DNA from: a virus
Strand: one strand, 5' to 3'
Virus record (IMG/VR): IMGVR_UViG_3300019776_000461
Coordinates: 20,703 to 84,702 of that record
DNA: 64,000 nt
A program made the translations under genes and the position numbers. Numbering within the stretch: the stretch's first letter is position 1; each line of letters begins with the position of its first letter. Under the pieces are notes generated by a model. It saw only the letters and a list, made by a program, of their open reading frames with translations. It was not told where the DNA came from and did no database searches. Positions 1-64,000 of the stretch are shown one piece after another.

Positions 1-1
1 A

Positions 2-3000
2 CCTTTGTTTAATGACTTAAAACCACAATCGGTTTTAATAAATAAAGGTTTAGTATCCCCATTGAATAATATAGTTAATCCAGATATTGCTTTAGAGCGG
101 TCTGTTTTATCCTTTGAAAGAGCAACAGAATCACCAGAACTTGTAACTGATATACCAACAACCGATTACGTTACTATACCAGATACAAAGGTTTTTAGAG
201 TTGATTTAAAATCAAAATTAGAAAAAGATATAAGTGATTTGAATGTTGATGGAATACCTACAAAATATGTTCCTGTTTCAAAATTAATGGAAATGACTCC
301 AACTCAAATAGTTGATACCATTAGATACGACTTACAGTCATTGCAATTAGAAGACAACAGTAAATACAATTTGGATAAAGTTTTAAAAACTATACCATCT
401 GGTAGAAATGAAAATCCAGAAAAATCAAAATATTCTGTTATAGGAACTCAAGAATCTAATTTCTTTTCTAATGATTTTGCAGAAGGATTTACTGCAAGAC
501 AACAATTCGGTGATAGTAAATATGTTGGTGATTCAGCGTTTGGATGGCAAGGAAAAGCAAATGCAGCACCTGCCGTTAATTTTATACAAGACGTTAATAG
601 TCAAGGATTTCAAACATTTGCTCAGAACGGAAAAACTGCTTTCATTCTTAATAGTTCAAAATATGGTTTTGTAAATATACCAGAAACAGACTTTTTTGAT
701 GAAAATAACTTATATACAAAAGAAGGGTTCAAATCTTTTACGAGAAATTATGAATCTGCTTTTATAGAGAACTCATCTATATTCTCTTGGGATGGTAAAA
801 AAGATAAAGCACCAGAAGTAAATTATTTTGATATAGGTGGAATTAATACAACATCTGGCTTTACTAAATTAGCACAATTATATAATACCAATTATGTGTT
901 AGAATCTTCTCAATTTGATTGGGACGGAACTGCACCTGCTGTAAATTATTTTGATATTACAAATCAATACACTACTGATGGTTTTAAAACTTTATCTCAA
1001 CCATTTATATCGAGTTATATTCCTGACTCTTCTCAATATGATTGGGACGGAACACGTGATCAATCACCTGAAGTAAATTATTTTGATTTAATCGGTAGAT
1101 ATACTACTGCCGGATTTACAAAATTCGCACAGAACTATGACAGTAAATATATCCAAGATGCTTCACAATTCGACTGGGACGGTTCAAAAGAGCAGGTGCC
1201 AGTTGTAAACTACTTTGATATATCAAACGCCAATACAACCGATGGGTTTACGAAATTTGCACAAAATTTAGATACTAAATATATACCAGATTCTTCTATA
1301 TTCGATTGGGATGGCGCAAGAGCAGATGTTCCTGTTGTAAATTATTTTGACTTGACTAACACTTATACAAACGATGGATTTACTTCTTTCTCAAATTTGT
1401 ATGATAGTAAGTATATTCAAGATTCTTCACAATTCGACTGGAATGGTAAACGAGAAAATGTTCCAACTGTAAATTATTTTGATTTAACAAACGCACACAC
1501 TAATATTGGTTTTCATTCGTTTGCGGCTAAATTAGATTCTAAGTACATTAAAGAATCTTCTCAATTTGATTGGGATGGAACACGAGTTAAAGCACCGGCT
1601 GTTGATTACTTTGATTTAACAAAGAGAAACACAACATCTGGGTTCACAACATTTCATCAGCTGAATGATTCAAAATATGTAAAAGAATCTTCAATATTCG
1701 ATTGGGACGGTGTTCGTTCACAAGCACCTGCGGTAAACTATTTAGATTTATTGAAACAATATACAACCGAAGGATTCAACACCTTTACTCAGTTTGAAAT
1801 AACAAAATATATTCCTGATTCTTCTCAATTTGATTGGAATGGAACACGCTCAGATGCTCCAGCTGTGGATTACTTTGATGTTTCCAAAAAGAATACAACA
1901 GTTGGTTTCCATACGTTCGCAAGAAAATATGAGAGCAAATACGTACCAGAATCATCAGAATTTGATTGGGACGGAACAAAACAAAAAGCACCAGCGGTTG
2001 ATTACTTTGACTTAACTAAGAAATTTACTACGGTGGGTTTCCATACGTTTGCAAGAAAATTAGAAACAAAATATATACCAGAATCATCTGAGTTTGATTG
2101 GGATGGTAAGAAGCAAAAAGCTCCTGCGGTTAATTACTTTGACTTGAATAAAAGAAACACAACAATAGGGTTTCACACATTCGCACAACAGTATGATACA
2201 AAGTATATACCAGAATCTTCAATATTCGATTGGGATGGAAATAGAGGTAAAGCACCTGCTGTAAATTATTTTGATTTATCAAATATTGCAACATCAAAGG
2301 GTTTTCATATATTAGCACAACAACAAGAACCAACATCATATCAAACAACTGGTACTCGATTGAAAGATGGTGCATCTCGTTTTGATTGGGATGGTACACG
2401 AGATAAAGCACCCGAAGTAAATTATTTTGACGCTAATAAAATTGTAACTTCTAAAGGTTTCCATAAGTTTGCTGCCCCACTTGAACCAACAAAATATCAA
2501 AACGATGGTAAGTCATTGAAAGATGATGCTACTATTTTTGATTGGGATGGTTTACGTGATAAAGCAAATGAAATTGATTTTTTTGATTCAACTAAAAGAT
2601 TTACTAAAAAAGGTTTTCATAGGTTAGCACAACAGTTAGAACCAACCCAATACAATCACGAGGCTTCCGACTATACCTTTAAGGGAACTAAACCAGAAAC
2701 TGGTATTAACTATTTTGACTCTAATACAAGAAATGCATCTGGTTTCACACAAAAGGCAGAACCATTACAGACTGAATATAAGCACGAGTCTTCAAATTTT
2801 GGATTTACAGGTAAATTACCAAATCCGATTGATTTCTTTGATAACAAAGATTCAGATGGTTTTGTGTTAAATACAGAACCACTTCAAAGTAAATTTAAGG
2901 AAGACACTAGTAGGTTTACATTTGTAGGAAAAAGAAGTAATGCACCTGCAATTGATTATATAGAAAATAAAAATGCTCCAGGATTTAAGTCATTTCCTGC

Positions 3001-6000
3001 ATTACTTGAATCTAACTATGATTTAGATTCTACACAATTTGGTTGGAGAGGTGGACGTATAAATGCACCAGAAGTAGATTTCTTAGATAATGCTGCTTCG
3101 AGTGGTTTTACAACATTCGCACAGACATATCAAAGTTTTTATACTGAAGATTTTGGTAAATATAATTGGAAAGGAGCACGTTCAGAAGCACCAAATGTTA
3201 GTTGGTTTGGTATTACGCCAAAAAGAAAAATGCAACTACCAGATTTGGATTCTGCTACTCGTAGTGTTATGACTGACCAAGGGTTTAAAACTTTCTTTGA
3301 AAATAAAGAAAATACAAACTTAGCGTCAAGTTATTCAACACTATCAACTGAAAATGGACAAAATAAATCTGCGATTAATAATATTCCTATGACCAATTTC
3401 TTTGGTTATACTCCTTCTACAAGAAATGGCTTTATGATAAAAATGTCATCAACTAGTGATACTATGTACCCAATAGTTTCACCTATGATGAAATATGATT
3501 TACAGATTCAACAAAGAACTCCTATTCAAATATCAAGAGGTGAACTACAAGGTGGACTTGTTAAAGATAGAGAATTGTATGCACCTAACGCTTTTGGTAA
3601 AAAAATAGTAGGTTCAACTACATCTGGTAAATTGGCTTCATTGCAAAACCAAGTACCAGATTCTAAAGTTAAAACTGATGCTTCTTACTATGGAAGAACA
3701 TACGAAGAAAATGTAAGAAATTTTACTGATAAACAAGGTTATGTAAGTAAATGGGCATTAAAACGTAACTCACCGTCACCGTTGGATTTACAATACTCTA
3801 AGTTTAATTTAAGAGCGGATGCTTATAATCCAGACTTCTTAGGTTCAGCAGACCAACCATTCGTGTTGAGAGATATTGGACAGAGATGGGGATTTGGTGC
3901 AAACTTTGATGAAGGACTCGTTCGTGGTGGTGCTGTTACAATGGCAGACCGTATTCTCAATGACGTAATACGTGTTGGTAAATTCTTGGTAACGGGTAAA
4001 GGTTTACTGTTCTTAGCAAAACAAGTTGGTTTACAATTAATGAATCCGAATGTAGATGAAAGACCAGCGAACGGTATTATCGATTCATTAGCTTCAGCAA
4101 CTTCATTTGGAATGTCACCAACACAAATTTTCAATCCTGCTGCTTTAATTGCAAATACAGGTGGTGCACCAATTGGTTTAAGATTACCAAGACATAGTTT
4201 GTTGGGTGCTTTAGATTCATCGATGTTGAACAGATACGGTGATACTGCTATAAAAAGAGAATTTTTAGCTGATGGTACGCCTGCTGGTTCAAATTTCAAA
4301 GGATTAGAAGTACCAGAAAGTGATGGTGATCAAACAGATTACAGTAGATTAATCGGATTGATGAAAGAATTATTACCTAATTCATTCAAACCAAATGTTT
4401 CTGGTTTAACATTTGATCATGAACATTCAAAAATATACAGAGTTTCAAGTGGATTTGGTGGACCAGGTGCTCCATTGGGAATCGGTGGTACAAAAATAAG
4501 AAGAGCGAGACATCCGTACCTTACTTATTATACAACTAATGCGTTATTAACCGAACAACCTACACCACCACCATCAACATCAACAACGTCAGGTGGAGGT
4601 GCAGGTGCTGCAGCAGCAGCCGCAGCAGGAACAGCCGCAGCAGCAGCAGGTGTGGCATCCGTTGCAGGACTTGGGGCAAGTGGTAATCCAGCATACCAAA
4701 CAACTGCTTTAAGAAATCAATTTTATAGTTTGTCAGATAAAGAAGGTAATTCTTCTCCAGGTGGTTCTTATTCCGCTGAATTGTTGAGAGAGTATACTCA
4801 AAATGATAGAAAGATATTTGGTATGCTCCGAGGACTTGCAAACATGTTACCGAATGGTCCAAGTGAAACTGTAAGTGCAGCAGGTGGAACACCAACAAGT
4901 GCATCATCAGCACCATCTATGTCATTACACACTCAAACTATAACAAGAATTGGTGGTATGAATACTTTCAATCCTACCACTAAAATATTTTCAAGTAGGA
5001 TAAAACCATCAGATTTTAGTGCTGCTGCAAACAACAATGAGTTTCCTTTGGAGAGAAATAATCCAAATGAAACCGATCCATTGAAGAAGTATTTAACTGC
5101 AACTTATAGCAATTTAAGAAAGGCGGATGTTGGTAGTATATCCCGTTCTCGTAAGTACAATGATTTTAGATTTGATTTGTACAATAATCCAGTTGGTGCT
5201 GCTTCTGGTAGTACCGAAGTTGGAGACCAATTAAAGACACGTGAATATGTTATGAGTGACCCAAAATATGTTAATTATGATAAATTAAATTTAGAAAGAA
5301 ATTTTGGAATGGGTTCTCATGGTGAGCCAGGCACTCAAAGAAATTTACCATTTATAACAAATGTTCAATATAAAAAACACAAATTGACTGGTGCTACTGT
5401 TCCAACGGTAAAACCTGGTAGACAATTTAGAGGTGACCGAATAAACATAATTGATTATAAACGAGTATCAAAAGCAATTAGTAAAAATTTAGTATATGAG
5501 AAAGGGCAATACGGAGATGGTTCAGTTCCAGGCTCTGATGATTTAGTAGAATTTTACTTCACAGGTTTGAAAATTAGAGCAGGTGGTGTTAATAAACCTG
5601 CTGAAATTATAGCGTTTCGTGCTACATTTGATAATATTCAAGATACACATAGTCCAAAATGGAATGCCATAAAATACATGGGTAGAGGAGACCCACTCTA
5701 TACTTACGATGGTTATGAAAGAAGTATTTCATTTGGATTTACTGTGCACATTGGTTCTCGTGATGAAATGAAAGCATCATGGAGGAAGTTGAATTATCTT
5801 GCATCATGGACTGCTCCTGAATATACATCCGCTGGTTTAATACGTGGACCTGTTGTTCGTTTGAATATTGGCCATTTGTATCGTAAAATGCCAGGATTTA
5901 TAAGTTCATTATCATATACTTTTGACAATGCAGGTGGTGTATGGGAAACAGCAAACTTATCACAAGATAAGAATTTGAAAGTAAAGTCTGCTCCAAATGA

Positions 6001-6778
6001 TGCAAATCCTAATGTATTGCTTTCTTCACCTGGTGTCTTACAATTACCTAAAACTGTTCAAGTATCTGTTGGATTTACTCCGTTTGGTGTATATCGTCCA
6101 GAATACAATGGTGTTATGTACTCATTGTATGACGATGGTAATAGTACAGGTGATTCACCAGAGAGTGGATTGATGCCAACATCTAATACTAAGGTAAATT
6201 ACTTCAGAGCGTTTGACGCAGATGACGCTGGTAATGTAGTTGACGCATTGGATCCAGATAATGTAGTTCTATTGAATTCACCTAAACCAGACGGTAAAGA
6301 AGCAGAATTGGTAGAAGTTGTTACCGAGAAGCGAGATAATTTAACTGAAGCAGAAGATGATCCATCTACGAATCCAAAATCTCCAACAACAGTTGGAAGT
6401 GGTACAAATAATGCAGCACCAGCAACAACACCGGGTTCAGGTGTTCTGGCATCAGCAGCTAATCCAGAAAATACAACTCCTGATACAAATACACTATCTG
6501 CAAATAATTTAACTGGATTAGGAGCAACTTCACCAAATCCATTTACTCCTCAACCATTTAGAGTAGTACCAACAACTGCACCTGCTAACGTACCAACTCC
6601 AACAACTGGTTGGGAAAGTCTAAATAAGACTGGACAAACAAACTTACCAGTTGCTGGTTCTAATGCAACAGGTGGTACTGAACTCGGACTTGATTATCAA
6701 GATTTATATAAAAATGTAGGCGCTACTTCTGGATCTAGTGATAAGAAAGTAAGTAAAAAGAAGAAAAAGCGTGGATAA
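2..6778 (+). CDS. Giant repeat-containing tail/baseplate structural protein (5' end outside window)
   Basis: The reading frame is open to the left edge, so the true start is probably outside the window; the TTG at 5 is only the first usable codon. At least 2257 residues are visible. Residues ~175-1070 hold about 20 tandem repeats of ~40-44 residues built on (F/Y)DWDG, AP.VNYFD, TT.GF and SKYI.(D/E)SS. A middle region (~1080-1500) contains a hydrophobic stretch near FLAKQVGLQL. An Ala/Gly-rich segment lies at ~1530-1562. Residues ~1850-2000 (for example YMGRGDPLYTYDGYERS, then RGPVVRLNIGHLYRKMPGF) resemble tube/baseplate initiator domains of contractile tails. A Pro/Thr/Asn-rich tail ends in a Lys-rich run. 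The next genes are LysM-like and hub-like, so a tail-tube or baseplate role is likely. Which T4 counterpart it matches (gp48/gp54-like or none) is inference. Confidence 0.7.
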   Translation, partial: PLFNDLKPQSVLINKGLVSPLNNIVNPDIALERSVLSFERATESPELVTDIPTTDYVTIPDTKVFRVDLKSKLEKDISDLNVDGIPTKYVPVSKLMEMTPTQIVDTIRYDLQSLQLEDNSKYNLDKVLKTIPSGRNENPEKSKYSVIGTQESNFFSNDFAEGFTARQQFGDSKYVGDSAFGWQGKANAAPAVNFIQDVNSQGFQTFAQNGKTAFILNSSKYGFVNIPETDFFDENNLYTKEGFKSFTRNYESAFIENSSIFSWDGKKDKAPEVNYFDIGGINTTSGFTKLAQLYNTNYVLESSQFDWDGTAPAVNYFDITNQYTTDGFKTLSQPFISSYIPDSSQYDWDGTRDQSPEVNYFDLIGRYTTAGFTKFAQNYDSKYIQDASQFDWDGSKEQVPVVNYFDISNANTTDGFTKFAQNLDTKYIPDSSIFDWDGARADVPVVNYFDLTNTYTNDGFTSFSNLYDSKYIQDSSQFDWNGKRENVPTVNYFDLTNAHTNIGFHSFAAKLDSKYIKESSQFDWDGTRVKAPAVDYFDLTKRNTTSGFTTFHQLNDSKYVKESSIFDWDGVRSQAPAVNYLDLLKQYTTEGFNTFTQFEITKYIPDSSQFDWNGTRSDAPAVDYFDVSKKNTTVGFHTFARKYESKYVPESSEFDWDGTKQKAPAVDYFDLTKKFTTVGFHTFARKLETKYIPESSEFDWDGKKQKAPAVNYFDLNKRNTTIGFHTFAQQYDTKYIPESSIFDWDGNRGKAPAVNYFDLSNIATSKGFHILAQQQEPTSYQTTGTRLKDGASRFDWDGTRDKAPEVNYFDANKIVTSKGFHKFAAPLEPTKYQNDGKSLKDDATIFDWDGLRDKANEIDFFDSTKRFTKKGFHRLAQQLEPTQYNHEASDYTFKGTKPETGINYFDSNTRNASGFTQKAEPLQTEYKHESSNFGFTGKLPNPIDFFDNKDSDGFVLNTEPLQSKFKEDTSRFTFVGKRSNAPAIDYIENKNAPGFKSFPALLESNYDLDSTQFGWRGGRINAPEVDFLDNAASSGFTTFAQTYQSFYTEDFGKYNWKGARSEAPNVSWFGITPKRKMQLPDLDSATRSVMTDQGFKTFFENKENTNLASSYSTLSTENGQNKSAINNIPMTNFFGYTPSTRNGFMIKMSSTSDTMYPIVSPMMKYDLQIQQRTPIQISRGELQGGLVKDRELYAPNAFGKKIVGSTTSGKLASLQNQVPDSKVKTDASYYGRTYEENVRNFTDKQGYVSKWALKRNSPSPLDLQYSKFNLRADAYNPDFLGSADQPFVLRDIGQRWGFGANFDEGLVRGGAVTMADRILNDVIRVGKFLVTGKGLLFLAKQVGLQLMNPNVDERPANGIIDSLASATSFGMSPTQIFNPAALIANTGGAPIGLRLPRHSLLGALDSSMLNRYGDTAIKREFLADGTPAGSNFKGLEVPESDGDQTDYSRLIGLMKELLPNSFKPNVSGLTFDHEHSKIYRVSSGFGGPGAPLGIGGTKIRRARHPYLTYYTTNALLTEQPTPPPSTSTTSGGGAGAAAAAAAGTAAAAAGVASVAGLGASGNPAYQTTALRNQFYSLSDKEGNSSPGGSYSAELLREYTQNDRKIFGMLRGLANMLPNGPSETVSAAGGTPTSASSAPSMSLHTQTITRIGGMNTFNPTTKIFSSRIKPSDFSAAANNNEFPLERNNPNETDPLKKYLTATYSNLRKADVGSISRSRKYNDFRFDLYNNPVGAASGSTEVGDQLKTREYVMSDPKYVNYDKLNLERNFGMGSHGEPGTQRNLPFITNVQYKKHKLTGATVPTVKPGRQFRGDRINIIDYKRVSKAISKNLVYEKGQYGDGSVPGSDDLVEFYFTGLKIRAGGVNKPAEIIAFRATFDNIQDTHSPKWNAIKYMGRGDPLYTYDGYERSISFGFTVHIGSRDEMKASWRKLNYLASWTAPEYTSAGLIRGPVVRLNIGHLYRKMPGFISSLSYTFDNAGGVWETANLSQDKNLKVKSAPNDANPNVLLSSPGVLQLPKTVQVSVGFTPFGVYRPEYNGVMYSLYDDGNSTGDSPESGLMPTSNTKVNYFRAFDADDAGNVVDALDPDNVVLLNSPKPDGKEAELVEVVTEKRDNLTEAEDDPSTNPKSPTTVGSGTNNAAPATTPGSGVLASAANPENTTPDTNTLSANNLTGLGATSPNPFTPQPFRVVPTTAPANVPTPTTGWESLNKTGQTNLPVAGSNATGGTELGLDYQDLYKNVGATSGSSDKKVSKKKKKRG
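533..3215 (+). repeat. About 20 tandem ~132-bp coding repeats
   Basis: Within the giant structural gene the same ~44-codon unit recurs about 20 times. Each unit carries GA.TGGGA.GG (coding DWDG) followed by a VNYFD block and a GF block. The central units (~900-2300) are most alike at protein level; codons differ between copies, so the array is old rather than a fresh duplication. The last five units shorten and lose the DWDG core. Confidence 0.9.
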
Positions 6779-6779
6779 A

Positions 6780-6790
6780 GATATTTATAT
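6780..6790 (+). promoter_or_regulatory. Near-match to the TATATTTATAG element
   Basis: GATATTTATAT lies in the gap after the giant structural gene, 37 nt before the next start codon. It matches the exact 11-mer found before four other genes at 9 of 11 positions and at nearly the same spacing. Assigning promoter function is inference. Confidence 0.35.
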
Positions 6791-6826
6791 ATAATTAGTT
6801 TTATCTATAATCGTATTAGAGGATTT

Positions 6827-7162
6827 ATGTCAAAGCGATATAACGGAACGTACATAGTTAACAATGCAAGAAAAGAAGACTCGGATGGTAAAGTTCGCCT
6901 TATTAGGAGACTTTCTACTGTTTTTTATCCAAATTTTTCTAAAGCAGAAGATACACAAATTCTTTCACAAGAAGGTGATAGACTTGATATTATAGCTAAA
7001 GAATATTATGGTGATGAATCTCTTTGGTTTGTTATTGCTAAAGTAAATAATCTTGGAAAAGGTAGTTTAAATGTTCCAGCTGGTACAATTTTAAGAATAC
7101 CATATTACCAAGAAGACACAGGAATAGTATCGTTACTGAATAATTACAACAGTTGGAGATAA
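6827..7162 (+). CDS. LysM-domain baseplate protein, gp53-like
   Basis: 111 residues. The second half reads as a phage-type LysM module: QILSQEGDRLDIIAKEYYGD, then LWFVIAKVNN, then VPAGTILRIP. In contractile phages this arrangement is typical of small baseplate wedge proteins such as T4 gp53 and of XkdP-like tail proteins, where the module packs within the baseplate. The ATG at 6827 follows a GAGG ribosome site. It lies 48 bases after the giant structural gene and 4 bases before the hub-like gene, which fits a baseplate operon. Confidence 0.7.
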   Translation: MSKRYNGTYIVNNARKEDSDGKVRLIRRLSTVFYPNFSKAEDTQILSQEGDRLDIIAKEYYGDESLWFVIAKVNNLGKGSLNVPAGTILRIPYYQEDTGIVSLLNNYNSWR

Positions 7163-7166
7163 TATT

Positions 7167-9167
7167 ATGCCAACTTGGGGTGGAACATACGAAAATCCTT
7201 TCTACCATAACGTTAGAGGAAATGTAAAGGGTGAATTAAATGCAAGAGCAAAACATTACGGAACACGAGTAAGAGCAGGAAAAACTAATACATCATTAGA
7301 ATGGTCTTATGGAAAAACAGCATATGGTCATGTAAAAGGTGCATCAGGAGTTACACTTGGTTTCCCTGGTGCAAAAGTTATGTCTGATATGAGTGGTAAT
7401 ATTAAATTATATAATTCAAGAAATGTACCGAAGTTTCCACTTTTACAATCGATTGATGTTACAAACGATGGTACTGTTGGTTCTTTATTGCGTGGTAAAT
7501 TTGTATTTACATATTTTCCAGAACTTGGCTCTGGTGGATTTAATATGTCTGGTTTAGATAAAGCGTTCTTCACACCAGGCGTGGAAGTAAGTCTTTCTTG
7601 GGGTTGGAGTTATGGTGGACCATCTTGTAGACAATCATTTACAGGTATAGTAAATAACTTCAATTGGTCTTTTAATCCAGACCTTTCAATGACGGCTGAC
7701 TGTTCTGTTGTTTCCGCAGCAACACTCGCACTTGGTTTATCTGGTGATCAATCAATTAACATGGAAAATACAGGAACATCAACTGAGGTGAAAGATCCAG
7801 CAGAAGTACCCATTCAAGCAAGTAATCTTGCTTCTGTTATTGATGTGGATTTGGGATTGGGTAATAAGGATGAAGAGAAAACAGATTCCGAACAAACACC
7901 ACCACCACCACCCGATGCAAGTGCCGGAGGTGGAGGAGTTGTAACATGGGAAGCAGTTAAAGCTGGTGATATTACTACGATACCTGCTGGAAGTACAATA
8001 AACAAACTTTTAGATTATATAGGGATAGGTTGGCCATTCCAAGAAGAATCACCCGAAGAAGAAGAAGTTGATGGTAAAAAAGAAGAAACACCACCAGAGG
8101 GTGAAGCTCCTGTAAAAACATTTTGGTATATTACAATTGACTCACTTGTTGATTTTGGTAATAAACTCATAAAGGCTTTTGAAAAAGGTGGGAAGGGGTT
8201 GAGTCAAGTATTTACTTTACAAGTTGAAGGGAATTACACTTGTCTTGTGGATATACAATCAGCATACCCAATGGACGTAATATTTCCAAGTGCAACGATG
8301 GGTGTATATGGTGACTGCGCTCCAGCATATCCATTCCAATGGGATTCGAGTGGTAAAGGAGAAATTGGTAAAATTTTATTAGGCGTTGACCATGTAAAAA
8401 AGAGTTATAAAGAATTTGTAGCAGAAAATACTGCAAATATACCTTATAAGAATATAACTAAGTTTTTTGAAACTATATTGAAACAAGTAAACATTGCGTC
8501 AGGTGATATGTACCAGATAAGTGCTGTTTTATGTGAACCACCTTCAAACTTTGATGGAAATGTAGAATCAAAGTTAGCAAAATCGGTGGTATCAATTGAA
8601 GATAGTAATTTATGTAAAACATATACTGATAGTGTTAAACCATTAAAGTTTGAAGCAACTATATTCAAACCACTAATAAAATCTGTTAGTATATCATCAA
8701 AACCACCTGCTGCAATGACTGCTGCAGCGTATGTTCAACAAAGAGGTAATGCACCATCAAATACGGAAAATAAAGCAGACGCACCAAAGGGAGCGGAGGG
8801 TGAATTGACAAAAGCAAAAGACTCACGAACTAAAGCAGTTGAGAACTTTACTAAAACTGGTTTTAATCTAGCTTGGTGTGAAGGATTCCGTGGTATTCTA
8901 ACTACAATTAAAAAAAATTCAAGTAACCCTAAAGATGCACATTGGTTAAATCAAGCACTTTATCCAATAGACTTTACAGTTACGATAGATGGTGTAAGTG
9001 GATTTAGATTTGGCGATGTTGTTTCAACTTCACTCGTTCCAACTTCTTATATTAGAGCATCATTAGTTTTTGTTGTTACTAAAATAGATCATAAAATAAC
9101 AGCAGCGGCATGGGAAACAACATTACATACTGCTGCAAGAATTGCAATGGATGGAAGTACACTTTAA
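7167..9167 (+). CDS. Putative baseplate hub / tail-tip protein (gp27/gpD-like)
   Basis: 666 residues. Residues ~125-185 contain PGVEVSLSWGWS, then QSFTGIVNNFNWSF and a following beta strand. This is the 'limited V.v.wG ... F.G.V' layout of tail hub proteins (T4 gp27, gpD/VgrG family). Residues ~245-320 are low-complexity linkers: Pro run, Gly run and an acidic EEE/PPEGE stretch. A second folded half follows, ending in a strand-rich domain (TVTIDGVSGFRFGDVV) common in hub proteins. No lysozyme or protease motif is visible. It sits directly after the LysM baseplate gene. The family assignment is an inference from motif layout and context. Confidence 0.55.
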   Translation: MPTWGGTYENPFYHNVRGNVKGELNARAKHYGTRVRAGKTNTSLEWSYGKTAYGHVKGASGVTLGFPGAKVMSDMSGNIKLYNSRNVPKFPLLQSIDVTNDGTVGSLLRGKFVFTYFPELGSGGFNMSGLDKAFFTPGVEVSLSWGWSYGGPSCRQSFTGIVNNFNWSFNPDLSMTADCSVVSAATLALGLSGDQSINMENTGTSTEVKDPAEVPIQASNLASVIDVDLGLGNKDEEKTDSEQTPPPPPDASAGGGGVVTWEAVKAGDITTIPAGSTINKLLDYIGIGWPFQEESPEEEEVDGKKEETPPEGEAPVKTFWYITIDSLVDFGNKLIKAFEKGGKGLSQVFTLQVEGNYTCLVDIQSAYPMDVIFPSATMGVYGDCAPAYPFQWDSSGKGEIGKILLGVDHVKKSYKEFVAENTANIPYKNITKFFETILKQVNIASGDMYQISAVLCEPPSNFDGNVESKLAKSVVSIEDSNLCKTYTDSVKPLKFEATIFKPLIKSVSISSKPPAAMTAAAYVQQRGNAPSNTENKADAPKGAEGELTKAKDSRTKAVENFTKTGFNLAWCEGFRGILTTIKKNSSNPKDAHWLNQALYPIDFTVTIDGVSGFRFGDVVSTSLVPTSYIRASLVFVVTKIDHKITAAAWETTLHTAARIAMDGSTL

Positions 9168-9175
9168 TAAGAATT

Positions 9176-9871
9176 ATGCCAAGAAAAAAAATATATTACC
9201 CAGATGAACAGATTCAAAAAAACCTTTTTACAGAAGGTAGAGAATACATGTTCTTAGATGATTGGCAAGAATATACTGGTTATTACCATAAATATTCTAC
9301 TGGTGAGGTATATACTGAAAAAGAATGGGATGCTCAAAAGTCAAAGAGATTAATCAGATTCAAAGCAGGTAGTGATAGTTATTTCAAATATTTAGATTTG
9401 AAGCAATTTACCGTATTTCAAAACGGTGACAAGAAAAAAATAGCAGGTGGTGCTCAAAATCAATATTACAGATACGCTTCTCCTCGTGTTGTTAAAATAG
9501 TACCAAATCAGTCTGAATTAAATACTGGACTTGTAATGCGATACTTTGTTTATAAAAGAAATGAACCAGAGCGTGTGTTTTTTGAGATAGATAAAAAACA
9601 AGTTAAAGATTATAAATCTACAAACAGAGGAATTAACCATTTATTGTATGGGGTGATTACAATAGGTTGGAAAACGGGTGGACCAGAGTATGATGTATAT
9701 GATGGTGATATATTGGTTACACCAGGAGTTGTTGATACTAATAAAAGAATTATTAAGAGATATTCAAAAAAATTCCCTATGTTAGCTAAATTCATAACCA
9801 ATTACAGAAAATTCTCAAAGTATGATACAGGATTTTCAAATTTAACTACTGGTTGCATTAATTGTAAATAA
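9176..9871 (+). CDS. Hypothetical baseplate-region protein
   Basis: 231 residues starting at MPRKKIYYPDEQ. The frame is open further upstream (GTG/ATG near 9110), but that would overlap the hub-like gene by nearly 60 bases, so the ATG at 9176 is preferred. The protein is rich in Tyr and Lys. It has a GYYHKYSTGEVYTEKEW segment and a YRYASPRVVKIVP segment, and ends in CINCK. I do not recognise a family. Its place between the hub-like gene and the polymerase-like gene suggests a structural role, by context only. Confidence 0.6.
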   Translation: MPRKKIYYPDEQIQKNLFTEGREYMFLDDWQEYTGYYHKYSTGEVYTEKEWDAQKSKRLIRFKAGSDSYFKYLDLKQFTVFQNGDKKKIAGGAQNQYYRYASPRVVKIVPNQSELNTGLVMRYFVYKRNEPERVFFEIDKKQVKDYKSTNRGINHLLYGVITIGWKTGGPEYDVYDGDILVTPGVVDTNKRIIKRYSKKFPMLAKFITNYRKFSKYDTGFSNLTTGCINCK

Positions 9872-9877
9872 AATATT

Positions 9878-11098
9878 ATGTTTCAAAATAAACCATGCGT
9901 TTGTGTTCCACTATTTTCAAATGTGAACAAACATTCATCGGATACAGCAATAATAGGTATGTATTTTCTATTTACCGATGGAACTGATAGATATATAAAC
10001 TTTACGCATCCCGATGAACTTGAATCCGATATTGATTTATTGGAAATTAAGTTAACCCCAACTTCTCTTGTGTTTAATAAGAAAGGTATGCTTTATCATG
10101 GGTTCAATGAAGGAATTGACTTGAATTCATACTTACATTATTATATGAGTGATAATATAAATTCAAGAGAATTTTATCCAAAGGGTATGGAGATTTTATC
10201 CACCAAGTTCTTTAGAATAGAAGATTTAGGCCATGTTATACCGTTGGCAAATCAATTAGAGTGGGCAAAGAAGATTGGGGAATATGTTTTACAATTTAAC
10301 CCATTCGGTGATGATAAAGTAATAACCGAACAATGTATTGATTATTGCAATGACTTTACGAATGTTTTTTACCAAATAGAAAAGAATGAAATTCTTGTTG
10401 GTGATGAACGTAAAAAGCAAAACTATATGTGGTACACCGCAACAAGTAGACCGAGTAATGCTTGGAACAACTTTAACTTCTCAGCATTAAATAAAAAAGA
10501 CGGTACAAGAAATAAAATTCATTCAAGATTTGAAGGTGGTAAGATTGTTCAATTTGACTATGACGCTTTCCATATTAAACTATTAGCAAAAATGTTGGAT
10601 TATACATTCGACTACCACCCGTATGAACAAATAAAAAATGAATTGGGAATTGATGGGGAGTATGACGCATTCAAAACAAAAGTGTTCCAAAACATTTACG
10701 GTAGAATAACACCTGACTTTATTCAACATCCATTCTTTCAAAGTGTACAAGCGGTTATAGATGAGTTGTGGGAAGGGTATGAAAAGGATGGTTATGTTAA
10801 TTCACATTTCTATGGTAAACTATTCAGAGGTATTCAAGATCCAACACCGAATAAAGTATTTAATTATATACTTCAATCGTTGGAAACTGAATATAATGTG
10901 AAAAAGATTAAAAATGTTTTACCTGTTATTAACGATAAAAAGTCCATTTTCTCTATGTATTTGTACGATGCGTTCGTGTTTGATATACATCCAGACGAAG
11001 AAAACCTAATAAATTTATTAAAAAATATTTTTGAAACTGATGAAATGACAGTAAAAGTTTATGTTGGTGACGACTTTGGTGCTATTAAAAGAATTTAA
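9878..11098 (+). CDS. Divergent family-A DNA polymerase (PolA-like palm/fingers)
   Basis: 406 residues. The C-terminal 220 residues align by eye with the PolA core. SRPSNAWNNFNFSAL matches the 'GRLSS..PNLQNIP' block. FDYDAFHIKLLAKM is motif A (D227 kept, the usual Glu replaced by His). FKTKVFQNIYG is motif B (K266, F270, Y274, G275 kept in K-x3-F-x3-YG; the upstream Arg is Tyr). GYVNSHFYGK and FNYILQS match the 'GYV.T..GR' and 'N..xQ' blocks (N329, Q333). YLYDAFVFDI is motif C (D364 kept, HDE changed to YDA). Both metal-binding Asp are present, so activity is possible. The N-terminal ~170 residues may be a decayed exonuclease-like domain. A separate family-B replicative polymerase lies at 32991-35507, so this is a second polymerase. 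Confidence 0.75.
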   Translation: MFQNKPCVCVPLFSNVNKHSSDTAIIGMYFLFTDGTDRYINFTHPDELESDIDLLEIKLTPTSLVFNKKGMLYHGFNEGIDLNSYLHYYMSDNINSREFYPKGMEILSTKFFRIEDLGHVIPLANQLEWAKKIGEYVLQFNPFGDDKVITEQCIDYCNDFTNVFYQIEKNEILVGDERKKQNYMWYTATSRPSNAWNNFNFSALNKKDGTRNKIHSRFEGGKIVQFDYDAFHIKLLAKMLDYTFDYHPYEQIKNELGIDGEYDAFKTKVFQNIYGRITPDFIQHPFFQSVQAVIDELWEGYEKDGYVNSHFYGKLFRGIQDPTPNKVFNYILQSLETEYNVKKIKNVLPVINDKKSIFSMYLYDAFVFDIHPDEENLINLLKNIFETDEMTVKVYVGDDFGAIKRI

Positions 11099-11101
11099 TT
11101 T

Positions 11102-11112
11102 GATATTTATGT
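11102..11112 (+). promoter_or_regulatory. Near-match to the TATATTTATAG element
   Basis: GATATTTATGT sits just after the polymerase-like gene and 35 nt before the TTG start at 11147. It differs from the exact 11-mer at three or four positions but keeps ATATTTAT and the spacing. Confidence 0.3.
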
Positions 11113-11146
11113 AAGTACAATTTATGTAAAAATCGAGAGAGAATTA

Positions 11147-11536
11147 TTGAAAACACAGTTAGTATGTACTTTTGCTAAAAAATATCAAATAGAAAGAACG
11201 CTGGATAACATAAAAGAAAATTTTAATGTATTAAACAACAAAGTTTTCTTATTCCGTTCTTTTGATGTTAAAGATGAATGCATCCTTTCTTATAATATTA
11301 TAATGGATACATACAAAAAGTTTTTACCCAATTCAATCATGGTTCATCAGAAGAAAGAAACAAATACGATATATACGATAAATGCCTTAAATGAACTGAT
11401 TATGAACTTAAATAATGGTGTATTGGATAAAAAGTACCCTATTGAATGGGAAAGATATAGAAATTGTGCTTTGTTGAAAAATAAAGACGGTTTCAAGGTT
11501 GTTAAAATAATACTAGTTAATATATATAATTTATAA
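11147..11536 (+). CDS. Hypothetical protein
   Basis: 129 residues from a TTG codon, placed 8 bases after a GAGAGAG purine run that can serve as ribosome site. There is no in-frame ATG that would keep the N-terminus. The middle reads TINALNELIMNLNNGVLDK and then a W..YRN..LL segment, which looks like a compact folded domain. I do not recognise the family. Confidence 0.55.
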   Translation: MKTQLVCTFAKKYQIERTLDNIKENFNVLNNKVFLFRSFDVKDECILSYNIIMDTYKKFLPNSIMVHQKKETNTIYTINALNELIMNLNNGVLDKKYPIEWERYRNCALLKNKDGFKVVKIILVNIYNL

Positions 11537-11541
11537 ACAAT

Positions 11542-11552
11542 TATATTTATAG
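11542..11552 (+). promoter_or_regulatory. Candidate phage promoter TATATTTATAG
   Basis: Exact copy of the 11-mer TATATTTATAG in a short intergenic gap, ending 33 nt before the ATG at 11585. The same 11-mer at the same distance occurs before the genes at 30575, 55491 and 59296. It resembles the Bacteroidota -7 box TATATTTG but carries ATAG instead of G. Function is inferred from recurrence and fixed spacing. Confidence 0.55.
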
Positions 11553-11584
11553 TATATGTATTACATTATATATTAGAAGAAAAT

Positions 11585-11902
11585 ATGAAAAAAGAAGAAC
11601 TTGTAGAAGTAATTACACAGAGAGTGATTGAAAAGCTCAACGAACGAATTTCATTATTGGAATCGAGCGGATTTGATATTATATTCAGTTCTCTTAGAAA
11701 AGAGTTGAATAAAATAGCTATATTACCAGATAATGTAATTGACGCAAGTCAGTATAAAGAACACGAAATAGTCGATGCTTTGAAGAAAATTGGTTATGAG
11801 TATAAAAAACCAATGGGTAATAAACTACATTTTTTTAATAAAAAAACAAGTATAAGTCTTTATCTAATTCAGAAAACTTTGAAAATAACACTTATGCCAT
11901 AA
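11585..11902 (+). CDS. Hypothetical protein
   Basis: 105 residues. The N-terminus (MKKEELVEVITQRVIEKLNE) predicts an amphipathic helix, followed by a mixed domain. The ATG at 11585 follows AGAAGAAAAT, a weak ribosome site, and lies 33 nt after the TATATTTATAG element. No family recognised. Confidence 0.55.
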   Translation: MKKEELVEVITQRVIEKLNERISLLESSGFDIIFSSLRKELNKIAILPDNVIDASQYKEHEIVDALKKIGYEYKKPMGNKLHFFNKKTSISLYLIQKTLKITLMP

Positions 11903-11912
11903 GAGACATTAA

Positions 11913-12833
11913 ATGAAAAAAACACAGACTAACAAAGTAAGTATTATTAAAGAAGATGTTTCTTCTGCAAATATAAGCCCCATAAGTTACATGGTGTTTA
12001 TAGATATTTCTAGTTATCTATCAAAAGGGCGTGGTTTATTAAGTTCTATGTTTGCCGCTAAACCAAGTGAATCTATTACAAAATGGTTTGGTAAAGTAAA
12101 AGAAGATGAAACTTATAAGGAAAATGAAGAGGCATTCAAAGCTATTTCTTCAAGATTTATGGGCAATCCTATTTTGAAAAAACTTTATAGTTCAATAGAC
12201 AAACTTAAAACTGTTTCAACAGGGGAAACAGATCAAAGTGAAAGAGATAAAGATATTGAAAAATTATTGGGTAAAATTAGTTTATTTATTAAAAATAGAC
12301 TTACAAAAAAAGAAAGGGAACTTATTGGTAAAATGTCAACCGTAGTTAATTCAATTGGTAATAATATTTCCTCTGCAATAAAATCAGACTTAGAAGCAAT
12401 GGCAAAAGCAGAAGAACCAGAAAAACCAAAAGAAGAACCGAAGGAAGAACCCAAGAAAGAACCAGTAAAACCAATTGAAGCTCCAAAAGTAGAAGGAAAA
12501 GTAAATGAGCGATTGAAAAATAAAATTCAACCTACGAATGAAAACTTTCCAGGTCCAGGAGAAATAGTAGGTGCTAAGGATCTAGATTATGATATGTTGA
12601 GTTATTTTAATAGAATGAATAAAAAATTATCAATAGATACCAAGACCAAGAAAGGAATCTACGGTTCAGTTGCCAAGATGTATGGCAATTTTGTTTTCAA
12701 TGGAGATACCATAGATAAAAAAGATATATTACAAGTAAAGATACTAGAGTCTAATGTAAATGAGCGATTGAAGAACAAACTTCGTAAGAAAATCAAAGAA
12801 ATAATTAGAACACATATTATTAAATTAAAGTAA
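11913..12833 (+). CDS. Hypothetical protein with duplicated VNERLKNK motif
   Basis: 306 residues in three parts. A helical N-terminal domain ends near residue 165. A Pro/Glu/Lys linker follows (PEKPKEEPKEEPKKEP, ~170-190). The C-terminal part contains VNERLKNKI (~197) and, 85 residues later, VNERLKNKL (~282), then a basic helix. The two copies are nearly identical in DNA as well (GTAAATGAGCGATTGAA). The N-terminus carries SIIKED, and the VNE tripeptides match an (I/L/V)xE pattern shared with several neighbouring proteins. It lies 10 bases after the previous gene and 16 before the next. Function unknown; an internal-virion role is inference. Confidence 0.55.
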   Translation: MKKTQTNKVSIIKEDVSSANISPISYMVFIDISSYLSKGRGLLSSMFAAKPSESITKWFGKVKEDETYKENEEAFKAISSRFMGNPILKKLYSSIDKLKTVSTGETDQSERDKDIEKLLGKISLFIKNRLTKKERELIGKMSTVVNSIGNNISSAIKSDLEAMAKAEEPEKPKEEPKEEPKKEPVKPIEAPKVEGKVNERLKNKIQPTNENFPGPGEIVGAKDLDYDMLSYFNRMNKKLSIDTKTKKGIYGSVAKMYGNFVFNGDTIDKKDILQVKILESNVNERLKNKLRKKIKEIIRTHIIKLK

Positions 12834-12849
12834 ATTTGGAGTTTTTAAA

Positions 12850-13542
12850 ATGAAAAAGCAAAAAGACTTGGTAAACGAAGGTAGAAGAATCCAAGAAACT
12901 TTTTTGAAAAAAGTTAATGAGGGGTTTTTTGACAAAATAAAAGATGTATTCAGAGATTCAGAAGATTTTACAGCATTGATAAAGCAGTTTGCACCACTTG
13001 ACAGAGAAAAGGTGTTGAAAAAATCAGATGGTACAGTTGATGTTGCAGATAACTTTTGGGTTGATGGTACTAAAGAATGGATGGACGCTGACAAAAAAGG
13101 TTTAGCACTTGCAGTTAATAAAATTTTAAATAAAGGAATTTTACACATAATGAATATTACAGGACAACCAACTCTTTTCAAATTAGAAAGATGGCCAAAA
13201 ATATGTTCTGAAGTTAAGATTAGTAAATGTGACTTGGTTAGTTTTGAGGGATTTTCAATTCAACTTGAAGGTGGCGGTAAGGTAGAAGTAACTGAATGTG
13301 ATAATTTAAAATCTTTAAAAGGTCTTCCGTCATCACTAAAAGACTTCAGTTTTGGGTATGGTCTTTTCAAAAATTTTGAAGATTTTGGTGATGTTAAGCC
13401 AGCTCGAATAGTAACTTTACCTGGTACAACTAAGATGGCGGTTGAAGCATTAAAAGCAAGTAACAATGATGTTAAGGCAGCAGAAGCGGCGTTAAAGAAA
13501 CAAACAGGTATAACAATCAGTCTTCTTGTTCCTAAACAATAA
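12850..13542 (+). CDS. Hypothetical protein, possible internal-virion protein
   Basis: 230 residues. The N-terminus carries two (V)NEG sites (KDLVNEGRR and KKVNEGFFDKIKD) within the first 30 residues. The second is followed by an amphipathic FFDKIKDVF helix. A similar NENFFDFVKKTW segment occurs near the C-terminus of the protein at 59296. The rest is a strand-rich domain with a leucine-rich-like stretch (KISKCDLVSFEGFSI, LKSLKGLPSSLKDF) and an Ala-rich UBA-like C-terminal helix pair (NNDVKAAEAALKK). Catalytic residues are not evident. The role as a packaged protein is inference. Confidence 0.5.
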   Translation: MKKQKDLVNEGRRIQETFLKKVNEGFFDKIKDVFRDSEDFTALIKQFAPLDREKVLKKSDGTVDVADNFWVDGTKEWMDADKKGLALAVNKILNKGILHIMNITGQPTLFKLERWPKICSEVKISKCDLVSFEGFSIQLEGGGKVEVTECDNLKSLKGLPSSLKDFSFGYGLFKNFEDFGDVKPARIVTLPGTTKMAVEALKASNNDVKAAEAALKKQTGITISLLVPKQ

Positions 13543-13548
13543 CTGTAC

Positions 13549-14178
13549 GTGATAAAGTTAATAGATATATTAAAAGAAATGGGTATCGATAAAGGCGCAT
13601 TTCATGGATTTGGAATGAAGCCAAAAGATATGAGGGTTGATACTTGTAATGTTGAATGGACAAGTCCAGACCAAGATACAGGCTGCCCTGCATTTTCTGA
13701 TTCAACTAAGATAACAGAAGAGGATATTACTAAGGCTATTGAATATCTAAATGAAGAAAAATTGAAAACATTAATAGCATATTCAAGAGGTGGTGCAATA
13801 TTATTACAAGCGTTATCGATGGGAGCTATGAAACCATCTACGGTTTATTTGGTAGCACCTGCTTGGAATAGACAATGGCCAACTGTTTCATTAACAGGTG
13901 GAGAAGTGAATGGTAGTGGAGCTATAATACACGGTGGTAGTGATAATATAGTTCCACTAAAACATTCTGTAATTTTGTCCAAAGCAAGTGGTATGCCGTT
14001 GTATGTGTTCCCTGGAATGAATCATGTTAATATATTAAAAAATAAAGATAATCCAACTTCTGGAATACTATTGAAAAACTTAGAAGATGCCATGGGAGTT
14101 TTACCAGATTGGGGTGAAAGTGGAAAAGCAACGGAGGAAGAGTTAAAAATGCAAGAAGAGTTTGTAAATAATATTTGA
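13549..14178 (+). CDS. Alpha/beta-hydrolase-like protein with CTS-like N-terminus
   Basis: 209 residues from a GTG start, 6 bases after the previous stop. The N-terminus MIKLIDILKEMG matches the short KLxxILxE motif shared by several genes here. A hydrolase core follows: AYSRGGA (nucleophile Ser ~79 in an A-x-S-x-G elbow), HGGSDNIVP (acid Asp ~130) and GMNHVNIL (His ~158), in the correct order for a Ser-Asp-His triad. Length and layout recall small YqiA/UPF0227-type esterases. Substrate unknown. Internal-virion targeting is inference from the N-terminal motif. Confidence 0.6.
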   Translation: MIKLIDILKEMGIDKGAFHGFGMKPKDMRVDTCNVEWTSPDQDTGCPAFSDSTKITEEDITKAIEYLNEEKLKTLIAYSRGGAILLQALSMGAMKPSTVYLVAPAWNRQWPTVSLTGGEVNGSGAIIHGGSDNIVPLKHSVILSKASGMPLYVFPGMNHVNILKNKDNPTSGILLKNLEDAMGVLPDWGESGKATEEELKMQEEFVNNI

Positions 14179-14186
14179 GAAACAGG

Positions 14187-15086
14187 ATGAGTAAATTAAG
14201 TGTATTATTGGATGAAGTTAGAGATTTCAAAAAAAATGCAATATACAATGCTAAACTTCGTCTTAGAGAAACACTCATTAACGAAGAGGGTGAAGATGAA
14301 GCACAAGATGAAATAAAAGCAATTCTTAAAAAAGATTACTCTACATTTGTTAAAGAGTTGGGTGACAATATAAAAGATGAAAAATTTCTAAATGCTATAA
14401 AATCACTTTCTGATAAACAACCTGTTAAAGTATCAGGAATGTCTCCAGGAGTTACAGATTTACAACCAACACAGAATGAAGTTGTAATGGATAAATCTTT
14501 AAGTTATCCGCTAACAGATGTACCAAGTGCTGAACAATACTTAAAAGGCGGAGTTGTTGCAGTTGCAGGAAAATCAATTATAACATCAGGCGGTGGCAAG
14601 TATGTAATAGATGGACACCACAGATGGTCACAAGTTTTGTGTATTAATCCCGATGCTAAAATTAAAGCGTTAGATTTAACAGACATTAAAAATCCGATTG
14701 ACGCATTAAAAGCAACACAGATTGGAATAGCTGCACAAGCAGGTACAGTTCCAACCGCAGCAGGTGGTGGTGTAAATCTCTTCACAGTTAGTGAAGGTGA
14801 GTTAAAAAAATATGTTCTTGATAAAATAAAAGAGCCAGTTGTTGCTGTATTTGAAAAATATGGTAAAGGTGATACACCAGAAGCAATTGCAGATTATATT
14901 TGGGAAAATGTTCAGGTACTTAAAAAACAATCTCCGCCAGTAGCAGGTGCACCTAAGCGCGATGTGATGCCACAAACAGATGATGCACCACAATGGGTTG
15001 ATAATACTTTCAATGTAGAAAAATTACCTGAAGAATTAACTAATCGCTTCAAAGAACTATTACGATATAACAACAGAGATAAATAA
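14187..15086 (+). CDS. ParB-like (DGHHR) domain protein with CTS-like N-terminus
   Basis: 299 residues from the ATG at 14187, preceded by ACAGG; an in-frame TTG at 14175 overlaps the previous gene and is less likely. The N-terminus MSKLSVLLDEVRDFKK fits the KLxxLLxE pattern, with a second LINEEGE site near residue 35. Residues ~105-170 contain PSAEQYLKGG followed by YVIDGHHRWSQ, the signature loop of the ParB/sulfiredoxin-like fold, which binds or hydrolyses nucleotides and in some members nicks DNA. The C-terminal part is helical. Activity is not assignable from sequence alone. Confidence 0.6.
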   Translation: MSKLSVLLDEVRDFKKNAIYNAKLRLRETLINEEGEDEAQDEIKAILKKDYSTFVKELGDNIKDEKFLNAIKSLSDKQPVKVSGMSPGVTDLQPTQNEVVMDKSLSYPLTDVPSAEQYLKGGVVAVAGKSIITSGGGKYVIDGHHRWSQVLCINPDAKIKALDLTDIKNPIDALKATQIGIAAQAGTVPTAAGGGVNLFTVSEGELKKYVLDKIKEPVVAVFEKYGKGDTPEAIADYIWENVQVLKKQSPPVAGAPKRDVMPQTDDAPQWVDNTFNVEKLPEELTNRFKELLRYNNRDK

Positions 15087-15094
15087 AAATACTG

Positions 15095-15120
15095 GGGACA
15101 AACGTCCCCATATTTATTTT
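15095..15120 (+). terminator. Rho-independent terminator
   Basis: GGGGAC (15095-15100), loop AAAC, GTCCCC (15105-15110), followed by an AT-rich ATATTTATTTT tail. It closes the upstream block just before the SSB promoter. Confidence 0.8.
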
Positions 15121-15128
15121 ATATAAAA

Positions 15129-15160
15129 TTTGAATATTAAACATTAAAACATTATATTTG
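15129..15160 (+). promoter_or_regulatory. Bacteroidota-type promoter for the SSB/recombination operon
   Basis: TTTG at 15129-15132, a 20-nt spacer, then TATATTTG at 15153-15160. This matches the -33/-7 consensus TTTG/TAnnTTTG of Bacteroidota primary sigma factor promoters. It sits directly after a terminator and ~60 nt before the SSB start codon. Confidence 0.75.
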
Positions 15161-15220
15161 TACTAACATATTGAACGATATGAGTTCAACATTATTTATT
15201 ATTTATTAAGGAGTTACATC

Positions 15221-15994
15221 ATGGCTATCAATCTTGATGCAATTAAAAATCGTTTGTCTTCATTAAAAAACACAAACAATCGTGTTTCAAACATTTGGAA
15301 ACCAGAACCAGGTGAACATCAAATTAGAATTGTTCCCTACGTTCACAACTTAGAAAATCCATTCATTGACCTTTACTTTCATTACAACATAGGGAAGCGT
15401 TCAGTTCTTTCTCCTGTAACATACGGTCGTCCTGACCCTATCCTTGAGTTTGCTGAGAAGTTAAAACAAACAGGTGACAAAGAAGATTGGCTAATGGGGA
15501 GAAAACTTGAACCAAAAATGAGAACATATTTACCAGTTATTATTCGTGGGCAAGAATCAGAGGGTGTAAAGTTTTGGGGATTCGGTAAACAAATTTATGA
15601 AGAATTATTAACATTCTTCGCTGATGAAGATTACGGTGATTTATCAGATCCTAAAAGTGGCCGTGATATTGTAGTTACTGTTAAGTCAGCGGAAGAAGTC
15701 GGTAAGTCTTATGCAGAAACATCTATTCGTGTTAAACCAAAACAAACACCACTTACAGAAAATCCTGCAGTCCTTGAAAAAGTTAAACAGCAACCAAAAA
15801 TGACTGAACTTTATCCAGAGCCTTCTTATGATGAACTTAAATCACAACTTCATTCTTGGATGGGTTCTAACCAAGAAGAATCAGAAGACGTTGTAAAAAA
15901 ATCTACAAAAAGTACACAAACTAAATCTGTAACTGGTGATGAACCTGTAAAGGCAACTGCTAGTGTTGCTTCTTCTTTTGATGACTTATTTTAA
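15221..15994 (+). CDS. gp32: Single-stranded DNA-binding protein, T4 gp32-like
   Basis: 257 residues. The core reads NIWKPEPGEHQIRIVPY, the typical entry strand of the phage gp32 OB-fold, followed by aromatic-rich strands (FIDLYFHYNIG, KFWGFGKQIYEEL). The C-terminus is acidic and ends SSFDDLF, the tail by which such SSBs recruit replication partners. The zinc-binding Cys/His set of T4 gp32 is not visible. The ATG follows a strong AAGGAG site (15208-15213) and an own promoter, which suggests high expression. It heads an operon with UvsX, FEN and helicase. Confidence 0.85.
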   Translation: MAINLDAIKNRLSSLKNTNNRVSNIWKPEPGEHQIRIVPYVHNLENPFIDLYFHYNIGKRSVLSPVTYGRPDPILEFAEKLKQTGDKEDWLMGRKLEPKMRTYLPVIIRGQESEGVKFWGFGKQIYEELLTFFADEDYGDLSDPKSGRDIVVTVKSAEEVGKSYAETSIRVKPKQTPLTENPAVLEKVKQQPKMTELYPEPSYDELKSQLHSWMGSNQEESEDVVKKSTKSTQTKSVTGDEPVKATASVASSFDDLF

Positions 15995-16008
15995 TAGGGA
16001 TACACGTT

Positions 16009-17154
16009 ATGGCAAAATCAAAGAGTGATTTATCCGATGAACTCGGTGGAGTCATTGCAGAAACAATAAATAAAAAGTTCAAAGAACAAAACTACAAGAC
16101 TGCTTATTTTCTTGAGGGTGATAGTGACGCACCTACAATTGTAAAAGAGTGGGTTGGAACTGGTTCAACAATTCTTGATTTGGCAATTTCAAATCGTAAG
16201 AATGGTGGATTTCCAGTCGGTAGAGTGTGTGAAATAACAGGACTTGAGCAATCAGGTAAATCATTGTTAGCAGCACATGCATTACTAAACACTCAAAGAA
16301 AAGGCGGACTTGCTGTTTACATAGATACAGAAAATGCTATCTCTACTGAATATCTAACCGCAATTGGTTTGAACCTTAAAGATATGCTCTACATTCCATT
16401 GGAAACCGTAGAGGATGTGTTTGAAGCAGTTGAGGTTATTATTGAGAAGGTTCGTTCTTCCGATAAAAATAAATTGGTTACGATAGTTATTGATTCTATT
16501 GCAGGTGCATCTACTAAAACAGAGATGGCTGCAGATTTTGATAAAGATGGTTATGCTACGGCAAAGGCACTTATCATTTCAAAAGCAATGAGAAAAATAA
16601 CAAATTTAATCGGTAGAGAACGCATTTGTCTTATTATCACAAATCAACTTCGTCAAAAACTAAATGCTCCTGCATTCTCTGACCCATGGACAACACCAGG
16701 TGGTAAAGGCATTCCTTTCCATGCTTCTGTTCGTCTTCGTCTTTCATCAGTCGGTGCTATTAAAGCTAAGATTGAAGGACACGATGAAGTAGTGGGTTCG
16801 AGAGTAAAAGCAAAATTAGTAAAGAACAGAGTTGGTCCACCATTACGAGAATGTGAATATGAGATTTATTTTGATTCGGGTATTGACGATTATAGCAGTT
16901 GGCTTACTACGATGAAGGATTATAATCTTGTTGCACAAGCAGGTGCTTGGTATTCATGGACAAACAAAGAAACGGGTGAAGTTATTAAATTTCAATCGAA
17001 AGACTTTGTTGAAAAAATCATGAACGTTCCAAAATTAAAGGAAATGGTTTATGATGAAATTGCCGAGAAGGTAATTATGAAATACCAACAACTCGATGCT
17101 GCTCGTATTGATGAAGTAGTTATTTCAAATCAATCAATTGATGATGAAATATAA
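16009..17154 (+). CDS. uvsX: RecA/UvsX-like recombinase
   Basis: 381 residues. Walker A is GLEQSGKSLL (~77-86), Walker B is TIVIDSIAGAS (~159-169), and the Q/L2 region contains ITNQLRQKL with TPGGKGIPFHASVRLRL. This is the RecA fold that forms filaments on SSB-coated ssDNA for strand exchange and replication restart. The length fits UvsX. It begins 14 bases after the SSB gene and its stop overlaps the next start by one base (TAATG). Confidence 0.93.
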   Translation: MAKSKSDLSDELGGVIAETINKKFKEQNYKTAYFLEGDSDAPTIVKEWVGTGSTILDLAISNRKNGGFPVGRVCEITGLEQSGKSLLAAHALLNTQRKGGLAVYIDTENAISTEYLTAIGLNLKDMLYIPLETVEDVFEAVEVIIEKVRSSDKNKLVTIVIDSIAGASTKTEMAADFDKDGYATAKALIISKAMRKITNLIGRERICLIITNQLRQKLNAPAFSDPWTTPGGKGIPFHASVRLRLSSVGAIKAKIEGHDEVVGSRVKAKLVKNRVGPPLRECEYEIYFDSGIDDYSSWLTTMKDYNLVAQAGAWYSWTNKETGEVIKFQSKDFVEKIMNVPKLKEMVYDEIAEKVIMKYQQLDAARIDEVVISNQSIDDEI

Positions 17155-18197
17155 TGAACAAGTATCAGAAACTACTTCAAGAAATTGAAACCGAGAAAGA
17201 ACTACAAGATAGTTTACACCGTGATAGTAAGGTTTTGATCGTAGATGGAATGAACTTATTTATAAGAACATTCTCAGCTATTCCTACTCTTAACGAGGAT
17301 GGGCAACACATTGGCGGTCTCTCTGGTTTTCTCCAATCATTGGCTGCAACAGTCCGCATGGTTAATCCCACGCGGGTTGTTGTAGTGTTTGATGGGAAGG
17401 GTGGTTCACAAAGAAGAAAGAAAATATATTCAAATTACAAGGAAGGCAGGGCAATCAAATCTAAATTGAATAGGGTTGCGGGTTTTGAGAATCTTGAGGA
17501 TGAACAAAAGTCTATGAGGTTTCAGCTGTTTCGTCTGTTTTCATATTTACAGAATTTGCCATTAACCATTATATCGATGGATAATATTGAGGCGGATGAT
17601 GTGATTGCTTACCTTTCCTTTTATTTCAAAGAAAAATCTATTATATTATCGAACGATAGAGATTTTTTACAGTTGGTATCGGAACAAGTTTCTGTTTATT
17701 TACCAACGAAAAAAAAGTTATATACACCAGAAAATCTGTTAGAAGAAACTGGAGTATGGTGTGAGAATTTTATTTTATTCAAAGCATTATTAGGTGATAA
17801 AAGCGATAACATTAAAGGTATTAATGGACTCGGTGAAAAAACAATATTGAAACATTTTCCAATGCTTTCAGAAAAAAGAAAAATTGATTTAGATATGTTC
17901 GTAGAATTTTGTAAATTGTATGATAATAAATCTAAAGCAATCAATGAACTCAAGAATAATATTAGTATATTAGAAACTAACTATGAGATTATGCAATTAC
18001 ATGATGTTGATATTTCACAAAGTTTCAAATCATCTATACGTGGCATGGTTGATGGAGAAATCCAAGTACTAAATAAAATTGAGTTAGATAAATTATTTAT
18101 AGCAGATAAATTATACGCTGCTATACCTAATTTTGAATATTGGTTACAAAGAAATTTTGGAAATCTAAATACGATTCGGAATATATATGCAGGATAA
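17154..18197 (+). CDS. rnh: FEN-family 5'-3' exonuclease (T4 RNase H-like)
   Basis: 347 residues. Metal-binding acidic motifs are in the usual order: VLIVDGMNLF (~27), VVVFDGKGG (~77), NIEADDVIAYL (~143), LSNDRDFLQL (~164), and the helix-hairpin-helix/last acids GDKSDNIKGINGLGEKT (~213-229). In T4 the homologous RNase H removes RNA primers and flaps from Okazaki fragments. It overlaps the helicase gene by 11 bases, so the two are translationally coupled. Confidence 0.92.
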   Translation: MNKYQKLLQEIETEKELQDSLHRDSKVLIVDGMNLFIRTFSAIPTLNEDGQHIGGLSGFLQSLAATVRMVNPTRVVVVFDGKGGSQRRKKIYSNYKEGRAIKSKLNRVAGFENLEDEQKSMRFQLFRLFSYLQNLPLTIISMDNIEADDVIAYLSFYFKEKSIILSNDRDFLQLVSEQVSVYLPTKKKLYTPENLLEETGVWCENFILFKALLGDKSDNIKGINGLGEKTILKHFPMLSEKRKIDLDMFVEFCKLYDNKSKAINELKNNISILETNYEIMQLHDVDISQSFKSSIRGMVDGEIQVLNKIELDKLFIADKLYAAIPNFEYWLQRNFGNLNTIRNIYAG

Positions 18198-19539
18198 TTT
18201 ATCCCAATACGGTCAAACATTTCAAACTAAAGTAATTATATCACTATTAAAAGACAGAGAATTCCTACAACAAGTGTCAGACCTTATAGATCCAACTTAT
18301 TTTGAATCACAGGCAAACTCTTGGTTGGTTGAGAAGATTATTTCTTATTATGAGAAATATAAAAGTCCACCAACATCAGATGTATTCAAGTCTGAATTAC
18401 TAACGGTAGACGATAAAATATTGAAAACAACGGTAGTTGATGCACTTAAACAGGTAAAAAAGTACACAGACAATTCCGATGATGAATATGTTAAAAATAC
18501 CGTACTTGAATTTTGTAAAAATCAAAAGATGAAAATAGCGATATTAGAATCAGTTGATTTGTTAAGAAGTGGTAAGTATGATTTGATTAAAAAGAAAGTT
18601 GATAATGCACTCAAAGCAGGTGCTGATAAAGATATTGGACATGAGTATAAGATAGATGTTATATCTCGCTATGCAGAAGGTGCAAGAGAATGTATTAAAA
18701 CTGGTTGGAATGTTATTGATGACATTATGAGTGGTGGATTGGCAGCAGGAGAACTTGGTGTGTTAGTTGCTCCAGCAGGTGGTGGTAAGTCATGGGGCTT
18801 AGTAAGTTTGGCTGCAAACGCTGTGAAGAACGGTAAGCGTGTTATTTACTATACACTTGAACTGAATCAACATTATGTTGCAAGAAGATTCGATGCTTAC
18901 TTCACAAAGATTGCTTTCCAAAACTTAGGTGAAGAACACGCACAAGAAAAAATTAAAACGGCTATGGAGAACTTAGCAGGTGAATTAGTTGTTAAGTATT
19001 ATCCAACAAAAACACCGTCAATCAATACACTAACTTCTCATATTGAGAAATGTATCAGTCAAGGTAAACCACCTGATTTGATTATTATTGATTATGCAGA
19101 CTTGATTAAACCAGCAAAAGCAGGCGATAAGAGATTAGAACTGAATGATATTTACGAAGATATACGTGGTATTGCAGGTTTATATAAAATTCCAATTTGG
19201 ACTGCTTCACAAGCAAATCGTTCTTCATTAGAAGACGATGTTATTGAAGGCGGTAAAGTTTCAGAATCATATAATAAAATGATGATTGCTGACTTTGTAA
19301 TGTCATTGTCAAGAAAGTTGGATGATAAAGTTGGTGGCACAGGTAGATGGCATATTATTAAAAATAGATTTGGTCCAGATGGAATGACGTTTCCAAGTAA
19401 GGTAAATACAATGACTGGCCACATAGATATATACGAACCGAACTCTGATATGGGTAAAACGGTAACGGTTACTATGAAAGGCGAAAAGAATGTAAAGAAA
19501 GCACTTTCACAAAAATTCAAAGAATTAGAAGGATTCTAA
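18187..19539 (+). CDS. gp41: DnaB-family replicative helicase (gp41-like)
   Basis: 450 residues. A helical N-terminal domain is followed by the RecA-like motor: GWNVIDDIMSGGLAAGELGV, Walker A APAGGGKSW (~195), IYYTLEL (catalytic Glu region), Walker B LIIIDYADLI (~297), and TASQANRS (~337), the usual polar sensor. It would unwind DNA 5'-3' at the fork. No primase gene is recognisable nearby. Confidence 0.92.
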   Translation: MQDNLSQYGQTFQTKVIISLLKDREFLQQVSDLIDPTYFESQANSWLVEKIISYYEKYKSPPTSDVFKSELLTVDDKILKTTVVDALKQVKKYTDNSDDEYVKNTVLEFCKNQKMKIAILESVDLLRSGKYDLIKKKVDNALKAGADKDIGHEYKIDVISRYAEGARECIKTGWNVIDDIMSGGLAAGELGVLVAPAGGGKSWGLVSLAANAVKNGKRVIYYTLELNQHYVARRFDAYFTKIAFQNLGEEHAQEKIKTAMENLAGELVVKYYPTKTPSINTLTSHIEKCISQGKPPDLIIIDYADLIKPAKAGDKRLELNDIYEDIRGIAGLYKIPIWTASQANRSSLEDDVIEGGKVSESYNKMMIADFVMSLSRKLDDKVGGTGRWHIIKNRFGPDGMTFPSKVNTMTGHIDIYEPNSDMGKTVTVTMKGEKNVKKALSQKFKELEGF

Positions 19540-19620
19540 TACTTATATAACGCAATCGTTTTATATTCATGTTTCGTTGTTACGAATAATAACATGATTA
19601 TTCACAAACGAGAGTTGAGA

Positions 19621-20196
19621 ATGAAAACAAAAATAAGTCATGTAAACGGTAAGTATGACTTAGAAAGTGGCTCCGCCTTATGCGAAGTGTTTTGTTTTCC
19701 AAATGGGGAATCCCATCAAGAATTGTTTGAAAATGGTTGGTTACCAACCCGTGATGGAAAGTGGTATCAGTCTAGATCATCGAGAGTAAAAATCGAACCT
19801 ATTTCTGGCAACAGAAGGCGTAAGTTGAAAAAGATAAACATATCAACTAACGGTGATTATAAACAGATATTAGAAAGATGTAAACATTTATACCCTGCTG
19901 TAATCTTAGATGAGGTAGCGTATACTGTTTCATTTCCACACGAAATATATTATTTCAACGATTCTGTTTTTGCGATATTGCTTTGGTTTGATAATATACC
20001 ATTCGTATCTACCTTAATTGGTGGTCGATTGGATAAGAACGGTGTTACACCGATGGTTCATTACTTCTTCTTGGAGAAGTTACGTGAGCATTCTTATCCA
20101 TATATGTACATTTCAGAGTGGTATGATGAATTCGCATATAAGGCAGAATTGCCTGGTTTTGAGTGGTGGGACGGTGAAAAATGGGTTATAAAATAA
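19621..20196 (+). CDS. GNAT-like protein resembling aminoacyl-tRNA-protein transferases
   Basis: 191 residues from the ATG at 19621, which has GAG spaced upstream; an in-frame ATG at 19594 would add nine residues. The N-terminus has GWLPTRDGKWYQSRSSRVKI. The end reads YMYISEWYDEFAYKAELPGF followed by EWWDGEKW. This recalls the C-terminal block of arginyl/leucyl-tRNA-protein transferases (an I...K..YK...P.E......W pattern). The central part could fit a GNAT beta sheet. Substrate and activity are unknown; the resemblance is weak enough that this may be a different acyltransferase-like fold. It is a single gene between the helicase and a strong terminator. Confidence 0.4.
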   Translation: MKTKISHVNGKYDLESGSALCEVFCFPNGESHQELFENGWLPTRDGKWYQSRSSRVKIEPISGNRRRKLKKINISTNGDYKQILERCKHLYPAVILDEVAYTVSFPHEIYYFNDSVFAILLWFDNIPFVSTLIGGRLDKNGVTPMVHYFFLEKLREHSYPYMYISEWYDEFAYKAELPGFEWWDGEKWVIK

Positions 20197-20222
20197 TTTT
20201 GTTAAAACCCAATTTTTTTAAT

Positions 20223-20262
20223 CAAAACCATATACTTATTTGTGTATGGTTTTGTTTTTTAC
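20223..20262 (+). terminator. Rho-independent terminator
   Basis: A 13-bp stem CAAAACCATATAC (20223-20235) / GTGTATGGTTTTG (20242-20254) with one wobble pair and a 6-nt loop, followed by TTTTTT. It lies between the GNAT-like gene and the reductase. It also overlaps a spurious GTG start of the reductase frame, supporting the downstream ATG at 20305. Confidence 0.9.
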
Positions 20263-20304
20263 AATAAAAATGACGTTTTCAATAAAAAAATGATGGAGAT
20301 AAAA

Positions 20305-22158
20305 ATGGATATTAGTAATCGAATTCTTTCTGAAATAACTGTGTATATGAAATACGCTCGTTATTTACCAGAATTGAATAGAAGAGAAACTTGGAATGAG
20401 TTAGTAACAAGAAACAAAGAAATGCACCAACGTAAGTACCCACAGTTAGTAGACGAAATTGAAAACGTCTATAAGTTCGTTTACGATAAAAAGGTACTTC
20501 CATCAATGCGTTCACTTCAGTTTGGTGGTAAACCAATTGAAATTTCACCTAATCGTATTTACAATTGTGCTTATTTGCCTATTGATGATTGGCGTGCATT
20601 CGGTGAAGTAATGTTTCTTTTACTCGGTGGAACTGGCGTAGGTTACTCAGTTCAAAAGCACCACGTAGAACAACTTCCACCTATCCATAAACCAAAATCC
20701 AAAGAACGTCGTTATCTTATTGGAGATTCAATTGAAGGTTGGGCAGATGCAGTTAAAGCACTTGTTAAGTCTTATTTCACAGGTGGTTCATCGATTCACT
20801 TTGATTATTCAGATATTCGTCAGAAAGGTTCTCGTTTAATTACAAGTGGTGGTAAAGCTCCTGGTCCAGAACCGCTTCGTATTTGTATTGAGAAAATTCG
20901 TGCTATTCTTGACTTGAAAGGCGATGGTGAACAACTTTCACCGATTGAAGTACATGATATTGTTTGTCATGTTGCAGACGCAGTTCTTGCAGGTGGTATT
21001 CGTCGTGCTGCTCTCATTTCTCTTTTCTCTGCTGATGATGACGATATGATTTCATGTAAGTTTGGAAATTGGTGGGAATTGAATCCGCAACGTGGTAGAG
21101 CAAATAATTCAGCAGTTCTTCTTCGTAGTAAAGTATCTGAAGAATTTTTCAAATCACTTTGGAAGAAAATAGAATTATCTAATGCAGGTGAACCTGGTAT
21201 TTATCTTTCAAACGATAAAGATTGGGGAACAAACCCATGTTGTGAAATTGCACTTCGTCCATTTCAATTTTGTAACTTATGTGAAGTAAATGTATCAGAT
21301 GTTGTTGACCAAGAAGATTTAGAAGCAAGAGTTCGTGCTGCTACATTCATTGGTACACTTCAAGCTGGTTATACAGACTTCCATTATCTTCGCCCTATTT
21401 GGCAAAGAACTACCGAGAAAGACGCATTACTTGGAGTTGGTATGACAGGTATTGGTTCTGGTAAAGTAATGAAAATGGATTTAAAAGCAGCAACTAAAGT
21501 ATCAAGAGAAGAAAATGAAAGAGTTGCTTCCATACTTGGTATTAACAAATCTGCTCGTACAACTACAATTAAACCAGCAGGTACATCATCTTTAACTCTT
21601 GGGTGTTCATCTGGTATTCATGCATGGCACAATGATTTTTATTTACGTAGAGTTCGTGTTGGAAAGAATGAATCAATTTATTCTTATCTTGCAATCAATC
21701 ACCCAGAGTTGGTTGAAGATGAATACTTCCGTCCACACGATACTGCGGTAATTGGTGTTCCACAAAAAGCCCCCGAACACTCAATACTTCGTAGTGAATC
21801 ACCATTACAATTATTAGAAAGAGTAAAATGGTTTAACCAAAATTGGATTAAGCCAGGTCATCGCACTGGTATGAACACTCATAATATTTCTGCAACAGTT
21901 TCTATTCGTGAACATGAATGGGATGCGGTAGGTAATTGGATGTGGGAAAACAAAGAACACTTCAACGGTTTATCAGTATTACCATATGATGGTGGAACAT
22001 ATATTCAAGCTCCTTTTGAAGATATTACAAAAGAAGAGTACGAAAGATTATTAGAAACTTTACATGATGTTGATTTATCAAAGATTGTAGAAATGGATGA
22101 TAATACTGATTTGTCTGGCGAACTTGCTTGTGCAGGTGGTGCGTGTGAAATTAAATAG
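20305..22158 (+). CDS. nrdJ: Adenosylcobalamin-dependent (class II) ribonucleotide reductase
   Basis: 617 residues from the ATG at 20305, preceded by GATGGAGAT; the upstream GTG lies inside the terminator. Features match monomeric B12-dependent reductases: NCAYLPIDDW and GGTGVGYSVQKHHVEQLP near the N-terminus, TNPCCEIALRPFQFCNLCEV at the active site (~308), TTTIKPAGTSSLTLGCSSG, and a C-terminal Cys pair (CAGGACEIK) that re-reduces the active site. It converts ribonucleotides to deoxyribonucleotides using B12 instead of an iron or radical-SAM partner, so no small subunit or activase gene is needed. The thioredoxin-like gene at 26696 is a plausible reductant. Confidence 0.9.
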   Translation: MDISNRILSEITVYMKYARYLPELNRRETWNELVTRNKEMHQRKYPQLVDEIENVYKFVYDKKVLPSMRSLQFGGKPIEISPNRIYNCAYLPIDDWRAFGEVMFLLLGGTGVGYSVQKHHVEQLPPIHKPKSKERRYLIGDSIEGWADAVKALVKSYFTGGSSIHFDYSDIRQKGSRLITSGGKAPGPEPLRICIEKIRAILDLKGDGEQLSPIEVHDIVCHVADAVLAGGIRRAALISLFSADDDDMISCKFGNWWELNPQRGRANNSAVLLRSKVSEEFFKSLWKKIELSNAGEPGIYLSNDKDWGTNPCCEIALRPFQFCNLCEVNVSDVVDQEDLEARVRAATFIGTLQAGYTDFHYLRPIWQRTTEKDALLGVGMTGIGSGKVMKMDLKAATKVSREENERVASILGINKSARTTTIKPAGTSSLTLGCSSGIHAWHNDFYLRRVRVGKNESIYSYLAINHPELVEDEYFRPHDTAVIGVPQKAPEHSILRSESPLQLLERVKWFNQNWIKPGHRTGMNTHNISATVSIREHEWDAVGNWMWENKEHFNGLSVLPYDGGTYIQAPFEDITKEEYERLLETLHDVDLSKIVEMDDNTDLSGELACAGGACEIK

Positions 22159-22201
22159 TTAAAGGTGTTATAGTTCTTTGGAATAATGAAGGAGTATAGT
22201 T

Positions 22202-22474
22202 ATGGATATTACATCATTTTTTATGGGTATATGTGCAGTTACAGTTTTAACAGCAGTTGCAGTTGTAGTTGTGGGTATGTTCAGAATAAACAAAACAAAC
22301 AAAGAACTAAATGATTTAGTTAGAAACCAAGATACGATGGATAGAATTATTGTTGATAATGAAAGAGAAATCAGAAGAACAATAGATTCCAGAATTGACA
22401 GTTTCGGTTCAAAGATTGAAAAAGAAATAAAATTCTTACATGAAAGAATTGATGGATTGAATAAAGTAAAATAA
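22202..22474 (+). CDS. Small membrane-anchored coiled-coil protein
   Basis: 90 residues. One N-terminal transmembrane segment (FFMGICAVTVLTAVAVVVVG, ~6-25) is followed by a charged helix (TNKELNDLVRNQDTMDR and onwards) with heptad-like spacing. The ATG has a good AAGGAG site upstream. The function is not recognisable; a cytoplasm-facing membrane scaffold is one possibility. Confidence 0.65.
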   Translation: MDITSFFMGICAVTVLTAVAVVVVGMFRINKTNKELNDLVRNQDTMDRIIVDNEREIRRTIDSRIDSFGSKIEKEIKFLHERIDGLNKVK

Positions 22475-22541
22475 ATAATAATTTTTAAAATGAATCCATA
22501 GAACTATAACACACATTTTTTTATAAGTTAGGAGACTTGTT

Positions 22542-22727
22542 ATGACTAAACAAGAATTGTTTGAACAGATTTCAAATTTGTTCAATGAGTTTGTGGTAGC
22601 CCACAACTCAACAAAAAAGAAAGACGCTGCGATTGCTCGTAAAGCAGCAGGTGGGATTAAGAAATTAATTACACCTTATAATCAAGCTTCTGTGGCGGAA
22701 GCCAAAGAAGCAAAATCATCTAATTAA
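22542..22727 (+). CDS. Small basic histone-like protein
   Basis: 61 residues. The second half (KKKDAAIARKAAGGIKKLI) is Lys/Ala-rich, in the style of the short histone H1/Hc1-like proteins found in Bacteroidota and their phages. A strong AGGAG site precedes the ATG. Nucleoid or phage-DNA binding is inferred from composition. Confidence 0.5.
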   Translation: MTKQELFEQISNLFNEFVVAHNSTKKKDAAIARKAAGGIKKLITPYNQASVAEAKEAKSSN

Positions 22728-22759
22728 TTTTTTCAATGTTATTTTAGGAGGTTGTTATT

Positions 22760-23176
22760 ATGTTAACCAATTCAATTCTTAAACGAGAGAATGATTTGTT
22801 TAATGAACTCGTGAACAGTTTATCTCGTCCAGTTAGTTTACTACACACAGGAAAAGGATTAAAATCATCCGTTGATTTTAATAATTGGACACACGCTATT
22901 GCCAATGAAAACTCATTGGATATTTATGCAGAAGTTCCTGGCTTCTCAAAGGAAGACATTAGTATTACTGTAAAAGAAAAGCTGCTTCGCATCGAAGGTA
23001 AAAGAAAAGGAGTAAATCAATTTGTTACAGAGAAAACTCTAAAATTGAATTATGAACTTTCTAAACCATACGATGTAAAAGGTATTACCGCATCAGTTGA
23101 AAACGGTATTCTTCATGTTTCTGTTCCAAATATAAAACCGGCAGAGCCCGAAGAAGTAACTATTAAAATTAAATAA
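22760..23176 (+). CDS. Small heat-shock protein, Hsp20/alpha-crystallin family
   Basis: 138 residues. The alpha-crystallin domain spans ~35-138: DIYAEVPGFSKEDISITVKE, LLRIEGKRKG, then VENGILHVSVPN, the conserved G-x-L motif region. Such ATP-independent chaperones hold unfolding proteins and are carried by several T4-like phages. It has the strongest ribosome site in the area (TTTAGGAGG) and is followed by a terminator, which suggests high expression. Confidence 0.92.
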   Translation: MLTNSILKRENDLFNELVNSLSRPVSLLHTGKGLKSSVDFNNWTHAIANENSLDIYAEVPGFSKEDISITVKEKLLRIEGKRKGVNQFVTEKTLKLNYELSKPYDVKGITASVENGILHVSVPNIKPAEPEEVTIKIK

Positions 23177-23194
23177 GGTTAGATGAAACAAATG

Positions 23195-23220
23195 GGGTGG
23201 TGGAAACATCACCCTTTTTT
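23195..23220 (+). terminator. Rho-independent terminator with GAAA loop
   Basis: GGGTGGTG (23195-23202), GAAA tetraloop, CATCACCC (23207-23214) with one wobble, then TTTTTT. It ends the reductase-Hsp20 block. Confidence 0.9.
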
Positions 23221-23228
23221 ATTTATTC

Positions 23229-23239
23229 CATATTTATAT
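23229..23239 (+). promoter_or_regulatory. Near-match to the TATATTTATAG element
   Basis: CATATTTATAT lies just after the terminator and 49 nt before the ATG at 23288. It shares ATATTTATA with the exact element but the spacing is longer, so the assignment is weak. Confidence 0.3.
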
Positions 23240-23287
23240 TTACAATAGTATTTTTCACATCAAGGCAAATATAAATGGGATGGCGTA

Positions 23288-23494
23288 ATGTCAGGAAAAA
23301 AACAAAGAGAATACAGAAGTGTATTGGCAAAAATATGTTTAGTACTTGGGACATTCTTCAATCCTCTTGGATTCGATGCGGCATTTGCTTTAGTGATGAA
23401 ATTTACAGAGAGCTACATACTTACCGATATTATATTTTACTCGGTAGCTCTATTATTTTTTGGACTTTATTTTATCTTATCTCGTAGGAGTTAA
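23288..23494 (+). CDS. Small two-span inner-membrane protein
   Basis: 68 residues with a basic N-terminus (MSGKKQREYRS), a hydrophobic stretch with FFNPLGFDAAFALVM, and a second span (IIFYSVALLFFGLYFIL), ending in RRS. The 'NPLGFD..FALVM' phrase is common in small phage membrane proteins of unknown role. This frame is preferred over the overlapping frame at 23275, which has no membrane periodicity in its first half. A holin-like role is possible but unsupported. Confidence 0.6.
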   Translation: MSGKKQREYRSVLAKICLVLGTFFNPLGFDAAFALVMKFTESYILTDIIFYSVALLFFGLYFILSRRS

Positions 23495-23496
23495 AA

Positions 23497-23850
23497 ATGA
23501 ACATATCATCAAGAAAACAACTGTTAGCAGAAGCAGGTGATGTATTAAAACAGATTCGTGAAGAAGTTGAAGGCATCGATAAAAAAGTAGAAACTGCTGT
23601 TAAAAAAATGACTAAGTGCTGTGAAGAAGACAAAGATTTAGTATCTGGCTTAGTTGAACTTGCAAAATTAGTTGGTGATAAAAAATACCAAAAAGTATTA
23701 GAAGCTATAAAAGATATTGAAAAAGCAGAAGAAGGTAGACACTATTTCATAGATCAATACATAGCAGAGATTCAAAAGATCTTATTATCTACTGCAAAAG
23801 AACAATTTAGCTCACAAGAGTTCGGTGTAATATATTCTGCAATCGGTTAA
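23497..23850 (+). CDS. Helical protein with LAEA N-terminal site, possible internal protein
   Basis: 117 residues, nearly all helical and Lys/Glu-rich. The N-terminus MNISSRKQLLAEAGDVLKQ contains LLAEA, which resembles the IAEA end of the T4 internal-protein targeting sequence. It begins 2 bases after the membrane-protein gene and precedes a large structural gene. Function unknown. Confidence 0.5.
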   Translation: MNISSRKQLLAEAGDVLKQIREEVEGIDKKVETAVKKMTKCCEEDKDLVSGLVELAKLVGDKKYQKVLEAIKDIEKAEEGRHYFIDQYIAEIQKILLSTAKEQFSSQEFGVIYSAIG

Positions 23851-23886
23851 GTACAAATCGTTACATTATAAAACAATAGGATAACA

Positions 23887-26583
23887 ATGGCAAGACGTAA
23901 GGTTATATATGCAAATGGAGTTCAAGTTGAAGAAGAATTCTTACCCCAAGGTCCAAATGGTGCTGTGCTTTGGAATGGGAAAGAATATGGTACTGCAGAA
24001 AAAACAGGTATGCAAGCACTCAATGAAAAGGGTGAGTTAGTTGATGTATATAACATAACTGATATACCATCGTGTGATACAACTCTTTGGAAACAAGTAA
24101 GTAAGACATATAGACAGGATGTACTTAAAGATAGACCAGTTGGTTTCTTTAAGTATAGACTAAAACTCATATATGATAAAGCTAATCAGAGACTAAAAGA
24201 AACTCCAAACTATCCATTGAATATTGACTTCACACAACCTACCGCTCAAATAAAACAAGTTATACTTATAGATAATCTACGTGAAACCGCTTTAATTGAG
24301 GGGTTTCACTATACAGTTTCAGGAAGGGGATATGTTTGGTTTAATGGTACTTGGCCTTATCCAGAAATAAAAATGATGGTTGACTGGATAGATACAACTA
24401 CTAAAGAAGCGAAAACATCAGAGTACATAACAAACCCAGTTTTAGATAATGGATATGGTGGTGCAGCAGAGAAACGAAGTAACACATTCACAATAACTCA
24501 AAGCGGTCAGTCAGCCTTATTTTCTGAGAACTTAAATTTTGTTGCAAGTTTATATGGAACTCCTGGAATAAATTCAATTATTTCAAGTAACCCACTCGGT
24601 ATGTGGAAAGAACCACTTATATATACTATCAATGAAGGCGAGTGTTTTGTTGAAGTTGACATAGACGGTACATTAAAGTATTTTGATTCAGACATGATTG
24701 AAACAACCGCACAAGAAATATTAGATAATAGTAGGTATGGTAATTCGCTTGCAACTGGTTTGAATCTTAATCATAAGAGTGTAACGGAGTTTAAAACTGG
24801 AGAATATATATCTGGTAAGCCTGCGATTGGTTTATTTCAAGTTGTTATTCCCGATGAACCAAGACTAAATTTTAATATTAAAAACAGTAATTTAACCGCA
24901 TTATCTGGTATAGAATATGTAACTGTAAAACCAAAAGGTTCTGCTTTCAGAACATATTTATCCATACCAGTTAACACACCAGATACCGCTCTTGATGTTG
25001 GTACAACATTTTATGTTGATAACAGAAGAATAGAACCAGTTCCATATAGAAGATGTTTTGAAGGACTTAGAACTGAGTATGTTATACGAGAAGAATTTGA
25101 AGTGTTGTGGGAAAGAGAACAACCATGTATTTCTGATATAGCAAATCCACCTGTTATGCAATATTCTTCTAGTATAGAAACGGAAGAAATTTTAATAGTT
25201 GATTGGGAAGGACAACGTGCAAATAGAGAATTACCAGATTGTGAATGTTTACAAGTAAGAGTATTAAAAGAACCAGTTGAGGAACAAAATGATCAATGTG
25301 GTTGTAGGCAAATAACACGTGCAGACATATACACGATTTGTCCAGATACTATGAATGAAACTTTATACGCTCAATATGAATCTCGCATTAGAGTTGATGG
25401 TGGAACTACATTTTTAATTCCACCGCCTAATATGAGTCCAACACTAACGAGAATAGAAAAAGTAGAAAAATGTAAAGATAAACCAATGGACGAGCGAACT
25501 GAATTCGCATATCATAAAATTGATGCTAAAGATATTTTAATCGGTAATATGGAAAATGTTGTAACTGGTTTATTTAATATTTCTGGATCATTAGATTGTT
25601 ATGTAACTAATTCAATACAAACTGGATCAACGGATTATTACTATAATATAACAGGGTGTGATACTTGTGGAAGTGGTTCTTACTTTGCAGTTTCTTATGG
25701 TCACTATCAAGGTTCTGGATCAACATACGATTCTCAATACCAATATGAGTCACCATCAAAAGTAGTATACAGTCAGAATAAATTGATAGCCTTAGAGGAT
25801 ACTGAAACTAAATTCACTTTTTATAATACTGGTAGTGTTGAAACACCAAAAGATGTTTACTTCATAAGATTTTATCGTGAATCGTTTGATGATAGTTTAG
25901 ACCCAGGTAACTTTGAATTTTCATTACGAGAGTTAAATGGGAAGTTATACGCTAATAATGTTTATACTGGTAGTAATGTTGCAGTAAGTTCTTCTAATAA
26001 AATTATAACTCTTATAGATAACTCCGCTTATATTAATGAAAACATTTGTAAAGAAGACCCATATGCTTCTTATGATTTGGTGAGTGGTAGTTTAAGTAAC
26101 GGTGCTTATATAACTGGCACTGGCAGTTTAGAAACAAACGCACAATATACGGTATATGGTAAAGTATATCCATCGCTTGGCTTAATAGCTTTGAACGGAA
26201 ATAGATTGAATCAGGAATTATCATTTAATAGTGTGAGTGGTAGTAATGTTGTTGGAGACAATTCATACAAATTATTTACTGCAATAAGTGGTGCTGCTTC
26301 TCTTGGTTATTCAATGAAGGCACGAAAAGTAAGAGATTATGGTGTATCCCATTATTTAATTAGAGTTCCACATTCTGAAGCAACTTTTACTAATAACCCA
26401 AGTTCACTAACAACAAATGGACGATTAAAATTTGAATGTATGGCACAAAATCCAACAACATACATTTCATCAATTGGTTTATATAATGACAATAAAGAAT
26501 TATTAGCTATTGCTAAATTCAATAGACCAGTTAGAAAAGAATACGATGATGATTTGTTTATAAAAATAAAAATGGCTAAATAA
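23887..26583 (+). CDS. Large virion structural protein (tail fibre/neck-like)
   Basis: 898 residues, strand-rich and low in Ala, as for fibres or baseplate appendages. A C-terminal block RLKFECMAQNPTTYISSIGL leading into AIAKFNRPVRKEYDD resembles the end of phage tail proteins in which 'IGLYN...LLAIAKF.RP' recurs. The middle (~445-610) is unusually rich in Cys: DCECLQV, QCGCRQI, ICPDT, KCKDKP, CDTCGSG. The Gly/Ser-rich part (~640-830) repeats short GSG/TGS turns. The exact structural role cannot be set. Confidence 0.55.
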   Translation: MARRKVIYANGVQVEEEFLPQGPNGAVLWNGKEYGTAEKTGMQALNEKGELVDVYNITDIPSCDTTLWKQVSKTYRQDVLKDRPVGFFKYRLKLIYDKANQRLKETPNYPLNIDFTQPTAQIKQVILIDNLRETALIEGFHYTVSGRGYVWFNGTWPYPEIKMMVDWIDTTTKEAKTSEYITNPVLDNGYGGAAEKRSNTFTITQSGQSALFSENLNFVASLYGTPGINSIISSNPLGMWKEPLIYTINEGECFVEVDIDGTLKYFDSDMIETTAQEILDNSRYGNSLATGLNLNHKSVTEFKTGEYISGKPAIGLFQVVIPDEPRLNFNIKNSNLTALSGIEYVTVKPKGSAFRTYLSIPVNTPDTALDVGTTFYVDNRRIEPVPYRRCFEGLRTEYVIREEFEVLWEREQPCISDIANPPVMQYSSSIETEEILIVDWEGQRANRELPDCECLQVRVLKEPVEEQNDQCGCRQITRADIYTICPDTMNETLYAQYESRIRVDGGTTFLIPPPNMSPTLTRIEKVEKCKDKPMDERTEFAYHKIDAKDILIGNMENVVTGLFNISGSLDCYVTNSIQTGSTDYYYNITGCDTCGSGSYFAVSYGHYQGSGSTYDSQYQYESPSKVVYSQNKLIALEDTETKFTFYNTGSVETPKDVYFIRFYRESFDDSLDPGNFEFSLRELNGKLYANNVYTGSNVAVSSSNKIITLIDNSAYINENICKEDPYASYDLVSGSLSNGAYITGTGSLETNAQYTVYGKVYPSLGLIALNGNRLNQELSFNSVSGSNVVGDNSYKLFTAISGAASLGYSMKARKVRDYGVSHYLIRVPHSEATFTNNPSSLTTNGRLKFECMAQNPTTYISSIGLYNDNKELLAIAKFNRPVRKEYDDDLFIKIKMAK

Positions 26584-26614
26584 AAATAGACGGTAATATC
26601 TAAAATATTTTTCG

Positions 26615-26622
26615 TATATTTG
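26615..26622 (+). promoter_or_regulatory. TATATTTG -7 box upstream of the thioredoxin operon
   Basis: TATATTTG at 26615-26622 lies in the 112-nt gap before the thioredoxin gene. No clear TTTG is visible 19-21 nt upstream, so only the -7 part of the Bacteroidota consensus is present. Confidence 0.45.
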
Positions 26623-26643
26623 TATAAATAATTGATTTTCAAC

Positions 26644-26662
26644 CCGTGACAATTTGTCACGG
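26644..26662 (+). other. Perfect hairpin in the thioredoxin leader
   Basis: CCGTGACA (26644-26651) and TGTCACGG (26655-26662) form a perfect 8-bp stem with a 3-nt loop. It lies downstream of the TATATTTG box and 34 nt before the ATG. No U-run follows, so it is either a weak terminator of the upstream gene or a 5'-leader hairpin. Confidence 0.55.
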
Positions 26663-26695
26663 TTTCACTACCATCTATTTTCTTAAAGGACGGAC

Positions 26696-26953
26696 ATGAT
26701 TACCGTTAAACATTACACAGCTTCTTGGTGTATGCCATGTAAACAACTTAAACCCATTATGAGTGAAATATTACTTAAACGGCCAAACATAAATTACAAA
26801 CTTATTGATGTGGATAATGATCCAGATGAAGCATCGATGTATGGTGTTCGTGGAGTTCCTACTGTGATATTTATGAAAGATGGTGTTGAAGTAAATAGAA
26901 TTACTGGTTTGGTTTCAAGAAAAAATTACGAAATGGCAATTGATAATTTATAA
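26696..26953 (+). CDS. Thioredoxin/glutaredoxin-like protein
   Basis: 85 residues. The redox motif is WCMPCKQLKP (~11-20) and the cis-Pro loop is VRGVPTVIFMKDG (~54-66). It is shorter than bacterial thioredoxin, lacking the first helix and strand, as in many phage versions. It probably recycles the B12-dependent ribonucleotide reductase. AAAGGA precedes the ATG. It heads a run of closely spaced genes through the PLP enzyme. Confidence 0.88.
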   Translation: MITVKHYTASWCMPCKQLKPIMSEILLKRPNINYKLIDVDNDPDEASMYGVRGVPTVIFMKDGVEVNRITGLVSRKNYEMAIDNL

Positions 26954-26962
26954 TGGTGAAGT

Positions 26963-27661
26963 ATGACAGTTATAGAAGCGGTTTCTCCCGGTGACGCTTG
27001 GGTAAAAGTTTCTAAGCATTTGTTAGAGAAAGGGGAAAAAGTCGGTGAACTAATTGAAGAATTAAATGTAATGATGGAAATTACTCAGTTTGAAAGTGAT
27101 GATTGGTTTGATTCACACTTCAGAGAAGTAATGGGTGATGATAGAATTGATTTTGCTTCTTCTGTTACTTTCGTAGAACCTAAACCAAAAAAACCAATTA
27201 ACGATTTCTTTCAAGTAGAAGAAGGATTGGAATACCAATTCATTAAAGATCATTGGCATCAGTCCTATTGGGGAAGAATGATTAGTTGGCAAGGTACATT
27301 TAATCAAGTAGAAAACGTTATTAAAATTTTGAAACAAGGTAAAGCAGTTAAACGTTGTGAGTTAATTATATTTGACCCATCACGTGATTCACGCAATCCA
27401 TATTCTCAACCTTGTATGTTGATGATTGACTTGAAGCCACGTAATGGTAAGTTGTATTTAACTTCTGTTCTACGTTCTAATCGTGTTTCTAAAAGTGGTT
27501 ATGCTGATTATTCTGCTTTAGTTAATATGGGTAAGTTCTTAGCTAAAGAAAGTGATTTAGAGTTGGGAAAGGTTAGTGTATTAGCTTGTTCCTGCCACAT
27601 CGGTAAGATGAACAATGAACTTAAAAAAACAAAAGAATTGTTAAACATACTCAATAAATAA
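26963..27661 (+). CDS. Thymidylate-synthase-fold protein of uncertain substrate
   Basis: 232 residues. The C-terminal half aligns by eye with ThyA: KRCELIIFDPSRDSRNPYSQ, then PCML with catalytic-type Cys151, NGKLYLTSVLRSN (Arg-Ser of the phosphate site), and a D182 where ThyA has its base-selecting Asn if aligned without gaps. dCMP hydroxymethylases also have Asp at that place. The usual Asp after RS is Arg here and the H-I-Y motif is HIG. It could be a pyrimidine methylase, hydroxymethylase or a related modifying enzyme. It starts 9 bases after thioredoxin and is followed at once by the amidotransferase. Confidence 0.6.
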   Translation: MTVIEAVSPGDAWVKVSKHLLEKGEKVGELIEELNVMMEITQFESDDWFDSHFREVMGDDRIDFASSVTFVEPKPKKPINDFFQVEEGLEYQFIKDHWHQSYWGRMISWQGTFNQVENVIKILKQGKAVKRCELIIFDPSRDSRNPYSQPCMLMIDLKPRNGKLYLTSVLRSNRVSKSGYADYSALVNMGKFLAKESDLELGKVSVLACSCHIGKMNNELKKTKELLNILNK

Positions 27662-27662
27662 T

Positions 27663-29168
27663 ATGTGCGGTATAATAGCAACCGTCGGTTATACTAAAAC
27701 TGACGTTGATAATATGTTGGAAACCATCGCTCACCGTGGTAAAGATAACCGTGGTATAAAAGAATTTTCTTGGGGCGATAGAAAAGTTATACTCGGACAC
27801 AATCGCCTTGCTATTAACGATACTTCTGCTGCAGGAAATCAACCGATGGAATGGGAAGGTATTCACTTAGTAGTTAACGGTGAAATATGGAATTATCCCG
27901 AACTAAGAAAAGAATACGAAGAAAGAGGATATGAGTTCAAATCAAATTCAGATTCAGAACTTATACTGTTTGTGTACAAAGAACAAGAATTGAAAAGACT
28001 TAACGGTATGTTTTCTTTTGTTATTTGGGATAACGGAAAGCTAATTCTTTCTCGTGATTGGGTTGGTAAGTTACCGCTCTATATTTTTAACAATAACACT
28101 TACATTATTGCAAGTGAAATAAAATCTATTGTTGAACAATTACCCAATGCTGAAATTAAATTTGTACCGAAAAATTCTTTGATTGAAATAGATGTAAGTA
28201 CAGATAAAATAACAGTTCATAAAGATTACTATTTTAACTTTTCAAATGAAACAACTTCACCTGAAACACATGAAGAATGCAGTATAACCACGTACAATCT
28301 ACTGGAGAACGCGGTAAGTAAAAGATTGTTATCTGATGTACCTATTGCAACTTCGTTGAGTGGTGGGATTGATTCCGCTGTTATAACGTATTTATTATCT
28401 ACTAAAATACCGAACTTAAAAGCATATACAATTGCTTTTGATGAAGATTCGCCTGACTTGAAGTACGCAAGAATAGTTGCAAAACATTTGGGTATTCAAT
28501 TAGTTGAAGTTTTAGTTCCAAGAAATGTAGAACTATTAAAACAAAGATTTTTGGAATCGATAAGAGTTATTGAATATCCATCTACCGTTCAAATGCAAGT
28601 TGGTATTCTACAATCGTTTATAGCAGAACAGATGGCAAAGGATGGAATAAAAGTTGCTTTTAGTGGTGAAGGTTCTGATGAAGCATACGGTTCTTATGGA
28701 ATGATAAGAATGTTCAGTAAGAAACCAGACTGGTCGGATATTAGAAAGAAATTATTTGAAAAGCAATACTATGGTAATTTATTACGCGGTAATACTATTT
28801 TCATGTATTATGGAACAATAGAATTACGTTGTCCGTTTTTCGATATTGATTTTCTAAATTACACTACTAACTTAACGAACGAATTTCTATCTGATAAATC
28901 TCAATGGAAACTTCCACTTGCAGATGCATTCAGACCGTACTTGCCTAAAGAAGTTATTGAACAAGAGAAACGTGCTTTTCAAAAAGGTACAAACTTCAAA
29001 GGATATATTGAAGATATAATTCTAAATGATAAAGAAATAAACTTTCGTAATAGAAAAAAGATGCTTCATGTAATTGGTGATAACTTTGAAAAGATTCATG
29101 GATTCTCACATAAGAAGATGAAGGGCGAACTTATTGGTAATAATGGTGGAATATTCAAATGGATTTAA
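27663..29168 (+). CDS. asnB: Asparagine-synthetase-like glutamine amidotransferase
   Basis: 501 residues. The N-terminal glutaminase domain starts MCGIIATVGYT (Cys2 nucleophile), with NHRLAIND-type strands, NGEIWNY and SDSELIL. The synthetase domain has the PP-loop SLSGGIDSAVITYLL (~230) and SGEGSDEAYGSYG (~336), then RCPFFD. All key residues of class-B asparagine synthetases are present, so ATP-dependent amidation is likely. Either Asn supply or amidation of another carboxyl substrate is possible. The gene starts 1 base after the ThyA-like stop and overlaps the PLP gene by 10 bases, which ties the three together. Confidence 0.85.
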   Translation: MCGIIATVGYTKTDVDNMLETIAHRGKDNRGIKEFSWGDRKVILGHNRLAINDTSAAGNQPMEWEGIHLVVNGEIWNYPELRKEYEERGYEFKSNSDSELILFVYKEQELKRLNGMFSFVIWDNGKLILSRDWVGKLPLYIFNNNTYIIASEIKSIVEQLPNAEIKFVPKNSLIEIDVSTDKITVHKDYYFNFSNETTSPETHEECSITTYNLLENAVSKRLLSDVPIATSLSGGIDSAVITYLLSTKIPNLKAYTIAFDEDSPDLKYARIVAKHLGIQLVEVLVPRNVELLKQRFLESIRVIEYPSTVQMQVGILQSFIAEQMAKDGIKVAFSGEGSDEAYGSYGMIRMFSKKPDWSDIRKKLFEKQYYGNLLRGNTIFMYYGTIELRCPFFDIDFLNYTTNLTNEFLSDKSQWKLPLADAFRPYLPKEVIEQEKRAFQKGTNFKGYIEDIILNDKEINFRNRKKMLHVIGDNFEKIHGFSHKKMKGELIGNNGGIFKWI

Positions 29169-29998
29169 TACAAACACCCATTGAAGAATATGAACTCAAA
29201 GGAAAAAAAGTTTGGGTTAAACGTGATGATTTAGTAGGTGATGGAATAAATTATCCAAGGTGGGCAAAGATAGAAGGAATTAAACAAATTCTAAGAAGCC
29301 CTGCCATTGATAAAAACAAACCATTAACGCACCTTTCAGTATATGGTAGTTGGACAGGTTGGGTTTTATCTAAACTCTGTAAAGAAGAAGGTATAGAATT
29401 TATTTCTTCTTATCCAGATACAAAGAAATTCCCAGTGAGTTTAATTGAAAGAGTAATGATAAATGGTGGAAAATTAAATCCACTAAAACCAAATATAATG
29501 GCGATACTAAATAATCGTGTAAAGAAACAAGCAATGGAAAACGGGTGGCAAATGTTACCGTATGCGTTCAATCATCCAATGTATATTGCATACATGGGTA
29601 GTAGAATGAAACAAGTATTGGAGGATAATGATTTTAACCACTTAGTTGTTTCGATGGGAAGCGGTGTAACGTGTTCTGGACTTATAAATTCATTCTTACA
29701 TTATACAGATTGGCGAGATGTTGTTAGTAACAGACGGCAAGTTCATGGCATTACAATGTCATCGATAAAATCAACGAGAAAAATATTAGAACAAAATGGA
29801 GCAGGTGGTAATAATAATATTCACATTTATAAATCGCCATTTGCTTTTGACGATATGATGTTGGATTATTCAGTACCGTTTGATTGTAATGAGTTTTGGG
29901 ATAAAAAAATGTGGTTCTGGTTAGAAGAAAACATTGAGAAATTAGACGGAAAAGTATTATTTTGGAATATTGGTGGTTCATATTTACAATCGATTTAA
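29159..29998 (+). CDS. PLP-dependent enzyme, ACC deaminase / D-cysteine desulfhydrase-like
   Basis: 279 residues. The start TPIEEYELKGKKVWVKRDDL matches the fold-type II entry of ACC deaminases and D-cysteine desulfhydrases. NYPRWAKIEGIKQIL carries the likely Schiff-base Lys37. SMGSGVTCSG is the glycine loop for the PLP phosphate. The protein is shorter than the ~330 residues usual for the family. It is coupled to the AsnB-like gene, so its substrate may be linked to that pathway. Confidence 0.7.
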   Translation: MDLIQTPIEEYELKGKKVWVKRDDLVGDGINYPRWAKIEGIKQILRSPAIDKNKPLTHLSVYGSWTGWVLSKLCKEEGIEFISSYPDTKKFPVSLIERVMINGGKLNPLKPNIMAILNNRVKKQAMENGWQMLPYAFNHPMYIAYMGSRMKQVLEDNDFNHLVVSMGSGVTCSGLINSFLHYTDWRDVVSNRRQVHGITMSSIKSTRKILEQNGAGGNNNIHIYKSPFAFDDMMLDYSVPFDCNEFWDKKMWFWLEENIEKLDGKVLFWNIGGSYLQSI

Positions 29999-30014
29999 TA
30001 TAAATAAAGGAGTT

Positions 30015-30527
30015 ATGAAAATGGCACAGACGTGGCATAGAAGATGGGATGATAGTTATGCTGAGGAAGCATTCAAGAACAGATTAAATTTACCTATTAA
30101 GTATGTAAAGTTAAGTAAAGACGCAGTTAAACCAGAATACTCACAAGACGGTGATGCTGGTATGGACTTAACAGCGACTTCATTTAGAGTTACAGATACT
30201 TTCATGGAATTTGGAACTGGTATTGCGGTACAGATTCCAGAGAATCATGTTGGACTTTTATTTCCAAGAAGTTCAATTACAAAATCTTCACCAGGCGTTT
30301 CTCTAAAAAATTCAGTTGGTGTTATAGATTCAAATTATCGTGGTGAAATTCTTGTGAGATTTGAATTACCTTACTCAGGAGAGGTGGGTGAAAATATTCC
30401 AGTTGTTGGTGATAGAGTTGCACAATTGGTTATTATTCCATACCCAAGAGTGAAATTCGTAGAAGTAGAGAAACTACCCGATACAAACCGTGGTCAAGGC
30501 GGATTTGGTTCAACAGATAAACAGTAA
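30015..30527 (+). CDS. dut: dUTP diphosphatase (trimeric dUTPase)
   Basis: 170 residues from the ATG at 30015, which follows AAAGGAG at ideal spacing; the ORF extends upstream without a ribosome site. All five motifs are seen: DAGMDLTA, PRSSITK, GVIDSNYRGEI, GDRVAQLVI and RGQGGFGST. It hydrolyses dUTP to dUMP, keeping uracil out of DNA and feeding pyrimidine synthesis. Confidence 0.95.
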   Translation: MKMAQTWHRRWDDSYAEEAFKNRLNLPIKYVKLSKDAVKPEYSQDGDAGMDLTATSFRVTDTFMEFGTGIAVQIPENHVGLLFPRSSITKSSPGVSLKNSVGVIDSNYRGEILVRFELPYSGEVGENIPVVGDRVAQLVIIPYPRVKFVEVEKLPDTNRGQGGFGSTDKQ

Positions 30528-30531
30528 CTTA

Positions 30532-30542
30532 TATATTTATAG
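30532..30542 (+). promoter_or_regulatory. Candidate phage promoter TATATTTATAG
   Basis: Exact 11-mer ending 33 nt before the ATG at 30575, in the 47-nt gap after dUTPase. Same sequence and spacing as at 11542, 55448 and (34 nt) 59252. Confidence 0.55.
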
Positions 30543-30574
30543 TAAACAAATTCGTTTACTTATAGAGAAGCACA

Positions 30575-31204
30575 ATGTCAAAATTAACTAATATATTAAA
30601 AGAAAGTGGTTTATCGAGATTGGTTTACCACATGGAAATGCACGATTGCGGTACAATTACAGCCTTCCGTTCTAAAGAAGGCTGTGGTTTACCTGAAGAT
30701 TTACCGTACGCTCTACAAGATAACAAAAAAAGAAATGCTCAATTAAAAGCAAAACTTGAAATGATGGGGTACGGAACAACCGCAGTTAAAGGTGCTTATA
30801 TTGAAAACTACGGAACACCTGAAGCAATTGAAGTACGTGAAGATGTTTTCTTTGTTGTGGATTTACAAGACAAAGGAAACCTTGAAGCAGATTTAAGAAG
30901 ATTAGGTGAAGAGTATATGCAAGATTCTATTTTGTTTATACCAAGAGGTGGTAGAGGTTCTGTTCTCATCGGTACAAACCATTGTTCAGATTATCCAGGA
31001 TATGGCAGAACAATGCAATTCAATGATAGACAAATGGGCAAAGGTGGTCAGTTCATGACAAAAGTAAATGGTAGACCTTTTATATTTGAATCTAATTTAC
31101 TTGAACAAGTTGGAAACCATAACTATTATAGTGTTGCAAACAACATGGGTAAGTGGGCAATGAAAACTATTGCAAATAAAGATTGGAAAGATATTGAAAT
31201 TTAA
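30575..31204 (+). CDS. DUF3293-like protein with CTS-like N-terminus
   Basis: 209 residues. The N-terminus MSKLTNILKESGLSRL fits the shared KLxxILxE motif. The body has ITAFRSKEGC, NKKRNAQLKAKLEMMGYG, an EDVFFVVD strand and QDSILFIPRGG. This layout recalls the small DUF3293 family (eNr..L...L...G ... EesFfv ... QdS). No catalytic role is known to me. It is preceded by the exact TATATTTATAG element, which separates it from the nucleotide-metabolism operon and fits late expression. Confidence 0.55.
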   Translation: MSKLTNILKESGLSRLVYHMEMHDCGTITAFRSKEGCGLPEDLPYALQDNKKRNAQLKAKLEMMGYGTTAVKGAYIENYGTPEAIEVREDVFFVVDLQDKGNLEADLRRLGEEYMQDSILFIPRGGRGSVLIGTNHCSDYPGYGRTMQFNDRQMGKGGQFMTKVNGRPFIFESNLLEQVGNHNYYSVANNMGKWAMKTIANKDWKDIEI

Positions 31205-31226
31205 TTTTAATCGTAAAGGTATTATT

Positions 31227-31511
31227 ATGAGTCGTTCATATAGAAAAACTTCCATAATTGGAAATGCTGGTTCTTCTGAAAAAATGGATAAAATTATAGC
31301 TCATCGTAAGAGTAGAAAATATATTAAAGACCACATTACTGCTACTCATGGTGATTTGGAATTGTTAGAAGAAATTCTAATGCCAAAAGAAGATGAAATA
31401 TCTGATAATTGGAATACATCGAAAGATGGAAAAACTTATTGGAATACAAATGAAAATGAAAATGATTCAGATTGGTTAAAGCGATTTAAGAAAAAAATGA
31501 TGAGGAAATAA
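31227..31511 (+). CDS. Small basic phage protein
   Basis: 94 residues from the ATG at 31227 (TAAAGG upstream); the frame extends into the previous gene. MSRSYRKTSIIGNAGSSEKM with many Arg/Lys resembles short hypothetical proteins found across phages, starting MSRSYKK. The C-terminal half is Asn/Asp-rich and ends in a Lys cluster. Function unknown. Confidence 0.6.
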   Translation: MSRSYRKTSIIGNAGSSEKMDKIIAHRKSRKYIKDHITATHGDLELLEEILMPKEDEISDNWNTSKDGKTYWNTNENENDSDWLKRFKKKMMRK

Positions 31512-31516
31512 ATGTT

Positions 31517-31816
31517 ATGGACGTTTTATTAGTAGAACCAAAAACAAATAAGTTTACCGCTTATTTATACGATGGCACAACAGCAGCAGCGAATGAAGCA
31601 TGCTCAAAGTGGCCATGCATTATGACTGCAAGTAACAGTTATAAGGATAAGTGGGTTTTGAAGTTTGAAGCATCGAAAGAAGAGTGCTTACCTGGCCAAT
31701 ATATTGTTAACGAAAGTAAGGGGTATTCCATTTATACTCAAGCGGAATTCTTAGAAAAGTATGATGTAGTTTACGATAACCGAAACAAAATCGGTAATTT
31801 TTTATCCGAAGATTAA
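31517..31816 (+). CDS. Hypothetical protein
   Basis: 99 residues with no recognised domain. Pairs of Cys-Trp (CSKWPC) and a CLPGQYIVNE segment suggest a small strand-rich fold. It lies 5 bases after the previous gene and 12 before a methyltransferase gene. Confidence 0.55.
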   Translation: MDVLLVEPKTNKFTAYLYDGTTAAANEACSKWPCIMTASNSYKDKWVLKFEASKEECLPGQYIVNESKGYSIYTQAEFLEKYDVVYDNRNKIGNFLSED

Positions 31817-31828
31817 TTTAGGAATGTT

Positions 31829-32989
31829 ATGTATTTAGATTACTTTGACAAGTTCAAAGGAATGAGTCCTTACCTTGCGATTGATGAAATAGAATGGAAG
31901 TATATTCAAGAAACATTTGAGAAGGAAGATGTTTTAGAATCGATGGCAACACTTTTAATGACTTATGATTTACCATACGCTGACATTTCTATTGAAGATA
32001 CAACTTCTGAGTTTCAAAAGTTGAAGGCGATTAAGTGGAAAGAAATGTTAAAAGAAGGTAAGTGGAAAGCCAGACATAGTTACAATTTAGATTTTGAATG
32101 GAACGGAAAACCATTATTCTTTTCAAGAAGTAATGTAGGTAACTCTGCATCAAATTACTTTCAACAGGTAAACCGTTGGAAAGTTGATGCTGCATACTCA
32201 CCTGGTCCAGCAAGAAGTTGGACTTCTCTTCGTTCTATGATTTCTATATCAAAAGCGTTCTATACATTGAAATTTAAAAAGATTGATAAAGCAGCAGTTC
32301 GTTCTGCACTAAGTCTTAGAAAATATGTTTGCTCTCAATTCAAACCAAATGTTGCAAAGGCATTATACGATATGTATGGTGCTAAAACAATATTAGACTT
32401 CTCGGCAGGATGGGGTGATAGATTATGTGGATTCTATGCATCGGATAAAGCAGAAACATATATTGGAATAGACCCTGCTCCAAATAATCATTCTGTTTAT
32501 CATGAACAAGCAGATTTTTATTCTAAACAATTAGGTTGGTTTGATACGAAAAAATCAGTACATTTATACGAAGCACCCGCGGAAGATTGGGATAATTCAG
32601 AGTGGATAGGTAAAGTTGATTTAATATTTACATCGCCTCCTTACTTTGATACCGAACGATATTCAAACGATGATAAACAAAGTTGGGTTAGGTACAAGAA
32701 TATAGATTCTTGGAACAAAGACTTTTTACATAAGGCATTGGATAATGTATGGGAAACTCTTAAATCTGGTGGTACAATGATTATAAACATTGCAGACATT
32801 TATAATAGACCAGCAAAATCATATTTGAAAATATGTGAACCTATGGTAGAATACATGAAAGAAAAAGTGGATTGTATATACGAAGGTGCGATGGGTATGG
32901 AAATGGCAGTACGGCCGTCCGATACTGGAATAGATTATGATGATAAAGCAAAATTTGCAGAACCAATGTGGGTATTCAAAAAGGCATAA
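31829..32989 (+). CDS. TSPPYF-type DNA methyltransferase-like protein, paralogue 1
   Basis: 386 residues. The C-terminal half is a SAM-dependent methyltransferase: DFSAGWGDRLCGF (motif I, ~189), YIGIDPAPNN (motif II acid) and FTSPPYFDTERYS (motif IV, ~266). The SPPY form is typical of amino-methyltransferases acting on cytosine N4 or adenine N6. An N-terminal domain of ~180 residues with helical segments precedes it and could bind DNA. It is one of three related genes in 7 kb. It runs without a gap into the polymerase gene (stop, one base, ATG). The target sequence cannot be predicted. Confidence 0.75.
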   Translation: MYLDYFDKFKGMSPYLAIDEIEWKYIQETFEKEDVLESMATLLMTYDLPYADISIEDTTSEFQKLKAIKWKEMLKEGKWKARHSYNLDFEWNGKPLFFSRSNVGNSASNYFQQVNRWKVDAAYSPGPARSWTSLRSMISISKAFYTLKFKKIDKAAVRSALSLRKYVCSQFKPNVAKALYDMYGAKTILDFSAGWGDRLCGFYASDKAETYIGIDPAPNNHSVYHEQADFYSKQLGWFDTKKSVHLYEAPAEDWDNSEWIGKVDLIFTSPPYFDTERYSNDDKQSWVRYKNIDSWNKDFLHKALDNVWETLKSGGTMIINIADIYNRPAKSYLKICEPMVEYMKEKVDCIYEGAMGMEMAVRPSDTGIDYDDKAKFAEPMWVFKKA

Positions 32990-32990
32990 A

Positions 32991-35507
32991 ATGTATCAAA
33001 ATATATTTGTTAAAACAAACACAAAAGAAGCATGGGTATGGGATGATACTAAAGGACTTTTGTATTTTAATTATACTCCATACGCTTACCGTAGAGATTC
33101 AAACGGTAAGTTTGTTTCGTTATATGGAGACAAATTATCTAAGGTAACTGAATTCACAAAGAATGATCCAGACTTATTTGAATCTGATGTTGCTGAAACT
33201 ACACGCATTCTTGTTGATATGTACCATGAATCCGATATTCCATCGAAAGCGATTGTTACAATGGCGTTCGATATTGAGGTTGAAATGATTACAGGTACGC
33301 CAGATCCAACCGAAGGTAACAATGAAATAACTTCTATCGCTTATCATGATTCAGCAACTAACCACTACACTATGTTGGTGTTGGATAAACAGAAGCGATT
33401 GAAAAATAGAACTACGGATAATAAAACAATAGTTTCTTGTCCAGATGAAAAAACACTTCTACTTAAATTCTTAGCAGGTATAGAAGAAATTCAACCGCAT
33501 ATTATGACTGGTTGGAATTGTGATGCATTCGATATTCCATATTTGTATAATAGAATAAAGAGAGTTCTTGGTAAGAAGCAAGCACATCGTATGTCACCTA
33601 TAAATGAAATGTTTTTTTCTCCTTATAGAAATCGATGGAGTATTGCTGGTATTTCTGTATTGGATTACATGACTGTTTATAAAAAGTTCTCATATAAAGA
33701 GTTACCATCGTACGCACTTAATGCAGTTTGTATGACCGAGTTAGGTCGTGGTAAGGTTGAGTATGAAGGTAACTTAGATGATTTGATGGAAAACGATATT
33801 GAAACGTTTATCGAATACAATATAACTGACGTTGAACTTGTTCTTGAATTAGACAAGAAGTTGCAGTATATAGACTTAGTGCGTGGTATTTGCCACGTTG
33901 GTCATGTTCCATACGAGGATTTTGTTTACTCTTCAAAGTATCTTGAGGGTGCTTTGTTATCGTACCTTAAAAATGTTGGAGGTATAGTTGCACCAAATAA
34001 ACCAGCTGATAGACAAGAAAAAATGGCAGAGTTACGAGAGAGCGGTGAACAAGGATTCATTGGTGCTTTCGTTAAAGACCCAATTCCTGGCCGTTACGAG
34101 TGGATGTATGACTTAGATTTAACTTCTCTGTATCCATCTATTATTATGACTTTGAATATTTCTCCTGAAACAAAGATTGCTAAAATAGATAACTGGTCTG
34201 CTGAGGATTTTATTCGTGGTAAGAATGATGAATATTTCGTTGCAGGTGAAATGGTTTCAAAAGAAAAGTTAAAAGCGTTTTTGGATAAATACAAATACAC
34301 CGTTGCTTCCAATGGTGTGATGTATAGTTCCGATAAGGTTGGATTGATTCCTGCTATTCTAAACGATTGGTTTGATAAACGTGTTCAGTATAAAGATGAA
34401 ATGAAAAAATGGGGTAAAGAAGGCGATACAGAGAAGTATGAGTTCTATAAGAAAAGACAACTTGTTCAAAAGATTCTTCTTAATTCATTGTATGGTGTAT
34501 TAGGTTTACCTGCATTTCGTTTCTATGATATTGATAATGCAGAAGCGGTTACACTTTCTGGTCAAACTGTAATTAAGAAAACAGAAGCAGCGATTAACAT
34601 GAAGTATAATAAAGAGTTGGGTTCAGACAATGTTGATTACGTACAATATGTTGATACCGATTCTGTGTTTGTTTCTTGTTTACCGTTGGTAAAGAATAGA
34701 TTTCCTGGTATTGATACTAACAATATTGAGTTGATGACTCCAAAGATTTACGAGATTGCAACGGAAGTACAAGATTATGTAAATGAGTTCTACAATATAT
34801 TTGCAAAGAAAGTATTCAACACAGACAAACATCGCTTAGAAATTAAACAAGAGATGATTGGACGTACAGGTTTTTGGCAAAAGAAAAAAAGATATGCATT
34901 ATGGATTATTTCTGACAACGGTGTTCAGATGGATAAGTTGGAAGTTAAAGGGTTGGACATTGTTCGCTCTTCATTTCCAAAATCATTTCAGAAGTTTATG
35001 AAGGCGGTACTAATTGATATTCTGAAAGGTAGAGAAAAAGTAGAATTAGATGAAGATATTCTAAAATTCAAACGAGACTTAGGTACAGTTCTATATGCTG
35101 AATTGGCTAAGAACTCTTCTATAAAAGACATTAAAAAATATCAAGAGCGTTTAACAGTTGATGTGTTAGGTAAGTTTGGTAAAGGAACGCCTGCTCATAT
35201 TAAAGCAGCGATGAATTACAATAACCTATTAAAGTTATTTAATTGTCCACCGAAGTTTCCAGCAATTAAAAACGGTGATAAGGTTAAAGTTGTTTACTTG
35301 AAAAACAATCGGTACGGTTTAGAAGAGCTAGCATTCAGAGGAGATTCAGATCCAGAAGAAATTATAGAATTTATCAAGGAGAACTTTGATGCTGACGAGT
35401 TGTTTATGTCAGAATTGGATTCAAAGTTACGTGGGTTCTATGAATCAATGAAGTGGGAGTTCCCAACGGAAAGTAAAAAGGTTGCACAGAAGTTTTTTTC
35501 TTTCTAA
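32991..35507 (+). CDS. gp43: Family-B replicative DNA polymerase (gp43-like)
   Basis: 838 residues from the ATG at 32991, just after the methyltransferase stop; the frame is open upstream inside that gene. Proofreading exonuclease: AFDIEVEM (~91) and GWNCDAFDIPYL. Polymerase: DLDLTSLYPSI (motif A, ~373), KILLNSLYGVLG (motif B, ~493), YVDTDSVF (motif C, ~553, both Asp kept). Length fits T4-like gp43. It works with the clamp at 35556 and the loader at 39042/40266. Confidence 0.95.
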   Translation: MYQNIFVKTNTKEAWVWDDTKGLLYFNYTPYAYRRDSNGKFVSLYGDKLSKVTEFTKNDPDLFESDVAETTRILVDMYHESDIPSKAIVTMAFDIEVEMITGTPDPTEGNNEITSIAYHDSATNHYTMLVLDKQKRLKNRTTDNKTIVSCPDEKTLLLKFLAGIEEIQPHIMTGWNCDAFDIPYLYNRIKRVLGKKQAHRMSPINEMFFSPYRNRWSIAGISVLDYMTVYKKFSYKELPSYALNAVCMTELGRGKVEYEGNLDDLMENDIETFIEYNITDVELVLELDKKLQYIDLVRGICHVGHVPYEDFVYSSKYLEGALLSYLKNVGGIVAPNKPADRQEKMAELRESGEQGFIGAFVKDPIPGRYEWMYDLDLTSLYPSIIMTLNISPETKIAKIDNWSAEDFIRGKNDEYFVAGEMVSKEKLKAFLDKYKYTVASNGVMYSSDKVGLIPAILNDWFDKRVQYKDEMKKWGKEGDTEKYEFYKKRQLVQKILLNSLYGVLGLPAFRFYDIDNAEAVTLSGQTVIKKTEAAINMKYNKELGSDNVDYVQYVDTDSVFVSCLPLVKNRFPGIDTNNIELMTPKIYEIATEVQDYVNEFYNIFAKKVFNTDKHRLEIKQEMIGRTGFWQKKKRYALWIISDNGVQMDKLEVKGLDIVRSSFPKSFQKFMKAVLIDILKGREKVELDEDILKFKRDLGTVLYAELAKNSSIKDIKKYQERLTVDVLGKFGKGTPAHIKAAMNYNNLLKLFNCPPKFPAIKNGDKVKVVYLKNNRYGLEELAFRGDSDPEEIIEFIKENFDADELFMSELDSKLRGFYESMKWEFPTESKKVAQKFFSF

Positions 35508-35524
35508 ATAATTTAGTATATTTG
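35494..35524 (+). promoter_or_regulatory. Bacteroidota-type promoter before the sliding clamp
   Basis: TATATTTG at 35517-35524 in the 48-nt gap before the clamp gene. The upstream element 19 nt away reads TTTT rather than TTTG, so the match is partial. Confidence 0.55.
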
Positions 35525-35555
35525 TGGAAATTATTATTATAAAAGGATTCGTGTT

Positions 35556-36275
35556 ATGGAAAAATCAAAGTTATTAAACTTCATTAGCAAATATCACTTG
35601 GGTAAATTAGTTCAATCTGTTGCTTGGAATGCAAACGGTGGATTAACAACTCGTTTTATTTCTGATGACAAATGTGTTGTGGGAGAAATTAAACTAAAAA
35701 GTTTCAGCGGTCAAGTAGCAAAGTTTGGTGTGTACGATACAAACTTACTTACAAGTCTTCTTGGTGTTCTTGGTAACACTATTGACTTCAAAATTAACGG
35801 TGCAGACGATAAAGCATTCGCTTTAACATTAAGTGATAAATCTACAACTGTTAATTATATGTTAGCTGATTTGGCAGTAATTCCACCTGCACCAGAGTTG
35901 AAAGAACTTCCACCATTTGAATTAGAAATGTCAATTACAAAAGATTTTATTGATAAGTTTATCAAAGCTAAATCTGCTTTATCTGATATTGAAAAGTTTA
36001 CTATTCTTAAAAACGGTAAGACTGATAAATGGCAAATTGTAATTGGTTATGCTAATACAAACTCTAATAGAATTTCAATCGATATTGATTGTACTTGCGA
36101 ACAAGATTTTGAACCAATTTCTTTTTCAGCAAAGTATTTCAAAGAAATTCTATCGGCAAATAAAGATTTGAACGGTGGTTCAATGAAAGTTTCCTCACAA
36201 GGTTTAGCAAAAGTTGAATTTGATATTGACGATTTTGAATCAAGATATTTCTTAGTAAAATTGGAAAACAACTAA
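35556..36275 (+). CDS. gp45: Sliding clamp, T4 gp45-like
   Basis: 239 residues. The two-domain PCNA-like pattern shows as repeated amphipathic strands: VVGEIKLKSFSG, FGVYDTNLLTSLLG, then KFTILKNG, ISFSAKYFKEILSANKD and SQGLAKVEFD. The FSAKYFKEIL...N.D block is typical of phage gp45. The clamp tethers gp43 and in T4 also activates late transcription, which is relevant to the candidate late promoters here. The stop shares one base with the next ATG. Confidence 0.88.
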   Translation: MEKSKLLNFISKYHLGKLVQSVAWNANGGLTTRFISDDKCVVGEIKLKSFSGQVAKFGVYDTNLLTSLLGVLGNTIDFKINGADDKAFALTLSDKSTTVNYMLADLAVIPPAPELKELPPFELEMSITKDFIDKFIKAKSALSDIEKFTILKNGKTDKWQIVIGYANTNSNRISIDIDCTCEQDFEPISFSAKYFKEILSANKDLNGGSMKVSSQGLAKVEFDIDDFESRYFLVKLENN

Positions 36276-37909
36276 TGAAAAAGTATTTCTATGAAAAAAG
36301 TGATATTCTGTCCTGGCCATCGAACATAACGTATGGCGAACTGGTTACGTTTGACGATAACAGGTTTTATGAATGGGCAGAAGATTTACGAATGAGGATT
36401 CTAACTGATTGGGATAATAATGGGAAACCACCAGTCGTTGGAAGAACTGAGGAAGAGATTAATCAATCATTCTCGAAACTCCGTCAGTTTAACGCTTCAT
36501 CTATTTTTCATAGTGTGGAAGATGGCAATGACTCTGACATGATTGGAGTCATTGCTAATTTCACAAAAGTTGGTTCTGCTGCAAATCAATTCTTTCCAAC
36601 AATGCTAAAAACTAAAATTGCATCTGGCATGGGAAGTGATTCTGGTAAATCGATTTACGATTATTTTACAGACTCTATGAAAGAAACATTTCATCATATT
36701 ATGAAGAGAAGTGTTTACAACGATTCTATGTATTTGTACAGTAAGTCTTTATCTTCAAATCAAGTAAAGAATCCTTACTTCAAAGAAGGTGAAACTCTTC
36801 GTGATTTCTTCATGGCGTATAAAAATGGTGATGGAAGATTCGATGGACAAGGTGTTCGTATTTCTAAAATATCGTGCACTCTACAAACTCAAAGTAAGAA
36901 ATATAAAAAGTATTTAACTATAAAGGCAGATGAGATTAGACAGTTCTTAGCGGAAGGTTTGATTGATGACTTCATGTTATTTACTTTGGGTAATCCAGAA
37001 GATTTAACTGATACATTTAATATACAAAAAGAAGGTTCTGAACCGAGGGCAAATGTTTATATTGTTCGTGTTTACGAAAAGAATATAAAACTATTTCCAA
37101 GTGCAATACAAGTATTTCGTATGTCATTCTGTCAGCCAGCGGTAAACTTTCCGCCTATGACCGCAAAGTTTCTTTATGAACACTTTACACAACATATACC
37201 TGCAAGTGAAACAGTAACAGTATATGACCCAAGTTCTGGCTGGGGTGGTCGTATTTTAGGTGCAATGTCTGTTGGTCGCCCAATACATTATGTTGGAACA
37301 GACCCAAATACAGATAACTTTATTGATGAATTAGGAATAAGTCGTTATGAATACCTTGCAGACTTTTTTCTAAAATCAATAGGCGAGCGAGGTACAAATG
37401 TATCTTCAAAGTTTTTTGTTACAAATGAAAATCATACATACGAACTTTTCCAAGATGGTTCGGAAACAATTCAATTTAATCCTAAATTTCAAAAGTATAA
37501 AGGTAAGTTAGATTTTGTTTTTACTTCACCTCCATACTTTAATAGAGAAATGTATTCTGATGATGCAACTCAATCGTATAAAGCACATAGTGAGTATGCT
37601 GATTGGCGTGATAACTTTTTACGCCCAACATTAGAAACAGCGGTTGCTTATTTGAAATCAGATCGTTATCTTTGTTGGAATATAGCTGATATTAGAATTT
37701 CAACTAACAAAATAGTTCACCTTGAAAAAGATTCAATTGATATATTAGAATCATTGGGAATGGAGTATGTAGGTAAATTTGGAATGGCAATGGGTAGAAT
37801 GATTGGTAACTCAGACCAAGAAAAATTGGCTGAAAGAACTTCTAATAAAGTTTTTCACAAAGGTCAATGGTGGAAACAAGAACCTATTTTTATATTTAAA
37901 AAACCATAA
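36275..37909 (+). CDS. TSPPYF-type DNA methyltransferase-like protein, paralogue 2
   Basis: 544 residues, the longest of the three paralogues. Motif I is DPSSGWGGRILGA (~317), the acid is in YVGTDPNTDN, and motif IV is FTSPPYFNREMYSDD (~416). The ~300-residue N-terminal part is larger than in the others and contains FHHIMKRSVYNDSMYL and SKISCTLQTQSKK. ATQSY after motif IV is shared with paralogue 3 (ETQSY). It lies between the clamp gene (one-base overlap) and paralogue 3 (one-base gap), so it is expressed with the replication proteins. Confidence 0.75.
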   Translation: MKKYFYEKSDILSWPSNITYGELVTFDDNRFYEWAEDLRMRILTDWDNNGKPPVVGRTEEEINQSFSKLRQFNASSIFHSVEDGNDSDMIGVIANFTKVGSAANQFFPTMLKTKIASGMGSDSGKSIYDYFTDSMKETFHHIMKRSVYNDSMYLYSKSLSSNQVKNPYFKEGETLRDFFMAYKNGDGRFDGQGVRISKISCTLQTQSKKYKKYLTIKADEIRQFLAEGLIDDFMLFTLGNPEDLTDTFNIQKEGSEPRANVYIVRVYEKNIKLFPSAIQVFRMSFCQPAVNFPPMTAKFLYEHFTQHIPASETVTVYDPSSGWGGRILGAMSVGRPIHYVGTDPNTDNFIDELGISRYEYLADFFLKSIGERGTNVSSKFFVTNENHTYELFQDGSETIQFNPKFQKYKGKLDFVFTSPPYFNREMYSDDATQSYKAHSEYADWRDNFLRPTLETAVAYLKSDRYLCWNIADIRISTNKIVHLEKDSIDILESLGMEYVGKFGMAMGRMIGNSDQEKLAERTSNKVFHKGQWWKQEPIFIFKKP

Positions 37910-37910
37910 A

Positions 37911-38996
37911 ATGAAAATTGATATTGAAAGTTTTGGAAAATTTATAAATGCTGACCCACTTGAAATTCGTTTGTGGAAAGAAACAGATGAATTTTTTAGT
38001 GACAAGCGTACGTTAGATGATACAATAGATTGTGTTTTTCAGTATTACCGTAAACATGGTTATCCATATATGAGTATTACTGATGAAGAAAAACATGAAC
38101 ACATGAAGAAACTTCAAAAATATGACTACGATAAACTGTTTAAGAATAATGATATTATTCAAACAATGCATGGACTTCGCTTGGCTTGGTCTTATTTTCC
38201 ACATGGAATGGAAGTGAAATGTGGTAATTCTAAAATGTCTCCTATGGATAATTTTTTGAATGACCATACATTTAAGATGACAATACGTAAGTGCTTGAAA
38301 TGGTTATATAAGCACACGGGCAATGGAAGTTGGCAAGAAAACCGTTTACGTCAATCATTAAAAATATATTCTGGTGTTCAAGGTGTTTCAAACTTTAGAC
38401 CAACTGCTGCAGGTGCTATATATAAAAGATTTGGTGGCAATGGTGTAATGTGGGATATGTCATGTGGTTGGGGTGGTAGATTAGTTGGTGCATTAGCATC
38501 ACCGTATATCGAAACATATATTGGAACAGAACCATCAACGAAAACATTTGAAGGACTTTGTAAACTACGTGATGATTTCTCGTATCTTGGTAAAGATATT
38601 CAACTACACATGATGGGTTCAGAAGATTTTATTCCAGAGAAAGAAAGTTTAGATTTGTGTTTTACTTCACCACCATATTTCGATACAGAAAAATATGCAG
38701 ATGAAGAAACTCAATCGTATAACAAGTTTCCAACTCGTGATACTTGGGGTTCTGGCTTTCTTTTTGGAACATTTAAGAATTGTTTCCATGGGTTGAAGCC
38801 AGGTGGTTATATGTTAATAAACATTGCTAATACACCGAAGTATAAAGACTTAGAAGAAATGACAATTCATTATGCAAAAGAAGCTGGATTTATTGAAGAA
38901 AATACTATAAATCTTATTCTTTCTTCTGTAATGGGTGCTGGTTATAAAAGAGAACCTATTTTTATATTTCGGAAGCCGTTGGTAGATAAGGAATAA
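37911..38996 (+). CDS. TSPPYF-type DNA methyltransferase-like protein, paralogue 3
   Basis: 361 residues from the ATG at 37911, one base after the previous stop; the frame is open 108 bases upstream inside paralogue 2 but without a ribosome site. Motif I is DMSCGWGGRLVGA (~181), the acid is in YIGTEPSTKT, and motif IV is FTSPPYFDTEKYADE (~252). The N-terminal ~175 residues are distinct from the other two, which would suit different targets. Substrate unknown. Confidence 0.75.
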   Translation: MKIDIESFGKFINADPLEIRLWKETDEFFSDKRTLDDTIDCVFQYYRKHGYPYMSITDEEKHEHMKKLQKYDYDKLFKNNDIIQTMHGLRLAWSYFPHGMEVKCGNSKMSPMDNFLNDHTFKMTIRKCLKWLYKHTGNGSWQENRLRQSLKIYSGVQGVSNFRPTAAGAIYKRFGGNGVMWDMSCGWGGRLVGALASPYIETYIGTEPSTKTFEGLCKLRDDFSYLGKDIQLHMMGSEDFIPEKESLDLCFTSPPYFDTEKYADEETQSYNKFPTRDTWGSGFLFGTFKNCFHGLKPGGYMLINIANTPKYKDLEEMTIHYAKEAGFIEENTINLILSSVMGAGYKREPIFIFRKPLVDKE

Positions 38997-39009
38997 GTTC
39001 GTATATTTG
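38978..39009 (+). promoter_or_regulatory. Bacteroidota-type promoter before the clamp loader
   Basis: TATATTTG at 39002-39009, with GTTG 20 nt upstream (38978-38981) as an imperfect -33 box. It lies directly after the methyltransferase stop and 33 nt before the gp44-like ATG. Confidence 0.6.
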
Positions 39010-39041
39010 TAGAAATTAATTATTAAAAATATAGGTTATGT

Positions 39042-39986
39042 ATGTTTAACACATCTCATACAATTTGGAACGAGAAGTATCGTCCCGAAACACTTGAAAC
39101 TTACGTTGGGAATCCAACAGTTAAAGAAACTTTTCAACAATATATTAAAACAAATGATGTACCGCACTTACTTTTACATGGTGATGCTGGTAGCGGTAAA
39201 ACAACTCTTGCTAAAATTGTTGCTAACACCATCGCAAAAGATAACTACATTTATATCAACGCATCAGATGAAAACTCAGTAGATACTGTTCGTGATAAGA
39301 TTAAACAGTTTGCTTCTTCAATTGGATTTGGTGGATTAAAACTTATTATTCTTGATGAGTGTGATTACATGACACCGAATGCACAAGCAGCGTTACGGAA
39401 TGTTATTGAAACATTTAGTAAAACTACTCGTTTCATTTTAACTTGCAACTATGTTGAAAAGATTATTGACCCGATTCAATCTCGTTGTCAGATATTTAAC
39501 ATAGTACCACCATCGAAGAAAGAAGTTGCACAACACCTCGTAAATATTTTGGAGAGCGAGAAAGTTACATACAACAAAGAACATCTTGTTAGTATTATCA
39601 ATTCAAACTATCCTGATATTCGTAGAGTTATTAATACAACTCAACGATGCGTAATCGATGGTAAACTGAAATTAGATGAATCAACATTAGTGGAAACTAA
39701 CTACTTTTCAACTATTGTTGATTTATTGAAATCAGATAAAAACAAAAGAGAGAAGTTTGAAGGTATTCGTCAGATACTTGCAGACAATCATGCGAGAGAT
39801 TTTAATCAACTGTTTCGTTATCTCTATGATAATGTAGATAGTTACGCAAGCGGTTTCGTATCAACTATTATTTTAATCATTGCAGAAACACAATATAAAG
39901 ATAGTTTTGTGGTTGACCACGAAATAAATGCAATGGCAATGTTTATTCAAATTATTATGGAAATTGAACAAAGGAGGAAAGGATGA
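39042..39986 (+). CDS. gp44: Clamp loader large subunit, gp44-like AAA+ ATPase
   Basis: 314 residues. Walker A is HGDAGSGKTTLAK (~45), Walker B is LIILDECDYMT (~99), sensor 1 is FILTCNYVEKI, and the arginine-finger motif is QSRCQIF (~145). This is the RFC-like ATPase that loads gp45 onto primer ends. It overlaps the Zn-ribbon gene by 4 bases (ATGA), and the small subunit gp62 follows it. Confidence 0.94.
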   Translation: MFNTSHTIWNEKYRPETLETYVGNPTVKETFQQYIKTNDVPHLLLHGDAGSGKTTLAKIVANTIAKDNYIYINASDENSVDTVRDKIKQFASSIGFGGLKLIILDECDYMTPNAQAALRNVIETFSKTTRFILTCNYVEKIIDPIQSRCQIFNIVPPSKKEVAQHLVNILESEKVTYNKEHLVSIINSNYPDIRRVINTTQRCVIDGKLKLDESTLVETNYFSTIVDLLKSDKNKREKFEGIRQILADNHARDFNQLFRYLYDNVDSYASGFVSTIILIIAETQYKDSFVVDHEINAMAMFIQIIMEIEQRRKG

Positions 39987-40252
39987 GTGTATTTGATATT
40001 AATGGAGGTGGGCAACCATCAGGACAAGAACCACAGAGAGTTAATGTTGACTTGAATCAAGCAAGTGATATTGTTTGTTCAAATTGTGGCGGAAAGTTTT
40101 TTCATGAAGTAACATTCTTCAAAAAGATTTCTGCACTACTTTCTCCAACAGGACAAGAAGGAATTATTCCAATTCCAACTTACGCTTGCCTTGAGTGTGG
40201 AAATATTAATGAAGAGTTTTTACCAACAAGAAGACAACAACTAAACGGTTAA
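39983..40252 (+). CDS. Zinc-ribbon protein
   Basis: 89 residues. Two CxxC pairs (IVCSNCGGKFF at ~31 and YACLECGNI at ~73) form a classic zinc ribbon. The N-terminus is Gly/Gln-rich and flexible. Its position between the two clamp-loader subunits suggests a role in replication or in clamp-linked transcription, by context only. Confidence 0.75.
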   Translation: MSVFDINGGGQPSGQEPQRVNVDLNQASDIVCSNCGGKFFHEVTFFKKISALLSPTGQEGIIPIPTYACLECGNINEEFLPTRRQQLNG

Positions 40253-40265
40253 TAGGATTTTAATA

Positions 40266-40721
40266 ATGGCTGCTAAGAATATATTCGACCACTTAAAAGG
40301 TGTTACACTTCGTAAAACCAAGTGGGAATCCTTATCTGAAGAAGATAAGAAGAGTTGGAACAATTATATGATTTCACGTTTCTTCTCTATGGAGATGGAA
40401 CTAACGGACGTAATAAATGAGTTTCAGAAATACTCAAATGGAATATTATCATCGGAGGATTATTATAAACTATTATCGGACGCCTTACCAAAACATTCGT
40501 TCTTTCTAAAGTATGTTAAAGCTAAGAACAGAGTTGACATAGATGCAGAACTAATTACTTTATTTTGTAATCATTTCCAACTTGGAAAGAACGAAGTGTT
40601 TGAGTATATTCGTTTTCTTAAAAGAGAAAACCCAATTGAACTAACTAACATTTTGAAAAAGTACGGCACAAAAGAAGATGTAATAAAAGATTTTGAAAAG
40701 AAACTGAAGACAATTAAATGA
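40266..40721 (+). CDS. gp62: Clamp loader small subunit, gp62-like
   Basis: 151 residues. KTKWESLSEEDKKSWNNYMI followed by RFFSME is the typical start of phage gp62 proteins, which lack ATPase motifs and complete the gp44 ring. The size is slightly below T4 gp62 (187). The location two genes after gp44 supports the call. Confidence 0.75.
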   Translation: MAAKNIFDHLKGVTLRKTKWESLSEEDKKSWNNYMISRFFSMEMELTDVINEFQKYSNGILSSEDYYKLLSDALPKHSFFLKYVKAKNRVDIDAELITLFCNHFQLGKNEVFEYIRFLKRENPIELTNILKKYGTKEDVIKDFEKKLKTIK

Positions 40722-40729
40722 GGAATAAA

Positions 40730-41101
40730 ATGGCTATTAAAGAAATAGATTTAGGGCGGAAACAAAATGGGGCTGTATCTGAAATTGAAGAGAAGTTTCC
40801 TAATATGACCAAGGAGTTCAAACGTATTCAACAAGAACAGTATGAACTCTTCTGTGCAAAGCAAAAGAACTATGGCCCAGATAATATTTCCATGGGAAGT
40901 AATCTCGAACGAGAAGACGATCGTAAACTTTCTTTGCAGGGTTTATTCTTTCGTATTAACGATAAGATAAACAGATACAAACAAATGATTATGTTTGGTT
41001 CACAAGACGCAGTTGGTGAATCTCTAAATGATACATTCAAAGATATTTCTGTTTATGGAATTATCGCACAACTTGTTCAATCTGGTAAATGGGGGAAATA
41101 A
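40730..41101 (+). CDS. Nucleotide-modification-associated (Nmad1/DUF1599-like) protein
   Basis: 123 residues from the ATG at 40730, which has GAGG at good spacing; an alternative ATG at 40718 overlaps the gp62 stop. QEQYELFCAKQKNYGPDNIS, GLFFRINDKINRYKQM and DTFKDISVYGIIAQL match the pattern of the DUF1599 family, named nucleotide modification associated domain 1. That name reflects its frequent location near DNA-base modification genes in phages. The stop overlaps the SAM synthetase ATG by one base. The match is by eye. Confidence 0.55.
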   Translation: MAIKEIDLGRKQNGAVSEIEEKFPNMTKEFKRIQQEQYELFCAKQKNYGPDNISMGSNLEREDDRKLSLQGLFFRINDKINRYKQMIMFGSQDAVGESLNDTFKDISVYGIIAQLVQSGKWGK

Positions 41102-42258
41102 TGAGTATATATATTTGGACTTCGGAATATGTAAGTGAAGGTCATCCTGATAAAATAGCTGACCAAATTTCAGATGCAGTTCTTGATTGGTACTTACAAA
41201 GAGACCCAGATGCAAAGGTTGCGTGTGAGGTTATGGTAAAGGATAGTGATATTTATGTTTCTGGTGAAATAAAATCAACGGTTGATAAAGATAAAAGAAC
41301 TTTAGAATTATCACTAACTCGATTAATTAGAGGACTTATAAAAGATATTGGATACACAAAAGAAGAATCCCCTTTCTTTAATTCAGACTATTGCCGTATT
41401 CATTTCAATATATCAACTCAATCATCAGAGATTAATCAAGCAGTTGATAAAGGAGATGTTGTTACAGCAGGAGACCAAGGTATTATGTTTGGTTATGCAA
41501 CTCGTGAAACTCCAACGTATATGCCGGTAGCAATTTACTTAGCTAAAAAACTAATTGAAGTTGCAACGGATATTAGAAAGAAAGGTAGTAAACTTGGACA
41601 TGTACAAAAACTTCGTCCTGATATGAAGAGTCAGGTGTCTGTTGCGTATAGTGGTAATGAAGCAGTTGGTATTCATTCTGTTGTATTTTCAACTTGTCAT
41701 TCTGAGTTGATTTCACTTGAAGAACTTAGAAAGTATTTCCACTCTGATATTTTACCAAAGGTATTAGAAAGTATTCCAGAAGAACTTGCTAAACTGTTTA
41801 CAGATAAAACTGTTTACCATATAAATCCTGCTGGTGAATGGAACATAGGTGGTCCAGTTTCTGATTGTGGATTAACTGGTAGAAAGATTGTGGTTGACCA
41901 ATATGGTGCTGATTGTGAAATTGGTGGCGGTGCTTTCTCAGGCAAAGACCCAAGTAAAGTTGATAGAAGTGCAGCATATATGGCTCGTCATATTGCCTTA
42001 AAAACACTTCATGAAAATGAAGAAGCAAATAAAATTAAAGTTCAATTAGCATATGTAATCGGTGAAGAGTTTCCTGTTTCATATCGTATATTTGACCCAA
42101 CAACTGGAAAAGAATATGGACTTGGTAAATTTAGTTTCAATGATTTAACCCCAAATAAAATCATTGAAAGATTAAAATTAAAAACTCCTATTTATTTACA
42201 GACTGCTAAGTACGGTCATTTTGGAAATAAAGATTTAGAATGGGAGAAAATTGGATGA
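41101..42258 (+). CDS. metK: S-adenosylmethionine synthetase
   Basis: 385 residues. TSEYVSEGHPDKIADQISDA at the N-terminus, TAGDQGIMFGYA (~121) and GGGAFSGKDPSKVDRSAAY (~276) are the three signatures of MetK, and the catalytic His/Asp/Lys are in place. It makes SAM from ATP and methionine. A phage copy next to three methyltransferase-like genes suggests a large need for SAM. ATG at 41101 is used because of the TAATG overlap with the previous gene. Confidence 0.95.
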   Translation: MSIYIWTSEYVSEGHPDKIADQISDAVLDWYLQRDPDAKVACEVMVKDSDIYVSGEIKSTVDKDKRTLELSLTRLIRGLIKDIGYTKEESPFFNSDYCRIHFNISTQSSEINQAVDKGDVVTAGDQGIMFGYATRETPTYMPVAIYLAKKLIEVATDIRKKGSKLGHVQKLRPDMKSQVSVAYSGNEAVGIHSVVFSTCHSELISLEELRKYFHSDILPKVLESIPEELAKLFTDKTVYHINPAGEWNIGGPVSDCGLTGRKIVVDQYGADCEIGGGAFSGKDPSKVDRSAAYMARHIALKTLHENEEANKIKVQLAYVIGEEFPVSYRIFDPTTGKEYGLGKFSFNDLTPNKIIERLKLKTPIYLQTAKYGHFGNKDLEWEKIG

Positions 42259-42746
42259 AACTAAAAGACTTGATAATGGAAGCGTTTACTCTTAACGGTA
42301 GAGTTATGTTATATCACTTTTCAAAAGAAGATTTAGGAAATGTAGCGATTCTCGATCCAGCATTATCAAGTCAACGTCCATCCTCTTGGTCACGTAACGA
42401 TTATAAACTATCTAAAGTACCAAGAGTATTTTACTATACAGACTTAAATAAAATTGAGCGTATGGTTAAAAGTCATAATTTATATGCAGCAGAATATGAT
42501 GGTACTAGAATATTAAATGTACCGCAGGTATTGAAGGAGTATCAAACAAATCCAGATTCACTTGCTATCAAAAATCCAAACGCTTTCAAGATAATGCAAT
42601 CGTCCGTAAACCAATATGGTGCAATAGATTATGATGCAATGTTAAGAGCAGCAGGACAATTCTTTGATGGTGTATTCTACGATACTGGTAACTTACCAAT
42701 TGTCAATTTATTTGTACCATTAAGAGCAAAAAAACAAAATGTCTGA
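42255..42746 (+). CDS. CTS-bearing protein with possible ADP-ribosyltransferase-like fold
   Basis: 163 residues. The ATG at 42255 overlaps the MetK stop and has GGGAG 9 bases upstream; an in-frame ATG at 42240 would add only five residues. The N-terminus MKLKDLIMEAF fits the shared CTS-like motif and ends in MEA, as in T4 internal proteins. The body has VMLYHFSKEDLG, PRVFYYTDLNK and FFDGVFYDTG. A leading 'lYHfS', a Tyr-rich strand and a late acidic turn recall small phage ADP-ribosyltransferase-like domains, but no R-S-E or H-Y-E set is certain. Treat the fold as a hypothesis. Confidence 0.4.
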   Translation: MKLKDLIMEAFTLNGRVMLYHFSKEDLGNVAILDPALSSQRPSSWSRNDYKLSKVPRVFYYTDLNKIERMVKSHNLYAAEYDGTRILNVPQVLKEYQTNPDSLAIKNPNAFKIMQSSVNQYGAIDYDAMLRAAGQFFDGVFYDTGNLPIVNLFVPLRAKKQNV

Positions 42747-43650
42747 TAAAAAAATATCCTTTTCACAATATCAAATGTGGAAGGGTTGCCCACACAGATG
42801 GAAACTTGTTTACAAAGATAAGGTTGGAATTTTTTCTCCAAACATAGCAATGTTGTTTGGAACGGTAATGCATGAAGTTCTACAAGAATATGTAAAGACT
42901 ATATATGAAAAATCAATCAATGAGGCTAACGCTTTAGAATTAGATACTATGCTTCAGAATGGTTTGAAAGAACATTATAAGAAATTACTTACAGAAGCAA
43001 ATGGTGTTCACTTCTCGAATCAAAATGAACTTGCTGAGTATTGTAATGACGGTATTGAGATTCTCAAATGGTTCAAAGCTCATAGAGCAGACTTCTTCTT
43101 AAAGAAAGATTATGAGTTGGTTGGAATAGAATTACCAATTAATATAATTCCACTCGAAACGCATTCAAGTGTAAGACTTGTTGGGTTTTTGGATTTGGTT
43201 ATAAAGAATACAAAAACAGATGAGATTTATATTTACGATTTCAAAACAAGCACAGGTGGATGGGGTAAGTATCATAAAAATGATAGAACAAAAGTATCGC
43301 AACTTGTTTTATATAAAACATATTATGCAAAACAATACAATGTTAGTCCTGATAGTATTCACGTTGAATATCTTATTCTAAGAAGAAAGATAAGGGAAGA
43401 CGCTGAATATGAAGCAATGAAAAGAAGAGTTCAGAGATTTGAACCATCGAATGGAAAAGTTTCTCAAAATCAAATTCAAAAAGAAATACATGAATTTATA
43501 ACAACCAACTTCACAGAAGAAGGTGAATTTAAGTTAGATGTTATTTACACACCAGAAGGTGGCAATGAATATTCTAATTGTAAATTTTGTGAATTCAAAG
43601 ATTCAGAAGAACTATGTCCAAAAGAAAAAAGAAACACCCTCCCTTTCTAA
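42739..43650 (+). CDS. Cas4/RecB-like PD-(D/E)XK nuclease with Fe-S cysteines
   Basis: 303 residues. Core motifs: SFSQYQMWKGCPHRW (first Cys ~16), GTVMHEVLQEY (RecB-type His, ~40), GFLDLVIKN (Asp) and YIYDFKTSTGG (D-x-K, ~165), then KVSQLVLYKTYY (QxxxY). Three C-terminal Cys in SNCKFCEF and LCPK, with the first, make the four-Cys Fe-S site seen in Cas4 and AddB nucleases. It probably resects or trims DNA in recombination or maturation. It overlaps the previous gene by 8 bases. Confidence 0.85.
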   Translation: MSDKKISFSQYQMWKGCPHRWKLVYKDKVGIFSPNIAMLFGTVMHEVLQEYVKTIYEKSINEANALELDTMLQNGLKEHYKKLLTEANGVHFSNQNELAEYCNDGIEILKWFKAHRADFFLKKDYELVGIELPINIIPLETHSSVRLVGFLDLVIKNTKTDEIYIYDFKTSTGGWGKYHKNDRTKVSQLVLYKTYYAKQYNVSPDSIHVEYLILRRKIREDAEYEAMKRRVQRFEPSNGKVSQNQIQKEIHEFITTNFTEEGEFKLDVIYTPEGGNEYSNCKFCEFKDSEELCPKEKRNTLPF

Positions 43651-43690
43651 AATAATTTCTACTATTTTCTAATGTTTTCTACAATTACTC

Positions 43691-43701
43691 CATACTTATA
43701 T
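43691..43701 (+). promoter_or_regulatory. Weak variant of the TATATTTATAG element
   Basis: CATACTTATAT ends 34 nt before the GTG at 43735. It matches the 11-mer at 8 of 11 positions with the same spacing. Confidence 0.3.
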
Positions 43702-43734
43702 GTATGAAGTTTATTGGAACGAACGGAGAAAATT

Positions 43735-43884
43735 GTGGATGAAAAATCAAAATATTCAAGTATTCAAATTCGGCAATCTATAAAAGAAGATTTATTAAAG
43801 TATTGTACGGAAAATGGTTATAAATTAAGTGGACTTGTTGAAAAACTAATTCAAACACACTTATCTGGTAGTTTATCTATCTGA
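43735..43884 (+). CDS. Small ribbon-helix-helix regulator
   Basis: 49 residues from GTG, with CGGAG 6-8 bases upstream. YSSIQIRQSIKEDLLKYCTE followed by NGYKLSGLVEKLIQTHL has the CopG/Arc pattern: one strand of alternating residues, then two helices joined by a G-x-x-L-S turn. Such proteins bind DNA as dimers and repress promoters. It sits alone between the nuclease and the glycosyltransferase cluster, with its own candidate promoter, and could control either. Confidence 0.6.
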   Translation: MDEKSKYSSIQIRQSIKEDLLKYCTENGYKLSGLVEKLIQTHLSGSLSI

Positions 43885-43914
43885 AAAAATAAATTAAATT
43901 TATAAAGGTTTTGT

Positions 43915-45339
43915 ATGGCAAAGAAAAAAATATTATTACTATCTGACGATTTAAGATTAACGTCTGGTATAGCAACTGTTTCTCGTGATTTAGTTCTCGG
44001 TACAGTAAAAGATTTTGATTGGATTCAAGTGGGTGCTGCTATTAATCACCCAGACAAAGGGAAGATATTCGATTTATCTCAAGACGCAAGAGAACGTAGT
44101 GGTGATGAAACAGCTAGTGTTAGAGTTTTTTGTAATGATGGATACGGTGATCCATTTCTCATTCGTAGGTTGATTGATATAGAAAAACCAGATGCTATAT
44201 TACATTTTACAGACCCAAGATTTTGGGGATGGTTATATAATATGGAACATGAAATCCGTAAAAAAATTCCATTGATGTATTTGAATATATGGGATGGTGC
44301 TGGATTAATTGGAAATACCCCAACAGACCCAATGTGGAATAAAGAAGCGTATGCTAGTTGTGATTTATTAATGTCAATTTCAAAACAAACTTATGGTATA
44401 AATCATAGAGTTTTAAAAAGATTCAATGAAGAAATTGGTGAGCATAGAATAACTTATGTTCCACACGGAATCGATACTGATATGTTTTTCCCAATTAATA
44501 ATACGCATAGTGATTGGGGCAAACTACAAGAAGAACGTAAAAAAATTCGTAATGGTAATGAAGATAAGTTCGTTGTTATGTGGAATAACAGAAATATTCA
44601 TAGGAAACACCCAGGTGATGTTGTACTCGCATATAAACATTTTTGCCAACTCGTAGATAAAAATGGTGGTAATGCAGCAGAAGATTGTTCACTACTAATG
44701 CATACCCAACCAATAGACCCAAATGGAACTGACTTGGTAGCTTTAGTTGGTGAGTTATGTAATGAGTATACAGTTTTGTTTGATGATAAAATAGTTCCAT
44801 CACCACAATTGAATATTATTTACAATTCAGCTGATGTTGTTGTTAACATGGCTTCAAATGAAGGGTTTGGATTGGGAACAGCGGAAGCAGTTGCAGCAGG
44901 TGTACCTATCGTTGTTAATGTAACAGGTGGACTTCAAGACCAATGTGGTTTCATTAATCCAGAAACCAATCAATACTTTACACCAGATGATTATTTGAAA
45001 GTACACACACTCCATAGGAAAGATGAATGGGGACATTTGCAACACGGTGAATGGGTAAAACCAGTTTGGCCATCAAACATTTCAATACAAGGTTCAGTAC
45101 CAACTCCTTATATTTTTGATGATAGAGCAGATTTCCGAGATGTTGGACAAGCATTATATGAATGGTATAAGACTTCTAAATCAGATAGAGTATTCGCTGG
45201 ATTAAAAGGAAGAGAATTTATGATGAAGCCAGAAGTTGGAATGTCTCGTTTTAATATGTGTGAAAGAATTTCAAAAAGTATTAATGATACGTTTGAAAAT
45301 TTTGTTCCTAGAAAAAGTTTTGAATTATATTTAGTGTGA
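43915..45339 (+). CDS. Glycosyltransferase, GT-B fold (GT4-like)
   Basis: 474 residues. The N-terminal domain starts KILLLSDDLRLTSGIATVSR. The C-terminal domain has VPHGIDTDMFFPI and SNEGFGLGTAEAVAAGVPIV (~313), where the E-x7-E sugar-nucleotide motif is recognisable. GT4 enzymes transfer sugars from nucleotide donors with retention. First gene of a 14-gene cluster. Confidence 0.88.
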   Translation: MAKKKILLLSDDLRLTSGIATVSRDLVLGTVKDFDWIQVGAAINHPDKGKIFDLSQDARERSGDETASVRVFCNDGYGDPFLIRRLIDIEKPDAILHFTDPRFWGWLYNMEHEIRKKIPLMYLNIWDGAGLIGNTPTDPMWNKEAYASCDLLMSISKQTYGINHRVLKRFNEEIGEHRITYVPHGIDTDMFFPINNTHSDWGKLQEERKKIRNGNEDKFVVMWNNRNIHRKHPGDVVLAYKHFCQLVDKNGGNAAEDCSLLMHTQPIDPNGTDLVALVGELCNEYTVLFDDKIVPSPQLNIIYNSADVVVNMASNEGFGLGTAEAVAAGVPIVVNVTGGLQDQCGFINPETNQYFTPDDYLKVHTLHRKDEWGHLQHGEWVKPVWPSNISIQGSVPTPYIFDDRADFRDVGQALYEWYKTSKSDRVFAGLKGREFMMKPEVGMSRFNMCERISKSINDTFENFVPRKSFELYLV

Positions 45340-45346
45340 GGAAATA

Positions 45347-46648
45347 ATGAGTTATAGACCAAAATTAGTTTTTTGTGGACCAGTTACAACTATGAGTGGA
45401 TATGGATCTCATGCGAGAGATTTACTTTTATCACTTATAGAAATGGATAAGTTTGATGTTCAAGTAATATCAATAAATTGGGGAGAAACTCCAATGGATG
45501 CATTGGAATCCGATAATCCAGATATGAAAAAAATTAAAGACTTAATAATTCCAGGCTTACAATCACAGCCAGATATTTGGATGCAATGTACTATTCCAAA
45601 CGAATTTCAACCAGTTGGTAAATATAACATAGGAATTACTGCTGGTGTTGAAACCGATGCGTGTTCTCCTGAATGGGTTGATGGTTGCAATCGTATGAAC
45701 TTAATCATAGTTCCATCTAAACATGCTAAATGGGTATTTGAAAATACACAATATGATAAAATGGATAAACAAACAAATCAGAAAATAGGAACACTTAGTG
45801 TAACAGTACCAGTTGAGGTATTACACGAAGGCGTGAGAACTGATATATATGGAACAGATTTAGAGAAAGATTCTAATATAGTAGAAACATTAGATTCTAT
45901 TCCTAACGATTTCGTATATTTGTTTGTTGGACATTGGCTTAAAGGAGATTTCGGTCAAGATAGAAAAGATATTTCTGGACTAATTTATACTTTCTGTGAA
46001 ACATTTGGTGATACACCAAATCCACCAGCACTTCTTTTGAAATGTACAAGTGGAACATTTTCTATATCCGATAGAAGCAGAGTAATGGATAAAATAAATC
46101 TTATTAAAAAAATGAGTACAAAAAGAAATCTACCTGAAATTTATCTATTGCACGGTGAACTAACTGATAGTCAAATGAATTCTCTTTACAATCATAATAA
46201 AATAAAGGCTATGGTTTCATTTACAAAAGGTGAAGGATACGGAAGACCAATTGCAGAATTTATGGCATCTGGCAAACCTATTCTTGTTTCTGGTTGGAGT
46301 GGACACATGGACTTTATTAGTGAAAAGTTTCACATTCCATTAAAAGGTAAACTATTAGAGGTTCATCATAGTGCAGTTTGGGATACTATTATAAACAAAG
46401 GTACACGTTGGTTTACAGTAGATTATCAAAGTGCAGCAGAAACACTTGATAAAGTTCATAAAAACTATAACAAATATCTACAAAATTCTAAAATTGGAAT
46501 TCGTGAATTAAAAAGTATATGGTCATATACTTCCATGTGTAAAAAGTTTGAAGATATGTTAGATAAAAAACTTCCAAAGTTTGCAGAGAAAGTTACTCTT
46601 AGTTTACCTAAGCTAAGAAAAATTAGTAGTTCAGGAGAAACAAAATGA
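45347..46648 (+). CDS. Glycosyltransferase, GT-B fold (GT4-like)
   Basis: 433 residues. VFCGPVTTMSGYGSHARDLL at the start, NIGITAGVETDACSPEWVD and VLHEGVRTDIYG in the middle, and FTKGEGYGRPIAEFMASGKP (~293) as the donor-binding E-x7-E motif. This is a different subfamily from the gene before. Gap of 7 bases upstream; ATGA overlap downstream. Confidence 0.85.
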   Translation: MSYRPKLVFCGPVTTMSGYGSHARDLLLSLIEMDKFDVQVISINWGETPMDALESDNPDMKKIKDLIIPGLQSQPDIWMQCTIPNEFQPVGKYNIGITAGVETDACSPEWVDGCNRMNLIIVPSKHAKWVFENTQYDKMDKQTNQKIGTLSVTVPVEVLHEGVRTDIYGTDLEKDSNIVETLDSIPNDFVYLFVGHWLKGDFGQDRKDISGLIYTFCETFGDTPNPPALLLKCTSGTFSISDRSRVMDKINLIKKMSTKRNLPEIYLLHGELTDSQMNSLYNHNKIKAMVSFTKGEGYGRPIAEFMASGKPILVSGWSGHMDFISEKFHIPLKGKLLEVHHSAVWDTIINKGTRWFTVDYQSAAETLDKVHKNYNKYLQNSKIGIRELKSIWSYTSMCKKFEDMLDKKLPKFAEKVTLSLPKLRKISSSGETK

Positions 46649-47268
46649 TTTCGTACACTATAACTGCTTGTAACGAATACAATCAGTTAAACATTTTATT
46701 AAATTATTTAAACTCAAAGATTTCTAATAAAGATGAAATTGTTTTACAATTAGATAGTTTGTCTGTAACAGAAGCAGTACGAGACGTCGCAGATACTTAC
46801 AAACGTAAAATATCTAATCTAACAGTAATAGAATTCCCATTGAATAATGATTTTTCTGAGTTCAAGAATAATTTGAAAAAGTATTGTACTAAAGAATGGA
46901 TTTTTAATATTGATGCAGATGAAATTCCTGCTGAGATTTTAATGTTAGATATACATGAAATTCTAACAGAAAATAAAGAAGTGGATATGTTTTTAGTTCC
47001 AAGATGGAATACCGTTGAAGGTATAACTGAGGATCATATAAAAGAATGGCATTGGAACTATGATAAAGAAGGCAGAGTTAATTGGCCAGATTTGCAAACA
47101 AGAATTTATAAAAACAAAGAATCTATTGTTTGGAAAAACAAAGTACATGAGCGATTGATAGGTTTTACAACGTATGCTGTTCTACCTGAAGAAGTTGAGT
47201 ATTGTTTATTCCACCCAAAGACAATAGAACGTCAAGAAAAGCAAAATGAATTTTATACAACTATTTAA
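46645..47268 (+). CDS. Glycosyltransferase, GT-A fold (GT2-like)
   Basis: 207 residues. MISYTITACNEYNQLNILLN is a GT2-type opening, and EWIFNIDADEIP carries a D-x-D for metal and donor binding. It is short for the family, likely a minimal catalytic domain. The end HERLIGFTTYAVLPEEVEYC followed by LFHPKTIERQ resembles small LPS-type GT2 enzymes. Confidence 0.75.
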   Translation: MISYTITACNEYNQLNILLNYLNSKISNKDEIVLQLDSLSVTEAVRDVADTYKRKISNLTVIEFPLNNDFSEFKNNLKKYCTKEWIFNIDADEIPAEILMLDIHEILTENKEVDMFLVPRWNTVEGITEDHIKEWHWNYDKEGRVNWPDLQTRIYKNKESIVWKNKVHERLIGFTTYAVLPEEVEYCLFHPKTIERQEKQNEFYTTI

Positions 47269-47276
47269 CATGAATC

Positions 47277-48041
47277 ATGGATAATCTTTTAATCGGTGCA
47301 ATAAGTGGCAATTATAATGTAAGCGATATTAGTAAGTGGGTTGAAACATCAAACACTATATCAGCTAAAAGAATATTATTGTTATATAATAACAACCCAC
47401 ATTCAGAGTTAGTACCGTACTTAACAAAAAACGGGGTTGAAGTTATTTTACCAGAGCATAACATGTATGGTGAATTTACAATACAGTTTCCAACAAACAC
47501 AGGAACAATGGACATAAATTCATCCTATGACTTAGTTCATAATTTAAGGTTCTTTCATATATGGCAAATACTAAATGAAAGTGAATTTGATAAAGTTCTG
47601 ATTACAGATGTTAGAGATGTATATTTTAACAGAGACCCATTTGCAGATATACCAGCAAATAAGATACTTGCTTCAAGTGAAGTAATTAAATATAAAAATG
47701 AGGATTGGAATAAAAGACATTTGTTTGTAAATTTAGGAGGAATGGGTGTAGAAACATTATTAGATAAAGAAGTTTATAACGTTGGTGTATTCGGTGGTGC
47801 TGCACATTGTGTTAAAGATATATGTAGAGATATATATTTGATTTCAATTGGTAAACGATTGGTAGCAGACCAAACTTCTTTTAATTATTTAATACAAACT
47901 TCTTATAAAGACAATGTAATGTTTACAGACTTGAATGATAAATTCGCTGTACATTTACATGTTATAGCCAATGGGCTTGTAGAATTTGATTTGAATGATT
48001 TGAGTAATTATGCAATAGTGCATCAATACGATAGACTTTAA
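47277..48041 (+). CDS. Putative glycosyltransferase (GT-A, DVRD motif)
   Basis: 254 residues. KVLITDVRDVYFNRDPF has the acidic D-x-x-D/D-x-D strand of nucleotide-sugar transferases, followed by an ASSEVIKYKNEDWNK loop and VADQTSFNYLIQ, where 'DQ..fN' is the acceptor-side motif of families related to GT77/DUF sugar transferases. Family number uncertain. Confidence 0.65.
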   Translation: MDNLLIGAISGNYNVSDISKWVETSNTISAKRILLLYNNNPHSELVPYLTKNGVEVILPEHNMYGEFTIQFPTNTGTMDINSSYDLVHNLRFFHIWQILNESEFDKVLITDVRDVYFNRDPFADIPANKILASSEVIKYKNEDWNKRHLFVNLGGMGVETLLDKEVYNVGVFGGAAHCVKDICRDIYLISIGKRLVADQTSFNYLIQTSYKDNVMFTDLNDKFAVHLHVIANGLVEFDLNDLSNYAIVHQYDRL

Positions 48042-48108
48042 TTTGGGAGAGAGGGAATGTAAGTTAGAGGTTAGGGAATTTTAATTTTATAAAAGGGAGA
48101 GACTCAGG

Positions 48109-48780
48109 ATGTTAGAAGCAATAGTTAGGGTAAAGGAATTAGGGTTAGATTTTGACCATGCAGAACATAAAATTTTATATGATGCTGCAAAAGACATTGT
48201 TGGTGTAGATGGTATAGTGTGTGAAGTTGGATTAAGACAGGGTGGCGGAATGGGAATTATGATACTTGGTTGTATTGATACTGAAAATACTAACCGCCCA
48301 TTTATAGCGATTGACCCATACGGTAATTTGATGTACAATGCACAAGAGGGATTGAATGTTAGATATGACTACACAAACGATATGAAGTATGAAACATTGA
48401 TTGCTTTATGTAAAGTTTCTTTACAAAACAATCTTTACTTTGATTTAATATGTTTGGAAGACACAACTTTCTTTAGTAAATATGAAAGTGGTATTCCAAT
48501 TTATAATTTACATACAACAGTTGTAAATACTTACGCATTAGTTCATCTGGATGGTCCACATGCACTACAAGACGTTTTAATGGAAGTTGAGTTCTTTATG
48601 GATAGAATTGCAAATGATGGTTACATAGTTCTTGATGATGTTAAGTATTATGATTTATCAAAAATTGAACCATTACTTATAAATAACAGTTTCAAATTAG
48701 TAGCAAATGATGGTAAAAAAGCATCATACAAAAAGGTAAATAAAGATGAAATACTCAATAATAATACCGTATCGGAATAG
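48109..48780 (+). CDS. SAM-dependent O-methyltransferase-like (TylF/Mtase_24 type)
   Basis: 223 residues. IVCEVGLRQGGGMGIM is the glycine-rich SAM loop, FIAIDPYGN is the acid after strand 2, and LVHLDGPHALQDVLMEVEFF with GYIVLDDVKYYD is the HxDG..H..v..Di/DD pattern of TylF-like sugar O-methyltransferases. It probably caps or decorates a glycan made by the neighbours. Its last 35 bases overlap the next gene. The leader is unusually G-rich. Confidence 0.75.
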   Translation: MLEAIVRVKELGLDFDHAEHKILYDAAKDIVGVDGIVCEVGLRQGGGMGIMILGCIDTENTNRPFIAIDPYGNLMYNAQEGLNVRYDYTNDMKYETLIALCKVSLQNNLYFDLICLEDTTFFSKYESGIPIYNLHTTVVNTYALVHLDGPHALQDVLMEVEFFMDRIANDGYIVLDDVKYYDLSKIEPLLINNSFKLVANDGKKASYKKVNKDEILNNNTVSE

Positions 48781-49477
48781 AGAAGAACATTTAGAAATAC
48801 TATTACCTACACTTCAAGATTTTTTTAAGAATGAATCTTATGAAATTATTGTTTCAGAACAAAATAACAATGATAACTTCCAAATATCTTGTGTGCAAAA
48901 TATAGCATACAATTATGCGAAAGGTGACATAGTAATTTTTCATCAAGTCGATTATGTTCCATCAGCAGATGTTTCATATGATGTAATAGATTGTCCAGTA
49001 CTTCCTGCTAAAAAAGGAATATTTTTAGATAAAGATAACTCCACAACACGTGACTACTTAGACATACCAGGTGGATATAGAAACTGGCACGAAGAAATAG
49101 ATCCAAGGTTTTATGGTGGAGTTATTTGTATGAAGAGAGAACACTTTGAAGCAATAAATGGATTTAATCCTTTATACAAAGGATGGGGTAATGAAGATGA
49201 AGACTTGCGTGAAAGATTTGTTTGGGCTAATATTTCAGTTAAAAGAAATGAAGTTGGAACTTTCTATTGTCTTTATCATGAGGATAATGGTGATATGAGT
49301 AAGAAAAACGAAGATGGACAAAAAGACTTTTTTGAAGGTAGAAGATATTTTCACGAGAGGGCTTTTGAAGATAGACACATAGGTTACAAAAATTTAATAG
49401 CAGATGTGATTGAGGTTACAACTGATATTGAAAATGTTAGATGGATTAAGAGTACAAACTATAAAGTTATAAAATGA
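48746..49477 (+). CDS. Galactosyltransferase-like GT-A protein
   Basis: 243 residues. MKYSIIIPYRNREEHLEILL, then GGVICMKREHFEAINGFNPL and YKGWGNEDEDLRERF. The last block is the C-terminal motif of GT7/GT2-related galactosyl and N-acetylgalactosaminyl transferases (W..ED.dl..R). The start codon lies 35 bases inside the previous gene; a later start would remove the first catalytic strand. Confidence 0.82.
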   Translation: MKYSIIIPYRNREEHLEILLPTLQDFFKNESYEIIVSEQNNNDNFQISCVQNIAYNYAKGDIVIFHQVDYVPSADVSYDVIDCPVLPAKKGIFLDKDNSTTRDYLDIPGGYRNWHEEIDPRFYGGVICMKREHFEAINGFNPLYKGWGNEDEDLRERFVWANISVKRNEVGTFYCLYHEDNGDMSKKNEDGQKDFFEGRRYFHERAFEDRHIGYKNLIADVIEVTTDIENVRWIKSTNYKVIK

Positions 49478-50439
49478 AAAAATTAAATCTATATTCGTTT
49501 CATAGAGGTATTGCAAATCATAGATTTGACGCTCAAAATACATCTCACTTATTAGAAGAACTAAAAAAACGGTATGATGTAAAATGGTTTGATTTGAACG
49601 GTGATGATAAATTTGTATATAAAAATGACTGCGATGTTTTAATAAACCAAGGTTCAATACTAATATTTGAATTCGATGATACAAAAAAATTCAAAACATT
49701 TGATTTTGGTGACGCACCAACTACTACTATTGATTTATCTAAATCAAATAATTTCATTGGTGCAGCAATAGGTCAATACAACAAAGCACTATGGGACACA
49801 TTAGTAAAAGATGATTCAGTTAGAAAAGAAATAAAGCCAAGTGTTTATCCCGAATCATATTGGAATCTTGGGGTTGAGAATTTTAATAATATAAATGAAT
49901 ATAGAAATTCAATTGAATTAGATAAAAGATTATATTGGCGTGGTAGCGTTTATAAAAATATGTCAAATATTAATTATAACGATACACGATTAACAATAGA
50001 TTTTTTAAGAGATAAATTGGATAGTTTCCATTACGGTAATTACCCAATTCCATTTGAGAGTTATATTTCAGAGTCAATTGAATTTAAACTTGCTTTATGT
50101 TTTGGCGGAGGCGGTGGATGGTCTTGTGGAGATTTCTGCTTTAGAGATATAGAAATGTATGGATTAGGCATTCCAACCATAAGACCTACATACGTTGTAG
50201 AATCAGATGATCAATTATTACCTAATGTACATTATGTTGCTGTTGATTGTGAATTCGATGATGTTTTCAAATATAAAAATCAAGATATTTTAGCTGATAA
50301 GATTATTCAAAGATACCACGAAGTTATAGATGATGATAAGTTTTTAAATTATATACGTGATAATGCTAGAGAGTGGTATATGAGAAATGCATCTGGACCT
50401 AATATTACACATAAAATTATTAATACACTTGGATTGTAA
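49474..50439 (+). CDS. Glycosyltransferase-like, GT90/CAP10-type
   Basis: 321 residues. RLYWRGSVYKN, a Gly-rich loop FGGGGGWSCGD, and FCFRDIEMYGLGIPTIRPTY. The W-R-G and D..FR..E....G..P arrangement recalls CAP10/GT90 glucosyl or xylosyl transferases and some fucosyltransferases. It overlaps the previous gene by 4 bases (ATGA). Confidence 0.6.
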   Translation: MKKLNLYSFHRGIANHRFDAQNTSHLLEELKKRYDVKWFDLNGDDKFVYKNDCDVLINQGSILIFEFDDTKKFKTFDFGDAPTTTIDLSKSNNFIGAAIGQYNKALWDTLVKDDSVRKEIKPSVYPESYWNLGVENFNNINEYRNSIELDKRLYWRGSVYKNMSNINYNDTRLTIDFLRDKLDSFHYGNYPIPFESYISESIEFKLALCFGGGGGWSCGDFCFRDIEMYGLGIPTIRPTYVVESDDQLLPNVHYVAVDCEFDDVFKYKNQDILADKIIQRYHEVIDDDKFLNYIRDNAREWYMRNASGPNITHKIINTLGL

Positions 50440-50440
50440 T

Positions 50441-50818
50441 ATGCTAATTGAAGTTTCAAATGGTGAGATATTAGATAAGTTTTCTATTCTAAAGATAAAG
50501 CTTGCTAACATAACAGATTATGACAAAATTAAAAATGTAGAAAAAGAAATTGAAATAATAGAACCTATGTTCGATTCAATTTGCAAAGATTTGAAAATAA
50601 AAGACTTGTTTGAAATGCTCTTAGAAGTTAATAAAAAACTTTGGGGGATTGAAGATAATATCAGACAACACGAAAGAGAAAAAAACTTTGATGAAGAATT
50701 TATACAATTGGCAAGAAATGTTTATATTACAAACGATATACGCGCTACTATAAAAAAAGAAATCAATTTGTTATCAAACTCAAATATAGTTGAGGAAAAA
50801 TCTTATGAAAAATACTAA
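50441..50818 (+). CDS. DUF6165-like protein of glycan clusters
   Basis: 125 residues from the ATG at 50441, one base after the previous stop; the open frame extends upstream in the preceding gene. VSNGEILDKFSILKIKLANI with NVEKEIEIIEP matches the short helical DUF6165 family (VS.GE.iDK.tILeIK), which is often found beside glycosyltransferases. Its role is unknown, possibly as a small partner of the next gene. Confidence 0.65.
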   Translation: MLIEVSNGEILDKFSILKIKLANITDYDKIKNVEKEIEIIEPMFDSICKDLKIKDLFEMLLEVNKKLWGIEDNIRQHEREKNFDEEFIQLARNVYITNDIRATIKKEINLLSNSNIVEEKSYEKY

Positions 50819-51704
50819 GTGTCTTGTAGTTACACACGGATTCTTTGGGGATATTGCTTTTGCAAGTTCAATTGCAGAACAACTAAAATCTGAAAATCAA
50901 TTTAATCAAGTTGATTATCTTATTGGATTTCCACAAATGAAAAGTTTGTTGGAAAATAATCCTCATATTCATAGTGTATTTGTATCGAAAACTCCAACGC
51001 CTTTACCTGATGTAAGTTCAATTGATTTGGTATATGATAAGATTATAACCTTACCCGCTTTATCTTTCGTAGAACCACCAACAATAGAATTCCAAAAGTT
51101 TGCAGGAGTTAAAAATCCTAAATCAGAATACAGACTTTATACGAATGGTACATATGACTTACACGCAAAAGAAACATTGGATACTCAGTTTCGTAATGTT
51201 AATAATAAGAAAATAATAGCTGTATTAAAAACATGGGAAGAGAAAAGCTACTTGTTTACACAAGAGGAGTATGATAGAGGAATCGATGTTCCTAACTTAG
51301 GCTACGGTGGTAAACATAGAAATATAAATTATATTGTAGATAAGTTAAACGAGTTGTATAATATAATTTATGTTGGTTTTCCGATGCAAGTTTCACAACA
51401 TGATAGTGCAATTATAGAAGATGATTATATGGAATCTATTTTATATACCGCTTCAATTCTAAAAAACTGTGATGCATTTGTTGGAACTGAAGGTGGGTTG
51501 TGTAACATAGCAGCAGGAGTTGGTACAAAAACAATTATCACAGGTGATTTTGTTCATCAACTCTATGGTGCAAATGGTGTTATTAGAAAAATTAAAGAAC
51601 CAAAGTTGGGACCAAAGTATTACTTTCCCAATTCCAATCATGTAACTCTAAATCCATTTTTAACTGATGATGAAGTTTTCAATGAGATTGTAAATAATTT
51701 ATAA
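50805..51704 (+). CDS. Glycosyltransferase, GT9/heptosyltransferase-like
   Basis: 299 residues from the ATG at 50805 with GAGGA upstream. VVTHGFFGDIAFASSIAEQL is the N-terminal G-x-G-D/H loop of heptosyltransferases. KTWEEKSYLF and CDAFVGTEGGLCNIAAGVGT are the C-terminal donor-site blocks. In Gram-negative bacteria this family builds the LPS inner core. It overlaps the DUF6165-like gene by 14 bases. Confidence 0.75.
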   Translation: MKNTKCLVVTHGFFGDIAFASSIAEQLKSENQFNQVDYLIGFPQMKSLLENNPHIHSVFVSKTPTPLPDVSSIDLVYDKIITLPALSFVEPPTIEFQKFAGVKNPKSEYRLYTNGTYDLHAKETLDTQFRNVNNKKIIAVLKTWEEKSYLFTQEEYDRGIDVPNLGYGGKHRNINYIVDKLNELYNIIYVGFPMQVSQHDSAIIEDDYMESILYTASILKNCDAFVGTEGGLCNIAAGVGTKTIITGDFVHQLYGANGVIRKIKEPKLGPKYYFPNSNHVTLNPFLTDDEVFNEIVNNL

Positions 51705-51713
51705 GGATACTAT

Positions 51714-52445
51714 ATGAAAGAACTAAGCATATGCATGACCCATGTTAATAGAAAAAATCAATTGTTAAATACATTACAAAGTATTCAGGATCAACCAAAT
51801 GCAAAAGAGTTAACCGAAATTATTATAGTCGATGATGTTAGTGTAGAGCCATTATCGTATAAAGATATTGAAGATTTTGATTTAGATATAAAGTTAGTAA
51901 CAATACACACAAAAAATAAATGGTGGGTTAATCCTGTTGTTGCTTTCAATACTGCTTTTCACTTTATACACGGTAAGCGAACTATAATTCAAAATGCAGA
52001 ATGTTTGCATGGTACAGATATTATTCAATTTACTATTGATAATCTGAAGAAAAATCAGTATATTGCTATGAGTGCATTGAGTTTATCGAGAGATTCTTCA
52101 AGTAAAATAACAAGAAACATTAATTTAGAAGAGATTGATTTAAGTAATTCAGAATGGTATTGTCATTCTATTCACAGACCACAGCCATTTAATTTTTGTG
52201 CAGCACTTTTCACAGAAGATTTAAAACGTGTTGGTGGATTCGATAATAGATATGCAGAAGGAATGTGGTCAGATGATGATGCATTCATTGTGACGTTAGA
52301 AAGAAATGGTGTTGAAATAATTATTGAAGATTCACAGTTAGTGTTTCATCAATGGCATGAAGACCTTTGGCATAGTAGAACAGATATGCCAATGTTAGTA
52401 GCAAAAAATAGAGTTTTAATAGATGCATTAAAAGCAGGAGTTTAA
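51714..52445 (+). CDS. Glycosyltransferase, GT2-like
   Basis: 243 residues. ELSICMTHVNRKNQLLNTLQ, IIIVDDVSVEP, then FCAALFTEDLKRVGGFDNRY and MWSDDDAFIVTLERNGVE. The last two are the galactosyltransferase-C style motif (GGFD....w..DD...l.R). The usual inner D-x-D is not obvious (NAECLHG in its place), so the donor site may be altered. Confidence 0.78.
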   Translation: MKELSICMTHVNRKNQLLNTLQSIQDQPNAKELTEIIIVDDVSVEPLSYKDIEDFDLDIKLVTIHTKNKWWVNPVVAFNTAFHFIHGKRTIIQNAECLHGTDIIQFTIDNLKKNQYIAMSALSLSRDSSSKITRNINLEEIDLSNSEWYCHSIHRPQPFNFCAALFTEDLKRVGGFDNRYAEGMWSDDDAFIVTLERNGVEIIIEDSQLVFHQWHEDLWHSRTDMPMLVAKNRVLIDALKAGV

Positions 52446-52447
52446 GT

Positions 52448-52999
52448 ATGTCTTATACTGATTGGCAGGATATTGTTGAACCTACACTTAAAAACAAAAA
52501 CGAATTATCTATTTTAGAATTTGGTTTGGGCGATGGAACTAAATATCTGTTGGATAAATTCAAATACGTTTATTCATATGAACTTATTGATGAAAATGAT
52601 TATTCGTTAATTAATTGGTATAACCAAGCAGAAGAACGATTCAAATCGTATTCAAATTGGGGTAGTGAAGTTGTAATGTGGCAAGACATTGACTTCGTTG
52701 ATCCAGGACCTCTTTACACAGGAACAACACCACCAGTTTTACCAACTGGTTTATTATCACGCATAGATGAATTATTTTCCAAATACAAATTCAATGCTGT
52801 TTTAGTTGACGGTGGATTTCATGTAAGAGGAGATATTGCAAGTTATATATTAAATAAGTTTCCCGTAGAGTATGTTATAATACACGATACTAATGATAAT
52901 TTCTACGTCGATGGTTACCATAGAATTAACCTACCAGAAAATTATGAAACCGTAAAATATACAGAGGGAAATGGAACTTATGTTTTTGTTAAAAAGTAA
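52448..52999 (+). CDS. Class I SAM methyltransferase-like protein
   Basis: 183 residues. ILEFGLGDGTKYLL is motif I, SYELIDEN the following acid strand, and FNAVLVDGGFHVRGD and YVIIHDTND the later strands. It is small and probably acts on a sugar or small substrate of the surrounding cluster. 2 bases after the previous gene. Confidence 0.65.
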   Translation: MSYTDWQDIVEPTLKNKNELSILEFGLGDGTKYLLDKFKYVYSYELIDENDYSLINWYNQAEERFKSYSNWGSEVVMWQDIDFVDPGPLYTGTTPPVLPTGLLSRIDELFSKYKFNAVLVDGGFHVRGDIASYILNKFPVEYVIIHDTNDNFYVDGYHRINLPENYETVKYTEGNGTYVFVKK

Positions 53000-53014
53000 A
53001 ATGGAGATTATGTT

Positions 53015-53956
53015 ATGCGAATTTTAGTAACAGGTGTTTTGGGTACAGTTGGTTCTATACTAAAAAACAAACTTGTAGATAAGGGACACGAAGTATTTGG
53101 AATTGATTTACCGCACTCCGCTGGCGAACAAGGTTTTGTTCAATCAATGAGTTCTGAAAATCAAAGTTATTGTAGATGTGATATTGGAGATTATAGACAA
53201 ATACAACGTGTTATAGAAAACTTTGGTCCATTTGATTTGGTATATAATTGTGCAGCAGAATTTGGTAGATGGAATGGTGAAGATTATTATGAACAACTTT
53301 GGAGAACCAATGCAATCGGTTTGAAAAACATAATACGTTTGCAAGAAGAACATTCTTTCAAGTTAGTTCATTTCTCAAGTTCAGAGGTGTATGGTGACTA
53401 TGAAGGTGTTATGTCAGAAGATGTAATGGACAAAATAGAAATAAAACAAATGAATGATTATGCTATTTCAAAATGGGCAAATGAAATGCAAATTAGAAAC
53501 TCACGTATAATGGAAGGTACACAAACTGTTATTGTTAGATTATTTAACACATACGGTCCAGGAGAATTTTATCATCCGTATCGTTCTGTTAATTGTAAGT
53601 TTTGTTATCATGCATTAAATAACTTACCAATAACGGTTTACACTGGTCACCATCGTTCGAGTACATACATTGATGACGCAGTTTCTGCAATAGCAAACAT
53701 TTCAGATAATTTTATCGATGGAAGAGTTTACAATATTGGAAGTAATGAATATCATAGTATAGAAGATTTAGCAAATATAATTTGGGATTATGTTGGTGCT
53801 GATAAGAATTTAATAACTTACAAAAGTTCTGAAGTTCTTACAACTAAAACAAAAACTCCAGATATTAGTTTATCAGTAAATGAATTAGGTTATACTTCTA
53901 CGTTCTCTTTGAAGGACGGTGTTCACAAAACTATTGATTGGATGAAATCAGTTTAA
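53015..53956 (+). CDS. NAD-dependent epimerase/dehydratase (extended SDR)
   Basis: 313 residues. Rossmann start MRILVTGVLGTVGSIL (G-x2-G-x2-G), HFSSSEVYGDYEG (catalytic Ser/Thr region), YAISKWANEM (Y-x3-K, ~148), RLFNTYGPGEFYHPYRS. It would interconvert a nucleotide sugar, such as UDP-Glc/Gal-type or dTDP-hexose. It is the only sugar-nucleotide enzyme recognised in the cluster. GGAG precedes the ATG. Confidence 0.9.
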   Translation: MRILVTGVLGTVGSILKNKLVDKGHEVFGIDLPHSAGEQGFVQSMSSENQSYCRCDIGDYRQIQRVIENFGPFDLVYNCAAEFGRWNGEDYYEQLWRTNAIGLKNIIRLQEEHSFKLVHFSSSEVYGDYEGVMSEDVMDKIEIKQMNDYAISKWANEMQIRNSRIMEGTQTVIVRLFNTYGPGEFYHPYRSVNCKFCYHALNNLPITVYTGHHRSSTYIDDAVSAIANISDNFIDGRVYNIGSNEYHSIEDLANIIWDYVGADKNLITYKSSEVLTTKTKTPDISLSVNELGYTSTFSLKDGVHKTIDWMKSV

Positions 53957-53957
53957 T

Positions 53958-54656
53958 ATGAAAATCATTTATAGAATATCGGATGCTGGTTACAACAAAG
54001 TAAAACCACCATATATTAACAATGAGAATTGTTTGAAGAATGCAGTAAGAGTTTTTGGTAAAGAAAACTTTCATGTGATTGCAGATAATGTTTCTGAAGA
54101 AACAAAGCGTATTATTTTGGATTGTGAAATTGAAGATAAACAAATTGATTATGTTTCTGTTGGACATGGTGCAGGAACTTTTAATTTGGCATTGAATTGG
54201 GCATTGAAACAGAATGATAGTGAAATTGTTTACTTCTTAGAGAATGACTATTTACATAAATCAGAATCGGAAAACGTATTGGTTGAAGGAATAAATTTGG
54301 GCGGTGACTATGTTAGTTTATACGATCACCCAGATAAGTATATTCCAGCAAGTCGTGGTGGTAATCCATACATAGAAGATGATGGTGGAGAAGTAACAAA
54401 AGTTTATTTGTCAAACTCATGCCATTGGAAACTAACAAACAGTACTACAATGACATTTGCTTCCAAAGTTAGTACACTAAAAGAAGATGAAGTAGTTCTT
54501 CGTAAATGGACAAACATGGGCAATTATCCAAGAGACTTTGATATGTTCCTGGAACTTAGAGAAAAAGGAAAATCATTAATGACTTCAATTCCTGGTTATT
54601 CAACTCACGGTGAAACTGCTTGGTTATCGCCACTTACTGATTGGGGTAACTTATGA
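53958..54656 (+). CDS. Putative glycosyltransferase, GT-A like
   Basis: 232 residues. IIYRISDAGYNKVKPPYI at the start, IVYFLENDYLHKSES (END as donor/metal strand) and SCHWKLTNSTTMTFASKVS, ending GYSTHGETAWLSPL. The layout fits a GT2-related sugar transferase with an E-N-D in place of D-x-D. One base after the epimerase, ATGA overlap with the next gene. Confidence 0.6.
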   Translation: MKIIYRISDAGYNKVKPPYINNENCLKNAVRVFGKENFHVIADNVSEETKRIILDCEIEDKQIDYVSVGHGAGTFNLALNWALKQNDSEIVYFLENDYLHKSESENVLVEGINLGGDYVSLYDHPDKYIPASRGGNPYIEDDGGEVTKVYLSNSCHWKLTNSTTMTFASKVSTLKEDEVVLRKWTNMGNYPRDFDMFLELREKGKSLMTSIPGYSTHGETAWLSPLTDWGNL

Positions 54657-55444
54657 TTTCGGTAATAATACCTACATACAAAGCTCCTGAATCATTGGAC
54701 TTATGTTTGACTTCCATAATACAAGGTCAATCAGAGAAGAATGAGATAATCGTAGTTGTTGACGGTACATACGATATTAATAAAGATGTTTTAGAAAAGC
54801 ACGGTGATGACATTCTCATTTTGAATTTAGAAACAAATGTTGGTACTTGCCGTGCTACTAACTTGGGTGTGTATAATTCTACACATGATAAAATTATAAT
54901 AGCAAATGATGATAATGTTTTCCCTAAAAATTGGAATGATAAATTAGAAAAATCGTTTGAGGAAAATTCAATAATTGCACCGAACCAAATTGAACCATAC
55001 CCAAGTATGTTCAGGCAGTTTGTAATAAATGATTTAGGTAGAATTCCTAATAGTTTTGATTTAGAAAAGTTTTGGGAATTTTCTGAAATGATTTCAAAAT
55101 CTGTTAAAGATGATTCTGGTTCAACATTTCCAATTTTTATTTCAAAGAAAGATTTTTTAAAAGTCGGTGGGTTTGATGAAAGCTATCCATCACAGGCAGG
55201 ATATGTTGCAGATTGGGATTTCTTTTTGAAATGCGAGTTGAGTGGTATGAAAATGCTAAGAGACTATTCTACACATTTTTATCATTTTGTTTCTGTTTCT
55301 GCTAAATCAGATGAGCAAATAAATAAGTCTCGTATGGAAGAAGAGGATTGCCATGAGTATTTTAATTACAAATGGGGACAAAGAGCAGAACATAACCCAA
55401 TAAATAATTCAAAAATGTTGAGAAAATACATCGTTTCAAAATAA
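54653..55444 (+). CDS. Glycosyltransferase, GT2-like
   Basis: 263 residues. MISVIIPTYKAPESLDLCLT and EIIVVVDGTYD start the GT2 domain, NVGTCRATNLGV the nucleotide loop, KIIIANDDNVFPKNW the D-D donor site, and LKVGGFDESYPSQAGYVADW followed by DFFLKCEL the acceptor side. Last gene of the glycan cluster. Confidence 0.87.
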   Translation: MISVIIPTYKAPESLDLCLTSIIQGQSEKNEIIVVVDGTYDINKDVLEKHGDDILILNLETNVGTCRATNLGVYNSTHDKIIIANDDNVFPKNWNDKLEKSFEENSIIAPNQIEPYPSMFRQFVINDLGRIPNSFDLEKFWEFSEMISKSVKDDSGSTFPIFISKKDFLKVGGFDESYPSQAGYVADWDFFLKCELSGMKMLRDYSTHFYHFVSVSAKSDEQINKSRMEEEDCHEYFNYKWGQRAEHNPINNSKMLRKYIVSK

Positions 55445-55447
55445 GAC

Positions 55448-55458
55448 TATATTTATAG
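55448..55458 (+). promoter_or_regulatory. Candidate phage promoter TATATTTATAG
   Basis: Exact 11-mer ending 33 nt before the ATG at 55491, immediately after the glycosyltransferase cluster. Confidence 0.55.
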
Positions 55459-55490
55459 TTATATGTTCTAAAAAAATATGGGAGAGATTG

Positions 55491-55847
55491 ATGCATCAAA
55501 TAGCAGCGCAATTAGTTCAAGTTGAAGTACAACTTCGTTTTTTTCATTGGCAAACTAAGTCATATGCACGCCATCAAGCGTACGGTGGTACTTATGACGC
55601 AATTAATGATTTAATTGATACATTTGTAGAAGTATTGATGGGTAAATATGGACGTGTTCCTGCAATGCCTATGAAGATTTATAATAGCAATGAGAAAGAT
55701 ATAAATTCTTTTATAGAAGAAACTATTGCGTTTTTGATTGGATTTTCTACTATGTTAGATCCAAAAGCAGATACAGACTTATTGAATATAAGAGACGAAA
55801 TGTTAGCAGAGTTTAATAAACTCAAATATTTAATTACATTAAAATAA
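55491..55847 (+). CDS. DUF5856-like helical protein
   Basis: 118 residues from the ATG at 55491 with GGGAGAG upstream. LVQVEVQLRFFHWQTKSYAR followed by HQAYGGTYDAINDLIDTFVE and MGKYGR. The His-Trp-x-Thr phrase and the helical spacing look like a four-helix, Dps/ferritin-like bundle and match a phage family called DUF5856. Metal binding is possible through the His and Glu residues but is not shown. Confidence 0.65.
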   Translation: MHQIAAQLVQVEVQLRFFHWQTKSYARHQAYGGTYDAINDLIDTFVEVLMGKYGRVPAMPMKIYNSNEKDINSFIEETIAFLIGFSTMLDPKADTDLLNIRDEMLAEFNKLKYLITLK

Positions 55848-55861
55848 TAAGAGGTGTTACT

Positions 55862-56041
55862 ATGAGTTCCGAGACAACAAATGAAAAATCACAGGGTTTA
55901 GGTGATACAGTAGCAAAAGTTACAAGTGCATTGGGCTTAGATAAATTAGCAGAATCAGTTGCCCATGCAGCAGGTAAAGAAGATTGTGGTTGCAATAAAA
56001 GAAAGAAAAAATTAAATGATATGTTTCCTTATAATAGATGA
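55862..56041 (+). CDS. Short Cys-motif phage protein
   Basis: 59 residues. GLGDTVAKVTSALGLDKLAE, then KEDCGCNKRKKKLNDMFPYN. Similar short proteins ending in CGC..R...LN..FPY occur in many phages with unknown function; the C-x-C could bind metal. GAGGTG precedes the ATG and the stop overlaps the next ATG (ATGA). Confidence 0.7.
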   Translation: MSSETTNEKSQGLGDTVAKVTSALGLDKLAESVAHAAGKEDCGCNKRKKKLNDMFPYNR

Positions 56042-56232
56042 AACCGAATCAAGTACATAAGATAGCAGATAAAATGGGTATACCATGGGATGGAGATAGA
56101 AACTTCATCTCATGGTGTAAACAAGTAGTTGGTAAGGGACATTTGGACGATATGTCAGAGGTTGAACTTATTATGATATATAACAGATTAAAAAACGGTA
56201 AATACCCAGAATCACTAAAAGCAAATGTCTAA
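56038..56232 (+). CDS. Small hypothetical protein
   Basis: 64 residues. IPWDGDRNFISWCKQVVGKG then HLDDMSEVELIMIYNRL looks like a compact helical domain similar to other small phage proteins with 'WD.D..F..WC....GK.HLD.M'. Function unknown. Confidence 0.6.
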   Translation: MKPNQVHKIADKMGIPWDGDRNFISWCKQVVGKGHLDDMSEVELIMIYNRLKNGKYPESLKANV

Positions 56233-56656
56233 CATAAATCACATATCGCCATCTGAGTTATCTAACATAACAAAACCAGCTGCGGCAGGTGTACTTGTTA
56301 TGAATAGTGCAGGTGAGTTTCTTTTAACAAAGAGAACTTCAAAGGCAGAGTACCTCGGTGGATATTGGTCAGTACCATCAGGTGAATCAAATGTAAACGA
56401 ATTAGAGTCATTAGAAGATTGTGCTCGTAGAGAGTTCTTTGAAGAAACAACATATGATATACCTAAGAGTGAAAGGTTAACATGCATTGATAGGTATTAT
56501 GCAGACCAAAGATTGTATTTTTTATTTGTATATAGAACAAAAGGCAGATTTTTTGTAAAGATAGATTGGGAACATGAAGATTTAGGTTGGTTTACTAAAT
56601 ACAATTTACCTCAACCGATTGCTCCTCAAATTTTAGATGCAATTAATAGGATATAA
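56225..56656 (+). CDS. NUDIX hydrolase
   Basis: 143 residues. The Nudix box is GESNVNELESLEDCARREFF followed by EETTYDI (G-x5-E-x7-RE-x2-EE, ~53-77). AAAGVLVMNSAGEFLLTKR is the leading strand and YWSVPSGE the entry to the box. It hydrolyses a nucleoside diphosphate linked to another group; the substrate cannot be deduced. It could clean up nucleotide sugars or modified nucleotides. Confidence 0.9.
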   Translation: MSNINHISPSELSNITKPAAAGVLVMNSAGEFLLTKRTSKAEYLGGYWSVPSGESNVNELESLEDCARREFFEETTYDIPKSERLTCIDRYYADQRLYFLFVYRTKGRFFVKIDWEHEDLGWFTKYNLPQPIAPQILDAINRI

Positions 56657-56657
56657 T

Positions 56658-57002
56658 ATGAAGAAGAAAAATCCATATAAAGAAATAAATGACGCTAATT
56701 ATATAATGGATATGATGAGAGAGGATGTATTTGGACATAGAGTAACTATGGTAACTGCTAAAGATACTAACAGATTGAAAAATAAGTTGTATCAGCCAAC
56801 TACTGACGCAGAGAAAGAAGATTTTGTTGCAATGGTTGAACCATTAATGATGAGAAAATCTTTTATTTCTAAAGATAAAGATCCACATTTAGATTCTTTT
56901 CTTGATATGGATACGCGAGTAAGTCAAAACGATTTTACAGGTGAGCCTGATACGGATGAATTAGATTTTGATGAATTGCTTGGTGATGAAGATTTAGATT
57001 AA
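56658..57002 (+). CDS. Hypothetical protein with acidic C-terminus
   Basis: 114 residues from the ATG at 56658, two bases after the NUDIX stop. The N-terminus is basic (MKKKNPYKEIND) and the last ~35 residues are acidic (DTDELDFDELLGDEDLD). No family recognised. Confidence 0.6.
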   Translation: MKKKNPYKEINDANYIMDMMREDVFGHRVTMVTAKDTNRLKNKLYQPTTDAEKEDFVAMVEPLMMRKSFISKDKDPHLDSFLDMDTRVSQNDFTGEPDTDELDFDELLGDEDLD

Positions 57003-57007
57003 GATGT

Positions 57008-57039
57008 ATTGTTTATTTCATAAATTTTTAGTATATTTG
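57008..57039 (+). promoter_or_regulatory. Bacteroidota-type promoter
   Basis: TATATTTG at 57032-57039 with ATTG 20 nt upstream (57008-57011). It lies in the 57-nt gap before the acidic-tail gene at 57060. Confidence 0.6.
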
Positions 57040-57059
57040 TAACCTCATTGGAGAGTATA

Positions 57060-57653
57060 ATGAGCGAAGTTAAAAAGTTCGTAATAAAAGAAATACGAGA
57101 TGTATTACGAGAAGAAAAACACAAACAGAAAATTAAAGAATTATCTGGCATACTTTTTGAAGCTATTGAAACAGCAAACGCTGTTAAGAGCAATCCAAAA
57201 AGATTTGGAATTGCAAAAAAAGTTATTAAAATAGCAGAAGGTAATTTGATAAAAGAATATCATAAAGAAGGTGAAGGTAAAATGTTCAAAGCGCAATTAC
57301 TTTCTATTATGAATAATGCAAAAGAAATTTATGAAATGATTGATGAACACGATCAATTTGAAGATTGGTTACAATCGAAAGTAACAATAGCAGAAGATTA
57401 TTTAAGAGCAATTCACGGTTATATTAAGTATTATAATGGAGACGAAGACATGGGTACTGAGTTTGAAGACGAGATTGAATTAGACGGTGAGGATATGGAC
57501 TTCAGCGATGAAGAAACAGCAGAGCACGGAGAGTGGCCAGAAGAAGCGTTTGATGACGAGGATATGGTAACAGGCGAAGAATTTTGGGCTGACGATGAAG
57601 GTGAGGACTTTGATTACTTCATAGAAGATGAAGAAGACACTTTAGACTTATAG
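57060..57653 (+). CDS. Helical protein with long Asp/Glu tail
   Basis: 197 residues from the ATG at 57060, with GGAGAG upstream. The first ~135 residues are helical and basic (EVKKFVIKEIRDVLREEKHK). The last ~60 are dominated by Asp and Glu. This bipolar charge could be a DNA mimic, a scaffold, or a partner for a basic protein. Unknown family; own host-type promoter. Confidence 0.6.
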   Translation: MSEVKKFVIKEIRDVLREEKHKQKIKELSGILFEAIETANAVKSNPKRFGIAKKVIKIAEGNLIKEYHKEGEGKMFKAQLLSIMNNAKEIYEMIDEHDQFEDWLQSKVTIAEDYLRAIHGYIKYYNGDEDMGTEFEDEIELDGEDMDFSDEETAEHGEWPEEAFDDEDMVTGEEFWADDEGEDFDYFIEDEEDTLDL

Positions 57654-57659
57654 GATAAT

Positions 57660-57866
57660 ATGATAACTACATTTTTAATTTCGGACGGTTGGCGTTTTAT
57701 TTCGAGTGATGGTAGTTATATAAACATTTCAAAAGATGAATTAGAAAATTATAGACTCAACGGAATTACAGACGATGAGATAAAAGCGTTATGTTATGGT
57801 TATATTACTGGAAAATCATTTTTGAATTTTTCAACAGAAGGAATTGAACAGAGTTATGAATTTTGA
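57660..57866 (+). CDS. Small hypothetical protein
   Basis: 68 residues. FLISDGWRFISSDGSYINIS and DEIKALCYGYITGKSF suggest a small strand-helix fold. It overlaps the next gene by 11 bases. Function unknown. Confidence 0.5.
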   Translation: MITTFLISDGWRFISSDGSYINISKDELENYRLNGITDDEIKALCYGYITGKSFLNFSTEGIEQSYEF

Positions 57867-58143
57867 TACAAGAACTGTTATTGATTTAATTGGGCTTGAC
57901 GATGACTTGAAAAACAAGTTGAGTAGAATAGTTGATGATGAGAAACTATTCTTACTTAATATGGAAGATAGTTCAATCGATGAAGCTGAATTTGTTGCGT
58001 CGGTATCCCCATTGGTAAACGATAATCTTAAACGATATATTAAAATCGATTTAAGAGGTACGGATTTAAGTTTTTTGAAAGGAATGATCAATCTAAATAA
58101 GGTTGATTACAAATTGGTTTTTGATATTATTACACAGGTGTAA
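57856..58143 (+). CDS. Small hypothetical protein
   Basis: 95 residues from the ATG at 57856 (CAGAG upstream). MNFDTRTVIDLIGLDDDLKN with a mainly helical pattern. The frame is open four codons upstream, but only from a TTG. Function unknown. Confidence 0.5.
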   Translation: MNFDTRTVIDLIGLDDDLKNKLSRIVDDEKLFLLNMEDSSIDEAEFVASVSPLVNDNLKRYIKIDLRGTDLSFLKGMINLNKVDYKLVFDIITQV

Positions 58144-58148
58144 TTGTT

Positions 58149-58331
58149 ATGATGAACAGATTGTTAGAGTTTATAGGTGTTGGTATAGCAACGCCTATCG
58201 TATACTTCTTCTATTTTGTATTAATGGTACTTGCTACATTTATAGCATTTCTTCCAATAGGAGTGGGTATTTATCTTATTGATTTAGCAATAAAATGGAT
58301 GGTCGGAGGTTTAGGTTATGCCAATTTATGA
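58149..58331 (+). CDS. Small two-span membrane protein
   Basis: 60 residues with almost continuous hydrophobic sequence: GVGIATPIVYFFYFVLMVLA and FIAFLPIGVGIYLIDLAI. The start could be 58149 or the next ATG at 58152. It overlaps the FmdB-like gene by 14 bases. Holin-like size, but nothing specific. Confidence 0.6.
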   Translation: MMNRLLEFIGVGIATPIVYFFYFVLMVLATFIAFLPIGVGIYLIDLAIKWMVGGLGYANL

Positions 58332-58506
58332 TTTTAAGTGTGAAGAGTGTGGAGTGATAAAAGAATATTATGTACCAACAACAACTTCAGTTCCAGAAAA
58401 TCGTACTTGTGCTAAGAAATGTGAATTAACAAAAGTGGAATCGTTTAGTTCAAGTAAACCCATACTAAAGGGAAATGGATTTTACGAAACCGATTATAAA
58501 AAATAA
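58318..58506 (+). CDS. FmdB-like zinc-ribbon protein
   Basis: 62 residues. MPIYDFKCEECGVIKEYYV is the FmdB start with the first CxxC; the second pair is CAKKC (one residue longer). KGNGFYETDYK is the typical FmdB C-terminal phrase. These small regulators have no clear biochemical role. Confidence 0.8.
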   Translation: MPIYDFKCEECGVIKEYYVPTTTSVPENRTCAKKCELTKVESFSSSKPILKGNGFYETDYKK

Positions 58507-58518
58507 ACAGAGGTTGTT

Positions 58519-58851
58519 ATGAATTATCCTAAGTATAGGACAGGTAAAAATATTCAAGTAAAATTAGCACCACAAGTTGCGGTTATGGGTTGTGATTATA
58601 AGCACTTAGTTAGAGCGTTTGGTAATCCAAATTTGGCAGCAGATTATGGTGATGAATTCGATGGTGTGGAAAAATGTGCTTGGCATCTTCAATTTGAAAC
58701 AGGTCAAGTTGCTATAATTTCAGATGTTCGCCCATTCGGTATTCATGATATGGATTATAGAACTGTAAAAGAATGGCGAGTAAACACACATGACGTACGT
58801 GTTTACGATTGGATAAAAGAGATAATTAGGGATATGAACCCAAATCCATAA
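58519..58851 (+). CDS. Hypothetical protein
   Basis: 110 residues. KCAWHLQFETGQVAIISDVR and VKEWRVNTHDVRVYDWIKEI form a strand-rich domain. AGAGG precedes the ATG. Not assigned to a family. Confidence 0.6.
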   Translation: MNYPKYRTGKNIQVKLAPQVAVMGCDYKHLVRAFGNPNLAADYGDEFDGVEKCAWHLQFETGQVAIISDVRPFGIHDMDYRTVKEWRVNTHDVRVYDWIKEIIRDMNPNP

Positions 58852-58879
58852 ACAATATTAATTAAAAGGAGATAATAAA

Positions 58880-59170
58880 ATGTACGAACCATTTTTAGGC
58901 ATGATAGTTCAATTTCCATACAATTTTCCTCCACAAAACTGGACATTTTGTCATGGACAAATAATGGACATTCAACATAATACAGCGCTGTTTTCATTAA
59001 TTGGAACTACATATGGTGGTGATGGTATTCATAATTTTAAATTACCAGATTTAAGACCAAGGAATGAGCACGGTGATTTATTGAACATACAAATAGGAGA
59101 TATTTATCAAGGGAAACCTTACATTGAATATTCCATTTGTCTCAACGGTATTTTCCCATCAAGAAATTAA
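58880..59170 (+). CDS. Mini tail-collar (MdpB-like) protein
   Basis: 96 residues. FLGMIVQFPYNFPPQNWTFC, then HGQIMDI, FSLIGTTYGGDG, FKLPDLRPRN and CLNGIFPSRN. This is the phage tail-collar/microcystin-dependent-protein pattern (fiber assembly domain) shortened to half the usual ~180 residues, with both ends kept and the middle loop removed. It could sit at a fibre tip. A strong AAAAGGAG site precedes the ATG. A terminator follows. Confidence 0.85.
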   Translation: MYEPFLGMIVQFPYNFPPQNWTFCHGQIMDIQHNTALFSLIGTTYGGDGIHNFKLPDLRPRNEHGDLLNIQIGDIYQGKPYIEYSICLNGIFPSRN

Positions 59171-59201
59171 TATCTCAATAACCATGTGTTAATAGAGTTA
59201 C

Positions 59202-59240
59202 GAGATCGCTAGATATTATGTCTGGCGATTTCTGTTTATT
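59202..59240 (+). terminator. Rho-independent terminator
   Basis: A 12-bp stem, GAGATCGCTAGA (59202-59213) / TCTGGCGATTTC (59221-59232) with two G-T wobbles and a 7-nt loop, then TGTTTATTTT. It separates the collar gene from the next promoter. Confidence 0.8.
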
Positions 59241-59251
59241 TTAATTTTGAT

Positions 59252-59262
59252 TATATTTATAG
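59252..59262 (+). promoter_or_regulatory. Candidate phage promoter TATATTTATAG
   Basis: Exact 11-mer between a terminator and the ATG at 59296 (34 nt downstream). Being isolated by the terminator makes a promoter role more likely here than at the other copies. Confidence 0.65.
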
Positions 59263-59295
59263 GTATGTTCCTCGTTTACATTGGAGATATTTTAC

Positions 59296-60522
59296 ATGAA
59301 TAGGTACAAAGTATTATTAGAAAATGAAAGAAAGATATTAACTTCTGTTAACAGATTAATACATGAAGGTAGAAAATTAACCGATGATGAAAGGGCTGAA
59401 AGAGAAGCTGAAAAAGCAGCTAAAAAAGCAGCTAGATTAACTGCAGCAGAATCGGAAAATGTTATAGTTGATATGTGGAATACTGCTGCTAAAGGTAAAG
59501 ATATACCACAGAAATATGCAGATAGAGGACTTGAACCATTGTTCAATTCTGTAAAACCGTATGCTAAAAGTCCGGCTACTGTATATGGAAAAAAGAAATT
59601 AGCAACTTCTGAATTATGGAAAGATGTAACTGGTAAGAAGAATGATACATCGAAAACGGATGTTATCGGGGATAAAAACTATTCGGTTAAGTATGGACCA
59701 GCACAACTAATGTCAGGAGCTCCAAAAGAAGCAATAGCAACTTTACTAGCAGCATCAGAGAAGTCAGGACTTTCTGATAAAGCTCAGCAAAAAGCGCATG
59801 ATTTATTAGATGAGTTGAAAAGTTATTCGATAAGAACTATTGGTGAAACAATGAATCTCTCAGCTATTAGAACACTTGGGGATAAAGAATCGATTACCAA
59901 TGAATTAAATAAAAAGGCATACGGCTTTATTACAAAGGGAGAGGAACTACAAAAAAAACTAACAAGCGAAATGCAAAGTATGTTTGATAGTAGTCCAGAA
60001 TTTCAATTGGAATTTATATATGAAGCAATGACAGGCGCATCGAAATTCACAGATGCAAGCGCAATAGCAGATACCATGTTATGTATTGACAAAAATGCTC
60101 AGTATATAAAAATAGAATCTGTTGCTGACTCAAAAGCTCCGTATGTAAAAAAAGTTATGGGTGCTACAAGTATAAAAGCAAGTTATAAAGGATCTACATA
60201 TACATTGAAAACTGGTGTTAAAGGATATACATTTAACACTGCTTTGAGATTAATCACTAAAGATTTAACTATTGCAAAAAATGAATGTATAGCAGCGATT
60301 AATTCATATAATGGTAATATACTTAATGAAAACTTTTTCGATTTTGTTAAGAAAACATGGAACAAATTGAAAGGTGTTTTTGAAAAGATAAAACAATTTA
60401 TAGTAAAAGCTATTGAGTATATTAAATCTGGATTTAAAAAATTACTTGAATTCTTTTCAATAGATTTTAACGTGGAAGGTTGGCAAAAATTAGACACTAT
60501 TGATTTATATGATGTAGCATAA
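59296..60522 (+). CDS. Putative PD-(D/E)XK-like internal protein with amphipathic tail
   Basis: 408 residues from the ATG at 59296, which has GGAG upstream; a TTG five codons earlier is less likely. The N-terminus MNRYKVLLENERKI and LIHEGRKL fit the LxE pattern, followed by a Glu/Lys/Ala helix. KTDVIGDKNYSVKYGPAQLM (~119-138) has the D...(S)VK spacing of PD-(D/E)XK nucleases, then a long helical domain. After ILNENFFD (~345) comes a basic amphipathic run (FVKKTWNKLKGVFEKIKQFI) of ~50 residues. Nuclease activity and virion packaging are hypotheses. Confidence 0.5.
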   Translation: MNRYKVLLENERKILTSVNRLIHEGRKLTDDERAEREAEKAAKKAARLTAAESENVIVDMWNTAAKGKDIPQKYADRGLEPLFNSVKPYAKSPATVYGKKKLATSELWKDVTGKKNDTSKTDVIGDKNYSVKYGPAQLMSGAPKEAIATLLAASEKSGLSDKAQQKAHDLLDELKSYSIRTIGETMNLSAIRTLGDKESITNELNKKAYGFITKGEELQKKLTSEMQSMFDSSPEFQLEFIYEAMTGASKFTDASAIADTMLCIDKNAQYIKIESVADSKAPYVKKVMGATSIKASYKGSTYTLKTGVKGYTFNTALRLITKDLTIAKNECIAAINSYNGNILNENFFDFVKKTWNKLKGVFEKIKQFIVKAIEYIKSGFKKLLEFFSIDFNVEGWQKLDTIDLYDVA

Positions 60523-60524
60523 TT

Positions 60525-60806
60525 ATGTTAGATTCGTTTTGGGCAAGTTTAGAAATAGATGATGTGTCTGATTTGAAATATACGGACTATGTTCAGTATA
60601 AAACTTCAGAGCAAAAACAGGAAGTGTTGGAAAAAATAGATTGGGTAATACTTAAATTACACAAGATTAAAGATATTAGAAAGTATGACTTTGATATTGT
60701 TAGTAGGATGAAAGATAAAATTAAATATGGTGATAGTTCTCTTACAATGAAAGGTATTGAATATTTGAATTTAATAACGGCAGATTTGAAACAAGATACA
60801 TTTTAA
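60525..60806 (+). CDS. Small hypothetical protein
   Basis: 93 residues, acidic and helical: MLDSFWASLEIDDVSDLKY. It starts 2 bases after the PD-(D/E)XK-like gene and ends 10 before the DHH gene, so all three are co-transcribed. Function unknown; it could be a partner or inhibitor of its upstream neighbour. Confidence 0.55.
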   Translation: MLDSFWASLEIDDVSDLKYTDYVQYKTSEQKQEVLEKIDWVILKLHKIKDIRKYDFDIVSRMKDKIKYGDSSLTMKGIEYLNLITADLKQDTF

Positions 60807-60816
60807 GGAAAATAAA

Positions 60817-62235
60817 ATGATAAGACTGAAAGACATATTGAATGGTAAAAAACCAATACTAAAAGAGAGTGGAATAAGAAACATTAACGCATTAACCGCA
60901 ACGAGAAAAGAGGCTGTTATATATTTCCACATGGACTTAGATGGTGTAACAACTGCAATCGGTATGAAAGCATATTTAGAAAGATATGGTGTTAAGTTAG
61001 TTGAATGCCACAAAATTCAATATGGTGGTATGGAATACGCAGTTCAAAAGCCACGTCCTGGTCTTTTAGTTGTTATCGTTGACTTTGCTCACGGTAAACC
61101 TATGGTGCATATTCACACAGATCACCATCAATCACAAGCAGGTGTTGCTCCAACTACATCGGGTGCATTCAAACACGCACCTTCAAATGTTGCAGCGATG
61201 TCTCAAGAAATTTCACCAACTGATTTATTCCCTGCACAAGATATTCAAATTATATCAACAGTTGATTCCGCTGACTTTGCTTCTCAAGGTATTAATCCAG
61301 AACAAGTAATGCGTTCTGTATTTGAGTTTGACCCAACTATGTCTGCCGTACCTAATAGACTTGCAATGGGATTGGTAGTAAACAAAGTTCTTCTTGCTTT
61401 CAAGAATAAACCTGGCTTCTTAGAAGCATTGGTAATGAAAGCACGTCCTTCATTAGTTTCTATCTACAATGTAATCAAACAAGAAGTAAAAGCTCGTGGT
61501 TTATCATGGGAAGATTTACCTGCTAAAACAGCAGCATACCTTGCTTCACAAGCACCTGATATAAAGATGAAACAAATAACAAATCCACGAGAAATACAAA
61601 CACTCGGTAATGGTGAATACGCAATGTTTGGAACTTGCTTAGTTCAATACGGTGGTGGTACAATGACTAAAGGTGGATACGATAGATACACGCCATTCAA
61701 GATGAACCCAACTGCTGAGTACCTTGTAATTGGTTGGCCAATGGGATTGGTACAAGCAGCGAAGAATCCATTCAAGAAAGGTGCAAACCCAATTAACTTA
61801 GGTGAATTGGCAATGGGTATATTGAATAAGCACAAATCAGAACTTCAAGCAATAAGACTTACAATGGGTGATGTTAAGAGAATGATGGAAATGGATATTG
61901 CTAAAAAAGGAAGTACAGAATCCGTTGGTTTCACTATGGATGACTTCATGGCTTTATTCGGTGAGGTTGCTGTAAATTTACCTAAGAGTCCAGGATTTGG
62001 AAATGTAGTAAAAGATATAGCTGGAAAACAATATAGATTCCTTTCACCAAAACAAAAGGCAATACTCGATAGTGTAACTACTACTGCTTACGATGTTATT
62101 GTAAAAGGTTCAGGTGGGCATCACGATATTACAAATATATCTGGCTTGAATTTTTTAGGTGGAGGCTATACAACATTCCTCAAACAATTGATGGGTGAAT
62201 TAGCAGAAGCATTGGCAGGTGCAAGATTACAATAA
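60817..62235 (+). CDS. DHH-family phosphoesterase with CTS-like N-terminus
   Basis: 472 residues. The N-terminus MIRLKDILNGKKPILKESG carries the shared KLxxIL and LKES pattern. Catalytic acids of the DHH superfamily follow: FHMDLDGVTTA (~38-48), IVDFAHG (D89) and HTDHHQSQ (D-H-H ~102-104). GGHHDITNIS near residue 430 resembles the C-terminal GGG/HH substrate motif. DHH enzymes cleave short oligonucleotides, cyclic dinucleotides or polyphosphate; destroying c-di-AMP or pGpG-like signals would suit an anti-defence role, but the substrate is open. Confidence 0.75.
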   Translation: MIRLKDILNGKKPILKESGIRNINALTATRKEAVIYFHMDLDGVTTAIGMKAYLERYGVKLVECHKIQYGGMEYAVQKPRPGLLVVIVDFAHGKPMVHIHTDHHQSQAGVAPTTSGAFKHAPSNVAAMSQEISPTDLFPAQDIQIISTVDSADFASQGINPEQVMRSVFEFDPTMSAVPNRLAMGLVVNKVLLAFKNKPGFLEALVMKARPSLVSIYNVIKQEVKARGLSWEDLPAKTAAYLASQAPDIKMKQITNPREIQTLGNGEYAMFGTCLVQYGGGTMTKGGYDRYTPFKMNPTAEYLVIGWPMGLVQAAKNPFKKGANPINLGELAMGILNKHKSELQAIRLTMGDVKRMMEMDIAKKGSTESVGFTMDDFMALFGEVAVNLPKSPGFGNVVKDIAGKQYRFLSPKQKAILDSVTTTAYDVIVKGSGGHHDITNISGLNFLGGGYTTFLKQLMGELAEALAGARLQ

Positions 62236-62252
62236 GAAATAAAGAATAGAAA

Positions 62253-62282
62253 AAAGCCTCACAAATTGTGAGGCTTTCTTAT
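62253..62282. terminator. Bidirectional terminator between converging genes
   Basis: An 11-bp stem AAAGCCTCACA (62253-62263) / TGTGAGGCTTT (62267-62277) with a 3-nt loop, A-run before and TTCTTATTTT after. It serves the + strand DHH gene and the - strand small genes. Confidence 0.92.
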
Positions 62283-62290
62283 TTTATCTA

Positions 62291-62482
62291 TTATTGGAAA
62301 TTTGAAATAAAAGAAACAAACTCTGGGTTTATTAAGTTTGAAACACCAATTGCTCTTTTAATTGCGGTCTTTGAAGAATTAGCAACTACGGTAATAATTT
62401 CTGTTGCTTTTTCTGGACCAAATTCACCTTCTTCAATACCGCTAACAACTACGTCAAATTCTTTTTCACCAACTCTTTTCAT
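62291..62482 (-). CDS. Small hypothetical protein
   Basis: 63 residues. MKRVGEKEFDVVVSGIEEGE leading to KTAIKRAIGVSNLINPEFVS. The ATG is preceded by AAGGAAA. It is small, compact and charged, of a type seen in early phage operons. Function unknown. It follows the 62754 gene on the same strand. Confidence 0.6.
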   Translation of the reverse strand: MKRVGEKEFDVVVSGIEEGEFGPEKATEIITVVANSSKTAIKRAIGVSNLINPEFVSFISNFQ

Positions 62483-62514
62483 AACATTTATTTCCTTATT
62501 GATTTATAGTACTA

Positions 62515-62754
62515 TTATCTTTCACCAGTATACTTTGAAATTGGTTGTAATGTATCACACATAACATGACCATCTGGAACTTTATGCAATGTTGTCATGA
62601 GTTTTAAGAATGGTGCTGATGACTCAAACTCAAATTCAACATCAGGAATTATAGTGTTTCCATGAATGGTGTAGTTGCTGATAGAACGTCCAGCAAGTTT
62701 CATAAATTCAAAAACATCATTCATACCTTCGGCTCTCAATTTATACTTTTCCAT
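62515..62754 (-). CDS. Small hypothetical protein
   Basis: 79 residues from the ATG at 62754. The open frame continues upstream, but that part merely translates the conserved promoter leader. MEKYKLRAEGMNDVFEFMKL and DGHVMCDTLQPI. AAAGGAAA precedes the ATG. Function unknown. Confidence 0.65.
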   Translation of the reverse strand: MEKYKLRAEGMNDVFEFMKLAGRSISNYTIHGNTIIPDVEFEFESSAPFLKLMTTLHKVPDGHVMCDTLQPISKYTGER

Positions 62755-62793
62755 TTTTGTGTTTCCTTTATTGGTTGTTCTTAATCTTACATA

Positions 62794-62824
62794 CAAATAT
62801 ACGAAATTTATTTCAAATACCAAA
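62794..62824 (-). promoter_or_regulatory. Host-type promoter with conserved leader
   Basis: On the - strand: TTTG (62824-62821), exactly 19 nt, TATATTTG (62801-62794), then the leader TATGTAAGATTAAGAACAAC continuing to CAATAAAGG. The same cassette occurs at 63079, 63501 and 63895. Confidence 0.85.
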
Positions 62825-62828
62825 CGTT

Positions 62829-63041
62829 TTATTTAATTTTATTCCAAAAATAATTTACTACTGCCGGAATATGTTTCTTGTAACCTGATTGATTATCTTT
62901 ACACCATTGTTTCAATTCTTCTTTGGACTGAAATGGTTTCTGCCAAGATTGTCCTCTCATAATCATGTTGAAGATAGGTTCTAGGTCATCTACGAAGTCT
63001 TGGACTGTCCATCCTTCCCAAATATGTTTGCTCATGCTCAT
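62829..63041 (-). CDS. Small hypothetical protein
   Basis: 70 residues. MSMSKHIWEGWTVQDFVDDL, EPIFNMIMRG and WCKDNQSGYKKHIPAVVNYF. The start is at 63041 or, two codons later, at the second ATG. AAGGAAA precedes it. Rich in Trp and charged residues; function unknown. Confidence 0.65.
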   Translation of the reverse strand: MSMSKHIWEGWTVQDFVDDLEPIFNMIMRGQSWQKPFQSKEELKQWCKDNQSGYKKHIPAVVNYFWNKIK

Positions 63042-63078
63042 AACTAATTTCCTTGTTGGTTGTTCTTAATCTTACATA

Positions 63079-63109
63079 CAAATATACGGAATTTATTTGA
63101 AATACCAAA
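63079..63109 (-). promoter_or_regulatory. Host-type promoter with conserved leader
   Basis: On the - strand: TTTG (63109-63106), exactly 19 nt, TATATTTG (63086-63079), then the same leader ending CCAACAAGG before the ATG at 63041. Confidence 0.85.
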
Positions 63110-63120
63110 ATGAATTTTTA

Positions 63121-63152
63121 TTTGGTTGTGAACGGAAAAAATCTTATATTTG
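63121..63152 (+). promoter_or_regulatory. Bacteroidota-type promoter, divergent from its neighbour
   Basis: TTTG at 63121-63124, 20 nt, TATATTTG at 63145-63152. It fires right, towards the gene at 63183, and starts only 12 bases from the left-facing promoter. Its leader is not of the conserved type. Confidence 0.75.
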
Positions 63153-63182
63153 TGTGTTGATGTTTAACACTATTAGGAAACA

Positions 63183-63401
63183 ATGAAAAACGTATTTAAT
63201 ATATTTACACTTGGTTTAACTCTCGGAGTTGTAATAACTTTGATTATCTGTTATCAGAATCATGTGTTAGGTAACTTGATTAACACCAATGACTTAAATA
63301 AAAAGTTGAGAGTTCTTCAAGCAGCTTCACGTAAGTCGTTGGTAGAGGAAGTAGTTCAATCTGCTCCTCGTGTTTATAATTCAGAATATATTTCTAAATA
63401 A
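63183..63401 (+). CDS. Small single-span membrane protein
   Basis: 72 residues. Short basic N-terminus, one transmembrane segment (IFTLGLTLGVVITLIICY, ~7-24), then a polar helix (LNKKLRVLQAASRKSL). TTAGGAAA precedes the ATG. Likely an early protein acting at the inner membrane; function unknown. Confidence 0.65.
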   Translation: MKNVFNIFTLGLTLGVVITLIICYQNHVLGNLINTNDLNKKLRVLQAASRKSLVEEVVQSAPRVYNSEYISK

Positions 63402-63422
63402 TTTGTGTATAAGGATTTAAGT

Positions 63423-63518
63423 ATGAACAAGATTAAAGATTTAGCAATGGGTATTGGTATGGCAATATTATTTTATTGTGTACTTTACTTTTTTATGATG
63501 TTTGATGTTATCGGATAA
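63423..63518 (+). CDS. Tiny membrane peptide
   Basis: 31 residues with AAGGA upstream. MNKIKDLAMGIGMAILFYCV with the following LYFFMMFDVIG forms a single hydrophobic helix. Its last codons overlap the -33 box of the next promoter. A real gene is plausible but not certain. Confidence 0.4.
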   Translation: MNKIKDLAMGIGMAILFYCVLYFFMMFDVIG

Positions 63519-63531
63519 TTTCGTATATTTG
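63501..63531 (+). promoter_or_regulatory. Host-type promoter with conserved leader
   Basis: TTTG 63501-63504, 19 nt, TATATTTG 63524-63531, then the conserved leader ending CCAACAAGGAA before the ATG at 63568. Confidence 0.85.
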
Positions 63532-63567
63532 TATGTAAGATTAAGAACAACCAACAAGGAATATGAA

Positions 63568-63879
63568 ATGAAAAACCAAACAGACTTTAAGGTAGGACAA
63601 GTAGTTACATTCAAAGGTGCTCTTGGGTTCAATGTAATCCTTGAAATTAAAGGTTCGTATGCTCTAACATTAGACTTAAATAGAATGGCCTTTACTTATC
63701 GTAAAAGATTAAGTAGCTTGCAAAATTGTGTATTGCCAGTATTATGCTATACCGAAGATGAAATAAAAAAATTCAAAACATCACCTTATTTCTGGAATGA
63801 TCAGGATATAGTAAAGTTAATAAAAAATAACAGCGTTCATAGTGTATGGCGATACAATGGCAATCAAAAAATCAAATAG
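63568..63879 (+). CDS. Small hypothetical early protein
   Basis: 103 residues from the ATG at 63568; the frame upstream only translates the promoter leader. TDFKVGQVVTFKGALGFNVI suggests a small beta-barrel, followed by a basic RKRLSSLQ segment and a helical end. Function unknown. Confidence 0.6.
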   Translation: MKNQTDFKVGQVVTFKGALGFNVILEIKGSYALTLDLNRMAFTYRKRLSSLQNCVLPVLCYTEDEIKKFKTSPYFWNDQDIVKLIKNNSVHSVWRYNGNQKIK

Positions 63880-63894
63880 ATATAAAAATAATGC

Positions 63895-63925
63895 TTTGAT
63901 ATAATTGCGGAAATGGGTATATTTG
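63895..63925 (+). promoter_or_regulatory. Host-type promoter with conserved leader
   Basis: TTTG 63895-63898, 19 nt, TATATTTG 63918-63925, leader TATGTAAGATTAAAAACAAC continuing to CAATAAGGAAA. It drives the partial gene at 63965. Confidence 0.85.
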
Positions 63926-63964
63926 TATGTAAGATTAAAAACAACCAATAAGGAAATAAAAGTT

Positions 63965-64000
63965 ATGTTAAGAGAAATTAAAAACTTCGTTGAGATATTA
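63965..64000 (+). CDS. Start of a gene cut by the window edge
   Basis: Twelve codons are visible (MLREIKNFVEIL), with AAGGAAA upstream and the conserved promoter leader. The rest lies outside the window. Confidence 0.6.
   Translation, partial: MLREIKNFVEIL

Follow-up and report, generated by a model that had tools for sequence, protein, structure and literature searches.

A conserved three-gene phage cassette predicted to modify cytosine

Known routes of phage base modification and the locus under study

Several described systems decorate pyrimidines with the enzyme classes considered here. Pseudomonas phage M6 carries a 5-NedU thymidine hypermodification cassette (PMC9476957; Lee et al. 2021), in which a ThyA-family enzyme makes the handle and the PLP enzyme gp052 is encoded beside the amino acid:DNA transferase (ADDT), a radical SAM protein and the 5-hmdU DNA kinase. 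In Synechococcus phage S-B43, the CmoA-CmoX-CmoY system produces 5-carboxymethylcytosine, and the ligase CmoY amidates carboxymethyl-C in DNA (PMC12783734). T4-type dCMP hydroxymethylase and the CMP hydroxymethylase MilA act on cytosine nucleotides, as does the phage dCMP hydroxylase AfhB. Finally, a 5-hydroxymethylcytosine carbamoyltransferase pathway was found by MetaGPA, in which Asp at position 177 and a residue other than His at position 147 (E. coli ThyA numbering) are tied to modified cytosine (PMC8670742). A literature search for a link between asparagine synthase and thymidylate synthase in phage hypermodification found none.

We analyzed a window of 64,000 nucleotides from an uncultivated aquatic phage (positions 20,703 to 84,702 of IMG/VR record IMGVR_UViG_3300019776_000461; all coordinates below are those of the window). 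The initial annotation had described a tight operon of ThyA-like, AsnB-like and PLP enzymes, and this observation is confirmed. Three joined genes lie on the + strand: a thyA-like gene (26963-27661, 232 aa), an asnB-like gene (27663-29168, 501 aa) and a gene for a PLP enzyme (29159-29998, 279 aa; here PALP). The first two are separated by 1 base and the last two overlap by 10 bases. A thioredoxin gene (26696-26953, +; Pfam Thioredoxin, 2.9e-15) lies 9 bases upstream and by spacing belongs to the same transcription unit. It is near the trio in most but not all relatives, and is probably an RNR reductant rather than part of the pathway. A dUTPase gene (30012-30527, +) follows directly downstream; this nucleotide-pool enzyme is not retained next to the trio in most relatives. 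In contrast, the gene for a SPPY-motif DNA methyltransferase (31829-32989, +) is a recurrent neighbour of the cassette in several lineages and a possible partner. At the DNA level, similarity to named phages was limited to one 41-base match.

The arrangement is far more than chance. ThyA, a ligase and PALP are kept together in 45 of 45 distinct PALP loci that hold the ThyA-like gene, in at least two phage lineages, and every locus that holds this gene with enough downstream sequence has the same partners. The median pairwise identity of ThyA and AsnB is 81 and 80%, respectively, where that of DNA polymerase is 58%, and close pairs show strong purifying selection (dN/dS 0.03-0.15). The cassette often adjoins DNA polymerase or DNA methyltransferase genes. 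Radical SAM genes join the operon in three loci (L032, L126 and L198), as in M6. Note that a gene fusion in a further locus (L046) was not used as Rosetta-stone evidence, as it deletes the catalytic Cys1 and may be an assembly collapse at a short repeat.

The ThyA-like enzyme

The ThyA-like protein scored just above the cut-off of Pfam Thymidylat_synt (26.5 against 24.3 bits) and is annotated as thymidylate synthase by both Pfam and PHROGs. The best NCBIfam match was the methanogen TS family TIGR03283, below its cut-off. One genome scan for bacterial or archaeal homologues found none, so that this family was not compared residue by residue. By alignment, the catalytic Cys is present (Cys151, codon 27413-27415; E. 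coli Cys146), followed by Met152 in place of His147. Asp182 (codon 27506-27508) replaces Asn177 within the invariant motif SKSGYAD. Cys151 and Asp182 are invariant in an alignment of 29 sequences. Thus, two features expected of a dUMP-methylating enzyme, Asn177 and His147, are absent, and the protein carries the cytosine-type residues. Related records of 276-289 kb carry a second, canonical ThyA with Asn177/His147, so the copy in the trio is not needed for dTMP.

A search of solved structures by sequence returned only MilA (E 2e-5) and then AfhB (E 0.012). In a Foldseek search, the top hits were AfhB entries (PDB 9iqu, 9iqc), followed by TS and MilA. The TS fold with Asp177 and non-His147 agrees with a dCMP/CMP 5-hydroxymethylase. 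However, the residues of the folate site are changed: the Trp80/Trp83 region is missing, Asp169 is Arg, Gly173 is Ser, and the C-terminus that provides closure is truncated. Asp169, which is retained in T4 gp42, MilA and every other thymidylate synthase and hydroxymethylase aligned here, is an invariant Arg here, in all three lineages aligned. Hydroxymethylation by methylene-folate is therefore not assured.

These changes allow the alternative that the handle is made independently of folate, by a flavin-type (AfhB-like) dCMP hydroxylase or with another electrophile, giving 5-hydroxycytosine or a directly attached group and not 5-hydroxymethylcytosine, with the rest of the pathway unaltered. 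The AfhB entries are described as a phage dCMP hydroxylase and a flavin-dependent monooxygenase with dCMP and FAD, and residue 169 is Asn in AfhB. The sequence is nevertheless closer to MilA, the motif SKSGYAD is not seen in AfhB, and the structural model is weak around the Cys loop. The flavin site of AfhB was not compared, and neither flavin binding nor hydroxylation was assayed. We regard this alternative as possible but less likely than the pathway proposed below.

The AsnB-like ligase and the PLP enzyme

The AsnB-like protein matched Asn_synthase and GATase_7 (145 and 113 bits) and scored above the TIGR01536 asparagine synthase cut-off (290.6 against 267.1 bits). The glutaminase residues (Cys1, Arg49, Asn74, Asp98) and the SGGxDS ATP loop are intact. 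In contrast, the acceptor region of asparagine synthetase B (T322-T323-x-R325 and FSDG in E. coli) reads V-Q-M-Q/E and FQKG in the window. T323, R325 and FSDG are changed in all 35 family members, with Q at 323 and FQ in all of them; the role of these residues was not examined here. Free aspartate is thus an unlikely acceptor.

In six loci, AsnB is replaced by a glutaminase-free ligase. This replacement matched CmoY of S-B43 (E 1e-5) and a Staphylococcus phage homologue located between methyltransferase genes; the match to F1_67 had E 4e-13. The best phage hit of the window's AsnB, TurkishDelight gp124 (E 8e-60), lies between two methyltransferase genes with ParB-like genes, the layout described for CmoY clusters, but is not itself proven to be such a ligase. 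Whether the window's enzyme belongs with CmoY is not settled by these matches. The acceptor-region changes are shared by these phage ligases.

The PLP enzyme matched Pfam PALP only weakly (16.7 bits, below the cut-off) but PHROG 7093 at 5e-26. By tblastn it is homologous to M6 gp052 (E 3e-22 over 96%), with the shared C-terminal motif PF.CN.F...K.W.WL. Foldseek placed its predicted fold (type II) nearest D-cysteine desulfhydrase (E 1e-12) and ACC deaminase, at only about 15% structural identity; activity on ACC or D-cysteine was not measured. We initially suspected loss of the PLP lysine, as the NKTRK motif is absent. However, alignments with M6 and ACC deaminase place the predicted Schiff-base lysine at Lys37 (codon 29267-29269), invariant in the motif W[AG]K.

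PALP also occurs without ThyA, together with a D-2-hydroxyacid dehydrogenase or an Asp/Asn hydroxylase, and with a divergent AsnB. Its fold relatives act on free D-cysteine, serine and threonine, and control genomes also gave hits to PHROG 7093. These observations would suit an action of the three enzymes on a free small molecule (amino acid, nucleoside or cell-wall precursor) during infection, with a product that never enters DNA. We consider this unlikely: a cytosine-type ThyA is the partner in 45 loci, the closest phage relatives of PALP and of both ligases sit in DNA-modification clusters, and the cassette often has DNA polymerase or methyltransferase genes as neighbours.

Confinement of the enzymes to asparagine and dTMP synthesis had been named in advance as an outcome that would overturn a role in base modification. 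Auxiliary metabolism of this kind, with amino-acid breakdown to feed replication, is consistent with the family assignments of AsnB and ThyA. It was rejected as very unlikely in view of Asp177/Met147, the second canonical ThyA in large relatives, the altered acceptor region, and the replacement of AsnB by a glutaminase-free ligase.

A proposed pathway and its relation to known systems

The trio is best explained, with moderate confidence, as a compact cytosine hypermodification cassette that makes an amidated, amino-acid-derived C5 modification. In this view, the ThyA-like enzyme attacks C6 of a cytosine nucleotide with Cys151 and puts a one-carbon or oxygen handle on C5 (hydroxymethyl most likely, hydroxyl possible). 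An amino-acid-derived group would be placed on, or made from, this handle, and the PLP enzyme would remodel an alpha-amino-acid group on it, by decarboxylation in analogy with phage M6 or by elimination. The AsnB-like ligase would then activate a carboxylate of the modification with ATP and cap it with glutamine-derived ammonia; in some relatives a CmoY-like ligase without a glutaminase would do this with another amine. The product would shield phage DNA from host nucleases. Our analysis demonstrates the gene unit, the homologies, the residues and their conservation, the ligase swap and the failure to find the known attaching enzymes, whereas cytosine as substrate, DNA as destination, the order of steps and the attached group are inferred. 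No nucleoside data were obtained.

The handle-making and attaching enzymes of both known pathways were not detected in the 11-15 relatives searched. The M6 kinase and ADDT were found in 0 of 15 related records, with M6 as positive control, and CmoA and a C5 cytosine carboxymethyltransferase (CmoX) in 0 of 11. How a carboxylate reaches the base is thus unexplained, with the reservation that these records may be fragments. No T4-type dNMP kinase was found. A more speculative possibility, which we consider doubtful, is that the three enzymes alone install an amino-acid-type group by chemistry not seen before. The ThyA-like protein, its folate site rebuilt around invariant Arg and Lys, would activate C5 as a nucleophile, a PLP-generated amino-acid electrophile (such as aminoacrylate from serine) would be added to it, and the ligase would amidate the carboxylate. 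No kinase, amino-acid transferase or carboxy-SAM would be needed, and PALP subtypes and ligase types would be exchanged between phages to vary the product.

The interpretation in the initial annotation, a candidate base-modification pathway, is partly supported. The trio is a conserved functional unit, the ThyA-like enzyme carries the cytosine-type residue, and sequence matches link the ligase (to CmoY), and homology the PLP enzyme (to that of M6), to phage base-modification enzymes, a link that could not be known from the sequence alone. Base modification is likely and the target is probably cytosine, where cytosine or a different pyrimidine had been suggested. The AsnB-like enzyme, described as intact, has intact catalytic sites but an altered acceptor region. 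The PLP enzyme, said to resemble ACC deaminase, has as its closest annotated relative a phage hypermodification enzyme. The 'other changed ligands' of the ThyA-like enzyme include lost folate-site residues. That the product is in DNA, and what it is, has not been shown.

If correct, the cassette would be a further route to elaborate DNA bases, on cytosine, in phages found in many environmental metagenomes. It joins enzyme classes until now seen in separate pathways and comes with natural swaps (ligase type, PLP subtype, optional radical SAM, dehydrogenase alternative) that let the chemistry be worked out gene by gene. The ThyA-like enzyme also raises the question of what replaces folate in a thymidylate-synthase fold whose folate residues are gone.

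Compared with the M6 cassette, the locus shares the homologous PLP enzyme, a ThyA-family enzyme to make the handle and, in some relatives, radical SAM neighbours. However, the M6 ThyA-family enzyme has Asn177 (uracil type), and no AsnB/CmoY-type ligase is annotated in the M6 stretch read; with the kinase and ADDT undetected in the 15 records searched, and Asp177 not of the uracil type, membership in the M6-type thymidine pathway was rejected. With the CmoA-CmoX-CmoY system the locus shares an AsnB-superfamily ligase beside a cytosine-modifying enzyme; both glutaminase and glutaminase-free versions exist, and the latter matches CmoY here. Here a ThyA-like enzyme takes the place of the handle maker and a PLP enzyme is added, and identity with the known system was rejected as no CmoA or C5 methyltransferase was found in the 11 records searched. 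T4-type dCMP hydroxymethylase and MilA have in common with the ThyA-like protein the TS fold, catalytic Cys, Asp177 and non-His147, but the match is weak, over about 105 residues only, and the ThyA-like protein differs by D169 to R, G173 to S, Y209 to G and a shortened folate side. AfhB, the best Foldseek match, is likewise a small TS-fold protein with Asp177 but without Asp169, although only 15-18% identical. As in the MetaGPA pathway, a cytosine-type ThyA is paired with tailoring enzymes on a phage contig, here an AsnB-like ligase and a PLP enzyme and not a carbamoyltransferase.

Genomic setting and conservation of the trio

The window spans bases 20703-84702 of an 84,702-base viral record, has a G+C content of ~33% and, judging by its gene content (UvsX, DnaB-type helicase, clamp loader, SSB and family-B polymerase), derives from a T4-like phage. 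The observation made in the initial annotation, a tight operon of ThyA-like, AsnB-like and PLP enzyme genes at 26963-29998, was confirmed. The three genes follow a thioredoxin gene after 9 bases, are joined by 1 base and by a 10-base overlap, and are followed by dUTPase, an S-adenosylmethionine (AdoMet)-lyase-like protein (30575-31204; Pfam 2.5e-10), a DNA methyltransferase and DNA polymerase. Several DNA methyltransferase-like genes are present in the window (31829-32989, 36275-37909, 37803-38996 and 48109-48780), and members of the SPPY family sit immediately beside the cassette in several lineages. Note that the window also encodes a protein matching DUF1599, 'nucleotide modification associated domain 1' (40718-41101; E 1.8e-4, just below the cut-off), in front of a phage-encoded S-adenosylmethionine synthetase (41089-42258), as well as a block of glycosyltransferases and a nucleotide-sugar epimerase (43915-55444), which could decorate DNA bases or surface glycans. 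An adenosylcobalamin-dependent (class II) ribonucleotide reductase is found at 20242-22158. In L046, one of the related loci, this gene is in three pieces and the polymerase in two, suggesting inserts.

To determine whether the trio is a conserved module, we scanned IMG/VR with the ThyA-like protein and obtained 46 relatives at 75-99% identity. Wherever the contig continues far enough, a ligase and the PLP enzyme (PALP) follow in order. A second scan, with the PALP alignment, gave 116 relatives (80 kept) and revealed a second lineage with ThyA at 47-50%, AsnB at 64-67% and PALP at 65-69%, in which the same cassette occurs in a different genomic setting (methyltransferase upstream, HD-domain and late genes downstream). 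After removal of duplicates, 45 loci have ThyA with PALP, and always a ligase with them; the trio is a module. Within the first lineage, the median pairwise identity is 81% for ThyA and 80% for AsnB, compared to 58% for both DNA polymerase and PALP. The conservation of ThyA is partly an ascertainment effect, because loci were found through it, but AsnB was not used for the search. The dN/dS of close pairs is 0.03-0.15. In L046, ThyA (1-218) and AsnB (from residue 14) form one open frame of 710 aa (L046:10001-12133) that lacks the glutaminase Cys1, reflecting either a real deletion or an assembly collapse at a short repeat. In another locus, L018, a fusion of an ABC-type ATPase with a GNAT acetyltransferase (8766-9938; PHROG 11143, function unknown) lies next to the cassette, a layout that recalls Mom-like enzymes.

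Sequence features of the three enzymes

The ThyA-like enzyme has the catalytic Cys (SQPCM), Arg127, Arg166 and Ser167 for phosphate, and His207, but Asp at position 177 and Met at position 147. In MetaGPA, these two positions separate ThyA proteins of modified-cytosine contigs from ordinary ones (PMC8670742). The only sequence relatives among solved structures are the CMP hydroxymethylase MilA and, with the profile, AfhB. Foldseek placed AfhB (phage dCMP hydroxylase, flavin) first, followed by thymidylate synthases and MilA; the model used is fair overall (pTM 0.80) but weak in the Cys loop. Unlike T4 gp42, MilA and the hydroxymethylase-like proteins aligned, the enzyme has Arg at 169. It also has Ser at 173, Gly at 209 and Trp or Phe at 94, and lacks the Trp80/83 region. 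The motif RS[NQM]R[VI]SKSGYAD is fixed across the three lineages. Thus, the cytosine-type substrate mark is present while the folate site has been rebuilt. Large relatives (276-289 kb) carry in addition a canonical ThyA with Asn177, His147 and Asp169, and the copy in the trio therefore has another job. In one relative, a canonical ThyA fragment contains an in-frame TAA (G005:C1:120102-120305).

We next analyzed the ligase. The AsnB-like protein keeps Cys1, Arg49, Asn74, Asp98 and SGGxDS, but at the sites of E. coli TTIR and FSDG the window has VQMQ and FQKG. Gln at 323, the absence of Arg at 325 and FQ hold in all 35 family members, in the divergent AsnB proteins of the dehydrogenase-type operons (see below) and in gp124 of Streptomyces phage TurkishDelight. 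The latter, the best phage hit (E 8e-60), lies between two methyltransferases beside ParB-like genes, the setting described for CmoY clusters; glutaminase-type CmoY proteins form the second largest cluster (PMC12783734). In six loci, AsnB is replaced in place by a 308-aa ligase without glutaminase. Its hits are F1_67 of a Staphylococcus phage, flanked by a methyltransferase-domain gene and a cytosine methyltransferase gene, and the S-B43 protein in the position described as CmoY, which joins glycine to 5-carboxymethylcytosine in DNA. Thus, two enzymes of one chemical type exchange at one position: the step is most likely carboxylate activation and amide formation, and glutamine is not essential to it. 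In phages with the glutaminase-free ligase, a GroEL gene lies directly downstream of PALP (L043:12462-14084 and L047:12062-13681).

For the PLP enzyme, AlphaFold gave a good fold-type-II model (pLDDT 86), which Foldseek placed with D-cysteine desulfhydrase and an ACC deaminase homologue. The resemblance to ACC deaminase proposed in the initial annotation therefore holds for the fold. However, the closest annotated relatives are 65 phage records led by Pseudomonas phage M6 gp052 (E 3e-22, 96% of length). In M6, this gene lies between an amino acid:DNA transferase and a radical SAM gene, with 5-hmdU DNA kinase nearby, the cassette for thymidine hypermodification (PMC9476957; 5-NedU, PMC6449724). 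The M6 enzyme is reported to be a decarboxylase (Lee et al. 2021). Lys37 of the window's enzyme aligns with the lysine of M6 SFSK and with the ACC deaminase lysine. PALP comes in two subtypes (about 70% and 45% identical to that of the window) beside nearly identical ThyA and AsnB. For example, loci L024 and L025 share 94% in ThyA and 89% in AsnB but only 47% in PALP.

Variant operons around the PLP enzyme

Radical SAM genes join the operon in loci L032, L126 and L198. In L128, L134, L135, L137 and L154/L155, several of which share polymerase or methyltransferase neighbours with the window's family, ThyA is absent from the stretch and PALP follows a divergent AsnB and a 2-hydroxyacid dehydrogenase. 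Other loci have PALP with that dehydrogenase and Asp/Asn hydroxylases. ThyA and the dehydrogenase were never seen together (45 against 16 loci), and none of the 11 ThyA-type records of the window's family hold the dehydrogenase. This is the strongest reason for caution about DNA as the destination of the product, since these enzymes also suit small-molecule chemistry. In L133, L136, L145 and L150, operons of PALP and a 2-hydroxyacid dehydrogenase-like gene, in some with an Asp/Asn beta-hydroxylase and a weakly beta-glucosyltransferase-like gene, represent a second uncharacterised pathway around the same PLP enzyme.

Interpretation and relation to known pathways

Taken together, we favour, with moderate confidence, a reading in which the trio modifies C5 of cytosine, probably ending in an amide-capped amino-acid-derived group in DNA. 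The proposal of a base-modification pathway in the initial annotation is partly supported. The handle may be hydroxymethyl or, if the enzyme is AfhB-like, hydroxyl. Our analysis does not identify how the amino-acid or carboxyl group is attached; the boldest reading, which we regard as unlikely, is that the three enzymes do so themselves.

Finally, we searched related records for the remaining enzymes of known pathways. CmoA, C5 cytosine methyltransferase and T4-type dNMP kinase were not found in 11 records, and the M6 kinase and amino-acid transferase families were not found in 15 records, with M6 as positive control. On the records searched, which may be fragments, the trio is therefore a member of neither known pathway. 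It works like parts of both.
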